The notes under the pieces were generated by a model. That model made no database searches, was not told where the DNA came from, and worked only from the letters and a program-made list of their open reading frames with translations. A DNA stretch of 64,000 bases from Hysterangium stoloniferum (taxonomy: Eukaryota; Basidiomycota; Agaricomycetes; Hysterangiales; Hysterangiaceae). Both the position numbers and the translations under genes were made by a program. The DNA is taken from NCBI GenBank assembly GCA_015178975.1, contig WHVD01000052.1, positions 1-64,000 of the forward strand. The letters run 5' to 3'. Within the stretch, counting starts at the first letter, position 1. Each line of letters opens with the position of its first letter. This document shows, one piece after another, positions 1 through 64,000 of the stretch.

Positions 1-1144
1 TGTCAGGTTGCTTTATGAATTTGGCGCACCTGATCACACCGCACAGGTGTATGCTGGGGCATCCAACCCATTGCTTCGACCTGCAAGCGCTGATCCTGAG
101 ATTCATGGACCAGACGGGCTAAGCGGTGTGGAAGTCCTGCCAAGCTATAGCCACCCGAAGGTGAATGCTCGGATAAAAGAGAACGGTAATATGCCAGCGA
201 AAGAGGCAATGGCTGCTGCTCTGCGTCAGACATGGAATGATGGGCAGGGTGACGTTAGTACCCACGGGCCCTCAAAAAATCTTGCTGTCTTCCTCAGTGT
301 ATATCCGGACTTGAGACCCGCCATTGAGGAAATTGTTTGTATGGCAGGTGCTGTAGGCATTGGCAACAGAAGTAAAGACGTTTTGAATATCTCAGCGTAA
401 ACGTTCGCTGAGAGATTCAAACTATACTAACCGGATATAATAGTATATTTGAGAGGAGATTGAACATTTATGACCCTTATTGCGTTTCTCGAGACATTCT
501 GTCTCACCTTTTTGAAACAAGCGCTTACTTCTACGATACTCGCTATACCTAATGAGAAGTCCTGTCGCAGGTATGCGTGATTTGTAGTGTCGATCATGCT
601 TTGTATAGGCTGACTGGACAATTATCAAGAATATAATATTCTTTGTGGTCGTAAGCCTTTTGATTAATGTATTGCACTATGACTGATATGAATAAATACC
701 TGAAGAATCTCAGATTGTGTTGGATTTTCCGGTCGGAAAAGTTATGATACCAATCGACGTTACTCGCAAGGTTATTTTTTGGAAGGCTACACATGTTCGG
801 CTGCCATCTTCCAATCAGAATATTGTGGACTATAATGCACTTCCAAAACCTGCGGCCCCCCTTAGGCACACACTATATACGCTGATTAGGTTCTTTGCAG
901 AAAACTTTAAATCAACATTTGGGTTCCATGAGGGACCCCCCTTCATGATGCTCTAACTGTAGCCTACATCTCTCACCCCGAGCGCTTCCAAAACAAACGG
1001 TACAGAGTTGATGTTGAACTTACAGGGAAGGATTCAGTGGGGCCTACCGTCGTCGATGTGTGGAATTCTAAAAGTTGTGATGATCCATGGGGCCATCATG
1101 GAAAGAATTGCATGGTCACTGACAGTGCGTCATCATGTGTATGA
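1..1144 (+). pseudogene. Nucleoside hydrolase (IU-NH family), decayed, 5' end outside the window
   Basis: These enzymes cleave purine or pyrimidine ribonucleosides to base and ribose in nucleoside salvage. Positions 8-400 encode family blocks: VYAGASNPLLRP, EIHGPDGLSGVE, then GPSKNLAVFLSVYPDLR and the GAVGIGNRS block. The reading then breaks and about 310 AT-rich bases follow. Family sequence resumes near 705-716 (QIVLDFPVGKV, MIPIDVT), reaches FFAENFKSTFGFHEGPP at 880-940, and continues in another frame (AYISHPERFQNKRYRVDVEL, then TVVDVW) to about 1144. The frame change lies in a C run at 935-943, just before the conserved His-Asp of the GPPLHDA motif. That His-Asp helps bind nucleoside and calcium in characterised members. 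The 300-bp gap is longer than introns elsewhere in this window, so it is more likely an insertion. Pseudogene status is inferred from the frameshift plus interruption; family assignment is fairly secure. Confidence 0.72.
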
Positions 1145-2559
1145 AGCACTTCAAGGAATAAAGAGAACACTTCCCACTTAAAAATCATTCTTCCCCCTTC
1201 CATAATGGATGTAACATCACTCGACCATTTGGGAATCGAGCAGGTCAGATCCTCAAGGGTTCCTGGTCACGTGAATAAGTCCCACACCGATAAGATGGCT
1301 TCATCCCTCATGATGCCTGATCTGGAAATTTATCACTTGGTAGGTCTCATGGTTCTGCAAATTCTTACTTGAGAATATGATTAGATGTGATAGGATAAGT
1401 CCATTGAATACCAGCCAATAGTTCGTTTATCTTTTCTTTTGAGTAACAGCACCAAGGTGGCTTGAAACTTGAGCATGCGAAATACGATTTTAGACTCAAT
1501 ATTTCATAAATCGACAACGGACATAAACTTGAAGTAATTATTCCAGCCTATAGTCATGACCTATATTATAATAGAGCCACATTTGCTGTCCTCGGTTGGC
1601 TTCTGATCAAAGATTGAGAGACAGATCTATGCGAGGTGTGACCATTCTTGTGCCTGACATCTCTCCTTAAATTGTGGCAATAGGATGACTCTAGCAAGTG
1701 GGACAAATGCAGCTTTTGAACGGAAACAAGGTAGTCGCACTTGCTCGTGTGATATATCGATCACTAAGCCTCACAATACGACTCTATCCTTGAACATATA
1801 GCCATCCCCGATGCTGTCAAGTACATTTCTGTAATGCCTCGTTTAATCTAAGTGTCCAAATTCTATGCAGACCAGAATGGCCCTTGCTATGAGATATATT
1901 CAAATTCAAGGTCCATAATGTCAGTCTATTCTATTTCTTTCCGACAGTCTTCATCCGCTCATGCTGAATTTATGGTAGAACATTCGCCAATATCTATCTG
2001 GACAATCAGGAGATGCAAGTGATATGGAAGTGGACAAAATGCCCGAGTTAAATCATCGATTATCTCCCATACCCTTCCCTTCTTCCTCTCTGTTAGCACT
2101 AGGCTCCTCGCGTTTTAATTCAGGACTCCATGGTCATGTAATTCCATCGTTTCAGAAGCGTTAGCCAAATAAAAATGCCTCAACGCGGGATTTCAACAAT
2201 TTTATAGATGTAAAAGAAGCCTATGGGTTTTTAAATTGAGATTTTCAAACAACTAGACGATTTTTAAGAGTATGTTTATGATTTTAATTATCTTATGGGT
2301 GGTGTTGATGGACCTGAAATAGCGGTCTGCCCTTCACCATTCAACGGCTTTGTGAGTTGTGCGTGCTGCCACGAAAACACTATAAGACAGTGGGGAAATA
2401 CCTTTGTGCACTGGAGCGGACCATTCTGGTGACATCTACGAAAGATATGTACCCCTCTCAAGATCTGAGCAGCAAGTCTGTGGTGCCTGCTGGATATACT
2501 GACAATGTATGCTTACGACTAGCCATGACGCCAGTGTTCAGTCCTATAGCATTTTTACA
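1145..2559. other. No recognisable gene
   Basis: Mixed-composition sequence with only short open frames on both strands. No protein motif, terminal repeat or tandem array was recognised. Confidence 0.5.
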
Positions 2560-2896
2560 TGTAGATGCAAGGCCTTGACCGCCCATCGCCATTCAAGCTC
2601 ACAGCAACCAAACGCCCAGAAAAAAATGTAGAAATCACTGAACAGCAGGGAAGGGTCTGGGTCTTGTTGACGAGCTGGACGATCCCAAACCAGGTCATCT
2701 CGGCGACCATCCTACCACTCTAACAGCAACAACGAGATCAACTCTGGAGAAGATATTTGTTAAATCAAGCGGTACGGAATATGATGAGATGTCGCGGGAG
2801 ACGGCGGAAAGTGAAAATTCAAAGCAGGCGGAGGATGCTGAAGTAGAGGGGATGGTCTTGGACAACAACAGCACAGCAGAAGATGAAGACAAATAA
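2560..2896 (+). pseudogene. Possible 3' exon remnant of an unknown acidic-tailed protein
   Basis: Two overlapping plus-strand frames look protein-like. One runs about 2576-2660 (FKLTATKRPEKNVEITEQQG). The other runs about 2640-2896 (VDELDDPKPGHLGD, STLEKIFVKSSGTEYDEM) and ends in an acidic tail, STAEDEDK, followed by TAA. The second has no in-frame ATG at a sensible place and is preceded by a stop, so it would need a splice junction or represents decay. I do not recognise the family; no function is offered. Confidence 0.2.
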
Positions 2897-3184
2897 AATA
2901 GGGTATTATGAGAAACCAATGACAGTCCCACTAATGCTAGCTATTAATTTAAATTTTGTGATATAGCCTAGAATATTATTACATAATGTCCATGTTTAGA
3001 CATGCTAATAGTTTAGTCAGACCTGCTCATTGAAAAGGTTTTGTTGCTGATAATTATAATGCAATATCTGCTACATTAACTGGCCAAATCACATGATTTA
3101 TTGATTGTATTTAACATGGTCATGTGACTTGTTGATTGATAGTCAACTTTGATATTCCTACCTCTCTACATTACCAGCAATCCA

Positions 3185-4114
3185 TCACTTCTGATTAGCA
3201 ACAATACATTATCTCCCAGCTTGAAGCTGGCCATTCCATTCCATCTATTGGCTCAATTGCTGGTATTAGTATGGAGGATAGTCACAATTCATTGAATATA
3301 CAAACTATTATGGAAAAGTTCTCATATTCTTAAGTGAGACTATTTCCTTTGGCTATGACTATATGTTTTAGGGGTTTATTATTTCATTACCCCAAAATTT
3401 CATTTTTAAAACTTGTATACTCTTTTAAAATATGCACAAATATTATGGTTATATAGGATTATCTGGGTTGTTAACTAATCTTTGGGGTAAAATGCATTCT
3501 CTAGTATCTCTGTGACTTTTTAAATATGCACAAATATCATCGTTAAACAAGATTATCTGGGTTATGACTTAATCTTTGGGATGAGATGTATTCTCTAGTA
3601 TCTCTGTGACTTTTAAAAATATCCACAAACATCATGGTTAAACAAAATTATTTGGGTTATGTCTTAATCTTTGGGATAAGATGCATTCTCTTGTATACAT
3701 GTGAACTGTCAAATATAGTTCATACAATTTAAATTTATTTGGTTTAGAAAGTTAACCAGAACTATCTGGCCAACCAATCCATGTTGTGGAATTTATTCCC
3801 AAAAGGATAATCTATATATGTTTGTTTGACTAACTTTTGTCAGATACAAGATACATATCAATATTTCCTTATTCTCCAAAGTATCACCTGATGGACTGAA
3901 ATTGATTAAATATTAATTCTACAACAAATAATATAAATATATATACTTTAGAGGACAAATAACTTTTAAAGTTTTGGTGTTATCCTCCTATTAGTACTAC
4001 TGTATGTCCAGACTTCACTCTAAATATCTACCTTCCTACCCTCTCAAAATCAACTGGAGGTCATCACAAGAAGCTCTCTGCTACCAACTTCCATTTTGCA
4101 GGCCACCTGATCTA
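3185..4114 (+). mobile_element. Tc1-like transposon, N-terminal transposase relic, interrupted by a MITE
   Basis: At 3190-3271 the frame gives QLEAGHSIPSIGSIAGIS, the first helix-turn-helix of fungal Tc1-like transposases. After the inserted element the reading resumes at about 3990 (STT, then SRLHSKYLPS in nearby frames), followed by a GGH..KLSATNFHFAGHLI block up to 4114. This matches the related N-terminal half at 38895-39420 (TVSRLHSKY, GGHPSKLSPTN). Only the DNA-binding part remains; the DDE catalytic part is missing. It is a dead fragment. Confidence 0.6.
3272..3988. mobile_element. hAT-like MITE with 8-bp target duplication
   Basis: A 717-bp non-coding AT-rich insert begins TGGAGGATAG and ends TTATCCTCC, giving imperfect terminal inverted repeats around GGAGGATA. 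It is bracketed by the direct repeat TATTAGTA at 3264-3271 and 3989-3996. An 8-bp duplication is the hallmark of hAT-type transposition. A diverged second copy lies at 43523-44096 with the same ends and the same interior order, including the block around 3890-3950. Its mobilising transposase is not in this window. Confidence 0.65.
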
Positions 4115-4133
4115 TTAAGGGTTAGGGTTAGGG
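4115..4133 (+). repeat. Short interstitial TTAGGG tract
   Basis: TTAAGGG is followed by two TTAGGG units. TTAGGG is the usual telomere unit of basidiomycetes. The tract follows directly on the Tc1 relic. Being this short, it may be chance or a scar of break repair. Confidence 0.5.
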
Positions 4134-4299
4134 TCACAATTTACCATATGTATATCACAACCACTTCCCCCCTGCATTTAGTATCTAAATTTGTATGTTA
4201 AGCAACCAGAGGACCAGATACAGTTCTCCCAATCAATATCTTCCTGGAGTCCTTCTGCCTTGTTAGGTCGTTATATAGAGTCATATTAAGACTTAAGAA

Positions 4300-5240
4300 G
4301 CTCTGCCCTAGCTTCTTGAGTTTTTACTTTATTGAACTACACATTTAAAAGCCTCCATATAGTGGCGATTGACAGATTTTACATATGTGAGGTTTAGAGA
4401 ATCATCTGCCCCAAGACCCAGGGAATGGGGGCATGACCTATTTATTTGCAAGCCTCAGAGATATTGGTATACATGATTACATTATATTCATGGTTATTAG
4501 AAGCCTTGTCTGGATTTTTAAATATGATTTGACTGTATAAGCACATCCCAGTGTTTCCAACACTCTGACTGGGTGTCCTCATCGAGGCCATCTAAAGAGT
4601 TGTGATTGGTGAGTCAGTCGGAAGGGCTTAACGATGATGGGTAAAGCACCTAGATCAATGATACAAGAATAGCGTCTATGCAGAAATTCAAAGTTGTAGG
4701 CTGTCTTTAGAGTCCAAGATGTTCCCCCACAGATGCGTTTGATGTTCACGTTTTGTCCAGGAGTCTCGTATTATCGCATGAAGTCTTTGACTTGTGATGA
4801 GACGAACTAACCATGAAAGTGCGCTACGATGTAAAAGACACATGGCTATGACGGCGCCTTACGTGACTAATACAAATTCGGTTAGGCGTTCGGATTCATA
4901 ATGGAGACGGCGGATTGAGACGGAGACTGGCAATGAGGTGAGTGATGAAATTAAGGAGAAAGATGGGGAGAAGAATGAATATTCTCGCATAGATATTGTA
5001 TAGGAATACAATTCGAATCGGAATAAATTGATGTACACAACATTCTGTCGTCCGTTAGATGTGTGAATGTGTTACTTGTCTCGACTGAGAGGAAGGTTGG
5101 GTAATTGTCACGGGATCGATTAAAGTGAGGAGATGGCGGGAAAACGGCCATGTCCAAGGGCCCGTCACAACTTGGCTAACACCCGGCATTGCGGCCTGAG
5201 AACCGTGGCTATGGCCTTGGACCAACGGATTAAAGAGCCT
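4300..5240. repeat. Dispersed repeat, copy 1 (paralogue at 32960-33360)
   Basis: The stretch 4300-4610 (GCCTCCATATAGTGGCGATT, then CCTCAGAGATATTGG) and the stretch 5045-5240 (CGTCCGTTAGATGTGTGAAT) recur contiguously at 32960-33360. Copy 1 therefore carries about 430 extra bases (4610-5045), or copy 2 has lost them. No coding motif was recognised and the family is unassigned. Confidence 0.55.
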
Positions 5241-5373
5241 GAGACTGACGAGCGAGAGACATTTCAAACGCCGTACACCAATACACAGATCCTAGGATAT
5301 CATAAGTTGAAGGTTAGCACCCACCCAACAACCACCCAACAACCACGTACTACTGTTCCTCGCCGCAGGTCGA

Positions 5374-5399
5374 TCGTCGTCGTCGTCGTCGTCGTCGTC
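5374..5399. repeat. Trinucleotide microsatellite (CGT)n
   Basis: About eight perfect tandem CGT/GTC units. Confidence 0.85.
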
Positions 5400-5719
5400 C
5401 ATATATCCCTCCCCCTCTGACTCTGACTGATTCCCGGAACAGAATCAGTAGAAGCCCTCCTCATCCCCTCTCTCGCCTCTCTCCACGGGGCAGTGCCTAT
5501 CCTCCTTACCCTCGAAACTGCCAACCCTGGTCCACCACCGCCGAATACCCTCCCGCTGGATCTGCGCTGCGAGGGAAATAAATCTACTATACCAGACGCG
5601 GATGCGTCAGCGCCTGCTTGTAAATCACTGACGATACCAGTCGTAAGGAAGAGTGGCTCGAATCGTCAATATGATTAACATATATCGTCCGCATACCTAT
5701 AGTTGTAGAAATTTGTCTC

Positions 5720-6367
5720 GTCAGGGGAGGACAGGGATGTTTTCGGATTTGATATAGATGGGGGTAGCGCTAGATTGATGATCGCAGTTACTCGGACTAT
5801 CTGATTTGTTGCAAAGACCAAAGTTGGCCAAGATGTCATCACAAGAATCAGGGAAAGGAGCTGGGTGCTTGAGCTTGAAGAAAATCAGTCCGTTGTCGTC
5901 GCTAGAAATGATTAGACAGAAAAGCATCGTGACAATTGGGTGGAAATACCGGCTGAAGCGAGATCACGTGTGACGCACAAACTCAGAACCTGGGGTTCTC
6001 CCGTCGGAAAGTGTTCTCGGCTGTCCGCCTGCCCATGTCCCAGACTCGGATAGTCTCGTCCTCACCACAGGCAATGTTAATCACTGCTTTGGGTGAAAAA
6101 GACCTCCCGAAACACAATAAAGCCTGTCACGGCATGTATCGACTTCTCATACTGCAACTTTGATACTCGAGAGCTTGATTTGAACAGCTTCAACGATGAG
6201 GTTAATGTTGGGAACCTGGGTGGAAGATGTTCAGTTGACACCACGATCATGGCCTTCCAGGACATGCAATCATTTGACAGTTTCTCAAAGGTGATTACAA
6301 GATTATATTCCTGGTTCGGTGGAGACAATGAGCTCCTTCGAGTGAAATTACTGATTCGGACCAACAT
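5720..6367 (-). pseudogene. WD-repeat-like protein fragment, broken
   Basis: On the minus strand the frame from 6367 reads NLVITFEKLSN, SWKAMIVVSTEH and LKLFKSSSRVSKL, then VTGFIVFREVFFT. One base out of frame, at about 6040-6085, it gives INIACGEDETIRVWDM, a good match to the end of a WD40 blade. Further left, 5721-5927 gives DDNGLIFFKLKHPAPFPDS. The pieces follow one another in the order expected of one gene but need at least one frameshift near 6080 and probably an intron or second lesion near 5930-6000. The parent gene was not identified. No promoter or start was recognised. Confidence 0.4.
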
Positions 6368-6944
6368 AATTTGTCCAGTTTCCTGGATGAGGCATGTGAG
6401 ACATGCGCCGAGACATACCCCCTACGGCTTCCCTTTATGTTTCCTTTTTGTTTTCATTTTTCTTTGTTCTTCGTTTGTTCCTTATAGTCCCAAGAAAACT
6501 TCCATTATGTGCTCTTAACCTCATCCTTTTGCTCATCTCCCATACGTACTTCTAATTTGACCTTTCGATATGTAGCTACATGCCTTTCTTCTCTGATCTC
6601 GCATATTTCTCATAACCTCTTGCTATTCCCCTAAGATTTAGAATTGGATCACAAAAATATTAATCATGCTTTACACCCCGGCTATTGGGGCCACTTCTGT
6701 TCTCCAAATGGACGATGTGATGTGATGGCGAGGGTGGATTACCGTTAGTGGAGTGAGAAGGAGGGAGAACCACGTGGCGTCCGAGTTCGTAGTCCTTGTC
6801 TCACTGTCATAGTTACTCATTCATCTCAACGAATTTTAACTCGACCTATGATCCGATGGGCGATTAGCTGGTTTAAAATCACACTCAGCCTCTACAAATG
6901 ATCCTTTGAGCTTCTGGATCGAGGGTCTTTTCCGGTGAGTGTAA
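6368..6944. other. No recognisable gene
   Basis: Intergenic sequence; only short frames, no motif recognised. Confidence 0.45.
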
Positions 6945-7223
6945 TCAAATATTGTCAATAGATGATACGTCAATGAACACACTGGGAAAGCGAGACACAT
7001 GTTTCTGGTACTCATCATGGTGTGGGAGACCGCAACTTCGCTTTCCAATACTCATCGTTTGGTGGTCAATATTCAATGTGAGCGACATGCGGAAGCCAAG
7101 GAGGTGCCACTGTGATGGGGGCCACAGGGATATGATGAAAAGCCCCTTTGAGATCAAGTTTGGCCAAGAGTGTGCCAGAACCGAATTCCCAAACAACTCA
7201 GAGGGCCGCTTCAAAGGATTCAT
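6945..7223 (-). mobile_element. DIRS-like retroelement RT fragment (fossil), left of the inverted repeat
   Basis: Minus-strand sequence at about 7085-7222 is the same reverse-transcriptase segment found at 18302-18440 on the plus strand, roughly 95% alike by eye. It stops abruptly at the outer edge of the left inverted-repeat arm. It is an old broken relic; only a small part of the RT is present. Confidence 0.55.
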
Positions 7224-8891
7224 CTAAACTGCAAACATCTCTGATGGTTCTGTTGGGATTTATTGGTATGTGTTGCAAGCCACTGAGGATGCTAACAGGC
7301 TTTCTGTGCTCATTTTTTAGGTAATCGTATATTATCAGATGGATATTCGATTTGTTTGATGGACAATCGGCTAGGTACCACTTTACAGTAGCTTAGTCAT
7401 CGGTTGTGTTCTAGAAGGGGACTCTTTTGTCACTCCCTTCACCCACATGAAAACCCATCATATATTTTCAACAGGTTCTTCGTTTTTGGAGCTTTAATTA
7501 AACACTCAAAAATGACAGGAGCAACCACGAGGGATCACAAATAGACTTTTCGGCGTCTTCCGGTAATCACTGGTGAGATCGCCGGGAGAGGGCCGGACTT
7601 CGGCAATTGCTTAATGAATAAATGAGAAAGGTTTCATCATTGTCATGTACTTTATCGATATTATTTCAGAATTCCATCAGAGAAATTAATGGTTATATAC
7701 TAGTGTTTCCTGATGTCAAGTACTCCCATGGATCAACGATGTGACCGGTATATAATCCGCCAGGACCTTGTGTGGACTGGAGGGGGACGCCCTGAATGGA
7801 TGAAGGTGAGGGAGTGAGGGAGTGGCGGAATCGGGATACAAAGTGGTGTGTGGCGGAGTGGAGAATTGGGATTGGGAGTGACCCTGGGACCCAGACCGAG
7901 ACCCAGAACGTATATGCCCACGGCGCTGTTCGCCTTCCTGCTTCGGCTGCCAATCCCTCATGATCACCTTTAATAGCCGAATAAGGCGACTGGGGAGTTT
8001 GAGTGCGGATCGTATTGTTATAATGAAAGTCCAGGATCACCTTCACCCGCATGAAAGCCCATCGTGTGCTTGCAACAGGTTCTTGGCTTTAATTAGCGCT
8101 TTAGTTATACCCTTCTTGGGCACACGCAATAGCATTATTAACATTTAGCTGTTTGTATGTATATATAGATTACCACGAACTTGAAATGACGTGCTACGAA
8201 TATTCTACGTCAAGCTCGGCAGGAGAAGTCTGGTTGACCTTCTCTGGACTAAGTGTATCCCTCATAGAGAACGTCATACGAAATACACTTATCCATAAAT
8301 GATAGTATCCGACGTATATCGCTTTCTGATCTCAATCCTGCGCTTAGATAACGACTATGAGTGACCAAACGAAGGGTCTACGGCTTTTCAGGGGCTCATG
8401 GAATCCTTTGTGTCCCGAAACATTGTGGCCGCGATTAATCATATAATGCTCAAATTAAGAGAGTACTTTTTTGTTTGTTGAATATGAAAGTATATTTTAC
8501 CGTCATCCGCCAGAATATTAGGACTGTCCGAACCTAGGTACTATATAGACTTGCTCAAGTATCGAATCATCCTTATAAATTGGAGAATAGGGCACAGAAA
8601 TATCACATTGGTAATTCGATCATAAATATAGTCATAAAGACGTACAATAAACTTCAATAGCGACAGGGAAAGCTTTGAGTTAAGAACTGACCCCGACCTG
8701 GGTCCTCTAAAGAGTATGCCTTGATAGTAGTTTTGCACACAATATCAATATGGTGTAGAAGTATTCGATCTCTGGTCTGACGGTGAGATGAAAGGTCGTC
8801 ATTTATGAAAATGCGTGAGAAATCAGTGCTCGACCGGCTAACTGCATATTGTCCCAATCTTGCTTGAAATTTCCAACTCCGCTGAGTGTCG
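7223..8891. repeat. Large inverted repeat, left arm (1.67 kb)
   Basis: The reverse complement of this arm is 16042-17709. Reading both arms against each other I saw five differences (around 7390, 7751, 8176, 8270 and 8395), one of them a single-base indel, so identity is about 99.7%. The arms carry no recognised gene. The longest sensible frame is 83 codons (7716-7967, minus; Ser/His/Pro-rich), and it is shorter in the other arm, which argues against it being a maintained gene. No target-site duplication was seen at the outer edges. Confidence 0.9.
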
Positions 8892-9941
8892 CAGATTGCC
8901 GGGTCCTTGACCATGTATGATTCTAGCCCAATCCTTGATGTCTACGTAACACAATTATTTAATATAAACTTAATTTGATATCTGAACTCACTTGAGATGA
9001 CTGTGAGATCATTGCGGGTTCCCAAGGACCACTCTTAGCAAGCCGTACTTTACGAATTGGATGATCGTATCCGATCTTCGGAGGCAAGTGATATGATCGG
9101 GTTCGAGCGGTTATGGCTATTATTTCCTCTGTTCACAAAGTGCTCACGTTGTACACATCTCATCCAAACGATTTATTGTTGTGTCTCTTCAGGGTATGTC
9201 TTCTTGTCTTTCGTGGATGTCGAGGGATCCTTAAAGCTTAATCATAGACTTTGAAAATCAGTGTTCATCTTCAAGCACCCACCATCTTACTCTCTTTCTG
9301 AGGATTACTGAGAAAGCCAGATATTGAATTAAGCACCATTAATATTTGATGGTAGGGTAAAACGGAACTGGATATAGTTGGAGCGGTGGAGTGGTGCTAC
9401 ATGCGTCCATCAAGCGGAGCCAGAGTTATGTGTGACGGTTCAGGTCAACACGACGATTGTACGCAACCCTAGGTCAACCTTACCGGAATTTTGGCAAGTA
9501 TTGTACGTGCAAAAAACACGTTCCCATGGCAGAAACATTAATTTAAGGTGTTGTAGTGATGGAAAGGAGAAATCTTTCGGCGTGTTAGAACACGGTCAAA
9601 CAGGAACACAATCTCGGTGATGTTCGTGTTAAATCAGTGATATGAGAATATCATGCTCAAATATTCATATAAACTGGGTGAAAGCAGGCGGATAGCGGCA
9701 ACAATCGCTGGTATGGCTCATAACAGAGTTGGGTCAACGAGCAAAGCTCTGCTCACCCATTGTCTCGGAAAAACTGCGAAAGAGCGTGAACTCTAATATA
9801 AAATTGATATCAAACTGAAACCAAAGGGATTCATGCGAAAAATGTGGGAGAAACAAAATAAAACGAATTGCTGAGTAGGCTTATCGACGATGATGGGACG
9901 CCGGACTTGCAAGTATTTGAATCTCCGCCATTGCACACTAG
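8892..9941. other. Upstream region of the GATA gene; no gene recognised
   Basis: CpG-containing sequence with short frames only. It should hold the promoter of the gene starting at 9942, but I cannot point to a defined element. Confidence 0.4.
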
Positions 9942-12900
9942 ATGGTGTTCTCCACGTCAATGGCACCGTCTGACCCCGAGTCCTCTAATGATACATCTAA
10001 TTCTTCAACTGAAGAAGCGATTGAATCTTTCAATCTCCTCATCGACATCATGAGTCCGGCAGGATTTGCCAAACTTTTACAAGCACGGGTCAGACATCTC
10101 ATAAAGGCATGGCCTCCGCAACCCTCATCTTCTATCAAGGAGCCCCCCTCCCTTCCTCCGACTAATTCAGATGCATATTTTCCTTCGTTTGAGTCCATTA
10201 GGGCCTTTGCAAACTTTTTCCGACCTCAAGACTCCCCGAGTCCATTGGACACTCCGAACGACGCTGCATCACTCAACGCATTACACGACCATCTCCTCCG
10301 ATTGCAGACCGTCTTCTCGTTTCTTTCTGGACGTGAACTGCAAGCTCTTGTGCGTGATCGGCTGAACGAGGGAGGAAAAGAACGGCCGTTTGCCATTCAG
10401 GGGCTGATGGATGTCATGAGGAATACATCAAACGATGAATCTGCGCAAAAAACGGTGTCTTTTGGTCTTGAAGATGTTGTATTACAAGATAGGAAGGTAT
10501 CGAGTGATGGGGAGCAATCGAAAGGTGCTTATGAGCTTATGGAACGAGTCGCACAACCCAGCACTCCTCTGCTGACGGCTTCGACTTCGAAACGCAAGGC
10601 CCCCCCCGATGAAGAAAGCCCCCCTTCTGTGGCACCTACGAAATCTGCGAGAAAGGGACTTTCGAAAAAGCGCCGACGTCTTGGGAAAAATGAATACCAC
10701 TCTATGGAAGTTGACTCGCCGGTAATACTTCCTTTAACTAATTGCATTATCGATGTGTTTACTAAGAACCTTTATAATATTCCTCTTTTTCTTTATTCAA
10801 AATAGCCGATTGTCCAACTTGACACGGAAAAGTCTGACGTTACAACTACTGATTTGGATACTCCTTTAGCTGCAATTGCTACTGAAACTACCATGACAAT
10901 GGAAATAGTGACAGTTGAAACTCCTCATAATGACCCCTCTCAAGTGTCCGGGCACTCGAACCGTTAGTTTTTCTTCTAATCCTGTCTCTATGCGAAGTCG
11001 ACTGATTTTATTCATTTTCTCTTAAAAAAATGCATTTATAATCAAACGCTACTCCTACCTGTTTAGAGCAGCAGATTATCATTCCTCCGGTATCATATTC
11101 TGCACCAGCATCCCACCCTGACGGTAATTTAGCAGCCCCTGAGGGTCTCTCACCAGACAGTACAATCCTCTCGCCTGTTTCCTCAAAGGTTGCTCCAAAA
11201 AAACCAGACAGTGAGGAAGAGGATGAAGGGCTGGTTGTGACGTTAATTGTCGAGCCAACCACAAGTTCCACCGAGACGAAGGGATTCCCGGCAACCCCAC
11301 CGCGGGAGGAATCGGACCCATCGTTAGGAAGTGAGCCCTCAACCAATAATTTGCCCCCTGATGCGTTTGGGAGCACATCAAATTCACCCTTGGTCGACAA
11401 ACCTCCAAAGGCGCAGAAAAAGCCTTCGCGCAGAAAACCTTTTCAACCATCACCATCAATATCCTCCCCACCCGAGTCCCACGGCACGCGACAAGAAGTC
11501 AACCGCAGGCTTACGCGTTCAGCCGCCGGAGTTGCTCATTCGAAGTTCAAGAAATTAAAGCCCCCGGCTGCTGTTGGTAATGGTGATAAACGGCGTTCGA
11601 AACGAATTGCAAGGGCAACGCGGTCTTCTAAGCGAATTGTTACGCCGTGCCCACCGTGGCCTTCACCGCCACCCCCATCATTACCTCCATCACCTAAACC
11701 TGAACTTGAGCCTCAATTCTCTGTGGCCGAACCTTCCGTGAGTAAACATTCCAGAGATCAGCTTTCAACGGCCGAACCTTCGATTGCGGTGACTTCCATG
11801 ACGGAGTCTTTGATTGTCCAACCTTCCATGGCAGAACCTTTGAGTGCGGAACTTTCAATTGAGGAACCTTCGAATGAAGAACCTTTTTCAACTGCAAAAC
11901 CTTCCACAGCTGACCCTTCCGCCGCTGACTCTCCCGCCGCCGACTCTCCCGCCGCCGACTCTCCCGCCGCCGACTCTCCCGCCGCCGACTCTCCCGCCGC
12001 CGACTCTCCCGCCGCTGACTCCCCCGCCGCTGACCCTTCCGCCGCTGACCCTCCTGCTGCTGACCCTGACCCTTCGATCGCTAGACCCACGTCGATTGAA
12101 CCTGGTAGAGTAGATCAGGAGCAGGACATCCCTCCTGATTTTCCTCCCAGTCCTGCGCTGTCGATTCACCCCGACATACCAGAGGCAGAACTTAGCCATC
12201 ACTCGGGATCATCGAAGTTTTCTCCACCTCCTTCGCCACTTCATGATTTCGAGAATCGAGCGCCGTCCCCGCCTGGCCCAGTTTTACGTGCTGTCGACTG
12301 GTCGAACGGGGACCGTTCTGTTAACATCAGCTCAGATATTGACGAGGTTGACGAGGTTGATGATGATGTCCTAGACGATTTCCTCGAAAAAAACACTCAT
12401 GGTCATTTGGATTGGAAACGTAATATTGATCATAGTTCATATGGCCCGGATGGGGGCGCGAATGGATCCGCCTCTGAGGGTACAGGTGAACAAAAGCTTT
12501 TTCTACGTCTTCCCGCCCCCAGACATGTCGAAGATCTTCCTGAAACGCACATTTCTTCCATACAAGACCCGCCCGTTCCGCCATTTTCATCATATAACAT
12601 TTCTCTTCGATCCCAGAATGGTATGAACCATTACAATCACAATGTGAGTAATCATGGTGCACCACCACCTCATAGTCAGGGAGTGCCACGTGGCCCGCCA
12701 AATCGTTTCGATCGCAACCACCCCATGCGATACAATCCTCAAATGCATGGTAGTTCTGTTCCACCACCAATTCCCCCTCCTTCGGGCCCTCGCCCCTCGC
12801 CCTTTCCACGTGCCCGACAGTATCCCCACTCACATCAACCTGGTCCTCCTACATTTCCTCCTCCTGTGGCTCCTCCGCATGGATACCGATCTCTTCGTCT

Positions 12901-13840
12901 AGGGCAGCCTCCACAGGGCCCCCCCGGCCAGCGTCCCTCTAGACCTCTTGGGCCCGGTCCGCCAGAACAACATGGACAAGCCCACTATCCACCTCCTAAC
13001 CCGTATCCACCTCCTTATCACCGCGGACCTTGGTTTGGTGCTATGTTTTATGTTCCAGTGAGCGGCCCCCATCAGTTCAGAACATCTCCCCATGGGCCCC
13101 CCTCTCATCACACACAACATCATCCGCATGTTCCTCCACTTGTGCACCATCCTGCCCCCCCTCCCCCTCCGGGCCCATTTGGTCATCCACAGCGTGCGGG
13201 GCCACCAGTCCCACCTGCTAACGCACAACCGCAGCAGAATCCGCCACATCACCCTCATCCCCACCCTCATCCCCACCACACCAATAGTGCACCTCTCCTT
13301 CATCCAGGTCTGAATATGCCATCCATCGGTCCTCCTGTCCACCCTGGGGCTAATCGTCGCGCCCAATCACCCATTGTAAAACCCCCTGAAGGTCCGAAAA
13401 GGATATTTTCAAAAAAACCGGTCGAAGAGGAGGTGGATGAAGTGGCTAGCCCCTCAATAGTAGAGGAGGATGATCCTAATGTACAGTACACGGACGATGT
13501 AGGTGTTAAGGAATCGCCGGTGGTGAAGAGACGTTGTTTCAATTGTCGATCCTCGGAAGCTCCCAGCTGACGAAAGTCGAAACTTAACGTTGGTAAGATT
13601 GTGAGTCTCTTATTTTTTTTGTCTTTTCTTTTAAAAGGACATCGCATTAATTTATTCATCCCCGTATCTCGCTAGTTATGCAACAATTGTGGTATTTATG
13701 AATCTACACATATGACCTCTCGCCCCCTCCAAACACGCCCCCGCCGTTCGATTGTAGAGATAATTGCAGGACGAAAGCGTAAGAAAACCAAAAGGGTTCC
13801 CCTAGGTTATCCGTCTCCCATCGGTGCCGGTGAAATATGA
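9942..13840 (+). CDS. GATA-type zinc-finger protein, four exons, with in-frame TGA at the finger's Trp
   Basis: Proposed exons are 9942-10721, 10806-10962, 11067-13600 and 13676-13840; all three introns are GT-AG (84, 104 and 75 bp) and keep frame. The product to the TGA at 13568-13570 is 1146 residues; reading through it gives about 1211. The N-terminal part is unfamiliar, with a basic patch KKRRRLGK near residue 245. Next come a Ser/Pro/Glu-rich region, a PAADS repeat, an acidic stretch, then a long Pro/His-rich region. The C terminus has CFNC (1136-1139), then after the intron LCNNCGIYESTH and RP: the GATA finger, a DNA-binding C4 zinc knuckle of transcription factors. The loop is 19 residues, one or two longer than usual. 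The stop replaces the invariant Trp (expected TGG), leaving half a finger. Either the gene is a recent pseudogene or allele, TGA is recoded, or the base is wrong. Start 9942 is the first ATG; 9960 is possible. Confidence 0.75.
11921..12070 (+). repeat. 15-bp coding minisatellite (PAADS repeat)
   Basis: About ten tandem 15-bp units (GCCGCCGACTCTCCC and variants) inside exon 3 encode Pro-Ala-Ala-Asp-Ser/Pro. The central copies are identical at the DNA level, so the number of units is probably variable between strains. The region lies in a disordered acidic/proline-rich segment. Confidence 0.85.
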
Positions 13841-15260
13841 TGGGAGGGAAGGAGATTCATAACAATGTGACAGTCTTAATTTTATGGTCTTAGTGCGGGA
13901 GTAGCGATATTTTGACTTTATGACAGTAAACGCCATTCGGTAGGTACATAGTCACACTTGTTGACTGTTGTATCATACGTACTCGATAATTAAGAGCAGA
14001 GAATGTACCTTTCAAGGAAGGTAAAACGTTCCTGGATCGCGGGAAATTACATAGAATACATCAGCTCGTGTCATAAATATGTCTGATTGCATCACACGCA
14101 ACCAGAGATGAGTGTTCAGGTTATATCAATTTTTCTTTGACCCCGCCCAACAGTAGTACATAGTGATTCTGGTAAGTTTGACACTCGCGATGTAAGTGGA
14201 GTAAGCCTATTTGTAAAACGCTTGAATTCTTTAAAGGTCCGAATTCTGGGCAACTGCCAGTCTGAAGCTTCATATAGTTATTGATTGGTGACCGAGCAGA
14301 TATTGTAACCGGGCAGGGAGACAAGGGAATTACTGTCCGCTATGTTCATTTAAACTATCGGGCTCGATATAATTTGTGCAGGCTGTCGACAACTCGTCGA
14401 CGAGCCTGCACCATACTAGGTACGCCACCTTACTGTAACATCTGGAATCGGAACCCTCCGGCCTACTATTTAATAATATATGAATTCGAACCTTCCATTC
14501 CTGCAATATAATCGTGATCACCGATCTCAAGCTGCCAGTGCGGTTGACTGTCAAGTGCAGGAATGGCCAATCGGTTGCAAGACTAGTATCTGCTGCAGGC
14601 ACAGAGAGACACTAGAATGAGCGATGGGGAATAAAACCACTACTGTATTCAAAATCCACATGTAGATAATATATACAAGTGGGAAACAATGGGAGGTGAG
14701 AACAATAGGACCAACTATTACCAAATCACGGTGTAGGGAGTTACACTCCCTTACAATGGTAGGTTATGGACCTTTTAATCTTTGTAATACAACAGCCTGC
14801 ACCTTAGTACAAATGTATATTTAAGCAAGCTCAAGAGTAATTCAATAGAGTAATTCATTTTCAAATAGAATACTGGCCACGTCAGTAGTCGCTGGGTAGA
14901 ATGCCTGTTCCGGGTTGCTACTTATGGTGCGGATAGTGCGGACAGACAAAGGAGCTCCACGCCTCGTGCCATTGCATGGAGAAACAGAGGGCATTAATTA
15001 TACAGCCACACGAATTTACATCAGCCTTTCAATTCAACATGACTGAACATGGAGCGGACTAATTCCGTTAGTACGTGTTCTTTGTAATGGGAATGTTTCC
15101 CCTTTTAAGCTCCGCCATCGTGGAGTCAGCTCCCGCCGCCTTTTGTCTCTTGCCACCATCGTCTGAGTGGCCGGCCCTCAAGGATTGCTCAGGCTTTCCT
15201 TGATTAATTTTCTTTTTCCCGCCATCCCACCCTTTCCTGCTCCTTTATTGCCCTAAAACT
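13841..15260. other. Intergenic; no gene recognised
   Basis: Downstream of the GATA gene. Only short frames are present and no motif or repeat was recognised. Confidence 0.45.
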
Positions 15261-15269
15261 CGTAGTTTA

Positions 15270-15485
15270 GATTGATTTTTCATGTATTTACTATTAGTTT
15301 GGCATACTGTTGGGGCTCACTCATGTCCCCATCAACATGTTTTGCGCAATGGAGCCTGTGGCCCCTGGATTCGCGTCCACCGGGGGGGTCCACTCACCCA
15401 AACATGGACAAAGAGAAAGACATTGAAAGTCCCTGTAGAATCAAATCTGAGCCACACCCTGAGTGGTGTTTTTAAGTTAACTTGA
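15270..15485 (+). repeat. Dispersed repeat of unknown type, CpG-rich copy
   Basis: The block around 15335-15420 (CAATGGAGCCTGTGGCCCCT) recurs at 27510-27600. At several places this copy has CG where the other has CA or TG. No protein family was recognised in either. Confidence 0.55.
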
Positions 15486-15489
15486 ACCG

Positions 15490-16041
15490 CTTTTGGATGA
15501 ACCCCAAGAAACTTGTGTCATACGACTTGAAATAAAAGCTTTTCTACTGATATGATGTACACTTGTGATCTGACAAGTATTTTGATGTCTGGTTCTGCTT
15601 ATGGTTGAACAATGTGTGCCTACATCTTGCAATAACAAAAATATCCTGCACAGACATGTATATCCCGCTTTCTGAGACATGATTCAGTAGCCCTGTGTCT
15701 GATCGCCCTCAGCCCCATATCCTAAATATTGATAGGACTGAGAGTATTCCCGCCGAGGCTCGAAGTATTCATAAAACATAAAACATCCCCTATGACCTCA
15801 AAAGAATAGTCGATGATACACCTAGAGGTCTATTCTCGAACACAAGCTTTACCTACCGGATTTCGACGGCCCACCTTTTCTTGTGTCCGCCGACGTCTGG
15901 ATGGCCTTGCTAAATTGCGCAGTTTCCAATGTAATCAGGGAGCGTGTGTCAAACAGTCAAAGAGAGTCATGTTTTCGTTAATTTCGCCCCATGTGTCTAG
16001 ATTGTAGTCACGAACTCCGGCGAGGCACGTTAATTGCGCCC
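15490..16041. other. No recognisable gene
   Basis: Unassigned sequence up to the inner edge of the right inverted-repeat arm. Confidence 0.4.
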
Positions 16042-17709
16042 CGACACTCAGCGGAGTTGGAAATTTCAAGCAAGATTGGGACAATATGCAGTTAGCCGGT
16101 CGAGCACTGATTTCTCACGCATTTTCATAAATGACGACCTTTCATCTCACCGTCAGACCAGAGATCGAATACTTCTACACCATATTGATATTGTGTGCAA
16201 AACTACTATCAAGGCATACTCTTTAGAGGACCCAGGTCGGGGTCAGTTCTTAACTCAAAGCTTTCCCTGTCGCTATTGAAGTTTATTGTACGTCTTTATG
16301 ACTATATTTATGATCGAATTACCAATGTGATATTTCTGTGCCCTATTCTCCAATTTATAAGGATGATTCGATACTTGAGCAAGTCTATATAGTACCTAGG
16401 TTCGGACAGTCCTAATATTCTGGCGGATGACGGTAAAATATACTTTCATATTCAACAAACAAAAAAGTACTCTCTTAATTTGAGCATTATATGATTAATC
16501 GCGGCCACAATGTTTCGGGACACAAAGGATTCCATGAGCCCTGAAAAGCCGTAGACCCTTCGTTTGGTCACTCATAGTCGTTATCTAAGCGCAGGATTGA
16601 GATCAGAAAGCGATATACGTCGGATACTATCATTTATGGATAAGTGTATTTCGTATGACGTTCTATATGAGGGATACACTTAGTCCAGAGAAGGTCAACC
16701 AGACTTCTCCTGCCGAGCTTGACGTAGAATATTCGTAGCACGTCATTTCAAGTCCGTGGTAATCTATATATACATACAAACAGCTAAATGTTAATAATGC
16801 TATTGCGTGTGCCCAAGAAGGGTATAACTAAAGCGCTAATTAAAGCCAAGAACCTGTTGCAAGCACACGATGGGCTTTCATGCGGGTGAAGGTGATCCTG
16901 GACTTTCATTATAACAATACGATCCGCACTCAAACTCCCCAGTCGCCTTATTCGGCTATTAAAGGTGATCATGAGGGATTGGCAGCCGAAGCAGGAAGGC
17001 GAACAGCGCCGTGGGCATATACGTTCTGGGTCTCGGTCTGGGTCCCAGGGTCACTCCCAATCCCAATTCTCCACTCCGCCACACACCACTTTGTATCCCG
17101 ATTCCGCCACTCCCTCACTCCCTCACCTTCATCCATTCAGGGCGTCCCCCTCCAGTCCACACAAGGTCCTGGCGGATTAAATACCGGTCACATCGTTGAT
17201 CCATGGGAGTACTTGACATCAGGAAACACTAGTATATAACCATTAATTTCTCTGATGGAATTCTGAAATAATATCGATAAAGTACATGACAATGATGAAA
17301 CCTTTCTCATTTATTCATTAAGCAATTGCCGAAGTCCGGCCCTCTCCCGGCGATCTCACCAGTGATTACCGGAAGACGCCGAAAAGTCTATTTGTGATCC
17401 CTCGTGGTTGCTCCTGTCATTTTTGAGTGTTTAATTAAAGCTCCAAAAACGAAGAACCTGTTGAAAATATATGATGGGTTTTCATGTGGGTGAAGGGAGT
17501 GACAAAAGAGTCCCCTTCTAGCACACAACCGATGACTAAGCTACTGTAAAGTGGTACCTAGCCGATTGTCCATCAAACAAATCGAATATCCATCTGATAA
17601 TATACGATTACCTAAAAAATGAGCACAGAAAGCCTGTTAGCATCCTCAGTGGCTTGCAACATATACCAATAAATCCCAACAGAACCATCAGAGATGTTTG
17701 CAGTTTAGA
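16042..17709. repeat. Large inverted repeat, right arm (1.67 kb)
   Basis: Reverse complement of 7223-8891 at about 99.7% identity. The 7150-bp spacer between the arms contains the GATA gene. Immediately outside lies AT-rich sequence and then, 590 bp on, the DIRS-like RT fossil, which also reads outward. Confidence 0.9.
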
Positions 17710-18249
17710 AATGCAAGATCAACAATAAAGTCACCTCTTGGAAGCCTGTCGTCAAATAGGCTCACTGGGTCCGGGTCACATAGTTGATAGGACCACAGTG
17801 TATTGCTTGATGAACTAGCAAACAGTCTACATAGCAGGCAGGATACAGTAAGGAAAGATAAGGCAAACTACCTAGGCTATATATGCTGTGATCACATGCC
17901 AAGAACAAAAGGGATGGAACAATAAGAGTGGAACAAAAAGAGAATGTATAAGACTGGGGCACCAGGCTTACACCTTTTCAACCCCTTTCCGAATTCTTGG
18001 TGTCAGACTGGCTCTTGATTCAGCTGAATATTTTTTAAGATGATTTGGAAATCAGTGGAATTTTGGAAAGCTTCCTCAGGCTTCACAGGCTGTGAGGACT
18101 ACAGCATGAGTAACTAAGACAAGTAAAGGCTTCAGCTCAAGCATGGTGGCAGTCAACTGAAGCCATAAGCATGGAATCTGAGGCCTTTAAGGAAAAGTGA
18201 ATACAACCTCTCAAACTCAAATAGATTACTAAAGACATATGCATGGCCT
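17710..18249. other. CpG-poor sequence between arm and RT fossil
   Basis: No gene recognised. The last part probably belongs to the upstream portion of the DIRS-like element, since coding similarity continues into it from the right. Confidence 0.35.
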
Positions 18250-18985
18250 GTGGCATCATCCGTTAACAACAGAATTCCTGATTCTGAAGCCTCCATTGTA
18301 TATGAATCCTTTGAAGTGGCCCTCTGGGTTGTTTGGGAATTTGGTTCTGGCACACTCTTCGCCAAACTTGATCTCAAAGGGGCTTTTCATCATATCCCTG
18401 TGGCCCCATCACAGTGGCACCTCCTTGGCTTCCACTTGGCTTCTAATTTCTCTCACATGATTGTATTCATTTTCGGCTTGCATTTCACACCCTATAGGTG
18501 TAACCTTTTCACTGAAGCTTTACACTGGATTATTGTGCATCACATTACAGTTGCTCTTTGCCACTACTTAGATGATTTCCTGCCCATATTTAAATCGGGG
18601 AAGTCACTGCAGGCTGCTAATGCAACCATTGACTGGTGCCAAGTCCTTGGCAACCAACTCAGCCTCTCATTTCAGCATGCAAAGACTATTTAGCCATATA
18701 CAATCTTGGAGTATCTTGGCTTGGAAATATACACCATTGCCATGGAAGCATGTTTACCTGCTGATAAATTGGCTTATCTCCATCAGATACTGGATGATAC
18801 TCTTACCACTTCAACCTTCACTTCAAAGCAAATACAAGACCTTGTTGGATTCCTTCAATTTTCTTCCCAAGTTATCCCCCATGTCTATACCCTTATACAG
18901 CATCTTATTGACTTCTCCACCTCATTCACCTCTCATTTTCCCCATTGCTGGATGCCTGGCCATGCTCATGCTGATATTTGATAGT
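18250..18985 (+). mobile_element. DIRS-like (tyrosine-recombinase type) retroelement fossil: RT domain
   Basis: Plus-strand frames encode the RT palm of the DIRS-like group: FAKLDLKGAFHHIPV, then PSQWHLLGF, the HYLDDFL catalytic block, and further on EYLGLEIYTIAMEACLPADK. The order and spacing fit this group rather than Ty3 or LINE RTs. It is broken in a few places and lacks recognisable gag, recombinase and ends. CpG is scarce, so it is probably old. Confidence 0.6.
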
Positions 18986-19084
18986 GGTCCACATTCTCCC
19001 ATGCATGGAATGGTATCTCCATAATTCAGCCATCCATTCCAGTGGTTCATGTATTAGTGATGCTGTTAAGAACTAAGGAGTCTA

Positions 19085-19330
19085 AAGACAAAGGGAGAGT
19101 GATGTAAGAGGACCAATGGTTATTTCATACTTAACTGAGAGGTCTGGTCCTACAAAACAAGTGGATCTTGGGCTCAACTCATGTGTTGCATCCTTGCACA
19201 AACTGTTAAGGTGCTTTGGTGTCTCAGACAGAGAGGATAGTATGGTGGAGACTAAAGACAACATTTTGTGGAGGGATGAAGTACTAAGAGTTATGCAGGT
19301 AAGAGTCATAGCTTGCCAACAACAATGTCT
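19085..19330. repeat. Dispersed repeat, copy 1
   Basis: The region around GGTCTGGTCCTACAAAACAA and the following 150 bases recurs in diverged form at 20720-20920, and a weaker partial echo is at about 19520-19600. Non-coding; family unknown. Confidence 0.45.
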
Positions 19331-20289
19331 TCCAGAGTATTAAGAGAACAGTAAAGAGGACTAAAACAAGAGGGTAATCTAAGCTGATATTTGAACTGGA
19401 GAAACTATAGAATATATGAGGGGGTCTTTATACAAAGGTATGACAGATGATTGGAAGGCTGGTCAAGGAAGCAAGAAGTCATGATGGGTCAAAGTGTTAA
19501 GAACAAAACTGACTGATGTCGGTTGGCTGACAGGGACTGATCAGAAGGACTTGGCTTCAGCTTATGTGCTGTGCCCTCGCAAATGTCCGTTGAGTGTCCT
19601 TAAATTTCGGGCGGGCGGAGACTAATCCTAATGAGTTCCTTTCGGCAAGATACCAATCGGGACTGAGGGATAAGTTGAGTGTCAGGCTAAGGGGTCGGGG
19701 ACCGAATGGGGGCAAGTGCACGTGAAGGTGGATGAGGGGATTCTTAGTACAAGACTGCTAGAGGCGTAAGAGGGTATTCTGAGTCAATATTCTGATTGCC
19801 TAGTAACTACAACTGCAGTGGGTTCATATACAAGTATCAAGTGTCTAGAAAATACTAACTAAGAGAAGAGCAGAACAGGGTATTGACAATAAGCTCGACT
19901 AGGAATGGGAAGTTTATGATTAGTTCGGAGGCTGATGATAACCGAGAGCGGAATTACGGTAAAAGGAAATAGTTTGAGGACTACAAATATAGATAGACAT
20001 ATGTGAAACATAGGATAGAACGGATCAACATAATAAAAGGGATGTATCAAAAGTTTAACCAGATAGTACAAGTATATTTTGACGTGGGCATAAATGGAGT
20101 TTGATAACCACGAAAGCATACATCAGCATCGGGGGCGATGGTTTCTGATGTGGTGACTTGAGTGATAACTTGAATCGTCGATAGGTGGCGATAACCTCAG
20201 GGCCAAATGGCTACGACACAGTCGTAACACAAAGTGGGAAAAGGAACAAGGATCAAACTAAGACTAAATGTGATGAAACACAAGTATTC
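19331..20289. other. No recognisable gene
   Basis: Unassigned sequence; the part from about 19500 to 20180 contains more CpG than its surroundings. Confidence 0.35.
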
Positions 20290-20715
20290 TTGACAATATT
20301 CTTCAGTGATATTCCCCCACTCTGCTGATGCCCACTCCCATAATTCCCAAACTCCCTTAGCTGATACCTCATAATCCAAAATCTGCTTTTTCAAGGTAGT
20401 CCAGAGATGTTCAATGGGATTGAGGTCTGGGGATTGTGCTGGCCAGTCCATAACAGTAATATTTTGGTCTTCAAACCATTTCTGAGCAATTTTTGAGGTA
20501 TGCTTGGGATCATTGTCATGTTGGAATTAATTCCCCATCCATAATTTCCAATTTCCCAATGCTTCCCTGAAGATTATGCTGAAAAATGCTCACATACTGA
20601 GTGGAATCCCCTCAACCTAATGAACAATTCCAGGACCATTCCACCCCATGCAACCCCAAACCATGATGCTACCTCCCCCAAATTTGAGGGTTGCTTCCAC
20701 CTCCCTGTGTTAGAT
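20290..20715 (-). mobile_element. Tc1-like transposase, C-terminal fragment
   Basis: Read on the minus strand from 20715: LKFGGGSIMVWGCMGWNGPG, then QHDNDPKHTSKIAQ and WPAQSPDLNPIEHLW, then LKKQILDYEV. The second Asp and the Glu of the DDE triad are present, 34 residues apart (DD34E, the Tc1 signature). The first catalytic Asp and the DNA-binding domain are absent, there are frame breaks near 20530-20620, and the 3' end is lost. Dead fragment. Confidence 0.8.
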
Positions 20716-20719
20716 CTAA

Positions 20720-20920
20720 GCTAAAAGGGAGAAGGGGGGGCTCTATTCAGGGTGACTGATGATAGAAATCATACAAGTCAGGAGGTCTGACTCTATAAAA
20801 CATAGTGGAGCTTGGCATCAAGTTATGTGTTGTGCCCTTGTACAAAGTGTTAGGGTGCTCCAGTATTTCAAACAGAGTAGATAGTATGATAGAGACAGAG
20901 ATCAACAATTAGCTCAATTA
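20720..20920. repeat. Dispersed repeat, copy 2
   Basis: Diverged copy of 19085-19330, abutting the truncated Tc1 fragment. Confidence 0.45.
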
Positions 20921-21399
20921 ACCAGAGGGCCAAATTACTAACAGTTGTGAGGCAAAGGTCACCCAATATGCTAGGTGATGTCAGGTGATGTTGCTGTGTT
21001 GACAGGTCAACATTGATTAATTCTCTTGGTTGAGACTCAGTTGGGAGGGATACTAGACAGACATCACTAGGTGGCAGCAGACTAGTCTTGAATCCTCAAG
21101 CTTCAGAAGGGACTCACAGTTCTCAAGGGTGTATTACCTTGGATATGTACTTTCTCATTAGAATCTTCTGCTGTCACCAAACTTGTCCAATTTGGAGACA
21201 TTCCCTATTCTCATTGGGGGGTATTAAAAGGTCTCACAAACCAGCTTGAACCTCTTCAGGGGAGACAACACAAAAGCTGTGATGATAATTATATGGTATG
21301 CATTATGGTAGATTCTGGCCAGGGTGGCTTTGAAGTAAATACAGCAACAAAATTATAGGTGTTGATTAACAATAAAATGGTTGGTGCATAAAGAGTAGC

Positions 21400-24060
21400 T
21401 TATGGTGAATGATATCTCTTCAAGAATGCAAGTGATTGCAAAAATGACTATAGGGACTCAGATGATAGAATGCAAGTTGATAATCCAGAGGAGCCCTTTG
21501 ATGGTGTTACAGAGCAAGGCCTTCATTTCTATGATCATCACAGAAATTAAATCATCTTCTCTGCAGTCAATCTGGAGAAATGCAAAAGGTTGAAAATGGG
21601 CAGCTCTGGAAAGATATTGATGTTCTCAATTATTATGATCACACACTTCTCACAAAAACAGCACACTCAGCTAAGGATATGTTTGGAGACTTCTCTGAGG
21701 ATGCCACTATCTCAAGTGTTGTTACTGCCATGTCATCTTTAGGTACACCACTATTTTTCATCTGAGTTGGTCAACAAGTTGCTGACAAGAACATTCCACA
21801 CAGGACTCGATGAGGATGATGAGAGTGAAGATGAGAGAGAAGTGGTTGAGATCTCTGGGGCAAATATCAGATCAGAATCATTAGATGAAGATGCAAGATG
21901 GGCCCCTCATGGTTCAAAAATGGTAGGCTGTCATGAACCAAAGCCAACACAAATTGATTGAGAATGAGCTCTGGATCCAGATGTTTTTTCTCAATCTCCT
22001 TGACAACCTTCCCTGCCTTCAACTAACAGATGATCACCTTCAGGCAATAATCTGGATAATTAAAGAATGTGGTACATCTGATGTCCCCTCATTTTATGCA
22101 CTAAGGAAGCATCCAAAATTGTTAACACAGAGCATTGAGAATCTTCACACATGACAGCACACTTCATCACTGGGAAATTACTTCTACATGAATCATCCCA
22201 TTGACCTTCTTGATCTTGATCTTGTAAGCAGTTTTGCCTTGTTATTTGAACTTGTATTTTACTGTCTCTGATTTACAGGACTGGGAAAACCCTTGTGTTT
22301 GAGAATTCATCCAATTCTACCTTGATATCACTGAAGTTATATCTGAGTTGTGGCAAGGCAGAAAATCATGTCAATGAGATAAAACCTGAACAGCTCACAC
22401 CCATGTGGGCAGACTGGAAGGGCTCACCTTCAAAGCACTTTTATGTGAATGAGGTTGCACAGCTGAGGGATGGACAATTTGTGATTCCATTGTGCTGGGT
22501 AACGTTCAAAAGGGTCTAGCATGCAGAAGTGCTATATACAGTTTGAGATCAAGTGAGAAAAAATACATCCAGTTGTGGTTTGAATGTGTCATTGTCTAAC
22601 ATGGTCATTATAGGATGGTGTCTTTATTCTTCAAGATCCACAGATGGAGTGTATTCCAGCTTCAAGAATGAAATATAATTTTTTTGAGCTTGAGCAGAAG
22701 TTTAGTGTCCTCAAATTCTCAAGTGAGCTACATGCTTTTCTTTCCTTGCCTTGCACTAATTTAATTGGTTAAGACTTGAGGAACATTGTCATCCAAATCA
22801 CCATGCTACATCTGGTGCAAAAGAGAGCCAATGGTTGGCCTGCATCTTGCATCTGCATTATGCCTTGGGCTGATGATGTGTCTGGAAATTGAAGCAAGCA
22901 ATACAATGCCCACATGAATATGTATGTTGCCAATGTCAATCTCCCACATCAAAAGCTCACACAGGAGTATTTTGTGCAGTTTTGTTCTACCTCACCACAT
23001 GCATCATCATCTGAACAATATGGTTTATCAATATATATCTAGCTTACATGTTGTCTTGGATTAGTGGCTCAGATGAATGGGATGAGGCATATGACTGTCA
23101 GATCCAATCTGAGATCATGTTCCAAATTCATGGGCACCTCCTTCCTGCTGATAATCCACAGCAGGCAGAATCAAACTCAAATGCTGGTGCCAATGCAAAC
23201 CAATGGTGTCATGGGGATGATACAGGGGGAACAGCTGATGGAGATGAGAGTGATGGTGGATATCACACACTGTTTGGGGTGAGTCAACAATCACCTCTAA
23301 TCATGCAGCATGGTAAGTATCTGTATCATATTCTCAGTGTGAGAGGTACTGTGAAATATACTCTGAAATATAGTCTGGATGAGCCCACACTATATTTCCA
23401 TTATTATTTCTATTTTCTCTCTATTTTATTATACACATATATTTAGTTCGATGACCTATGCATTCAGTACATAGACTCTTGTGGGTGCATACGTTCCAGA
23501 CCTATGTATTCTAGTGCCCATAGTTAGAACTCAGACACTTTTTACCCCATAACCATGACTTGCCCAGACACTCGCTTAGTGTCCTGCAAGTTGTGATTGG
23601 GGTATTGTCTTGACTGTCACAGATGGGCTTTAACTATCAGTGCAATCACAGTTTCAAACTATACTAGTCAAAAAACCATTATCTCAATCTGCGCAGACTA
23701 CATCCACGCTACTCTGTTTGTTCAACTCTCTTGTTATTTCCTTAATCACTCAAGCAGTCACTCAGAATTGCACTTCAAAGTCGATTCTCTTTCAGTCTTC
23801 TTAGCTATCTATTCTACTAAGATAGCTAATCATTTCAACCATATTAAACTAGATAGTCAATACATCGTCGTTTTGTACCTAAATGGTCAATACTCTTTGT
23901 ATATAGAACGGTTAGAACTTCCACCACTCTTCACACTCAGTCCAGTACACCTTGTCAGCTTCAGGACACCATTTCCATCATCAAGGAACAGAACTGGACA
24001 GCAGGGCTTGGATTTCAGGCTGCCATTGATAAAATCCAGGGGTAGATACATCCTACAGTA
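21400..24060 (+). mobile_element. Plavaka-type (KDZ/CACTA) DNA transposon relic
   Basis: Frames along the plus strand match the large transposase of Plavaka elements of Agaricomycetes. Seen in order are FLNLLDNLPCLQLTDDHLQA and IIWIIKECGTSDVPSF (about 21980-22100), SLGNYFYMNHPIDLLDLD, PMWADWKGSP..HFYVNEVAQL (about 22410-22465), WADDVSGN, QYNAHMNMYVANVNLPHQKL, FCSTSPHASSSEQ (about 22870-23020), and EAYDCQIQSEIMFQI with LLPADNPQQ. A GT-AG intron at 22224-22278 is still recognisable. After a solo LTR (23338-23935) the reading continues with TISIIKEQNWTAGLGFQAAI to about 24060. Many stops and frameshifts are present, and the RNase-H-fold catalytic region and termini were not found. The copy is inactive and CpG-poor. 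Confidence 0.75.
23338..23935 (+). mobile_element. Solo LTR (fossil) inserted in the Plavaka relic
   Basis: A 598-bp block begins TGTGAGAGG and ends CTTCACA, flanked by the 5-bp duplication CTCAG (23333-23337 and 23936-23940). It is the same family as the solo LTRs at 41498-42125 and 41053-42363. TG...CA ends, 5-bp duplication and absence of internal domains define a solo LTR. Superfamily (Ty1 or Ty3) cannot be told from an LTR alone. CpG content is intermediate among the three copies. Confidence 0.85.
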
Positions 24061-24064
24061 CATG

Positions 24065-24245
24065 CTATGCAGAAAATGGATGTGCTCACACAGAAGTGAT
24101 TCTTGGGATTTTTAGGGTAGATACACAGCAAGTGATATGCAGATTATAGGGGCATTCACACAAAGGTAATTCTTGAGATTTCTGGTGTACATACACAGAA
24201 ATATAATTATATACCTGGAGTGGAACCTTATGGAGATTGGGAAGA
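24065..24245 (-). repeat. Inverted copy of the ~75-bp tandem repeat
   Basis: Two to three units reading on the minus strand (AATCTCAAGAAT and TAATCTGCATATC cores) match the tandem array at 26280-27080. Confidence 0.55.
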
Positions 24246-24379
24246 TTGGAGGGATTTGGGGGATTGGAAAAATTGGATTTGAAGAATGGGAAGAAGGACT
24301 GGAAGAGATTTTGGAGGAGAACTGGGGTCATTTGGAAAAAATATCACAATGACTAGAAGAGAGGATAATAACTGGGTTT

Positions 24380-24660
24380 GGAAAATAATCCAACCCAATC
24401 TCTCTGCCCAACTCCTTCACACATTCATCCCCACTTGAAATGCTCCCAATCCCAATCCCAATCCCTTCAATCAACTCCCAATGCCTCTTCCAATGCCTTC
24501 TATCTCTCTCCCTGCCAATACCTACAACCTCCTTTCCAATGCTCCCAACCTCCCTCATAATACTCCCAACCTCTCTCATAATACTCTCAACCTCCCTCCC
24601 AACACCCTCAATCTCCTCCCAAAGACTCCTAATTTCCTCCCAATACTTCCATATCAACAA
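24380..24660. repeat. CCCAAT-rich low-complexity tract
   Basis: Degenerate short repeats of CCCAAT and CTCCCAA. A related tract lies at 25990-26185, beside the tandem array, so the pair of tract plus array units appears in inverted arrangement. Confidence 0.55.
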
Positions 24661-24679
24661 GGCTATGATGTATAATCAT

Positions 24680-25960
24680 GTCTATCCAAATTTCATCAAT
24701 TGTATAATTCTATCTGTCCTATTATTCTCATAGTACCCCACTGTGTACTCAATATCCTTAGTGACATCTGTTCTGTTCACCTGTATTATCCTCCTTAGTA
24801 CCAAATGCATTCTACATCTAAAAGATTGACTAAAAGCAGTCAATATTTGAATACCTGGAATGTGTAAGGTAGTGACACAACATACATACACTGTGAGGTG
24901 GTAATAGGCTCTCATCATTCTTCTCTTTCCATTATTCTCCAAATGTATATGTACTTTACATGTAGTTTGCATAAAGTAGTGGTTTATTCCCCCTTATCAC
25001 TCAATCTATTAGCTGTTTTCATTTGCAGCAAATATTTATCCTACACTATTCAACTGTTGCACTATTGAAACATGGCAAATCACAGCCAAACCAAAAATTG
25101 CTACCAATGTGATTCAAATAACAACTGCATAACAGTTAGAATAATTACTATCTGAGGGATGAATGTGCAGAAGGTTCTGTTATAAACAATATAATTTTGT
25201 GATGAGCTGTATCATATACTTATTTAGTTTTGTAAAATATATGTAAACTATTGTAGTAAGATGGATTCCTATTACTATTAGAATGATATTTCCTTCTCTT
25301 GACATATGATGCTTCATTAGCTTATAGAGCACTTTCTGGTGTACTCAATTACAATAATTCAGAATTCCAGCCATGATCTATATAGTCTCTGTGGCAGTAA
25401 GGTAATATATAAAGAGTGTTAGTGCAAGTGTTTCCAGTAAGATAACATTTCTTCCTTGCTTGTATGGCATGCTCATTTATTTAGAACTGTTTCAATGGTG
25501 TAGTAGTTCCACAGCTAGACCAATTGAACAGTGTAAAACTAATATCTGCAGCAGATGCAAACAGCTAATAGATTGAGTACTGAGAGAGAAAAAAACCACA
25601 GCTTTTGTGCAGCCACATGTGAACTTGTTGTGAACTGAGATTTAAATGTACCTGAAAGAGTAGTGGGGTTGGAGTGTCCCTGAGAATAATAAGAAAACCC
25701 TTGATCATGTATCACATCATTTATCAACCTTCTTTGTTCGACTTAACCTTTTACTATCAACCGTCCTTTGTTCTACATCTTACCACCACTTAGTCTTTAC
25801 TTCAATTTTTTTTTCTCCTATAATTACCCCCTTTTAATCTTTCATATGTACCTCAGTCAATTTTCCCCATCATGTTGATTAAGGTACATTATTCACAACT
25901 TAGTCTATTTGTTACATTAGCATACTAATTCTTAATTGGTAGTAATGCTATTTATTATAG
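24680..25960. other. AT-rich, CpG-poor sequence, nothing recognised
   Basis: Short frames only, no transposase or host motif recognised. Confidence 0.4.
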
Positions 25961-25989
25961 ACCTTATTCGAAACTCTACAAATCTCAGA

Positions 25990-27080
25990 GAGAATAAATA
26001 GGGGGCATTGGGAGGGAGGTTGGGAGTTTTGGGAGGGAGATGGAGGGAAATATATCAAGGAGTTGGACAGAGGATTAGGTTTGGGATTGAGTTGAATTAT
26101 TCCCCAACTCTCTCCAATTCTCCCAATCTCCCTGATCCCCCCAATTCCCCCAATTCCCCCCATTCCCCCAATTCCCATAAAGGCTTTACTCAATGTATTT
26201 GCTTTAAATATCTCCAGATAAGCTGTATAGGTCAATCTTATAAATCTCAAGATTTTCCTCTGTATTATATTCTTTAAAATTTCCAGATTATATATATCAA
26301 TCTTATAAATCTCAAGGTTTCATTGTGTAGATTATGTGTATGTACATTACGAATCTCAAGAATCCTTTGTGTGAATACCCCTATAATCTGCATATCACTT
26401 GCTGTGTATCTACCCTAAAAATCTCAAGAATCACTTCTGTGTGAGCACATCCATTTTCTGCATAGCATGTAGGATGTATCTACCAGGAACCTTAAGAATT
26501 ACTTCAGTGTGGGAACCCATATAGTCTGTATATCATGTATTAGATATGTACAGTAAGAATCTTAAAAATCACCTCTGTTTGAACACTGCTATAATCTGCA
26601 TATCATATGTTGTGTATCTATCCTAACAATCTTAGGAATCACCTCTGTGTGACTACATCCATTTTCTGCATAGCATGTAGGATGTATTTACCGCAGGAAT
26701 CTCAAGACTCACTTCAGTGTGGGCACCCATATAGTCTGTATATCAAGTTCTGTGTATGTATACTAGAAATCTCAAGCATGACCTTTATGTGAATACCCCT
26801 ATAATCTGCATACCAATTGCTGTGTATCTACCCTAAAAATCTCAAGAATCACCTCTGTGTAAGTATATCCATTTTCTGCATAGCATGTAGGATGTATTTA
26901 ACCCAGGAATCTTAAGAATCACCTCAGTGTGGGAACCCATATAGTCTGTATGTATATCATGGTTTGTGTATGTACACCCAGAGTCTTAAGAATCACCTCT
27001 ATATGAATACTGCTATAATCTCCATATTATATGCTATGTATCTACCCTAGGAATCTCAGGAATCACAGATGTGTGAGCTC
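25990..27080 (+). repeat. Low-complexity tract followed by decayed ~75-bp tandem repeat
   Basis: From about 26280 roughly ten units alternate two related forms. One contains CCCCTATAATCTGCATA; the other contains CATCCATTTTCTGCATAGC. Each is followed by TGTGTATCTACC and AATCTCAAGAATCACC. Units differ by 10-25%, so homogenisation stopped long ago. Confidence 0.7.
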
Positions 27081-27429
27081 CCTATACACTGACCCATTTC
27101 CATCAGTTAATACACAGAATCTTAAGATGCCTTATGGATATGTGGTGCCAATAGAGGGGTCCATTCATCCTTCCCAGCAGGGGGTTTGGAAAATGGATGG
27201 CACAGATATGAAAACCACTGGATCTTTGAACCATAGTGGCTTATAATATGATTTCATCACCCCATTACTGCCACATTCCTATGATTGAACCATAATGGCT
27301 ATCCTACGCTATGCTGACTGTGTTGGCCCTTTGCTGTCTATGTTCCTATGACAATCCAGTAGCTCTCTGAAGACACAGCTTATCTGTCTTCCCTCTCCTC
27401 ATCCTGGCAGGATCCTTAACTGCATTCTT

Positions 27430-27645
27430 TTGGTGACATTCATTTTATGTTTGCTCCTGGCCCTCTGTGCCTCCACTCCATTCTTCCGTTGGGATCACTC
27501 AAGTCTCCATCAGCATGTTTTGCACAATGGAGCCTGTGGCCCCTGGATTCACTTCCACTGGGGGTCCACTCATCCAAACATGGACAAAGACAAAGATGCC
27601 TTTATTCAAGCATGTGTTAGTATTGATTTGCAACAACCCATGGGA
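27430..27645 (+). repeat. Dispersed repeat of unknown type, CpG-poor copy
   Basis: Paralogue of 15270-15485, most clearly at 27510-27600. CpG sites of the other copy appear here as CA or TG. Confidence 0.55.
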
Positions 27646-27699
27646 GGGCAAGCCCTTACATACTCCACAACCTTTCTCTGTATCAACAATTCTAAGTAT

Positions 27700-29690
27700 T
27701 AATCAGGTCTTTTTACAGTCCAGTAACATGTTAATGCGTCAAAGGTATTCATGCTGATTTGAGGATGCATTCATTTTCCTGCACAAAACCCTGGTATTAT
27801 AGCATATCATACATCTCTTGACAAAAAATTCAAAACTACTCACAAATCCTTGGTTTTAATACCAAAACCCAAATGTGTGTCTTTCTGAATCATTTTACTA
27901 TATGGTTCTTCAACATCAAATTCTCATCTTTGAGAATAACTTCTATAACCCCTATCAAAATAGTCCCAAAGCCTGAAAAGATGAAACTTACCAATTTCAT
28001 CCACTTCAATAATTGCACATCCAAAGCTTTGGAATTCAATATCAGATATTTTTACCAGTTTGGTTGATGAAGATGAAAAAGAGAAATTCTTCAAACTCCA
28101 ACCTTGTAGCCTCAGTCACGAGAGGGGAATAGTCTCACAAGCTTACAAGATGAGTTCTGACAATACTTCAACTTGACTTTCTTTCAACATTATTTCACTC
28201 TATTTTTGAATTCACTTCCAACTGGTCTCAGTTTGACATCATTTGTAATTTCATTCTTATGTCATATGTATACTAGTCATTTGTTTACACTGAAAGGCAT
28301 AACAGTGTAATTAAAGATGCAAGAGCAGTCAGTCAGAAATTCTGTGTAAATATTCTGTATCTTACTCATTGTATTATTAATAGTAGTTTCATGCTTACTG
28401 TATTTTATCTATCATCAAAACCTCTCATACATATGTAAGGGGTCCCTCCTTTAATTCTGTTTCATTTCTATATACTGTATATATTAACCAGTTTCCCAAT
28501 TATTTACACCTTCAAATCCCATCCTAAGGTCATCAGTTCTTTCATAAATGGCTTTGATTAGTTTAACCCTTAGAGACTCTTTCATATTGTTCCCTATATT
28601 TTTATATTTTCCCAATAGTTATTACACCTCTAGGTATATTTCTAAGTTACAGTAAAGAGTTAGTGCCCACTGTCATTCTATTTTTAGACACCCCATATTT
28701 CAGGTATCCCTCTGCTAGCCTTGTGTGAGGTCCACAGGCCCTGTTTGAGGCTGCCCTTACACTGTGATATCTTTGGGAAATTGATTCATGAGCCCCTTGT
28801 GTCCTATTTTAGCCTCACACTTCATCTGCAGGATGAATTAATACTTCATTGAAAGAGGCATTTTTTGTTCATCATACATGAAGACATTCAATTATACTTC
28901 AACAAGTGTTGAGAAAATCCAATTTGTGTCAATATATGTACTAATATATAGTTGTAGTTTAAAAGAACAATTCTCTCAGGGCATGTGGGGCACAATGTTA
29001 CATATATGATCTACAAGAGCCACAATAGCCATGCTTACTGAGTTCCACAACAATCTACATATGTATGTATGTGTAGCAACAATTCTATCTTATCATCATA
29101 ATCATTGTTTTTATTTTTGGACAATTTGCTAGCTAGTAGATTGTTTAACTTTAGTGGATAAGAATTAGATAGGTAAGTAGCATTATATGACACTGGTGGG
29201 TGTATGTAGGATGAGGCTTGACTTGCTTAGCCTAATTTGTTTCTATCTAATTAATTTACCATGTTTGTATGTTATAGACTGTAGCATAGCTAGCAATTGC
29301 TTCTAATATTTGAAACTTCTCTCCTTGATCACAACCCTCTAGCCTATGTACCAATTCCATATCCAATGGTAAAACAAAATGGGGAGAGCAAGTGGAATAT
29401 AGATAGACATGTGTAGACTTACCAAGTAGCTATCCTATACAAGAGTTCCAGTATAGGTGTTGAGCTGAGTAACCAATTTAAGATTCTGGTTAGAAAGCAA
29501 ACAAATAAGGCTGTTGATCTGAGGAGCCAGGATGAGACCTGGTAGAAGGGAGGTGGTGAAACACAATAAGGCTGTTCCAAGACTGATAGTGAAGAGGAGG
29601 GATCATTCTTATTCAAAAGTAGAATCTCCAAAAATGATATACATAGTATTGCACCTAGGATCCTTGTTTTCGCTCTGATCTATATACCAT
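27700..29690. other. AT-rich, CpG-poor sequence, nothing recognised
   Basis: Only short frames on both strands; no terminal repeats or protein motifs recognised. Confidence 0.4.
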
Positions 29691-29734
29691 TCAAGGCCTA
29701 TGCCATCGCCTTTGTGAAATCTGCAACCGCCACT

Positions 29735-30130
29735 AACGTTCCATCCAGAAAATATTTGGCAATGGAAACGAATCAAGGGGATGAGGGATGCGGAACAATG
29801 AGGATGAGGAGGACACGTTTTTCAAGGGTTAGGTTACTTTGGCTGGGGATAAATACACTGAGGTGTCAGAAAAGAAGCCAATGGTCGTTTCATTTCCGTT
29901 GCACGCTTATCTACTACTGAAGCTACGGAATCTTTGAGACGTGTGAATCTGGCTGGTGATGCACGCACAGTCGTGCTTACAAGTCTATTGATGATCAGCT
30001 TCATGTGGCAAACCTACAGGCGTTGGCTGACGAGATCAGATTCCTACAACTCCGACTCATTTCAACGTTGGACATGCTTACAGGGCGAGTTTATTGACAA
30101 ATTAAAGAATATTAATACTAGTCCTCAGTG
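29735..30130 (+). pseudogene. Remnant of an unknown coiled-coil-like protein
   Basis: Neighbouring plus-strand frames give VARLSTTEATESLRRVNLAG with DARTVVLTS (about 29890-29985). With a one-base shift they continue as IDDQLHVANLQALADEIRFL and QLRLISTLDML to about 30090. The heptad-like leucine spacing suggests a coiled coil. A frameshift near 29985 and a lack of start and end indicate decay. I do not recognise the family. Confidence 0.3.
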
Positions 30131-30179
30131 AATTATTATTGAGTCAGACGTCCCAGAACTAAACAAGAGCTTAAAGAAG

Positions 30180-32959
30180 GCTAAAACGCAGACACACTAA
30201 GCGATCGTCACCAGATCTTGGGCTTTCCCCTTCTTTTTCGTGATGTAATTCGGCGTTTTAAATTCGAAGCATAGCACGGATCATGACATCAGGAGGTTTA
30301 GCAACAGAATGGCGTTCTGATTCATCATGATAACGTACAACGAACTAAGTCGCACACATTCACATGACTCTAATTCCCTTTAATCTGTATAGCAGTAGCC
30401 TAGATAAATTCTATCCCCAACAAGCGCAGTGATGAGCGGCCTAATAATAGTTCGCCAAGTTGATGCTAATACAATAGGACCAAGGACCCCTCGAGCACAG
30501 GTTGGGAGAACATGAACGGCCGATTCGGTACCAAGTGGACCTATGCATTACTTCGTTTGAATTATGTGTACCGCATTGTTGTATGTTTTCGTCGAGACAC
30601 ACACTGAGAGTACCTAATGTGACCTTCAATTCGGAGATGGTGTGGAGGGTGCACTGTAGAACTTCTTTTATCAAGGAACTCTCAAGGATTAATCGGAAGC
30701 CCTCTAAGTGATTTCGCGAGCTGTGAATGATTTATTACACTGTCCTTTCAGACTTTCATGACTCTAAAGGAGACTAACTGTGATTTCGGCCGAATTTGAT
30801 TGTAGAATCAGTTCGGGTAGAAATTGGATCCCCATTCGGACAACTCAATTAGACACTTTCCCCTTCTCTTATACTGACACACCTGTTTTCCTTTTAGCAT
30901 AATAACCCCTGTCTTTATTCTTTTATCCACTTGTCGGAATAATTCTAGACCATCATCGGCCGTGCCCCTTGCATTGCATATACGAGCCCACTCATTGACA
31001 GGGCCCTAAACATTCCATGACGACAGATCAGGATAGAGGCGCGAAACAACTTATAAAGGCTTGGTATGGTTGGGACTGCATTCCCAGCTGAAATACTCCC
31101 GAGAGTGTTTCCCATTTCTATCCACTTAGTGTTCACTTTGCCACTTTCCGCTGATGTCTCTCCCGTAGCAGATTACCATGCATCGGGCCAGTATCGTATT
31201 GGAAGTAGTTGGTTATTGGTCGTGGTTAATAGCCATTACTGACTAAATAATTCTGTCCCAGAGTCTTGAGTCTCTACGGAGGGCATTGTCATGAGTGGGG
31301 TCAATGTGTCTGATATTCTTTCTTTTATCTTGGTGTCCACTTGTTGTTGAGTGGCAGGCGTTTCCCTTCTTCCACAACACCTGGGGGCAGTGTCGTGTCG
31401 TTATTTGGTTATGTGTAGCCAATTCCTGGGACGCCATTGTCTGACATACAATGGTGTCACAAGAGTTTGAGTGGCAAACACTGGCACCCCAGAATTTCGC
31501 CTATCTACGGATGTAATTGTTATGAAACGCTCAGTGTCTCGCGTTGTGTCAGTATTATAGGTGGCGCAATACCGTAGGAGGCTGCAGTACCTGGCCGTTG
31601 AAGGTCGGTCATGGCTGCGGGTCTGTTTCGCATAACCATACCTGAACAAACAACGTACCCCCATATTTTCTGTGTCTCCACGGATTATGGTGTCATAATA
31701 TTAGACAATGCCTAATATAGTAAAAACCACATATAAATATATTTCCAAAGCTGTCATGCGAGTTAAGGCACCGAAAAGTGAAGAACGCTCCGAGCCTTTC
31801 TGAGAGTGAAAGCTGTGAAAGAACATCGCGAAATATCTACTTTTGCGAAGACCATTATTCTCATATTTTGGTCTCACGGAGCTCCCAAAACGATGTAAAA
31901 CAGAAATAATATAGAATATGGGTACTAATATGGACCCTAAACCTCGCTCGACTGTCACTCGAGGAATGGTAAGCCGCTGAAGTCTCTAAGATCAGGGCGT
32001 TTTCTTGTCCCTTGATAGTTAATATCATGCACATCCCGCATGGAAATAGCTCCCCAAATAATAAGTTAAATGAGTAGTGTCATATTGATGCTGTTGTAGA
32101 CCGTAATGGACTGGCGTTAGAGAATGGGCGTATTACATCCCGACAGGGAAGCATGAGTAAAAAAAACTAGTCACCATTTAAATAGCACAAATTTCCTATT
32201 ATATGTACTACACTGCAATGGAATTTATACGGTCCATGGAGGAATATATAGCTGTTGTTGATTTGATTTATGATATGGCATTTTTTGTACAAATCGTAGT
32301 ACATTGTCTCACCTACCTACTAGCGGGCCATGTCGGCCACCATCAGTCTCATCATCGCCCGTGGTTGCAGCCTGCTTCGCCTCAGACTGAAAAATACATG
32401 TTGTTCACCAAACTGTAGGGAAGAGAAAGAAAAGCGCCGAGGGGGTCAACGTTATACATCCACGATATAGCGTAGTTTCCACCACTATTTTTTTATTTAT
32501 TGTTATAACCATGCTCACCCCAATCCAATTAATCACCTCCGGTTCACCTTCCGTTATCATCTCCAGCCATGACGATGGGTAGTAGAATGGTCGGTCGGGT
32601 CTACTACCACTTCCAAGACCTATCAGTTTACCTTCACATGAATCTTCATCTCCCTCCTCATCTACTTGTTATTTACCACAATTTTGTAATTGAAAGGCAG
32701 TTGTTCAGGTATGGTTCCACCTTCTCCCTCCGTTAACAATAATTGTGTGGCCGTCGCTACTAATCTTTCAGCATTCCATCTGTTCAAAATGAAGGAATTC
32801 CCATTTGGTCAAAATCACCTCCCCAACTCGATCGTGTTTAAAGTGTTCGAGTGCCTTGTTTATTTACACCCAGTCTTGCAGCTTCGTCAGAGTAGTATCT
32901 TTTTATTGCATGCTTTCCTCTTCTTTCTGTATCCCCAGACTCTCCAGCTCGCGCACACA
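30180..32959. other. CpG-containing island, no gene recognised
   Basis: Base composition resembles 1-17 kb rather than the surrounding repeat sea. Frames of up to about 87 codons exist on both strands but none shows a motif I recognise. Confidence 0.4.
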
Positions 32960-33360
32960 CTCACCCTATCTTCTTGAGTTTTACTTCATTAAACCGGGGA
33001 TTTAGAAGCCTCCTTATAGTAGCGATTGACGGATTGTATATGCGTGAAATTTAGAGCATCGTCTGCCCAAGAACCAGACCCATTTATTCGTGACCCTCAG
33101 AGATATTGGGATGCATTATATGCATGGTTGTCGGAAGCCATGTCTTTAAGCATTTAGACATAATGTGATTGTCCCAGAACCTCCAAGCATAACTGGACGT
33201 TCGCACCAAGGTCATCTACAGATACCCCGACGTCCGTTAGATGTGTGAATGCGTTCCGTGTCTGGAGTCACAGGAAAGTTAGGGGAGTGTCACCGGATAA
33301 ACACGGAACATTGCTATCTGATAACCGTGTCTATGTTGGAGAGCCTGGGACCAATGTATT
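32960..33360. repeat. Dispersed repeat, copy 2 (paralogue of 4300-5240)
   Basis: Shares AGAAGCCTCC.TATAGT.GCGATTGAC and CGTCCGTTAGATGTGTGAAT with copy 1, in the same order, without the 430-bp extra segment. Confidence 0.55.
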
Positions 33361-33386
33361 AAAATATAGCATATATTGCATCATAA

Positions 33387-33601
33387 TCATCAGCATCAAA
33401 ACCTTTTCAATGGGCAGGCCTGAATAAACTATTTTTAGCATACCCAAAAATGGATATTATGTAATAATATTCTAGACACTGATTCTACATATGCTTAGCT
33501 ATATACTGTATTTTCCTGAGATAGTTTGCTATTTTTTCTCCCCTGGTAGTGGCCTGCCAATATGCAAATGTCAAACATTGAAAAGGTTTTGAGAGTCACT
33601 G
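33387..33601. mobile_element. Short inverted-repeat element (Tc1-type MITE)
   Basis: TCAAAACCTTTTCAATG at 33396-33412 is matched by its reverse complement at 33576-33592. A shared GGCAGGCC lies just inside each end, and the right end reads CACTG followed by TA. Length is about 215 bp with no coding capacity. Tc1/mariner MITEs commonly have such ends. Confidence 0.55.
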
Positions 33602-33726
33602 TATTATTGAAGGTTTAAACCCTAAAATAAAATTAAAATAAAGTTAAGTTTTACATTTGATAAATGTATGACATGTGATTATCATTGTGTGGCTGCAAAC
33701 AGCCATTTTGTGTTCACATGACATCA

Positions 33727-33793
33727 CATGCACACAGTGACTTGTGATGCATGCACACAGTGACTTGTGATACATGCACACAGTGACTTGTGA
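33727..33793. repeat. Three-copy ~23-bp tandem repeat
   Basis: ACACAGTGACTTGTGATGCA-type units repeated three times beside the outer end of a Tc1 element. Confidence 0.8.
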
Positions 33794-33982
33794 CAAACAA
33801 ACAAAACTAACATAAAATATATGACCCCTGACAAAACCCTTCCAATGATTTTTAGTTGTGCAAAGATTCTTGAATAACTCAAGAACCACTGTAGATACAG
33901 ATTGAAATTTGGTGGTTGGTTAGGTCTATATGTTATCTATGTACAGTGGGGGACAAAACCATTCCAATGATTTTTTGACACT

Positions 33983-35335
33983 TATCGTTAAAATTCCACA
34001 GAGTATCCTTATGCATAAGACAGGTAAGGGGAACCGTGATGTCGGAATATCCACGGATAAATTGTTGGTAAAAATTGGCAAAGCCGAGGAAGGATTGTAT
34101 ATCTTTAACTTTTTGGGGTTCAATCTTTGATGACTTGTACTTTAGTTTTGTCCATGTGGAGTCCGTTGGGTCCCATAATGAAACCCAGGTATTCCACAGA
34201 GTCCATGTCAAAAGTACATTTTTTACCATTTGCAAATAAACCATGTTGTCTGAGTCTCTGGAGAACTTCATGGACTTGTTTGTCGTGTTCTGTGGGATTC
34301 TCAGAGTAGATAAGAATGACGTCCAAGTAAACAATAATGCATACATCGAGCATGTTGGAGAAAATGTCGTTGATAAAATGCTGAAAAACAGACAGAGCAT
34401 TGGTGAGTCCAAAGGGCATCACCAACCACTCAAAGGCCCCATAACGGGTTCTAAAAGTGGTTTTCCATTTGTTGCCTGCAGCAATCTGGACCAAGTGATA
34501 GGCATGTTTGAGATCTATTTTGGTGTAAATCCGGGCATTCTGTGGAGCATTGAGCAGATTAGATATGAGTGGGAGTGGATACTTATCCTTTTTGGTGACA
34601 GCATTGAGTCCTCTAAAGTCAACACATAGTCTGAGGGATCCATCCTTTTTTCTGACAAACAGAACAGGTGCTCCAAAAGGAGACTTTGAGGTCTGATAAA
34701 ACCTATGGACAAATGTTCATCAAGGAAATTGCAGATTGCAGAGAGTTCCGTGGACGAGAGTGGATAAATATGTCCTAGGGGTGGCTGGGCACTATCTTTG
34801 AGATCAATTTTCAAGTCATATTCTCTGTGGGGTGGAAGCTGGTCAGCTTTTCACTTGCTAAAAAGATCCGCGAAGTCATGATATTTCTCCAGGATGCCTT
34901 GTAGATTTAAGGAACATGTAAATATACTGTAGGTCTCTCACATGATGGCATGACATGCCCTTGTTGACAAAAAGTATTGCAACATGGACTGTGAATTCAA
35001 GTCCACCATGACTTGTTATGATCTAAGCAACTTGAACTCCCATTGTGCAGAGCGACCAAAGGAACCAGGGCCAAGCTTCACAGGAAAGCCATCAAACTTG
35101 ATATATGCATACAGGTATTGTGTTGACCACTTTGTATTCTTCCTCCCTATCTCCCAGGTGATTTTTTTGCACCATGGTGTGCTGTTTTGGTTCCAGTGAT
35201 AATCAAATAAGTGGATACAAAGGGGACACATGGAGGATTGACAGGCCCATTTTCCATTTAATTGGTAATTGTTGCAATAGATGAAAGATACAGAAGTCAC
35301 CAGGAGTGACCAAAATCAGACTCAAACTTGAATGA
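33983..35335 (-). mobile_element. Ty3/gypsy-type retroelement fragment (fossil)
   Basis: Minus-strand frames encode the RT core of a Ty3/gypsy element: LKHAYH-like palm start, [20 protein letters not shown], the catalytic YLD region, then the connection segment QSFLGFANFYQQFIRGYSD. An upstream segment carries the [13 protein letters not shown] entry typical of these polyproteins. No LTR, integrase or gag is seen. It lies inside the 3' terminal repeat of Tc1 element A and is a broken relic. Confidence 0.8.
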
Positions 35336-35531
35336 CTGGCAGTGGGTAGATTATATGTTGGCTATATACCTGAAAAATTCTATGACATAAGCATTATTTG
35401 TCATCAAACTATAAATCAAATACTAATGCAATCTCATTGGAACAGTTTTGTCCCTGGTATATAATCCAATACAAATCATATAATTTAGTACTTGGTGTAA
35501 CCCTTCTTGGCATCCAAAACAGCTGCAATCC

Positions 35532-36846
35532 TGTAATGTATTCAGGGGATTCTCTTAGATAGCTCAATATATGCTATAGTGTCACAGAGCTTCAACAATA
35601 AAACAAGCAAAGGTCCAGTAATTTAAATACTGATAGATTAATGAGCTGCACTATTAAGCTTAAACAACTCAAATCAATGCTTATTTTGATTATTGAAAGG
35701 TTCAAAAGAACAATATATGACTCTTTTAGCAAATAAAAGAACTATTCCTTGAGAATAGGGGCTGGAAGCTGAATATATGCACAGTAACTTGGCAGAGACT
35801 TGATATAAGAGCTTCGGATTCTTGTATGCTTATTTGTAACTATTAATAGTTATTTAACAAGGTGTTAAATAATTTATTAATAGAGAAAATAATATGTATT
35901 GGATTATCTGAGTGCTTGTACTTGATTAATTCAATAAACTTAGGGCTGGGCCTTGAGTAATCTAGTATTGGCAGGGATTTCAGTAAGGATACTTAGATAC
36001 TTATTAGGTTTATTATCTAATTAATAAGCCTAAAGGGTAGCTGTGAGGCTGGGGAACTTAGATGATTAGCTAAGTCCAAGAGTTGCTGACAAAGATTCAA
36101 GATGCTGCAAGTGTAGGTGCTTGCAGTGAGTGTATCAGACTAAGGCTATTATTGTCCTTAGGATGATTAGATAAGCTTCTGAGCTGTGCAGTAAAATGTG
36201 AGATAGATAGATGATTTTATTGGAAACTTGGCCCTCCTTATATACATTTTGATAACTCAATGATTACTAACTATTTAGTTTATGAGGTCATTAGTTATAT
36301 CATAATGACCTCATATTCTACTCATTATTTACCCTTTATTTATCATGTGATTCCCTTCTCTGAGACAAGGGTTCTAACCTCTTGCTTGAACATGAAGGTT
36401 CAAGGCCGCGGTCCCGGGACGGAAGCAAACGATGAGTCGGCAGAATCTAATAATGACTCGGGTAATCACATCCGTGACCTGTGTGACATCCCGACACCGG
36501 AGGCTTATCTAATAAGTCACACCCGTGCCTTGTGTGACATCCCGACACCGGAGGCTTATCTAATAGGTCACATGACTTCGAAAATGCGCAAACAAGCTGC
36601 AGCAAGGTGCCGAAAAGCAATAACTAAGTAGATAAAATATAAATAATTAGTTAAAAATTATAATAAATTAATTAAGTAATAATAGCATAATATGAGTCCA
36701 TATATGCTATTATTTATGCGAAGTTAAAAGGAATAAGGCCTATTTTTCACAATAAACATAATAAAACTACAATACAAATTCGAGAAAATATTAAGTAATT
36801 CAAAGAAAATCAAGAGAACATTATGAGATAATGCTGATACCTCACA
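35532..36846. mobile_element. Solo-LTR-like insert (fossil) in the Tc1 transposase
   Basis: A 1315-bp block starting TGTAATG and ending CCTCACA is flanked by the 5-bp duplication AATCC (35527-35531 and 36847-36851). It splits the 3' end of the Tc1 transposase: the last codons (AAVLDAKKGYTKY then stop) are at 35486-35526, the rest right of 36852. TG...CA ends and a 5-bp duplication fit a solo LTR, though it is long for one. It differs from the LTR family at 23338 and 41498. No internal protein domain was seen. Confidence 0.65.
36468..36580. repeat. 51-bp direct duplication
   Basis: TGTGACATCCCGACACCGGA and the following bases through GGCTTATCTAATA occur twice, 51 bp apart, inside the solo-LTR-like insert. 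This part is CpG-containing. Confidence 0.85.
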
Positions 36847-36851
36847 AATCC

Positions 36852-37820
36852 TTCTAGGCATACTCTCTATCAAATTCTGACAAATAGAAGCAGGAATCCT
36901 GTCCCATTCTGTCTGGACCCTTTCCCATAACTCCTGAATACTCCTAGGCTCCACTTCATACTCTAGTAGCCTCTTCTTGAGGTAATGCCAAAGGTGTTCA
37001 ATTGGATTAAGATCAGCAGATTGAGGGGGCCATATCATGACATCAAAATCACTGCCATTAAGCACATTGGTGGCCTTCTTGCTCTTGTGTTTGGGTTCAT
37101 TGTCTTGCTGAAAGACAATATCCCCAGTCTTCTTCTTGTAATGCTTGAGAGATTCTTGAAGTTCATCCTCCAAAATGCTAATGTAAAGTTCATCATCCAT
37201 CCTCCCATCAATCTTGGTGGCATATCCTGGTTATTCCCAGAACATACAACCTCACAACATCAGATTCCCCCCTCCAAACTTGACTGTGCCCTCAACCAGC
37301 CTATCACTGAGCCCCTCTCCTGCTTTTTTCCACACCCACTTCCTCCCATCTGACCCCAAATTATTGATTTTAGTCTCATCTGACCACTCAACCCTCTTCC
37401 AGTCCTCCAGAGACCAGTTCTTGGATGCCAATGCAAAGTCCAGCCTCCCTTCTATACCTTTTTGTGAGTTTAGGCCTTTTCCTCTTCACCACAGCCTTCA
37501 TTCCAGCTTTCTTGAGTTCCCTAAAAATTGTTCTTGCAGAGATAGACTCCCCATTCATATCTTGTAGGACTTTAGAGGCCTGAGTGGCATGGTCAATCTT
37601 CTGGGAAGTGATTTGTTGGATGATGTAATGGGTATCAGAGGGGGAAATGTTTGTGTGGACGACCTCCAGCTGCTTTGGAGAGGGAGGAAGAATGTTTAGA
37701 GTGAATTCTGGATATAGTAGAGACAGAATGACCAGTGGTAGCAGCTACTTCATGTGAAGACTTGCCCTTGTCAAGTAGAGTAAGAACACGATCAAGTTGA
37801 GCAGGAGTGAGAGCTCTCAT
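36852..37820 (-). pseudogene. Tc1-like transposase of element A
   Basis: A DDE transposase that cuts and pastes its element at TA sites. The start ATG is at 37820. The N-terminal helix-turn-helix reads LTLLDKGKSSHEVAATTGHS and TISRIHSKH, then GGRPHK. The first catalytic Asp falls in a SDET block near 37380 in a shifted frame. Then come DELYISILEDELQESLKHY, FQQDNEPKHKSKKA (second Asp) and PPQSADLNPIEHLWHYLKKR (Glu), with 34 residues between the last two. Several frame breaks lie between 37630 and 37210, and the C terminus is separated by the inserted block (final codons at 35486-35526). Not functional, but the domain order is complete. Confidence 0.8.
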
Positions 37821-37965
37821 GATGTAAACTGATGGGTTCTTGGGATGCTATCACTTGGAGAAGTGAACAGTTGTATATATACACAATTTGAACAGGTCAC
37901 ATGATTTTATTTGCATTTATTTGTGGATAATCAATAAGGTTATGTGCTAATCATGTGATAGGGAC

Positions 37966-38169
37966 AAAACTATTCCGATGAGATTGCATTAGTATTTGAT
38001 TTATAGTTTGATGAAAAATAATGATTATGTCATAGAATTCTTAGGGTATATAGCCAACATATATGACTACCTAAATTAAAAAGTTCAGGTCAATTGGCCA
38101 AGTACTCATTGAGGTATTCAACATTCTTTGACATATAAAAAATGATTGGAACTGTTTTGTCCCCCACTG
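37966..38169. repeat. Long (204-bp) 5' terminal repeat of Tc1 element A
   Basis: GGGACAAAACTATTCC at the inner edge and GGAACTGTTTTGTCCC at the outer edge are inverted, so this terminal repeat is itself a foldback of about 200 bp. The same plan is seen in elements C and F. Confidence 0.7.
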
Positions 38170-38284
38170 TATATGCCCTTAAAATATTAGGACATAAGCA
38201 TTAGTATTTCCCATGCTGTAAACAAAACACTAATAAAATCATATTGGAAGGGTTTTGTCCCTGGTATAAAAAGAACACAAATCA

Positions 38285-38830
38285 AACAAACTAGTACTTG
38301 GTATAGCCTCCCTTAGCCATCAAAACAGCCTCAACCCTTCTAGGCATACTCTCTATCAAGTTCTGACAAGTATAGGGAGGAATCTTCTCCCACTCTGTCT
38401 GAACCCTCTCCCACAACTCATAAATACTCTTCAGTGTCACTTCATACTCTCCCAGCCTCTTTTTGAGGTAATACCAGAGGTTTTCAATTGGATTAAGGTC
38501 AGCAGACTGAGGTGGCCATACCATGACCACAAATCCATTGTCTTTAAACTAATTGGTGGCCTTCTTGCTCTTGTGTTTGGGGTTATTGTCTTGCTGAAAG
38601 ACCACATCTTCTGTGTTCTTCCCATAATACTCTATAGTTGCTTGAAGTTCATCTTCCAGAATGCTGACATAAAGGTCAGCATCCATCCTTCCATCAATCT
38701 TGGTGGAATATCCTGGTCCTTCCCACAACATACAGCCCCACAACATCAGATTTCGACCTCCAAACTTGACTGTTCCCTCAACCAGCCTATCACTGAGCCA
38801 CCTCCAACTGGGTCCTATCAACAAAATCAT
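38285..38830 (-). pseudogene. Tc1-like transposase C-terminal half (element C)
   Basis: From 38815: LSDRLVEGTVKFGGRNLMLW, YSTKIDGRMDADLYVSILED, FQQDNNPKHKSKKATN, WPPQSADLNPIENLWYYLKK, then ending VLMAKGGYTKY with a stop near 38290. One in-frame stop follows KKATN. The second Asp and the Glu are present with Tc1 spacing. The first Asp and DNA-binding domain are missing. Confidence 0.8.
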
Positions 38831-38894
38831 GTGATGTCACATGATGTCACATGATCACATTGTGCTGGAGTATAATTACATGGCCTTTAGCAAC

Positions 38895-39420
38895 TAGCAA
38901 TATCCCAATTCTGAAAATGTGCACTTTGTCTCTTGCCAGAATCATATCCTCTCACTGCTTAACACTGGCCATACAGCTAGCCACATTGCAGCTTCTACTG
39001 GCCATGGCATTGGCACAGTCTCTAGACTTCACTCCAAGTATCATTGTCATCTCTCTAAGTCCATTGGTGGTCATCCCTCCAAGCTTTCCCCTACTAATAT
39101 TCACTGTGCACAGCATCTTATTGGCTCTGGGAAAGGTGACACTGCTGTTGATTTGGCCAAACCTCTTATGAATGTCACCAACCAGTCCATTTGTACCCAA
39201 ACTGTATGCAATAGTCTCAATATGGTTCTGATGAAGGCTGTGGTAAAGAAGAAAAAGCCCCTTCTCAGCAAGAAGCATAGAAAGGTAAGGATGGACTTTT
39301 CTGTGGCACATCAACATTGGACTGTGGAAGACTGGAAGAAGGTGGTGTGGAGGAAGTGGGTCTGGAAAAAGGTTGGGAAGGGCTTGAGTAATAGGCTGGT
39401 TCAGGGACTCAGAAGCAGAG
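38895..39420 (+). pseudogene. Tc1-like transposase N-terminal half (copy E)
   Basis: The plus strand from 38919 reads NHILSLLNTGHTASHIAAST, GTVSRLHSKYHCHLSKSIGG, HPSKLSPTN and later HWTVEDWKKVVW. Directly after, it reads RKWVWKKVGKGLSNRLVQGL. The SDET-containing segment with the first catalytic Asp is cleanly deleted in frame between VVW and RKW. It lies back to back with element C's C-terminal half, in the opposite orientation, and ends at the next inverted-repeat element. Confidence 0.75.
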
Positions 39421-39426
39421 TTGTCA

Positions 39427-40312
39427 GCCAAAAAAACCCTTCCAATGGTTCTCCTGTATATACATATATATTTGTAGTATTTCCATAGGAGGATATCTGA
39501 AAACTATTAAGTATACCAAATTCTAATATACTCTAAAGGTCATTTAAACATCTGAGATGTGATTCAAATATAATTTGGTTTTTAAAACTTTCAAAAAGTT
39601 TTAAACTCTCTCATACATTACAAACTAAAGAATCTTTGGACACAAGTAGACAATAAAAAAAATTAGTAGTTTGAAACACTAATACTTTTAAAAAATAGAT
39701 ACCTTTAGATAGTCCATTTCATGCATATGTATATTATTGGCACCTCTAAATACATATGTATTACTTCGGAATGGATCTGTCAATCTGAACAGATTTCTAC
39801 TTGATTCAACATACCCAGAATATATAGGGGGTTTTACTTAATAAAGACAGCTGTGGTATGAAAAATTTCCAATAATATTTTACATATTTTTCATGGAAAT
39901 AACTACATTACAACTTTTAAAAAACAAAGTACTAATAAAAGTATTAGTAGACATCTGTAAAAAGAAGGAAATTATATACAATGGAATTTGTTAAATAACT
40001 ATGGGTTGTATAAGATGTAATATGGAGAACTATTTCTGATGGTTGTTTTTTGATGATATAATTGTTTCAGAATAGATATCACTATTTAAAGATGGAGTTT
40101 TGTAAAAATAAGACTTTTATTAGTAAATATTTGAGATTATAGTAATTATAAACACCCTCCATACTTAGAGCTCATATAGTGGCATTGTATTTTAACAATC
40201 TAGATATGATAGAGTATATTCACAAATACTTTTGATATTTTTGCAATTTTATCCTCTGAGTTATCAACGATATACATCTGAAGTACTAAACATTGGAAGG
40301 GTTTTTGAGTCA
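39427..40312. mobile_element. Inverted-repeat-bounded non-coding element
   Basis: AAAAACCCTTCCAATG at about 39428-39444 is matched by CATTGGAAGGGTTTTT at about 40289-40304. The interior is AT-rich and non-coding. The ends resemble those of the Tc1 elements nearby, so this may be a MITE or a terminal-repeat pair left by deletion. Confidence 0.45.
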
Positions 40313-40650
40313 CTATATGTAGGTGGTTTCTCTTAGTAAAGAAGGCCACAGGATGAAAAATCTCCAATGATATCTCACATATTTTACTGGAAATAACTAC
40401 AGTTTAGCTTTTAAAAACAATTTACCAACAAAAGTATAGCAATTATTGACATAACTTGGAAAACTATATACAATTGACTCTATTAAATACCTTTGGATTG
40501 TGTAGGATGTAATATGGAGAATTGTTTCTCATGGTTGGTGGTAACAATATAATAGTCTCAAAATAGATACCACTATTTAAAGATGAAGTTTTGTAGCAAT
40601 ATTGCTTTTATTAGCAAACATTTGATATTATAATGATTACAGAATATGCA
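39840..40650. repeat. ~490-bp tandem duplication, diverged
   Basis: 39840-40160 and 40330-40650 share a common order of blocks (TGAAAAAT.TCCAAT, GGAAATAACTACA, TAATATGGAGAA, then a 90-bp block). 40018-40160 is nearly identical to 63117-63259. Confidence 0.6.
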
Positions 40651-41052
40651 GATTATAGGTATGCTCACATACTATAATATATGTTAATCTGTCATCTTGA
40701 GATATTGTATATTTACTGATGGAGATGGACCAGTATATAGAGGCAGTCACCCAGAGTAAAATATTGAGGTTTATAAGATTGATCCATATCCAGTAGATAA
40801 CAAAATTGTTCACATGTTTCTTCATTTTGAAAAGACCCTTTAATTAACAGTAGCTCAAAATAAATTCTACAAATTCTGAATAAATTATGAACAAAGCTCT
40901 AATATCACTAAATGGTTATTACATAATCATTATGTCCAATTCAATGCCCCACCCAATCTCTCTGTCTAACTTCCCAACATACAAACAGTGGTTCAAAAAA
41001 CTGTCCTAATGTTTCTCATTTTTGAAAGGTTGGATTGGTATAGACCACTGAT

Positions 41053-42363
41053 TATGAAGAGTCATGAAAGTTCTGACCACTTATATCCAAAGAATATCAA
41101 CTGTCTAGGTATGATACAATAATATATTGACTATCAAAGTACAATATATGTAGTAGAATAAGTTTAGTTGACTTAAGTAGCCATAGGATAACTAAGATGA
41201 CTAAGGGAGAATGGAATCAACCTTATGGTACGATTCCAAAGGGTGAATTAATGAAGTAATGAGTTAAGAGGAGAGAGGATGATATGAGTAATATGAGATG
41301 CAAGTAATGTGAGATGCAAGTAATATGAGATGCAAGGAATGCGAGATGCAAGTAGAAGCTAATGATAATTCAAGCTTCAACTATGCAGTATGAAGCTAGA
41401 TAGTTGTAACAAGTTCAAGTTGAAAGCCGTTCAAGATGGCTAAGATGATACCCCAATTATGTATGTATAACTTGCAGGACACTAAAAGAGGTGTCTGTGT
41501 GAGAGGTATGGCGAAATACACTCAGGAAATATAGTCAGATGAGCTCTTACTATATCTCCTTTATTATTTCTATTTTCTCTCTTTTATTATATCTATAATT
41601 AGTTTGACGACCTATGTATGCGGTACATCGACTCTTGTGGGCACACACGCAGACTTATATATTCTAGCGCCCGTAGTTTAGAACTCAGACACTTTTTACA
41701 CCGCAACCACGACTTACCCAGACACCCGTTAGTGTCCTGTAAGTTGTGATTGGTGTATCGTCTCGACCGTCACAGACGGGCTTTAGCTACTCATTCAAAC
41801 TGAGTTTCGAACTGTATCAGTCGAAACTCAATCCCTATCTCAACTCGCGTGGACTACATCCACGCTACTCTACTATTTGACTCTCTAACTACTCTACTTG
41901 CACTCAAGCAGTTGTCCAGAATCGCACTTAACCAGTCGATTCTGCTTATTCGTTCTAGCTATCTACCTTACTTTAGATAGCTACTTCTCTCTACCGTATT
42001 GAACTAAATAGTCAATACGTGTTCGGTCCGTATTAGACTTAGACAGTCAATACATCGTGGTATCGTACTTCAATGGTCGATATTCTTTGTATATAGAACG
42101 GTTAGAACTTCTACCACTCTTCACAGTCTGGGCAAGTCATGGTTACAGAGTAAAGTGTCTGAGTTTCAATTACATGTGCTAATGTACATATAACTACAGT
42201 GTGCCCATCCACAAGTGTCTATGTACCTACAGGCATACATAGCTCTTCAAACTAATGTACATGTAAATGGTACCGAATGTGAGATACATATAGTTGTATA
42301 AATAAAGAAAGAAGTATAGGAGATAGAATGTAGTCAGAGCTATATTTTAGAATACCTCTCACA
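41053..42363 (-). mobile_element. Solo LTR (fossil), older outer copy, split by a younger one
   Basis: Minus-oriented member of the 23338/41498 LTR family. It is bounded by the 5-bp duplication CTGAT (41048-41052 and 42364-42368) and ends CCTCTCACA on the plus strand. Without the inner copy it is about 680 bp. It is strongly diverged and has very few CpGs. It contains a local 16-17-bp tandem repeat (GAGATGCAAGTAAT) around 41285-41350. Confidence 0.7.
41498..42125 (+). mobile_element. Solo LTR (fossil), younger inner copy
   Basis: 628 bp, begins TGTGAGAGG and ends CTTCACA, flanked by the 5-bp duplication GTCTG (41493-41497 and 42126-42130). It lies inside an older copy of its own family in the opposite orientation. 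By eye about 30 CpGs survive, far more than in the two related copies, so it is the most recent of the three. Confidence 0.85.
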
Positions 42364-42660
42364 CTGATATAAGCAGAAAATTTAAGGAAATTATCAGATA
42401 TACTATAGGACCATGGCTTAAAGAGAAGCCTTGGTTCATATGATTTGGATCAAAATCCATTGAATAATAAATAAAACAAGACAGCTACTCATTGGGACAG
42501 TTTTTTGACTCTTCATTTTTTCACTTGTGTTTTTACTGTTGTGAACCAGTACAAGGTAGAGGGGGGCTGTGGGAACAATAAAACATGTCACATGGTTGTA
42601 TTTGTATTTCTTTGATAGGTTTAAAGTGGTTCAGCCATATCCTGGCTTCTTGCCACCATA

Positions 42661-43142
42661 ATGAGATCTATTTCTGCTGCTCAATGCTCTTTTATTGTCT
42701 CCCTCCCCAATGAAGACTATTCCTATTGCCAAATCCAGGAAAGAACTGGTCTGGGCAGAAGTATTATGAATAGGATTAGTAGGGAACTGGATGGGAACAA
42801 GGAGAACAATTCTGGGGGCCATCCTTCTAAGCTTTCTGGTTGTGACAAATAGTCAATAATTCATCAAATCAGCTCTGGGCAGCTTGATTATGGAGTTCAG
42901 GCTATCCAATTCATTAATTCTATTATCTCCAATGCTATCACTCCAATAAAAAGTCTGAAATGTACTGAAGGAGAACACTTTTTACTCTGCAACAAGATAC
43001 AAGTGACTATTGGTCAAGGCTATTCATTATCAGAAACAGCTCAAATTTGCCCAATATCATGAAAATTGGACTGCAGAGGACTGGAAGAGGGTGTTATGGT
43101 CAGATGAGACCAATATTAATAGGATTGGGTCAGATGGAAAGA
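42661..43142 (+). pseudogene. Tc1-like transposase, N-terminal part (element F)
   Basis: Starts MRSISAAQCSFIVSLPNEDY, then SYCQIQERTGLGRSIMNRIS, ENNSGGHPSKLS, QFINSIISNAITP, and after frame breaks FAQYHENWTAEDWKRVLWSD with ETNINRIGSDGK. This covers both helix-turn-helix motifs and the first catalytic Asp (SDET). A stop follows KLSGCDK and frames change near 42960-43060. The second Asp and the Glu are missing because the element is truncated. Confidence 0.8.
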
Positions 43143-43325
43143 CATCCTCTTATATACCTAATCCTAATATCTGTCAATTCTAGGGCCTCAACTGTTGCCA
43201 TTTCCTCTATCTCAGTGATCTTTTTAAAAACATCTTTGCTGCACAGATATAACTGCTGGGGGCAGGTTTACTGATACAGGCACAGTGGTTCACCATAGGT
43301 CCCAAATACTCCATGTCTCTTAATA
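43143..43325 (-). pseudogene. Adenylate cyclase catalytic-domain scrap
   Basis: Collinear with 60834-61040 on the same strand. The minus-strand frame gives LCSKDVFKKI, then EIEEMATVEALE and IRIRYI, and before it a degraded YLGPMVN-like block. Nearly every CG of the 60.8-kb copy appears as CA or TG here. Some 40 bases present in the other copy are deleted between KKIT and EIEEM. It abuts the broken Tc1 element F. Confidence 0.65.
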
Positions 43326-43522
43326 GTACTATTATATCTGTTGTCTCAGTTTTTGCCCTTGCCATGATTTAGTTCTTCATAACTCTTAGTGTCCCAAGCT
43401 TCTGGTAATTACACTGGGTACTGTACATTTAAAAGCATTTCAAAATATCAATGAGGATACAATAACAGTCCACAAAGGATGTAACAGAATGGTCAGGAAT
43501 AGAACAGTTTAACAATGTTTAA

Positions 43523-44096
43523 GGAGAATGGTCACACTTTATTGAATATACAAAATTTACTGAATAATCCTCATATTTTTTAAGTGAGACTATTCCTTCT
43601 GATCATGACAACTTATTCTAGGAGTTTATATTTAATTACCTGAAATTTCATCTTTAAAATATGCATGCTCTTTTGAAATACACACAAATGACATAGTTAC
43701 ATGAAATTATTTGGATTAACATAGATTATTTGGGTTATGACTTAATCTTTGGGTTAAACAAGATTATCTGGGTTGTCACCTAATCTTTGGGTTATGACAT
43801 ATTCTCTTGCATACAAGCAAACTTTCAAATATATTTCATATAATTTGAATTTAGTTGGTTTAGAGTTAACCAGAACTATCTGGGATACTAATCCCCATTG
43901 TGCAATTTATTCCAAAAGAATAATCTACAGATGATTGTTTGACTAAATTTTGTCAGATACAAGATAAATATTGATCTTTCCTTATTCTCCAGAGTATCAC
44001 CTGATGGACTGAATTTGATTAAATATTAATTTTACAACAAACAATATAAATATATATTCTTTAGTGGATAAATAACTTTTAAAGGGGTTATCCTCC
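43523..44096. mobile_element. hAT-like MITE, diverged second copy
   Basis: Starts GGAGAATGGTCAC and ends TTATCCTCC, with the same interior blocks as 3272-3988, for example ATCACCTGATGGACTGAA. It is about 140 bp shorter. No clear target duplication remains. Confidence 0.55.
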
Positions 44097-44099
44097 TAA

Positions 44100-44215
44100 C
44101 TGAATTTACTGGAATTTACTTGAGCTTAATTGGAATTTATTGAAATTTACAGGAATTCAGTGGAATGTAATTGGAGTTTACTGGAATTTGATTGGATTTA
44201 CAGATTTACTGATAT
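44100..44215. repeat. Degenerate GAATTTACTG-type short repeat
   Basis: Eight or so imperfect units of TGGAATTTACT and relatives. Confidence 0.6.
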
Positions 44216-44590
44216 TGCATTTAATTGACTTCCATTCCCATAATTTTAGTATATTTTCTGGTATTTATTTTAATTCTTTTGAAATTGTTTGTAATTTTTT
44301 TAACACCTAACACAGACCAGCAGACACAATGGATCCCTCACACATAACATGCCAGGTGGGCATTTGGCAACACCCCCACACCCCCACACATGCATGAATA
44401 GCATGTACATGTGACAGCAATGCATGTGATAATAGTATAACTTGGTGTGCCATTGTGGATGTGGGAAAACTAAGGCTTGCTTCACTTGCAAATACACTGT
44501 GGGAAACAGCCTGCTTGCTTCACTCACAGATGCTGACCAATTAGTGACTAAGCAGCACCCATGGACCCACCAATGCGAATTAACTTATAT

Positions 44591-44737
44591 GACAAGCTTA
44601 GGAACCCTTGCTACGCTGCGGGGCGGTCGCTTCGCGACCGGCCCCACAACTTCACTGCGGGCTCCAGCTTGTTGGGGGGCAAAGCCCCCCAAACCCCCCC
44701 GCGTCGACAACTTTTAAGTATTTCTGAGACTCATTGT
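44591..44737. repeat. Double-hairpin module 1
   Basis: Hairpin 1 (44620-44645): GGTCGC, loop TTC, GCGACC, with outer G/C pairs. Hairpin 2 (44672-44692): GGGGGGC, loop AAA, GCCCCCC. Followed by a C7 run and TTTTAAGTATTTCTGAGACT. Confidence 0.9.
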
Positions 44738-44740
44738 TTG

Positions 44741-45000
44741 AACGGAAAGTGTTCAGAGAACGGAAAGTGTTCAGAGAACGGAAAGTGTTCAGAGAACGGA
44801 AAGTGTTCAGAGGACAGAAAATGTGGAAACCATGTAAAGAATGGAAAGTGTTTAGAGAACAAAAAATGTGGAAACTGTAAAGAAAGGAAACTGTGTAGAG
44901 AACGGAAACTGTGTAAAGAATGGAAACTGTGTAAAGAATGGAAACTGTGTAAAGAACGGAAACTGTGTAAAGAATGGAAACTGTGTAAAGAACGGAAATA
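44741..45000. repeat. 18-bp minisatellite (GGAAAGTGTTCAGAGAAC type)
   Basis: Four perfect units, then degenerate ones, then about seven of the GGAAACTGTGTAAAGAAC form. Confidence 0.85.
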
Positions 45001-45392
45001 ACAGTTACAAATGGATCAATGGTTACAAAGGAAACAATGGTTACAAAGTAAACAACACTTATAAAAGAACAAACAGTTACAACCGGAACAATGTATAAAA
45101 GGATGAATCATTACAAAAGGAAAAATGGTTACCAAAGGAAAAATGGTCACAAATGGAACAATGGTTACCAAAGGAAGAATGGTTCCAATGGTTGAATTGA
45201 CAGTCAACTAATTAATGTGGGTAGCTGATTTATTTATTTTGATGTAGTTATTTCATCATGATTCATGTATTTTATTTTGATTTATTGTATTTTATTCTAA
45301 TTTATTGAATTTCACTTTAATTTACTGCATTTTATTTTAATTTATTCCATTGTATTTTTATTTAATGTATATTATTTTTATTTTAGGATTGC

Positions 45393-46385
45393 TGTGATCA
45401 GAGGACAAAAAGAGAAGGAAAGGGGACACGCACCTCCGGGAGGACAGACAGGAGGCCAATCAGATGGGGAGGAAGAGAGAAGGAAACAGTACACACACTC
45501 ATTGGAGGAAAGAGAGAGGAGGTCAATCAGAGGACAAAGAGAGAAGGAAACAGCACAGGCACCCTGGAAGAAAGAGAGATGGGGCTGATCAGAGCAGGAT
45601 GGAGGAAGAAGGAAATGGTACATGCACCACCTGGAGGCAAGAGAGGCCAATCAGAGCAGGATGGAGAGAGAAAGAAATGGTACACACACCATCTGGAGGA
45701 AAGAGAGAGGGGCCCATTCAGAGCAGGACGGAGAGTGAAGGAAATGGTACACACACTGGCTGGAGGAAAGAGAGGAGGACAATCAGAGGAGGATGAAGAG
45801 AGAAGGAAACTGTACACCCACCGCCTGGAGGAAAGAGAGGAGGACAAAGGGAGAAAGACAGGCTACATGCAACTCCTGGAGGAAAGAGAGAGGAGGACGA
45901 TTAGAAGAAGACAAAGAGAGAAAGACAGGGTACACGCACCTCCTGGAGAAAAAAGGGAGAGGGGAAGGGTACACACTCACTGGAGGAAAGGGAGAGGAGG
46001 ACAATCAGAGGAGGGCAAAGAGAGAAGGAAAGGGTACACGCACTCGCTGGAGGAAAGGGAGAGGAGGACGATCAGAGGAGAACAAAGAGAGGAGGAAAGG
46101 GGACACGCACTTCCTGGAGGAAAGAGAGGAGGCCCATGAGTGGAGGACGAAGAGAGAAAGAAAGGGTACACACACATCCTGGAGGAAAGAGAGAGGAGGC
46201 AATCAGAGGAGGACGAAGAGAGAAGAAAAGGGGACACGCACCAACTGGAGGAAAGACAGACAGACAAAGAGAGAAGGAAAGGGGACACACATCCTGGAGG
46301 AAAGAGGTGAGGACGATCAGAGGAGGATGAAGAGAGAAGGAAAGGGGACACGCACCAACTGGAGGGGCCAATCAGAGCAGGGTGC
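45393..46385. repeat. Purine-rich ~65-bp minisatellite
   Basis: About 15 units containing GGAGGAAAGAGAGAGGAGG, AATCAGAG, GAAGAGAGAAGGAAA and ACACGCAC. The strand is strongly purine-biased. Long frames on both strands are by-products. Confidence 0.85.
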
Positions 46386-46499
46386 ACGCCCAATTGGGCA
46401 CAAATGGGCACAGCGCGTTGCGAACAGGCGTGGCGCGTGCGCGCGTTGGCAAACGGAACGCGCTTTGCCGGTTTGTGCCCGAGTGGGCGGGCAGGCATG

Positions 46500-46990
46500 T
46501 GCCCATGGATGGGAGTGTGTGCGCCGTGGATGGGAGTGGGTGCGTGATGGATGGGTACGCGGTGGATGGGTGCGCGGCGGATGGGTGCGCGGTGAATGGG
46601 TGCGCGGCGGATGGGAGCGGGTGGATGGGTGCGCCGTGGGTGGGTGCGCGGTGGATGGGTACGGGTGGATGGGTACGGGTGGATGGGTGCGGCTGGATGG
46701 GTGCGGGTGGTTGGGTTCGCGGTGGATGGGTGCGGCTGGATGGGTGCGGGTGGTTGGGTGCGCGGTGGATGGGTGCGCGGTGGATGGGTGCGCGGTGGAT
46801 GGGTGCGCGGTGGATGGGTGCGCGGCGGATGGGTGCGGGTGGATGGGTGCGGGTGGATGGGTGCGCGGTGGATGGGTGCGCGGCGGATGGGTGCGGGTGG
46901 ATGGGTGCGGGTGGATGGGTGCGCGGTGGATGGGTGCGCGGTGGATGGGTGCGGGTCAGCCGTGGATGGGAGTGGTGCGCGGTGGATGGC
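46500..46990. repeat. G-rich 14-15-bp minisatellite
   Basis: Over 30 units of GGATGGGTGCGCGGT or GGATGGGTGCGGGT. Runs of three Gs at short spacing (GGGTGCGGGTGGATGGGTGC) fit the G-quadruplex pattern on the plus strand. Confidence 0.9.
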
Positions 46991-47190
46991 CCGGTATTCA
47001 AAACGGGCGTCCCCGGCGGGGACTGAGTGCGCGCGTTGGTAAACGACGATGGCCATCCGTGACAGGAACGCGGGTGACGGGACATGTGTGACAGGAATCC
47101 AAAAGCCTGGGTGATGACATAATCTGGGCGCCTTAATTACTAAAAAAGGCAAGGTGGACCCACAACCCACCAAGCAAAATTCATTATATG

Positions 47191-47337
47191 GACAAGCCTG
47201 GGAACCCTTCCTACGCTGCGGGGCGGTCACTTCGTGACCTGCCCCACAACTTCACTGCGGGCTCCGGCTTGTTGGGGGGCGAAGCCCCCCAAACCCCCCC
47301 GGGTCAACAACTCTTAAGTATTTCAGAGACTCATTGT
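47191..47337. repeat. Double-hairpin module 2
   Basis: Hairpin 1 at 47220-47245 (GGTCAC-TTC-GTGACC), hairpin 2 at 47272-47292 (GGGGGGC-GAA-GCCCCCC), same layout as module 1. Confidence 0.9.
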
Positions 47338-47364
47338 CAGAGACCAAGGAAATTGCTTTCAACT

Positions 47365-47741
47365 GGAAAGTCTCGTAGAACGTAAAGTCTCGTAGAACGT
47401 AAAGTCTCGTAGAACGTAAAGTCTCGTAGAACGTAAAGTCTCGTAGAACGTAAAGTCTCGTAGAACGTAAAGTCTCGTAGAACGTAAAGTCTCGTAGAAC
47501 GTAAAGTCTCGTAGAACGTAAAGTCTCGTAGAACGTAAAGTCTCGTAGAACGTAAAGTCTCGTAGAACGTAAAGTCTCGTAGAACGTAAAGTCTCGTAGA
47601 ACGTAAAGTCTCGTAGAACGTAAAGTCTCGTAGAACGTAAAGTCTCGTAGAACGTAAAGTCTCGTAGAACGTAAAGTCTCGTAGAACGTAAAGTCTCGTA
47701 GAACGTAAAGTCTCGTAGAACGTAAAGTCTCGTAGAACGTA
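47365..47741. repeat. 17-bp minisatellite (GTAAAGTCTCGTAGAAC), ~22 copies
   Basis: Essentially perfect head-to-tail array. The 17-bp period sets it apart from the 18-bp arrays around it, by one missing base in the same template. Confidence 0.95.
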
Positions 47742-47744
47742 AGA

Positions 47745-48112
47745 ATGGAAAGTGTTCAGAAAGTCTTTAAAGGATGGGAAGTCACTTTAGAATGGAAAGT
47801 CACTTTAGAATGGAAAGTCACTTTAGAATGGAAAGTCACTTTAGAATGGAAAGTCACATTAAAATGGAAAGTCACCTTAGAAAGGAAAGTTAGCTTAGAA
47901 TGGCACCCATTATTACAACAGAAACACCTGTTATTACAATGCAAACACCCGTTACAATGCAAACACCCGTTACAATGCAAACACCCGTTACAATGCAAAC
48001 ACCTGTTACAATGGAAACACCCGTTACAATGGAAACACCCGTTATTACAACGGAACACCCGTTATTACAACGGAACACCCATTATTACAACGTAAAGTCT
48101 CATAGAATGTAA
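47745..48112. repeat. 18-bp minisatellites (two forms)
   Basis: About eight units of GGAAAGTCACTTTAGAAT, then about eight of the ACCCGTTACAATGCAAAC form, with some longer variants (GTTATTACAAC). Confidence 0.85.
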
Positions 48113-48115
48113 AGT

Positions 48116-48618
48116 CTAACGGAAACATCTGTTACAATGGAAACACCCGTTACAACGGAAACACCCGTTACAACGGAAACACCCGTTACAACGGAAACAC
48201 CCGTTACAACGGAAACACCCGTTACAACGGAAACACCCGTTACAACGGAAACACCCGTTACAACGGAAACACCCGTTACAACGGAAACACCCGTTACAAC
48301 GGAAACACCCGTTACAACGGAAACACCCGTTACAACGGAAACACCCGTTACAACGGAAACACCCGTTACAACGGAAACACCCGTTACAACGGAAACACCC
48401 GTTACAACGGAAACACCCGTTACAACGGAAACACCCGTTACAACGGAAACACCCGTTACAACGGAAACACCCGTTACAACGGAAACACCCGTTACAACGG
48501 AAACACCCGTTACAACGGAAACACCCGTTACAACGGAAACACCCGTTACAACGGAAACACCCGTTACAACGGAAACACCCGTTACAACGGAAACACCCGT
48601 TACAATGGAAACAGTCAC
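48116..48618. repeat. 18-bp minisatellite (GGAAACACCCGTTACAAC), ~28 copies
   Basis: Nearly perfect array. Both strands are open in several frames only because 18 is a multiple of 3 and no unit contains a stop. Confidence 0.95.
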
Positions 48619-48894
48619 AAAAGTGTAAGAATGGAAACTGTTTAAAGAACAGAAACCATTACAAAAGGTATTACAAAATACAGAAGAAATATCACAAATG
48701 GAACAATGGTTTCAAAAGGAACAATGGGTACAAAAGGAGCAACAGTTTTGAACTGGAATTGATGTGCAATTGACACAGCATTGATATGATATATATAGCA
48801 TTGATTGAGAAGAGGAGAACACTCATTAAGCATTCATGGAGCATTGATACTTTACTTTCTTTGATTGAGCATTGATATATTGTATTGTATTTTG

Positions 48895-49105
48895 ACATAT
48901 TTTCTTGTATTTTAATTTATTGCATTTTATTTTATTTTATTTTATTCTATTTTTAAACATTTTATTTTGATTTATTGTATTTTATTTTGATTTTTCCGAT
49001 TTTATTTAATCTTGAAGCATTTTATTTTCATTTACTGTATTTTATTTCGATTTATTCTATTTTATTTTATTTTTCAACATTTTATTTTCATTTATTGTAT
49101 TTTAT
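48895..49105. repeat. AT-rich TATTTTATTTTGATTTAT block
   Basis: Degenerate ~20-bp units; counterpart in unit 3 at about 51575-51830 and a shorter one at 45225-45385. Confidence 0.75.
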
Positions 49106-49114
49106 CGAATGCTT

Positions 49115-49650
49115 CCGTGAGGGCGCGGGAAATACTCCCAAAAGGGGGCGGGCAATTCTCCCGGAAAGGTCGTGGGAAATGTGTTCTTGAGGGGCGCGGG
49201 AAATGGTCCGGTGAAGGGCGTGGGAAATGCTGACATGAAGGGCGCGGGAAATTCTACTGGAGGTGCGTGGGAAATGTTTCCATTGGTCGTATGAAATGGT
49301 TCCGCGCATGTGACAAATACTCCCACGCGTTTCAAAAATGCTCCCGCGGCATTAAAAAATACCTCCGCGCACGTGATAAAATGCTCCCGCACGTCACAAA
49401 ATACCTCCGCGCGTTAGAAAATACTTCCGTTCCCGTCACAAAATACTCTCGCGGCGCCATAAATGCTCCCGCGCTGTGAGAAAAGCTCCCGCGGCGCCAT
49501 TAAATACTCCCGCGAGTGCAAAAATGCACCCGCGCTGACTAATTGAAAAATTCGGGCGCTAACGCGCCCTCACCGGGACAGCTCACCCTCATCGGGATTT
49601 CAGGGCCGGATCGGGAAAAACTCGGGCGCTCCGCGCCCTCGGCCTGTGGC
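49115..49650. repeat. CpG-rich repeat block, copy 1
   Basis: Short units such as GGGCGCGGGAAATG and, further on, AATGCTCCCGCGGC and AATACCTCCGCGCG. CpG is very dense in contrast to the flanks. It ends with two small inverted repeats, GGGCGCTAACGCGCCC and GGGCGCTCCGCGCCC. A counterpart lies at 51830-52405. Confidence 0.85.
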
Positions 49651-49699
49651 GCCTAAAAACGCCCACCACCCACCGTACAACTTTACTTTATATGATATG

Positions 49700-49846
49700 G
49701 ACAAGCCTGGGAACCCTTGCTACACTGCGGGGCGGTCACTTCGTGACCTGCCCCACAACTTCGCTGCGGGCTCCGGCTTGTTGGGGGGCTTCACCCCCCA
49801 AACCCCCCCGCATCGACAACTTTTAAGTATTTCTGAGGCCCATTGT
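49700..49846. repeat. Double-hairpin module 3
   Basis: Hairpin 1 at 49729-49754 (GGTCAC-TTC-GTGACC), hairpin 2 at 49781-49801 (GGGGGG, loop CTTCA, CCCCCC). Confidence 0.9.
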
Positions 49847-49868
49847 TCTAAAAGGGAAGCTGTTTGAA

Positions 49869-50153
49869 TGGAAGTCACATTAGAAAGGAAAGTCACGTTA
49901 GAACGGAAAGTCACGTTAGAACGGAAAGTCACGTTAGAACGGAAAGTCACGTTAGAACGGAAAGTCACGTTAGAACGGAAAGTCACGTTAGAACGGAAAG
50001 TCACGTTAGAACGGAAAGTCACGTTAGAACGGAAAGTCACGTTAGAACGGAAAGTCACGTTAGAACGGAAAGTCACGTTAGAACGGAAAGTCACGTTAGA
50101 ACGGAAAGTCACGTTAGAACGGAAAGTCACGTTAGAACGGAAAGTCACGTTAG
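49869..50153. repeat. 18-bp minisatellite (GGAAAGTCACGTTAGAAC), ~16 copies
   Basis: Nearly perfect array directly after module 3. Confidence 0.95.
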
Positions 50154-50179
50154 ATGGAAAGTGTTCAGGGAATGGAAAG

Positions 50180-51260
50180 TGTTATAAAGGAAACACCCAT
50201 TACAAAGGAAGGAAACAACAAAGGAAGGAAACAATGGTTACAAAGAAAACACCGGTTACAAAGGAATCAACGGTTACAAAGGAATCAAAGGTTACAAAGG
50301 AATCAACGGTTACAAAGGAACTCAATGGTTACAAAGGAACTCAATGGTTACAAAGGAACTCAATGGTTACAAAGGAGTCAATGTTTGCAAAGGAGTCAAT
50401 GGTTACAAAGGAATGAAAAGTGTTCTCAGAACGGAAAGTGTTCAGAAAGTCTTTAAAGGATGGAAAGTCTTTAAAGGATGGAAAGTCTTTAAAGGACGGA
50501 AAGTCTTTAAAGGACGGAAAGTCTTTAAAGGATGGAAAGTCTTTAAAGGACGGAAAGTCTTTAAAGGACGGAAAGTCTTTAAAGGACGGAAAGTCTTTAA
50601 AGGACAGAAAGTCTTTAAAGGACAGAATGTCACTTTAGAACGGAATGTCACTTTAGAATGGAAAGTCACCTTAGAATGGAAAGTCACCTTAGAATGGAAA
50701 GTTACCTTAGAACGGAATGTCACCTTAGAACAGAAAGTCACCTTAAAACAGAAAGTCACCTCAGAGCAGAAAGTGTTCATGGGATGGAAAGTGTTACAAA
50801 GGAAACAATGGTTACAACACGAAATGAAAGGAAACAATTGTGAGAAAGAGAAACAAAAGGAAACAAACATTACAAAGGAAACACCCTTTACAATGGTCAC
50901 AAAAGAAAAGAATGGTCACAAAAGAAAACAACAGTGACAAAAGAAAACAACAGTTACAAAAGAAAACAAACGTCACAAAAGAAAATAATAGTCACAAAAG
51001 AAAACAATGGTAAAGAGAACAATGGTTACAAAAGAAAACAACAGTCACAAAAGAAAAGAATGGTCACAAAAGAAAAGAATGGTCACAAAAGAAAAGAATG
51101 GTCACAAAAGAAAATGACAGTGGAAAACAACAGTTACAAAAGAAAACAACAGTTACAAAAGAAAACAACAGTGACAAAAGAAAACAACAGTGACAAAAGA
51201 AAACAACAGTGACAAAAGAAAACAACAGTGACAAAAGAAAACAACAGTGACAAAAGTGTA
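50180..51260. repeat. Mixed 18-19-bp minisatellites
   Basis: In order: GGTTACAAAGGAATCAAC (18) and GGTTACAAAGGAACTCAAT (19); about ten units of GGAAAGTCTTTAAAGGAC (50440-50630); GGAAAGTCACCTTAGAAT (50630-50790); then AACAACAGTGACAAAAGAA (19) to 51258. Confidence 0.9.
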
Positions 51261-51829
51261 AGAATGGAAACTGTTTAAAGAACAGAAACCATTACAAAAG
51301 GTATTACAAAAGACAGAAAGAAATATTACAAATGGAACAATGGTTTCAAAAGGAACGATGGGTACAAAAGGAGCAACAGTTTCAAAAGGAGCAATGGTTG
51401 CAAAAGGAGTAATGGTTTCAAAAAAGCAATGGTTTCAGATGGAGTAACTGAATAGAGATTGAGTTGATTCAACTGGAATTGATGTACAATTGAGACAGCA
51501 TTGATATGATATAGCATTGATTGAGAATTGATAAGCATTGAAGAAACATTAATAGAGCATGGATAGAGCATTGATATATTGTATTGTATTTTGATATATT
51601 TTATTGTATTTCAATAAAATGGAAAAATGATATATTGTATTGTATTTTGATATATTTTATTGTATTTCAATTTATTCCATTTTATTTTGATTTATTGTAT
51701 TTTATTCTGATTTTTCCGATTTTATGTAATTTTGAAGCATTTTATTTTCATTTACTGTATTTTATTTCGATTTATTCTATTTTACTTTATTTCTAAACAT
51801 TTTATTTTCATTTATTGTATTTTATCGAA

Positions 51830-52405
51830 TGCTTCCGTGAGGGCGCGGGAAAGACTCCCAAAAGGGGGCGGGCAATTCTCCCGGAAAGGTCGTGGGAATG
51901 TGTTCTTGAGGGGCGCGGGAAATGGTCCGGTGAAGGGCGTGGGAAAAACTGCGCGGGAAATGCTTACGTGAACGGCACCGGACATGCTGACATGAAGGGC
52001 GCGGGAAATTCTACTGGAGGTTCGTGGGAAATGTGTCCGGTGTATGAAATGGTTCCGCGCATGACAAATACTCCCGCGCGTTCCAAAAATGCTCCCGCGG
52101 CATCTGAAAATACCTCCGTGCAAATACTCCCGCACGTCACAAAATACCTCCGCGCGTTAGGAAATACTTCCGCGCCCGTCATAGAATACTCCCGCGGCGC
52201 CACAAATGCTCCCGCGCCGTGAGAAAAGCTCCCGCGGCGTCATTAAATACTCCCGCGTGTGCAAAAATGCCCCCGCGCTGACTAATGAGAGACTTCGGGT
52301 GCTAACGCGCCCTCAGCTTAGTCACACGGTGAGGTTCGGGCGCTGCGCGCCCTCACAAATTGGGGAAAAAGCTCGGGCGCTCCGCGCCCTCACAAATAGG
52401 GCCTG
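51830..52405. repeat. CpG-rich repeat block, copy 2
   Basis: Close counterpart of 49115-49650, with small insertions and deletions, including the GGGCGCTCCGCGCCC inverted repeat near 52375. Confidence 0.85.
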
Positions 52406-52453
52406 CGGCGCCTAAAAACGCCCACCACCCACCAAGCAACTTTACTATATATT

Positions 52454-52600
52454 GACAAGCCTGGGAACCCTTGCTACGCTGCGGGGCGGTCACTTCGTGA
52501 CCTGCCCCACAACTTCGCTGCGGGCTCCGACTTGTTGGGGGGCTTCGCCCCCCAAACCCCCCCGCATCCATCACTTTTAAGTATTTCTCAGCACTTCTAA
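52454..52600. repeat. Double-hairpin module 4 (Helitron 3' region)
   Basis: Hairpin 1 at 52483-52507 (GGTCAC-TTC-GTGACC), hairpin 2 at 52535-52555 (GGGGGGC-TTC-GCCCCCC). Then three repeats of CTAAGTATTTCTGAG-like sequence before the helicase stop codon at 52692. Confidence 0.9.
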
Positions 52601-52691
52601 GTATTTCTGAGCATTTCTAAGTATTTACATATCACAATCACCATTAGAAGTTAGAAAAGTTAGAAACAATCAATCAAAATACATTAAAACT

Positions 52692-55600
52692 TCAATCTAA
52701 TAATACATCTTTGTACACTATATTTGTTGTTCTCTTTGTCTCCTTTAATAATATTTTTATCCTATTCCAACTTCTTCCCCTTGAAAGTCCCACATACAAT
52801 TGCCCATGTCCAAACACTGCCATTCTCAAATCTATTCCTACCACTTTCAAAGATTGTCCCTGTGACTTGTTAATCGTCATTGCAAATGCCAACCGCACTG
52901 GAAACTGAATACGATGCAGTTTAAATGGCAGTTGATCATCATTTGTAATTATTTTGATCCGTGAAAGAAATGCCATTTTTCCAGTACATGGTCCAGTTAG
53001 GATCCGCACTTGAAGCAAATGATTTTCCATTTTCACCAATCGCAATCGTGTCCCATTGAAAAGCCCCCTCTGTGGATCTATATTCCGTAATAGCATCAAT
53101 GGCACTCCTGGCTTCACCTCAAGTCGACTTGGTGAGATTCCACCAAAATTCAGGCTGTTCAAATACTCTACAGGATACATCTCTGTCTCACTGTCTCCCT
53201 CTGCAGTATCAGCACTGTGGTATACACGACTCTCCCCTGGAAATTTATTCAGAAGTTCTGAATTAATCTCATCAACCTCTGAATTCCTTGGACACAGAAT
53301 TGCCCGGTCTAAGAAGTCTTCATCTTGCCAATCTCTTTGGTCTCTATCCACATGGATGTCTGGATATATCTCAGCAATTAGATCTGACATTCCTGGACCA
53401 CAGATCATATGAGGAGGGACATCCATTGTATGATCCAAAGGCAAATCCTTTCCATGGCCTATATCCAATAGCCACTGAGCAAACTGTTGACTGTCTGGAT
53501 CATCCTGGTCCACCCGCATATTCTTTTTCAAGAAGAGTACCTTGATATGCTTCCACAGTTCTGATTTCTGGATACATTGTCCAATGATCTGTTCTTTTGA
53601 ACCCTTTGGTACAACAGGCAAAGTCTGCTGAAAGTCACCTCCCCAGGCCACAGGAATCCCTCCAAAGGGAAGATCCTCCTTGTCTAATAAATCCCTCAGG
53701 GTTCTGTCAACTGCCTCACATGTGAAACGTGACTGCATTGGAACTTCATCCCAGATAATCAGTCGGACATTCTTCATGAGCTCTGCTTTTTCTGAACCCT
53801 TTTTGATATGACATAGAGCATCCTTCTCACAGGGAACAGGGATTGAAAATGTACTGTGAGAAGTGCGACCACCCTTGAGAATCATTGATGCAATTCCAGA
53901 AGATGCCACACAAAGCACAATGTAGCCCTTGGCCCTACATGCATGTGCCACAGTATTCCATACAAAGGACTTGCCAGTGCCTCCTGGACCATTGACAAAG
54001 AACAATTTGCCTTCTTGTTGCTCATCCACTGCCTTCATGATAGTCTCAAAGGCAGCATGTTGTTCAGGATTGCACTTTTCAAGATTAGCTTGGGCACTGG
54101 CAAGCTCATGTTGAATATTATAACTCTTTTGCTCCTTAATGAGACGGTTGCCAACAATGGCATCCCAATTATCAGTGCAGTTTGGCATGGTTGGATAGTG
54201 TGAGAGGGACTTTCCAGAATAGCGTAGGATCTTATCAATTTCATAGAGACCAAAGTCATAAACTTGGATTGGTGATGGATCATCAATGCCATGTGTTTGC
54301 CGAAGTATGAACTCCAAATCATCACAAAGAAATACTTTAAAGTCATTCCAGAGTTCATGGGGTTGTGCAGGGGAGGACATGGTCAAAATGATGGCAAACA
54401 ACCTGCGAAGTTGAAACCCAGACTCTATCCGACTGGCTTCTGTGAGGCACATGTGCCACTGACGGTCATCTTCAAGCAAACCACGTGCTACACAGGCTTG
54501 TTGAAATGTAGGATAGGTCTCACCCTGAAAGGTCCTGAGCTGTTCAAATGAGGTGGCTCCTTTGACAACAGTGAGCAATGTACGGAGGTGGAATCTTTCC
54601 CCACTGGCAATGTTAACAAAATGAATACGCCCTATGGAAAACCCACTTTGACGTGGCTTCCATGATTTCTTCTTGGGTACATATGTGAAATACTCAGGAA
54701 AGTCCATATAAAATGTGTCCTGGGCACGCTGTCCATTATAACCAATGAGACCCTTGGCATTAGCTTCAAAATAAGCCATGAGAGTTGTCCCTGAACGCTC
54801 TGCCCTTTGTAAAGCCTCAGCAGGACCTTGATCACCATCAAAAAGTACAGTGTTTTCTCCAGGAAGATGGACCCCAAGTGCCATTACTGCAGGAACCTGG
54901 GTATGGAGTTCATTACGCATTAATCGCCAGACAGACTCATGTGCACTGACATAACGTGCATCAAGGTACTGTTGAATCTCATCTGGTGTTGTTCCAAATT
55001 CCATAGTTGTACGATCATGGCCCTTGTAACAGTATTTATGCATGTACTTCATTGACCTATTGGTAAAGGTCAACTCTACATTGATGTGGCATTCAAAGGT
55101 GAGAATCAAAATAGGGGAGTAAGGGATGACATGTCTGTTGTCATATGTAAACTTGGGAGTTTCATAAACCCTTCCATTGTTGGGGCGAGCATATGTTGGA
55201 TAGCCTTCCTCATTGACAATGGTGGCTTCACACCAATCCTTTGGATAGTATTTACTGCACTTCTTATCAACCATACAGGCAGCATTTGGATGTTCAGCTC
55301 CACAGGGGCCATGGGTCATGAGTTGTCCTACTAAATTAAATAGTCTGGGATGTATTTCAGGATCTGGAAAACAGGCAGAAACAAATGAGTCAACATCTTC
55401 TGATGTCCTTGGCTTATTCTGGTCATCAAACCATATGAGGCAGTGCATGTGTGGAAGACCCCGCTTTTGGAATTCAATGACATGGATATGGGCTACAGTT
55501 CTACCAAAGATCTGGTCCTCTGTGATCATCTTGAGCAGCTTAGCCTTCTTGGCAGCAAAGACACGGGAGACCAAATCAGGACGATCAGCAGCAGTCTGTC

Positions 55601-58403
55601 CAGGAAGCAATTCATCAGTAACCTCCTTCCACTTGGGATTAGCAGTCATGGTGATGAAGCAGCTGGCATTGCCATACTTGCGTGCAATTGCAAATGAATT
55701 TTGTAGACTTTGTCTCATATCCCTTGAACTGCCAGTAAATGTAGAAGGCAGTATGACCCTCTGACCAATACTATTGGCATCTGTGCTGACATCCTGATTT
55801 GTAAATGCATCAACCACTTGGTTGTAGAGTTCTGCACGTAACCTTGGTTGATTATCCCTGAGAAATCTCAATCTGCGTTGCTCTGTTACTGCCCAGGCAT
55901 TGACAATATACTGTTGGAATAGCTTTTGTGCATAAAAAAGGGTCATGGCTTCATATGCTCTGGGAAATAGGCGATAGGCATAATATTCACATTGGGTCAC
56001 TTTCCGACTTTTTTCTTCATCTTCACCTTCATCCTGCTGTCCAGGTTGGGGCTGCCAATTTTGATTTGCATAGGGAATATCCCATGACCAACCACGCTCA
56101 CCCCTGGGAAAGAGCATGACATAATGAAGGGGTGTATAAATGGCTTGTGCATCATGGACATGATGGAACTGGCCCCCTCTCCTCTGAACAATAATATCCC
56201 TTGGGTCACCACGACCTGTATCACCATCTCCAGGGAGAATGACTGCAAGTTCATCACCGGTTGGAAGATTGTACCGTCTGGGATCATTAAAAGCTTTGTA
56301 GCTCAGCCTGACATGTAACCTTGGAGTCTCTGCCTGTGTTCTTAATCGCTCATGTGCCTGGCGATATAGGTGTATAAAGGGATTATATTGCTCCATCATA
56401 TCCTGGAGGTCAGAAAAGGTTTGGTTGTTTAGGCTTCTATTTGCCCTGTGATTCTGCCTCTGCTGCAATGCCTGCCTCAGTCCCTCCTCCTCTGCCAAAG
56501 CAGGATCATGGATGTAAAGCTGAGCATAACTACGTGATACACCTTCTGTGTAAGGAATCAAAGCACCATGCTGGTGATACAATTCACCATGAATTTTGAA
56601 GACATATGGGCCACCACCACCCTGTAAGACAGACTCATCCAAATTGACACCTAGAGATGTAAATGCAAAAGCATTATTATAGGCACGAATATTCTTGAGA
56701 AATTCCCTGCTGTCTGTATTACCCTCCAGGAGAGATCTTAAAGTGTGAGGGACTGGCTCAAGTATTGGAAGGGCCACCTTTCCTCGCTTGCAACATTTGC
56801 CAAATTTTGGATTTGTCTTAGAGCTATTTGAGATACGCTCATCCATCCAGTGTAAAGCTCCACAGTCTGAACACTGTATATCCATACGTCCCAAGTTATA
56901 TCTTTGGAATCTGTCCTCCACAACTGGTTGCCGTCCAATGGGTAATTGTGGAATGATGGGAGGTGGAGGTGGAGGTGGAGGCATAGCTGCAGGCTGTAAA
57001 ATAGCTGGGGGTAGGGGAATAGCTGGAGGTAGGGCTAACTGTAGCTGTTGTTGTTGTTGTGGAACTGGATTTCCAGGTGGATAGTGAATCTGTGGTGGTG
57101 CCCACTGCACAATAGGTGGTTGTTGTTGTTGTGGAACTGGATTTCCAGGTGGATGGTGGGGCTGTGGTGGGGCTAACTGCAAAATGGGTACCTGTGCCTG
57201 AAGTTGTGGGACTGGATTTCCAGGTGGATGGTGAGGCTGTGGTGGAGCTAACTGCAAAATGGGTACCTGTGCCTGATGTTGTGGAACTGGATTTCCAGGT
57301 GGATGGTGAAGCTGTGGTGGTGCCCACTGCAAAATGGGTACCTGTGCCTGAAGTTGTGGGACTGGATTTCCAGGTGGATGGTGAAGCTGTGGTGGTGCCC
57401 ACTGCAAAATAGGTGGTGGTGGTGGTGGTGGTTGTGCAGCTGGATTTCCAGGTGGATGGTGATGCAGTGGTGGTGCCCACTGTAAAATAGGTAGTTGTGG
57501 CTGTTGTGCAGCTTGATTTCCAGGTAGATGGTGATGCTGTAGTGGTGCTAACTGCAAAATGGGTAGCTGTGCCTGGACTTGTGGATGACTTTGCTGTACT
57601 GTTGCAGGTACATTTCCTGGTTGATGACCATGCTGTGCATGTGGTGCTGACTGTAAAACTGGTGGCTGTAGTTGAGCAGGTTGATGTAATTGTGGTAAAG
57701 AATTATGCTGAGCATATAGAGCAGCTACTGCAGCAGAGCCAACTACAGGCTGGACAGCTTGAGGTGCTAATGGCAAAATTGGTTGCTGCAGCTGAGCAGC
57801 TACAGCTACATTGCCTTGTATACGACCTGGTGCCTGTGGCTGAATAAGTGCATTTGCTGGTTGATGACCCTGCTGTATATGTGGTGCTACCTGCAAAATT
57901 GGTTGCTGTATTTGAGTAGCTGCATTTCCCTGTCCACGCCTCTGCCTCTGTCTCTGCCGAACAGGTATTAATGGTGGCAAATCTCTATACTGATTAAGCA
58001 AGTCAGTCATTGCATCAGAGCCAACTGGAGCAGAGTGATTTGTAGCAGAGCCACTTGCAGCAGAGCCACTTGCAGCAGAGCCACCTGCAGCAGAACCACC
58101 TGCAGTAGAGCCACCTGGCTGAGCAACCAAAAATGGATTATCAGGTTGACCTCTACCAACAGGGAGATCTCCAAATGGTCGAGGAGGGAGTGGTATATTA
58201 GAATTCACAGCTAAACGTCGATGACGATCAGATGGAGATGTCATTTGCAATTGTGCCCTACGCTGCCTTCGCTCCTCCTCCCGATCACGCTCAGGTGTTC
58301 GATCCATAATAATACAGCAATGACAACAGTAGCAGCAGAGACAGAAAGCGTGCAAAAGAGGGGGGAAGAGAGCAGGGGGAGTGAGCTGGAGTGGATTAGG
58401 CAA
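52692..58403 (-). CDS. Helitron Rep/PIF1-like helicase (RepHel), intact frame
   Basis: Single open frame of up to 1903 codons. The second Met (58307, MDRTPERDREEERR) is the more likely start because it begins the basic RRAQLQ segment common at Helitron N termini. From the first Met: a Pro/Gln-rich region at about 150-470 with 25-residue repeats (QVPILQWAPPQLHHPPGNP); a Cys motif CSDCGALHW near 510; and the HUH nuclease motif LPHMHCLIWF near 980. KYMHKYCYKGHD near 1118 carries the paired tyrosines that nick and join DNA. The PIF1 helicase has GPGGTGKS near 1470 (Walker A), IIWDEVPM near 1545, GGDFQQTLPVV near 1585, NKSQGQSL near 1842 and VGLSRGRS near the end. All key residues are present, so the protein may be active; it would nick, transfer and unwind one element strand. 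Confidence 0.93.
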   Translation of the reverse strand: MPNPLQLTPPALFPPLLHAFCLCCYCCHCCIIMDRTPERDREEERRQRRAQLQMTSPSDRHRRLAVNSNIPLPPRPFGDLPVGRGQPDNPFLVAQPGGSTAGGSAAGGSAASGSAASGSATNHSAPVGSDAMTDLLNQYRDLPPLIPVRQRQRQRRGQGNAATQIQQPILQVAPHIQQGHQPANALIQPQAPGRIQGNVAVAAQLQQPILPLAPQAVQPVVGSAAVAALYAQHNSLPQLHQPAQLQPPVLQSAPHAQHGHQPGNVPATVQQSHPQVQAQLPILQLAPLQHHHLPGNQAAQQPQLPILQWAPPLHHHPPGNPAAQPPPPPPPILQWAPPQLHHPPGNPVPQLQAQVPILQWAPPQLHHPPGNPVPQHQAQVPILQLAPPQPHHPPGNPVPQLQAQVPILQLAPPQPHHPPGNPVPQQQQPPIVQWAPPQIHYPPGNPVPQQQQQLQLALPPAIPLPPAILQPAAMPPPPPPPPIIPQLPIGRQPVVEDRFQRYNLGRMDIQCSDCGALHWMDERISNSSKTNPKFGKCCKRGKVALPILEPVPHTLRSLLEGNTDSREFLKNIRAYNNAFAFTSLGVNLDESVLQGGGGPYVFKIHGELYHQHGALIPYTEGVSRSYAQLYIHDPALAEEEGLRQALQQRQNHRANRSLNNQTFSDLQDMMEQYNPFIHLYRQAHERLRTQAETPRLHVRLSYKAFNDPRRYNLPTGDELAVILPGDGDTGRGDPRDIIVQRRGGQFHHVHDAQAIYTPLHYVMLFPRGERGWSWDIPYANQNWQPQPGQQDEGEDEEKSRKVTQCEYYAYRLFPRAYEAMTLFYAQKLFQQYIVNAWAVTEQRRLRFLRDNQPRLRAELYNQVVDAFTNQDVSTDANSIGQRVILPSTFTGSSRDMRQSLQNSFAIARKYGNASCFITMTANPKWKEVTDELLPGQTAADRPDLVSRVFAAKKAKLLKMITEDQIFGRTVAHIHVIEFQKRGLPHMHCLIWFDDQNKPRTSEDVDSFVSACFPDPEIHPRLFNLVGQLMTHGPCGAEHPNAACMVDKKCSKYYPKDWCEATIVNEEGYPTYARPNNGRVYETPKFTYDNRHVIPYSPILILTFECHINVELTFTNRSMKYMHKYCYKGHDRTTMEFGTTPDEIQQYLDARYVSAHESVWRLMRNELHTQVPAVMALGVHLPGENTVLFDGDQGPAEALQRAERSGTTLMAYFEANAKGLIGYNGQRAQDTFYMDFPEYFTYVPKKKSWKPRQSGFSIGRIHFVNIASGERFHLRTLLTVVKGATSFEQLRTFQGETYPTFQQACVARGLLEDDRQWHMCLTEASRIESGFQLRRLFAIILTMSSPAQPHELWNDFKVFLCDDLEFILRQTHGIDDPSPIQVYDFGLYEIDKILRYSGKSLSHYPTMPNCTDNWDAIVGNRLIKEQKSYNIQHELASAQANLEKCNPEQHAAFETIMKAVDEQQEGKLFFVNGPGGTGKSFVWNTVAHACRAKGYIVLCVASSGIASMILKGGRTSHSTFSIPVPCEKDALCHIKKGSEKAELMKNVRLIIWDEVPMQSRFTCEAVDRTLRDLLDKEDLPFGGIPVAWGGDFQQTLPVVPKGSKEQIIGQCIQKSELWKHIKVLFLKKNMRVDQDDPDSQQFAQWLLDIGHGKDLPLDHTMDVPPHMICGPGMSDLIAEIYPDIHVDRDQRDWQDEDFLDRAILCPRNSEVDEINSELLNKFPGESRVYHSADTAEGDSETEMYPVEYLNSLNFGGISPSRLEVKPGVPLMLLRNIDPQRGLFNGTRLRLVKMENHLLQVRILTGPCTGKMAFLSRIKIITNDDQLPFKLHRIQFPVRLAFAMTINKSQGQSLKVVGIDLRMAVFGHGQLYVGLSRGRSWNRIKILLKETKRTTNIVYKDVLLD
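57000..57560 (-). repeat. 75-bp coding tandem repeat in the Helitron gene
   Basis: About seven units of 75 bp (25 codons) encode QVPILQWAPPQLHHPPGNPV and variants. Unit numbers probably vary between copies. Confidence 0.85.
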
Positions 58404-59449
58404 AAGGAAATCATGAATAATCTTTTATAGTCTCAGAGAAGGTATTAATACTAACCTGGAGTTGTTTCAAAAGCCACAAAACGGAAGGTCAATTTTAACT
58501 GTATAAATTATATCTAAGTAGAAAATAGTGAAACCAATTACAGGGAAAGAACACACTTTCAATACTCCACCTATACTTATAGGGAGCAGTCACAAAAACA
58601 GTAGAGAGTGCCAGAGAAAGGGAGTTCAGACAAATAGGTCTAAAATAGCCCAAAAACACGAAAAATAATGCATAAATAATTTTTTTTAACAGCATGAGAG
58701 AAAGTACTAATACTAACCTGGAAGTATGTTATATCTTCCAGTAAGAATGGAAACACAAAAAGGCACAGAATAGAGGGTCAACTTCACTGTATGAATAATA
58801 ATCAAGTCAAAAAAAGACAAAATAAATTACAGGGACAGGACCCACCTTCAGTACTCCACCTATACTCACAGAGAGGACTCAAAGAAGTAATGGAAAGTCC
58901 CAGGGAACCAAAATTCAGAGAAATAAGTCTAAAATAGCCCAAAGGCGTGAAGAATAATGCATAAATAAATTAAAACAGCATGATAAAGCCCAAAACATAC
59001 CTGGGATTGTAGGGGAGCCTTCAGACTGTATATTCCAATGAAAATAATACCCAGGAAAGGGTAATTTGACTGCAAATAAATTATTTAATCATTAAAAAAA
59101 GCGAAAATTAATTAATAATAGATAGGAGCTCACCACAGCTTTTATATTGCCTGAGGAGTTGAGGAAGGCTTAAGAGATGATAAAGGCTCAATATGGAGGG
59201 TCCAGGGCCAGTGGATGGCCAGACTCTAACTGCAGAATAATATATTTAATTATTAAAAAAGCGAAGTTTAATACAATTAAATAGAGGCCTCAACACACCT
59301 TGGTATGAGCCCAAATCCCTTGAGAAATATTCCAAAAGGTAACCCCTCACAAATTAAGGAGCAAAAAGCTGGGGGAGGGAGAGGGGAAAGGAGAAGCTGT
59401 GGCAGCCTCAAGGCTTTGCAGCGGGCTTCCGGGCTTCCCGCGGCTTGAC
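58404..59449. other. Helitron 5' untranslated region
   Basis: AT-rich, no gene. Three diverged tandem segments of about 250 bp are visible (shared AATACTAACCTGGA and ACTCCACCTATACT near 58450-58570 and 58700-58860, weaker to 59000). A second pair near 59040-59090 and 59235-59285 shares TTATTTAAT.ATTAAAAAA. A GC-rich segment with inverted GCGGGCTTCC/GGGCTTCCCGC closes the element. Confidence 0.5.
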
Positions 59450-60590
59450 AAATTCATCCTCTTTCGAGAGTTGCCACTCTAACTTCTGATCGTGAATTTA
59501 CAGCAGGAAGAATATGATAGTAGCCAAATGAACGAGCTGTATTGACTTCGCCGTTGACAAGACCCTCCGTTGACACCTAGCCTTCTGCAGCTCGAATACA
59601 GGCCGTCTCGGAACGATCACAAGGATCATGGTCCATCGATAGACCATGCGCGGTTCCATGCCGTAACACGACGGCTAGAGCTTTCCCGAGATTGGCGACA
59701 TACATTGGCATATCCACCATATCCACCACAATTATTTCCACCCGGCGTCTAATATCAAAATTTGTATCTTCAGCAGCCACAGGGCCAGATAGCCGATATT
59801 CACCGGGAGCGAATCTAGCTCGTTGTCGGTGCAGGACAGCACTTGAAGGTCTGTTAACGAACATATGGCATCATGCAGACTTCGGAATGAATTGTAATTC
59901 ATCGGTAGTGTGATTAACAATATTAACGCCGCCAGCGCAAAATCGTTCAGGGAGGCCAGTTTGGCATGAGAGATATGTTGAGGGTCTTGAGTGAGAACGT
60001 GTGGATATGCGACTGTGGCTCTCTTGGGATCTCAGGCATAAATCGCTCATTGCGCCGAAGCTTTCCCAGCTACTCGCTCCGGTATATGAGCCTCAGCAAG
60101 AAAGAAAGTTCTCATATCCCGAGCTGCTCAAACCCATCCGAAGGGATATACATATCCAGCTTGTTCGAGCCGACGATGTACGATCGTCGCTGGTCGTTCG
60201 GTAGGTGCTAGTAAATGTTCTTCAAGGCCAGATTAAATCATCATCGTGCCTTGTGATGGAGTAAAATTACACACCTCGACCAGGTTCTCGTAGGTACAGT
60301 CTGTGGGGTTCCACGGTATTGTTCTTCATGATTCAATCCATCTCCTCTCGATCATTCTGCGATTGCGAGTCAAACTTGAAGATCTTCTTGCGTAGGACTT
60401 TCTGAAGGTCTTGCACGGTTATGTGGAGATAACACAATACCACATGATAGCTCACGTGATCGTCGGGGTCGACAGGGATCAAGTACTGTAAAAGCATCGT
60501 AGTGAGTAGAATGAGGGTATTAATTAAAGACGTAACAAACCTTAGCGGCAGCTGTGTGGCTTTGTGTCGTATGTAATCCATTCCCATGCT
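59450..60590 (-). pseudogene. Adenylate cyclase piece A: RA, LRR and start of PP2C
   Basis: Fungal adenylate cyclases make cAMP and carry Ras-association, leucine-rich-repeat, PP2C-like and cyclase domains. The minus strand from 60590 shows RA-domain sequence (YHVVLCYLHITVQDLQKVL; then TERPATIVHRRLEQAGY). LRR follows (LKTLNISHAKLASL; LTDLQVLSCTDNELDSLPVN), then PP2C-like blocks (MYVANLGKALAVVLRHGTAH; SETACIRAAEG). The reading needs several frame changes and many LRR units are missing, so it is dead. It ends abruptly at the Helitron boundary (59449). Base composition is CpG-rich, unlike the scrap at 43.1 kb. Confidence 0.75.
59452..59620. repeat. Direct repeat shared by the two cyclase pieces
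   Basis: Matches 61658-61828 in the same orientation (for example GACAAGACCCTCCGTTGACA in both). It is the PP2C-like coding segment present in both copies. Confidence 0.85.
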
Positions 60591-60699
60591 GCCGGGAAGC
60601 TAATTATTCTTTTCGGCCGACGCCTCTGCCCCATCTGGAAGATCAACCTCCTGAAATATCTTTGCAGGCGCATCAAGAATAATTTGTTATGGATGGAGC

Positions 60700-61860
60700 T
60701 TAACCGTCGACACCCAATGCCACAGATGTATCAGCCTGGGCTTCCTCCAACTCCAGACGACCATCAAGCTCCAGTGGAAATATGAGAGAGACGGGCTCTG
60801 GGTCTTGAATGCCTGTCATCCGCTTCTCCCCTATATACTTAATCCTAATGCCTTTCGATTCCAGGGTCTCGATTGTCGCCATTTCCTCTATCTCTAGCTG
60901 TGCATTCGGATCGTGGTGGATGACGCACTCAGTGATCTCTTTAATAACATCTTTGCTGCAAAGGATTTGACCTCCGGCGGCATGTTAATTAATACGGGCG
61001 CAGCGGTTCACCATAGGGCCCAAATAGTCCATACGTCTCGTCACAGGATCGCCATCACAGTAGGGAAACAATGAATCCCCATCCGAACAGATAAACCCCG
61101 AGCAATCAACGTGTCCTGAGAATCGCTGATCTCCTTCCTATCCTCACTAGGGCTCATGCAACAATTGGACTTGGACCATAAAACACCAATGGACAGCAGA
61201 GAGAACGTCTGAGAAGCTCACCATGAACGCGTCGCATTCAGTCTTAACTTCCTATACACGTGTGATTCGGAGAAGCCCCCAAAGGAGCCCCTGATGTAAT
61301 TCGATCGGATTAGCCATTCCAGCGTTCTCATCCCATTGGACCGTCAAGTCTCGGATATCGGTTAATACCAGGGTGAGGTGACCTTTAGGCTCCAAGCGGG
61401 CAATTGTACGAGCCAGAGGACCATCTCCCCTGTTTGCCCTACGTTTGTTAAGACTTTCAGGAGGTTTCGACCACAAGACCCTCAGGATGGAATCTATCAG
61501 AAACCCGGAAAACCATGATAATCGTACTACCCACGGCGCCATAGCTTATAGCGAAATCTCGAAGCATCTGCGCTGCAATAATCGGTCGTCTCTGTGGTTC
61601 CGCTCGACATCGACAGCCGTTTGATAAGGGAAAGACGACGGTTCGCGATGATGACTCATTCATCCTCTTCCGAGAGTTGCCACTCCCTAACTTCTGGTTG
61701 CGAATTTACAGCAGGAAGAACAATGATAGTAGCCAAACGAACGTGCGGTGTCGACTTTGCCATTGACAAGACCCTCCGTTGACACCCAGCCTTCCGCAGC
61801 TCGAATACGGGGCGTCTCGAAGCGAACGCATATGCCGCAAAATTACAGAATTACCCTAAT
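60700..61860 (-). pseudogene. Adenylate cyclase piece B: end of PP2C and cyclase domain
   Basis: The minus strand from about 61830 reads ELRKAGCQRR-overlapping PP2C sequence (RIRAAEGWVSTEGLVNGEVD in frame, SYQTAVDVERNHRDD, LRDFAISYGAVGSTIIMV). The class III cyclase domain follows: GHLTLVLTDIRDLTVQWDEN with a metal-binding Asp, KTECDAFMVSFSDV, then DYLGPMVNR, and IEEMATIETLESKGIRIKYI with DPEPVSLIFPLELDG. Frame changes and stops occur between blocks, and the usual KTEGDAF has Cys for Gly. Its PP2C start overlaps piece A (61658-61828 against 59452-59620), so the two are separate copies. Confidence 0.78.
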
Positions 61861-62460
61861 TCAGGCATCAGTCTAGAGCCGGCTCAGCTTGGTAAACGTA
61901 TCGGCCGTGCCTCACCTAAAATCATCATCGTCATGCCAGTCTACCACATCGGCTACACATGACATTCCTTCAACTATACAATATGCACATACTACGTGTG
62001 CCAACTGACCTATTTGAGATAGGCGACCCCTTCTCCCAGCTCATGGCCAGCCTGAGACGACAACAAGCCCTTCTTCTTAAACACAAAGCTCAAGCCGATC
62101 AACACACCTTCAAGTGATATGATATTAGGCGCCAAATCACCCAGCCTAGAAAACCCCCAATATCCACTTGAAATAATGGCCAATAAACCACCAACGACCT
62201 GAATGTCTCAGTTAGAGAGAGCAACACCTAGTTTTACTGCGGAAAGCACTTCGAGTGGCACTGGCTGCTGAAGAGGTCGCCGAGGACATAGTGTAGTAAA
62301 TACCAGCCCTGCCGTCGCCATCGTTGTCGTTGTCGTTGTCGTTGTCGAAAAAGGTAGGTCGAATATTGAGGGATGGCTGTTGACAGTTGGCATTTGGTCC
62401 TGGGCTTATCTAAGCAAATGATGGGAGTGCCGCGCACATGTTTCTTTTTTTCAAAATCAG
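61861..62460. other. CpG-containing sequence with a 6-bp microsatellite
   Basis: No gene recognised. A GTTGTC tandem tract of about five units lies at 62318-62348. Upstream parts of cyclase piece B might be expected here but none was recognised. Confidence 0.45.
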
Positions 62461-62607
62461 TAGATACTTCATCAATTTTGTATTAAAAATTACTAAAATA
62501 GATTATATTTGACATTATATCATCAAAACATGAGAACTGTTACATCTCGTGTACATGTCTACAGTGACAAGAGATAGGAAATAGTGAAGCATTGGAACTT
62601 ATGTATC

Positions 62608-63093
62608 TCAGGAATCCCAGGTATTGGGGATAATGCACGTAACAGCACTAGTATATGAAGATATGTCTGAAACTGTCTGAGTCTTCTCTTCAAGGTATTG
62701 TGATATGGTGCATTTTTGTATTTGGACTGAGGATCCTTGTAAACCATCATGCTCGTATGTACAGTAGATAGCATTGCCATTATGGAATCTTGATGTAAAG
62801 TGTTGAACAGATGGTGAATATATGGCTTTGCCTAAATGGTTGTAGTGGAGACCTTCAAGATAGTTTGAATTTTGAAATAATTTGAGCTTTTTAGGCAGAC
62901 ACCATGTCTCTGTCAAGCCCTCATAATACAGGGACAAAGCAAGCATGATGGGAATGTGTATCCAGATTTCCATTATAGAGGGTGTCCTCTTGGATATCTG
63001 CTCACCTTGATATGATTTCCAACAAGCATCTATATGATCTGCACTTGGAAGAACCTGTGAGTATAACTGTGATTGCAAATTGCCATTTGCCAT
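62608..63093 (-). CDS. Hypothetical 161-residue open frame, probably from a transposon
   Basis: Uninterrupted frame with a protein-like composition: MANGNLQSQLYSQVLPSADH, ACWKSYQGEQISKRTPSIME, IWIHIPIMLALSLYYEGLTE and FTSRFHNGNAIYCTYEHDG. It is rich in aromatic residues and has no signal peptide or clear membrane segment. It sits in CpG-poor sequence between a dispersed repeat (63117-63259) and AT-rich DNA. I do not recognise the family; it may be a fragment of a larger transposon protein. Confidence 0.35.
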   Translation of the reverse strand: MANGNLQSQLYSQVLPSADHIDACWKSYQGEQISKRTPSIMEIWIHIPIMLALSLYYEGLTETWCLPKKLKLFQNSNYLEGLHYNHLGKAIYSPSVQHFTSRFHNGNAIYCTYEHDGLQGSSVQIQKCTISQYLEEKTQTVSDISSYTSAVTCIIPNTWDS

Positions 63094-63116
63094 CTGGTCT
63101 ATATCATGTTCTGTAC

Positions 63117-63259
63117 ATAATATGGAGAGCTATTTCTGATGGTTGTTTTTTGATGATATAATTGTTTCAGAATAGATATCACTATTTAAAGATGGAGTTT
63201 TGTAAAAATAAGACTTTTATTAGTAAATATTTGAGATTATAGTAATTATAAACACCCCC
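63117..63259. repeat. 143-bp repeat nearly identical to 40018-40160
   Basis: Same orientation, with only one or two differences seen. A diverged third copy is at about 40505-40650. Confidence 0.9.
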
Positions 63260-63589
63260 TCCCTATACTACAAGGCTGTGACCCATGGGAGGCAAGCCCC
63301 CACCATGCTACCAGCCCACAACTTTACTTGGTCATTTGTGACCTGGTGGATCAATGATAATGTCTTCAAATACTTGATCACATAAATTTTGTATATTACC
63401 TTCTGTGACCATATTATATTGAATGTTTCTGTACATTTCAGTTTCCCATTTATTCTCATTCAGTGACTTGTTCTAAAGTGATTAAATCTTACATTATTCA
63501 GAATTATATATATGACATACTTTTGTAAATTCACTGAATCTGAAAAATATAAGTCAGTCTCATTTTAGAACCCTGCTGAATACTTATTC

Positions 63590-64000
63590 ATGGATCAAGA
63601 GACATCAGAAGTACACTCTGGAGGACTGGAAGAGAGTTGTATTCTCTTATGAGACCAAAATCAATCATCTTGGGTCAGATGGAAGGAAGTGGGTGTAGAA
63701 AAGGTGGTGGGAGGGGTTGGCTGACAGGCAGGTGGAGGGAACATTGAAGTTTGGTGGTGGTAGTGTGATGATGTGGGGCTGCATACTTTGGGAAGGCATT
63801 GGATATGCCACTAGAATTGAAGGGAAGATGGATTCACAGCTTTACTGCTCCATCTTGGAGGATGAACTTCAGCAATCCCTTGAGTTTTACACTCCATCTG
63901 ATATCATCTTCTAGCAGGATAATGATCCAAAGCATACTAGCAAACTAGCTCAAAAGTGGTTTGATGACCATGGCTACACTGTTATGAAATAGCCAGCACA
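63590..64000 (+). mobile_element. Tc1-like transposase relic, running off the window end
   Basis: The plus strand reads YTLEDWKRVVFSYETKINHL (SYET where SDET is usual, so the first catalytic Asp is changed) and GSDGRKWV. It then reads LADRQVEGTLKFGGGSVMMW, GKMDSQLYCSILEDELQQSL, QDNDPKHTSKLAQKWFDDHG and a final WPA-like block. In-frame stops follow RKWV and DIIF and lie near the end. The Glu motif lies beyond the window. Confidence 0.78.

Follow-up and report, generated by a model that had tools for sequence, protein, structure and literature searches.

How did a locus with a single Helitron gene come to carry four copies of a Helitron 3' end, with minisatellites filling the space between them? 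The window considered here is the whole 64,000-nucleotide stretch from Hysterangium stoloniferum.

The Helitron and its ends

The autonomous Helitron spans about 52.4-59.4 kb of the window. Its gene and its proposed 5' end are as follows.

52692..58307, minus strand: RepHel transposase gene, intact, 1871 amino acids, zero internal stops
59392..59448, minus strand: candidate Helitron 5' terminus, 5'-TCAAGCCGCGGGAA..., an imperfect inverted repeat to the module edge

The gene encodes a single RepHel protein that unites Rep (HUH) and Pif1-like helicase parts, with Pfam matches to Helitron_like_N (1.3e-57) and PIF1 (4.8e-72). In the inspected part of the alignment GLPHMH and KYMHKY line up with Helraiser, and we take them to be the HUH and tyrosine motifs. 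The match to the Helraiser structure (PDB 7lcc) reaches 917 bits (E 1.9e-274) over 1400 residues. The open frame suggests that the element has been active recently. About 100 bp downstream of the RepHel stop lies the fourth of the repeated modules, m4, as expected if this module is the 3' region of a full Helitron; here the first-pass annotation was right.

The 5' end is less secure. The candidate starts with 5'-TC at 59448, is preceded by G instead of the canonical A and shows no significant fold; the host paralogue of the 5' flank begins at 59446. Helitrons insert between A and T and duplicate no target; no empty site was found here. In a post hoc test, for which the query was shortened, gap costs were lowered and the window was set at the expected boundary, the score of its inverted repeat is suggestive, being reached at four places outside the array (the candidate included), by 80 of 55766 windows and by 52 of 11388 GC-matched ones. 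A wider and stricter comparison of the module edge with the 4 kb past the gene was negative: 237 of 300 shuffles scored as high, and the best place, 60581, lies away from the candidate. Since the stricter test is negative and only the later, post hoc one is suggestive, the 5' end remains a candidate.

The four modules

The module is a 173-bp ungapped repeat present in four copies (m1 to m4), all in one orientation, which start at 44565, 47165, 49674 and 52428. Short motifs mark the three internal junctions.

52396..52583, minus strand: module m4, 3' terminal region adjoining the RepHel gene (repeat family, fold, covariance model)
49637..49829, minus strand: module m3 (repeat family, fold, covariance model)
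47134..47320, minus strand: module m2 (repeat family, fold, covariance model)
44535..44720, minus strand: module m1, the outermost copy, with unrelated DNA after it on the minus strand (repeat family, fold, covariance model)
52403..52412, minus strand: junction motif GGCGCC(N)CAG past m4 (motif search)
49644..49653, minus strand: junction motif past m3 (motif search)
47124..47132, minus strand: junction motif past m2 (motif search; m2 against m3 and m4, p 0.024 and 0.038)

The number of copies, their common orientation and their spacing (2600, 2509 and 2754 bp, within 10%) agree with the first-pass annotation. Their supposed identity does not: the 111-nt core is 89.2-97.3% identical across the six pairs, m3 and m4 being 97.3% identical. 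Nor is the repeated module about 147 bp long, since beyond the 173 ungapped bases the shared block at m1 extends over about 190 bp (~44548 to 44737). Two module-derived patterns each occur four times in the 64 kb at up to 3 mismatches, against none in 100 shuffles. A covariance model built from the four modules recovers them from the window at 207-222.6 bits; the other five of the nine rows up to E 10 score at most 17.6 bits.

A hairpin near the 3' end, as in Helitrons, is found in 4/4 modules. It had been described as a double hairpin. The module is indeed hairpin-forming, but the layout is one long two-part palindrome with a separate G/C hairpin. Folding is stronger on the RepHel strand (z -4.7 to -5.4 in all four), the minus-strand DNA giving -33.1 to -34.6 kcal/mol and the plus strand -28.2 to -31.3. 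A structure of 38 pairs, derived from m2, can form in every module (152/152 cells paired, m2 itself being one of the four copies counted). Two of its pairs are changed on both sides, both in m1, a value reached by 36 of 500 shuffles. Three further pairs are changed on one side, all to G.T on the RepHel strand, and are too few to weigh. By analogy with Helraiser, the palindrome probably acts as the Helitron termination signal.

At the palindrome base all four modules carry CTTG followed by T, and about 43 nt beyond it are also common to the copies. Canonical Helitron ends are 5'-TC and 3'-CTRR, with CTTG as a fungal variant; given the bases shared past it, the CTTG here is no more than a candidate end. 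The length of the shared stretch would fit Helentron-type ends, which have asymmetric inverted repeats with the 3' one lying ~38-60 bp inside, but the imperfect short inverted repeat itself was negative in one test and suggestive in the other. Past the m1 palindrome these ~43 nt (44548-44590) are still alignable to the other copies, shuffles doing as well in 3, 24 and 2 of 200 cases against m2, m3 and m4, respectively. GGCGCC(N)CAG, a motif defined post hoc after inspection of these copies, occurs three times in the 64 kb when both strands are searched. These are the 3/3 internal junctions, past m2, m3 and m4; the outer end lacks it.

The repeat-filled units

The space between modules consists of tandem arrays of 17-19-bp repeats, of 20/60-bp AT-rich repeats and of ~15- to 67-bp GC- or GA-rich repeats. 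No strand is assigned to the blocks.

49847..51440: unit 3, 17-19-bp minisatellite block (tandem-repeat analysis)
47338..48745: unit 2, 17-18-bp minisatellite block, containing 22 identical 17-bp copies at 47367-47742
44738..45190: unit 1, 18-bp minisatellite block (tandem-repeat analysis)
51560..51824: unit 3, AT-rich 20/60-bp array, 16% GC, 90.2% identical to unit 2
48870..49104: unit 2, AT-rich 20/60-bp array, 14% GC
45240..45390: unit 1, AT-rich 20-bp array, 15% GC, 75.6% identical to unit 2
51824..52453: unit 3, GC-rich block of 20-24-bp repeats, reaching the m4 palindrome, 89.5% identical to unit 2 over 574 aligned bases
49104..49699: unit 2, GC-rich block, reaching the m3 palindrome
45397..46990: unit 1, differing block, a 65-67-bp GA-rich array followed by a 15-bp GC-rich array

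Units 2 and 3 are colinear, with the same order of matches over almost their entire length, and identity is 89.5-92.6% in three segments that lie outside arrays or change slowly (although the AT segments used are arrays themselves). Unit 1 retains the module, the 18-bp block and the AT block but not the GC block, and nothing in units 2 and 3 is colinear with 45397..46990. A higher-order satellite of three units, as first proposed, thus describes units 2 and 3 well and unit 1 in part. The presence of 22 perfect 17-mers beside flanks that have diverged by ~10% indicates fast array turnover. A common origin of all the short repeats was also considered. Compared with one hand-picked 18-mer, the 13 consensus units share 17 positions in three cases, 12-13 in four, 10 in one and 4-9 in five, so that common descent is plausible for some but not demonstrated for all.

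That the units hold minisatellites and no gene was borne out. The RepHel protein finds only its own gene by tblastn against the whole window (E<=1), with no remnant in the array, and five long array ORFs match no Pfam family above cut-off, one giving a sub-cut-off collagen match. Rfam at gathering thresholds and ARAGORN report nothing in the window. Outside it, the module patterns have no match in viral contigs or in a prokaryote genome collection, where copies are not expected, and the RepHel protein has none in viral contigs. A 15-base module core does occur in 38 viral stretches; none of these matches the covariance model at E<=1, and they are therefore treated as chance.

Origin of the array

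The explanation that we favour, at a little under an even chance, is a step-by-step tandem duplication of the 3' terminator together with the DNA following it, accompanied by minisatellite turnover. An intact Helitron ending in the long palindromic terminator m4 would have been the starting point, and the copied segment would have comprised, over ~2.6 kb, this terminator and the minisatellite-rich DNA after it. Stepwise copying in tandem would raise the number of 3' terminators to four while the gene and the candidate 5' end stayed single. Within the copies, slippage would expand and replace the short repeats faster than the modules change. The duplications themselves would have arisen by recombination or template switching between repeats, not by rolling-circle synthesis; the 20-bp repeats at 52572-52626, which adjoin m4, illustrate a possible substrate.

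The relationships among the modules argue for this order of events. All 14 informative sites of the module region (3 upstream, 3 core, 8 downstream) support the split m1m2|m3m4, and none supports either alternative, although, on inspection of the alignment, only about half of the 14 escape doubts over edges or gaps (one upstream, three core of which two are adjacent, three downstream). On the RepHel strand, m4 leads into body 3 and m3 into body 2. Taken with the grouping of m3 and m4, this implies that a module and the body following it share their history. Of the 111 core sites, 3 distinguish m3 from m4; in the unit segments 94 of 954 sites differ (Fisher p 0.009). The colinearity of units 2 and 3, the palindrome able to pair in every module, the fast array turnover, the lack of a RepHel remnant and the 5'-end search, which stayed within shuffles on both strands, also support duplication. 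Against it, the differing GC/GA block of unit 1 calls for a replacement or a second source, the junction motif at internal junctions only could be where an independent element begins, and gene conversion between neighbours could mimic the module tree.

An independent origin of the units is, in our view, unlikely, but it is the strongest competitor. Each unit would be a non-autonomous, minisatellite-filled Helitron with its own 3' module, and three of them would have inserted serially beside their autonomous partner. The units resemble DHH_Mothra, a non-autonomous rice Helitron of 1252-2741 bp which, in the available part of PMC4683698, has a 3' hairpin and two tandem-repeat blocs, one of 20% GC, and whose repeat number and order differ among copies. 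Likewise the present units lack a RepHel gene, are 2.5-2.75 kb long, bear a 3' hairpin and hold distinct repeat blocks, one very AT-rich. The junction motif opens all three bodies, and adjacent or tandem Helitron insertions are described in the literature sampled. However, Mothra forms a high-copy family whose members have defined TC/CTAG ends and blocks of six direct repeats (PMC4683698), while here three units are contiguous, have no recognised 5' end and hold repeats mostly of 15-67 bp. Independent units predict that m2 and m3 are closest, which no informative site supports. Non-autonomous elements should share both termini with their partner; the 3' region is shared, but the body starts are unlike the candidate 5' end, whose terminal 70 bp score 22 on one strand of 44000-52440 and 16 on the other, not above chance (51/200 and 200/200 shuffles as high), a verdict that depends on the candidate being correct. 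In the Helraiser work the 5' end was essential.

Somewhat less likely is a bypass of the terminator by rolling-circle synthesis, producing a head-to-tail array from a template circle that held hardly anything besides a 3' end and repeats. This is close to the first-pass annotation, which suggested a rolling-circle concatemer whose interior had been replaced by satellites. Uniform orientation and regular spacing suit such a process; Helraiser takes flanking DNA past its 3' end in ~11.7% of events and forms circles, and tandem arrays of bat and silkworm are ascribed to bypass (PMC4067079, in part), though the accessible text of the silkworm paper contains no word starting with "tandem". Read-through would nevertheless place a 5' end after each 3' end, and no 3'-to-5' junction between units is seen, insofar as the candidate 5' end is the right query. 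The absence of a RepHel remnant and the split m1m2|m3m4, unlike that of units each ending in its own module, further speak against a concatemer. Moreover, published plant arrays (Xiong 2016, through parts of PMC12628747 and PMC8268682) are likewise tandem and Helitron-derived, but often combine several 5' ends with only one 3' end, the reverse of the one candidate 5' end and four 3' ends found here.

It is improbable that ~44.5-59.4 kb forms a single mobile composite Helitron able to end at any of four terminators. The lone candidate 5' end, the four possible 3' ends, all oriented alike, and the terminator-like palindrome kept in each would accord with it, and a hairpin from a nearby Helitron has been proposed, in the sources sampled, as a source of new ends. 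However, no second copy is known, and the host paralogue of the 5' flank is not continued to the left of m1 (score 13, null mean 11.9, 27/100 shuffles as high); the three units do not either (24, 23 and 81 of 100). The segment 3270-4600 was rejected as an empty site, its matches being insufficient (one ends at 3990/44098, another covers 65 bp, 4156-4220 to 59727-59791). An assembly artefact in repeat order or number is very improbable: perfect 17-mer arrays are hard to assemble and array lengths may still be wrong, but the ~10% difference between neighbouring units in the compared segments makes a duplicated contig unlikely.

Relation to known Helitrons

The following comparisons rest on parts of the papers cited. 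Like Helraiser/Helibat1 (PMC4778049), the element has a RepHel protein and a palindrome downstream of the gene. Helraiser, however, has one 19-bp palindrome 11 nt from CTAG, whereas the palindrome here is two-part, much longer and present four times, and no CTAG end is identified. HELPO2 of Pleurotus (HELPO1/2, PMC4289320) ends in CTTG, which recalls the CTTG|T at the palindrome base. In FoHeli1/2 of Fusarium (PMC5148889) the 3' inverted repeat lies 38-51 bp before the terminus, comparable to the ~43 nt shared here, and GAA separates the hairpin arms, as it forms the palindrome loop here. The 5' terminus is repeated in some FoHelis, but the part of PMC5148889 covered mentions no such repetition of 3' termini. 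Helentrons and HINEs (oyster, PMC8268682; Drosophila and mite, PMC4067079) hold repeat arrays between conserved end boxes, inside single elements, although oyster arrays also stand alone or with one box (PMC8268682).

The statement that no described element has such a make-up was thus too strong, since the literature already contains non-autonomous Helitrons filled with repeats (rice Mothra, oyster Helentrons) as well as tandem arrays of Helitrons (PMC4683698, PMC8268682, PMC4067079, PMC12628747). A repeated Helitron 3' end with minisatellite units was not among the matches listed, which covered titles and abstract openings, with subscription literature mostly outside. The locus looks less like a novel type of mobile element than like an unusual tandem duplication whose parts are of known kinds.

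Significance

The arrangement of palindrome and repeats is reminiscent of replicon origins. There is a slight chance that the units are terminator-origin cassettes, in which a palindrome stopping rolling-circle transfer is joined to 17-19-bp iteron-like repeats and an easily unwound AT-rich array. Stopping at any of the four terminators would then let the Helitron move as variants of ~7 to 15 kb and spread minisatellites. More generally, the locus, with its one candidate 5' end and four terminators, could be used to ask how satellite DNA is seeded by Helitron 3' ends, and whether serial terminators give transposons of several lengths. What was copied seems to be the terminator together with the DNA beyond it, whereas plant arrays, in the literature sampled, often multiply the 5' end instead. 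The locus is also a caution that minisatellites beside Helitrons need not be captured cargo.

The Helitron gene and its terminal modules

The locus comprises a Helitron transposase (RepHel) gene, four copies of a terminal module (m1 to m4) and a candidate 5' terminus, all on the minus strand:

59448, minus strand: candidate 5' terminus, TCAAGCC..., with an inverted repeat to the module edge and the start of a host paralogue
58307 to 52692, minus strand: RepHel gene, 1871 codons, uninterrupted
Start 52428, minus strand: m4, adjoining the RepHel gene
Start 49674, minus strand: m3
Start 47165, minus strand: m2
Start 44565, minus strand: m1, the outermost copy

Among proteins of solved structure, RepHel matches the Helraiser transposase best (917 bits, E 1.9e-274). 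A 75-bp repeat (7.1 copies, 57056-57585) lies inside the open frame, in its proline/glutamine-rich N-terminal part. The module repeat starts ~100 bp beyond the RepHel stop codon, in agreement with the first-pass annotation, which took the module for the 3' region of a Helitron. All four copies share one orientation, as had been described, but they are not identical, core identities being 89.2 to 97.3%. Two module-derived patterns each match four times in the window and never in 100 shuffles.

The module had also been described as a double hairpin. Two structures are indeed present on the RepHel strand, but they are a G/C hairpin followed by one two-stem imperfect palindrome of 81 columns, in which a 14-pair outer stem encloses a 16-pair inner stem with a GAA loop. 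DNA folding of the four modules gives -33.1 to -34.6 kcal/mol on the RepHel strand versus -28.2 to -31.3 on the other, and for each minus-strand module 0/200 shuffles fold equally well. A 38-pair structure is filled by standard pairs in 152/152 cells across the four copies, including m2, from whose fold it was derived. Two pairs, in m1 each time, are changed in both partners; 36/500 shuffles reach this number too. The m3 and m4 cores differ at 3/111 sites versus 94/954 in unit segments (p 0.009), which suggests constraint or conversion.

The repeat-filled units

Between modules, in the plus orientation, a 17-19-bp minisatellite block is followed by an AT-rich array (14-16% GC) and then by a GC- or GA-rich block. 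Units 2 and 3, the latter ending at m4, are colinear over nearly their whole length (two joined pieces at 83.6% and 70.8%, with changes in the arrays counted); identity over three selected segments is 89.5, 90.2 and 92.6%. Unit 1, which starts at m1, retains the module, an 18-bp block and the AT array (75.6% to that of unit 2), while its third block differs from that of the other two. As had been noted, the units are filled by tandem repeats; tblastn at E<=1 detects no RepHel remnant in the array.

When 13 consensus repeat units are compared with one 18-mer, three share 17 positions, four share 12-13, one shares 10 and five share 4-9, so that only some of the short repeats can plausibly be traced to one source. 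Twenty-two perfect 17-bp copies adjoin flanks that are ~10% diverged, which means that the arrays change rapidly.

Ends of the element

At its base the palindrome has CTTG and then T in 4/4 modules; Pleurotus HELPO2 likewise terminates in CTTG (PMC4289320). About 43 nt beyond the palindrome align m1 with the others (as-good shuffles 3/200 for m2, 24/200 for m3, 2/200 for m4); farther out, m1 adjoins unrelated DNA. In Fusarium FoHeli1/2 the 3' inverted repeat is 38-51 bp inside the terminus (PMC5148889). The shared nucleotides suggest, by analogy, that the 3' terminus may lie farther out than CTTG.

At the candidate 5' end, the imperfect inverted repeat to the module edge has a score reached at four places outside the array, itself included, in 80/55766 windows and in 52/11388 GC-matched windows. 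A second point in favour of this end is a host paralogue of ~170 bp that begins at 59446; the segment is present twice (59446-59616 and 61652-61825, 86.8%), the first of the two being bounded by the candidate terminus. Three points speak against it: an earlier, wider and stricter inverted-repeat test was negative, the best match being at another place; the preceding base is G, not A; and the fold is no better than that of shuffles (105/200).

Origin of the array

Which modules are sisters, judged by informative sites, discriminates between two models. With units that are elements, each terminated by the module it carries, the nearest pair should be m2 and m3, as bodies 2 and 3 are the nearest pair of bodies; with a copied segment made of a module and the DNA after it on the RepHel strand, it should be m3 and m4. 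Fourteen sites support m1m2|m3m4 (3 upstream, 3 core, 8 downstream) and none either alternative, about half of the 14 being free of edge or gap doubts by reading of the alignment. Stepwise tandem duplication is favoured because the sites group in this way and because matches to the candidate 5' end within 44000-52440 are not above chance. A segment carrying the 3' terminator and the DNA after it would have been copied step by step, and the short repeats inside the copies would then have turned over. This mechanism rests on four module sequences of one locus.

Gene conversion between neighbouring modules could also produce the m1m2|m3m4 pattern. The best evidence for units as elements, against which the informative sites speak, is the motif GGCGCC(N)CAG, which lies immediately past m2, m3 and m4 and at no other place in the window; it was defined after these copies had been seen, and is compatible both with duplication of a junction and with the start of an element. 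A read-through concatemer of the Helitron, as first proposed, predicts a 5' end after each module and is not supported by the chance-level matches in the array.

Other repeats in the window

Tc1-type and retroelement genes also occur in the window. Together with the Helitron gene they mark the DNA as eukaryotic; a fungal source is presumed. Three short Tc1/mariner-like transposase pieces are present:

36724-37230: DDE_3
38898-39488: HTH_Tnp_Tc3_2
63616-63891: DNA similarity to the 36724-37230 piece

A 1669-bp inverted repeat (7223-8891 and 16042-17709, 99.6% identical) has between its arms two long ORFs (9942-13570) with no Pfam match; a nearby ORF (18169-18693) matches reverse transcriptase. 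A dispersed repeat (43520-44098 and 3270-3990; main piece 85% over 355 bp) occupies the left flank of the array; similarity breaks off at 44098 and 3990, where another transposon may end. A 70/210-bp tandem array (26335-27077) has a related inverted copy ~2 kb away (24035-24200).

Comparison with known systems

For Helraiser, it is reported that the 3' hairpin signals termination, that ~11.7% of events capture flanking DNA and that the 5' end is indispensable (PMC4778049). Tandem Helitrons of bat and silkworm have been attributed to bypass (PMC4067079). In many arrays of plants, several 5' ends are combined with a single 3' end (Xiong 2016, as reported in PMC12628747). Rice Mothra, a non-autonomous Helitron, is of similar size and likewise repeat-filled (PMC4683698), and oyster Helentrons bear satellite arrays (PMC8268682). 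What sets this locus apart from these systems is a higher-order repeat with four 3' ends and one candidate 5' end. No such arrangement came up in the titles and abstract openings covered, and it may nonetheless have been published. The locus is real, unusual and built of known parts.
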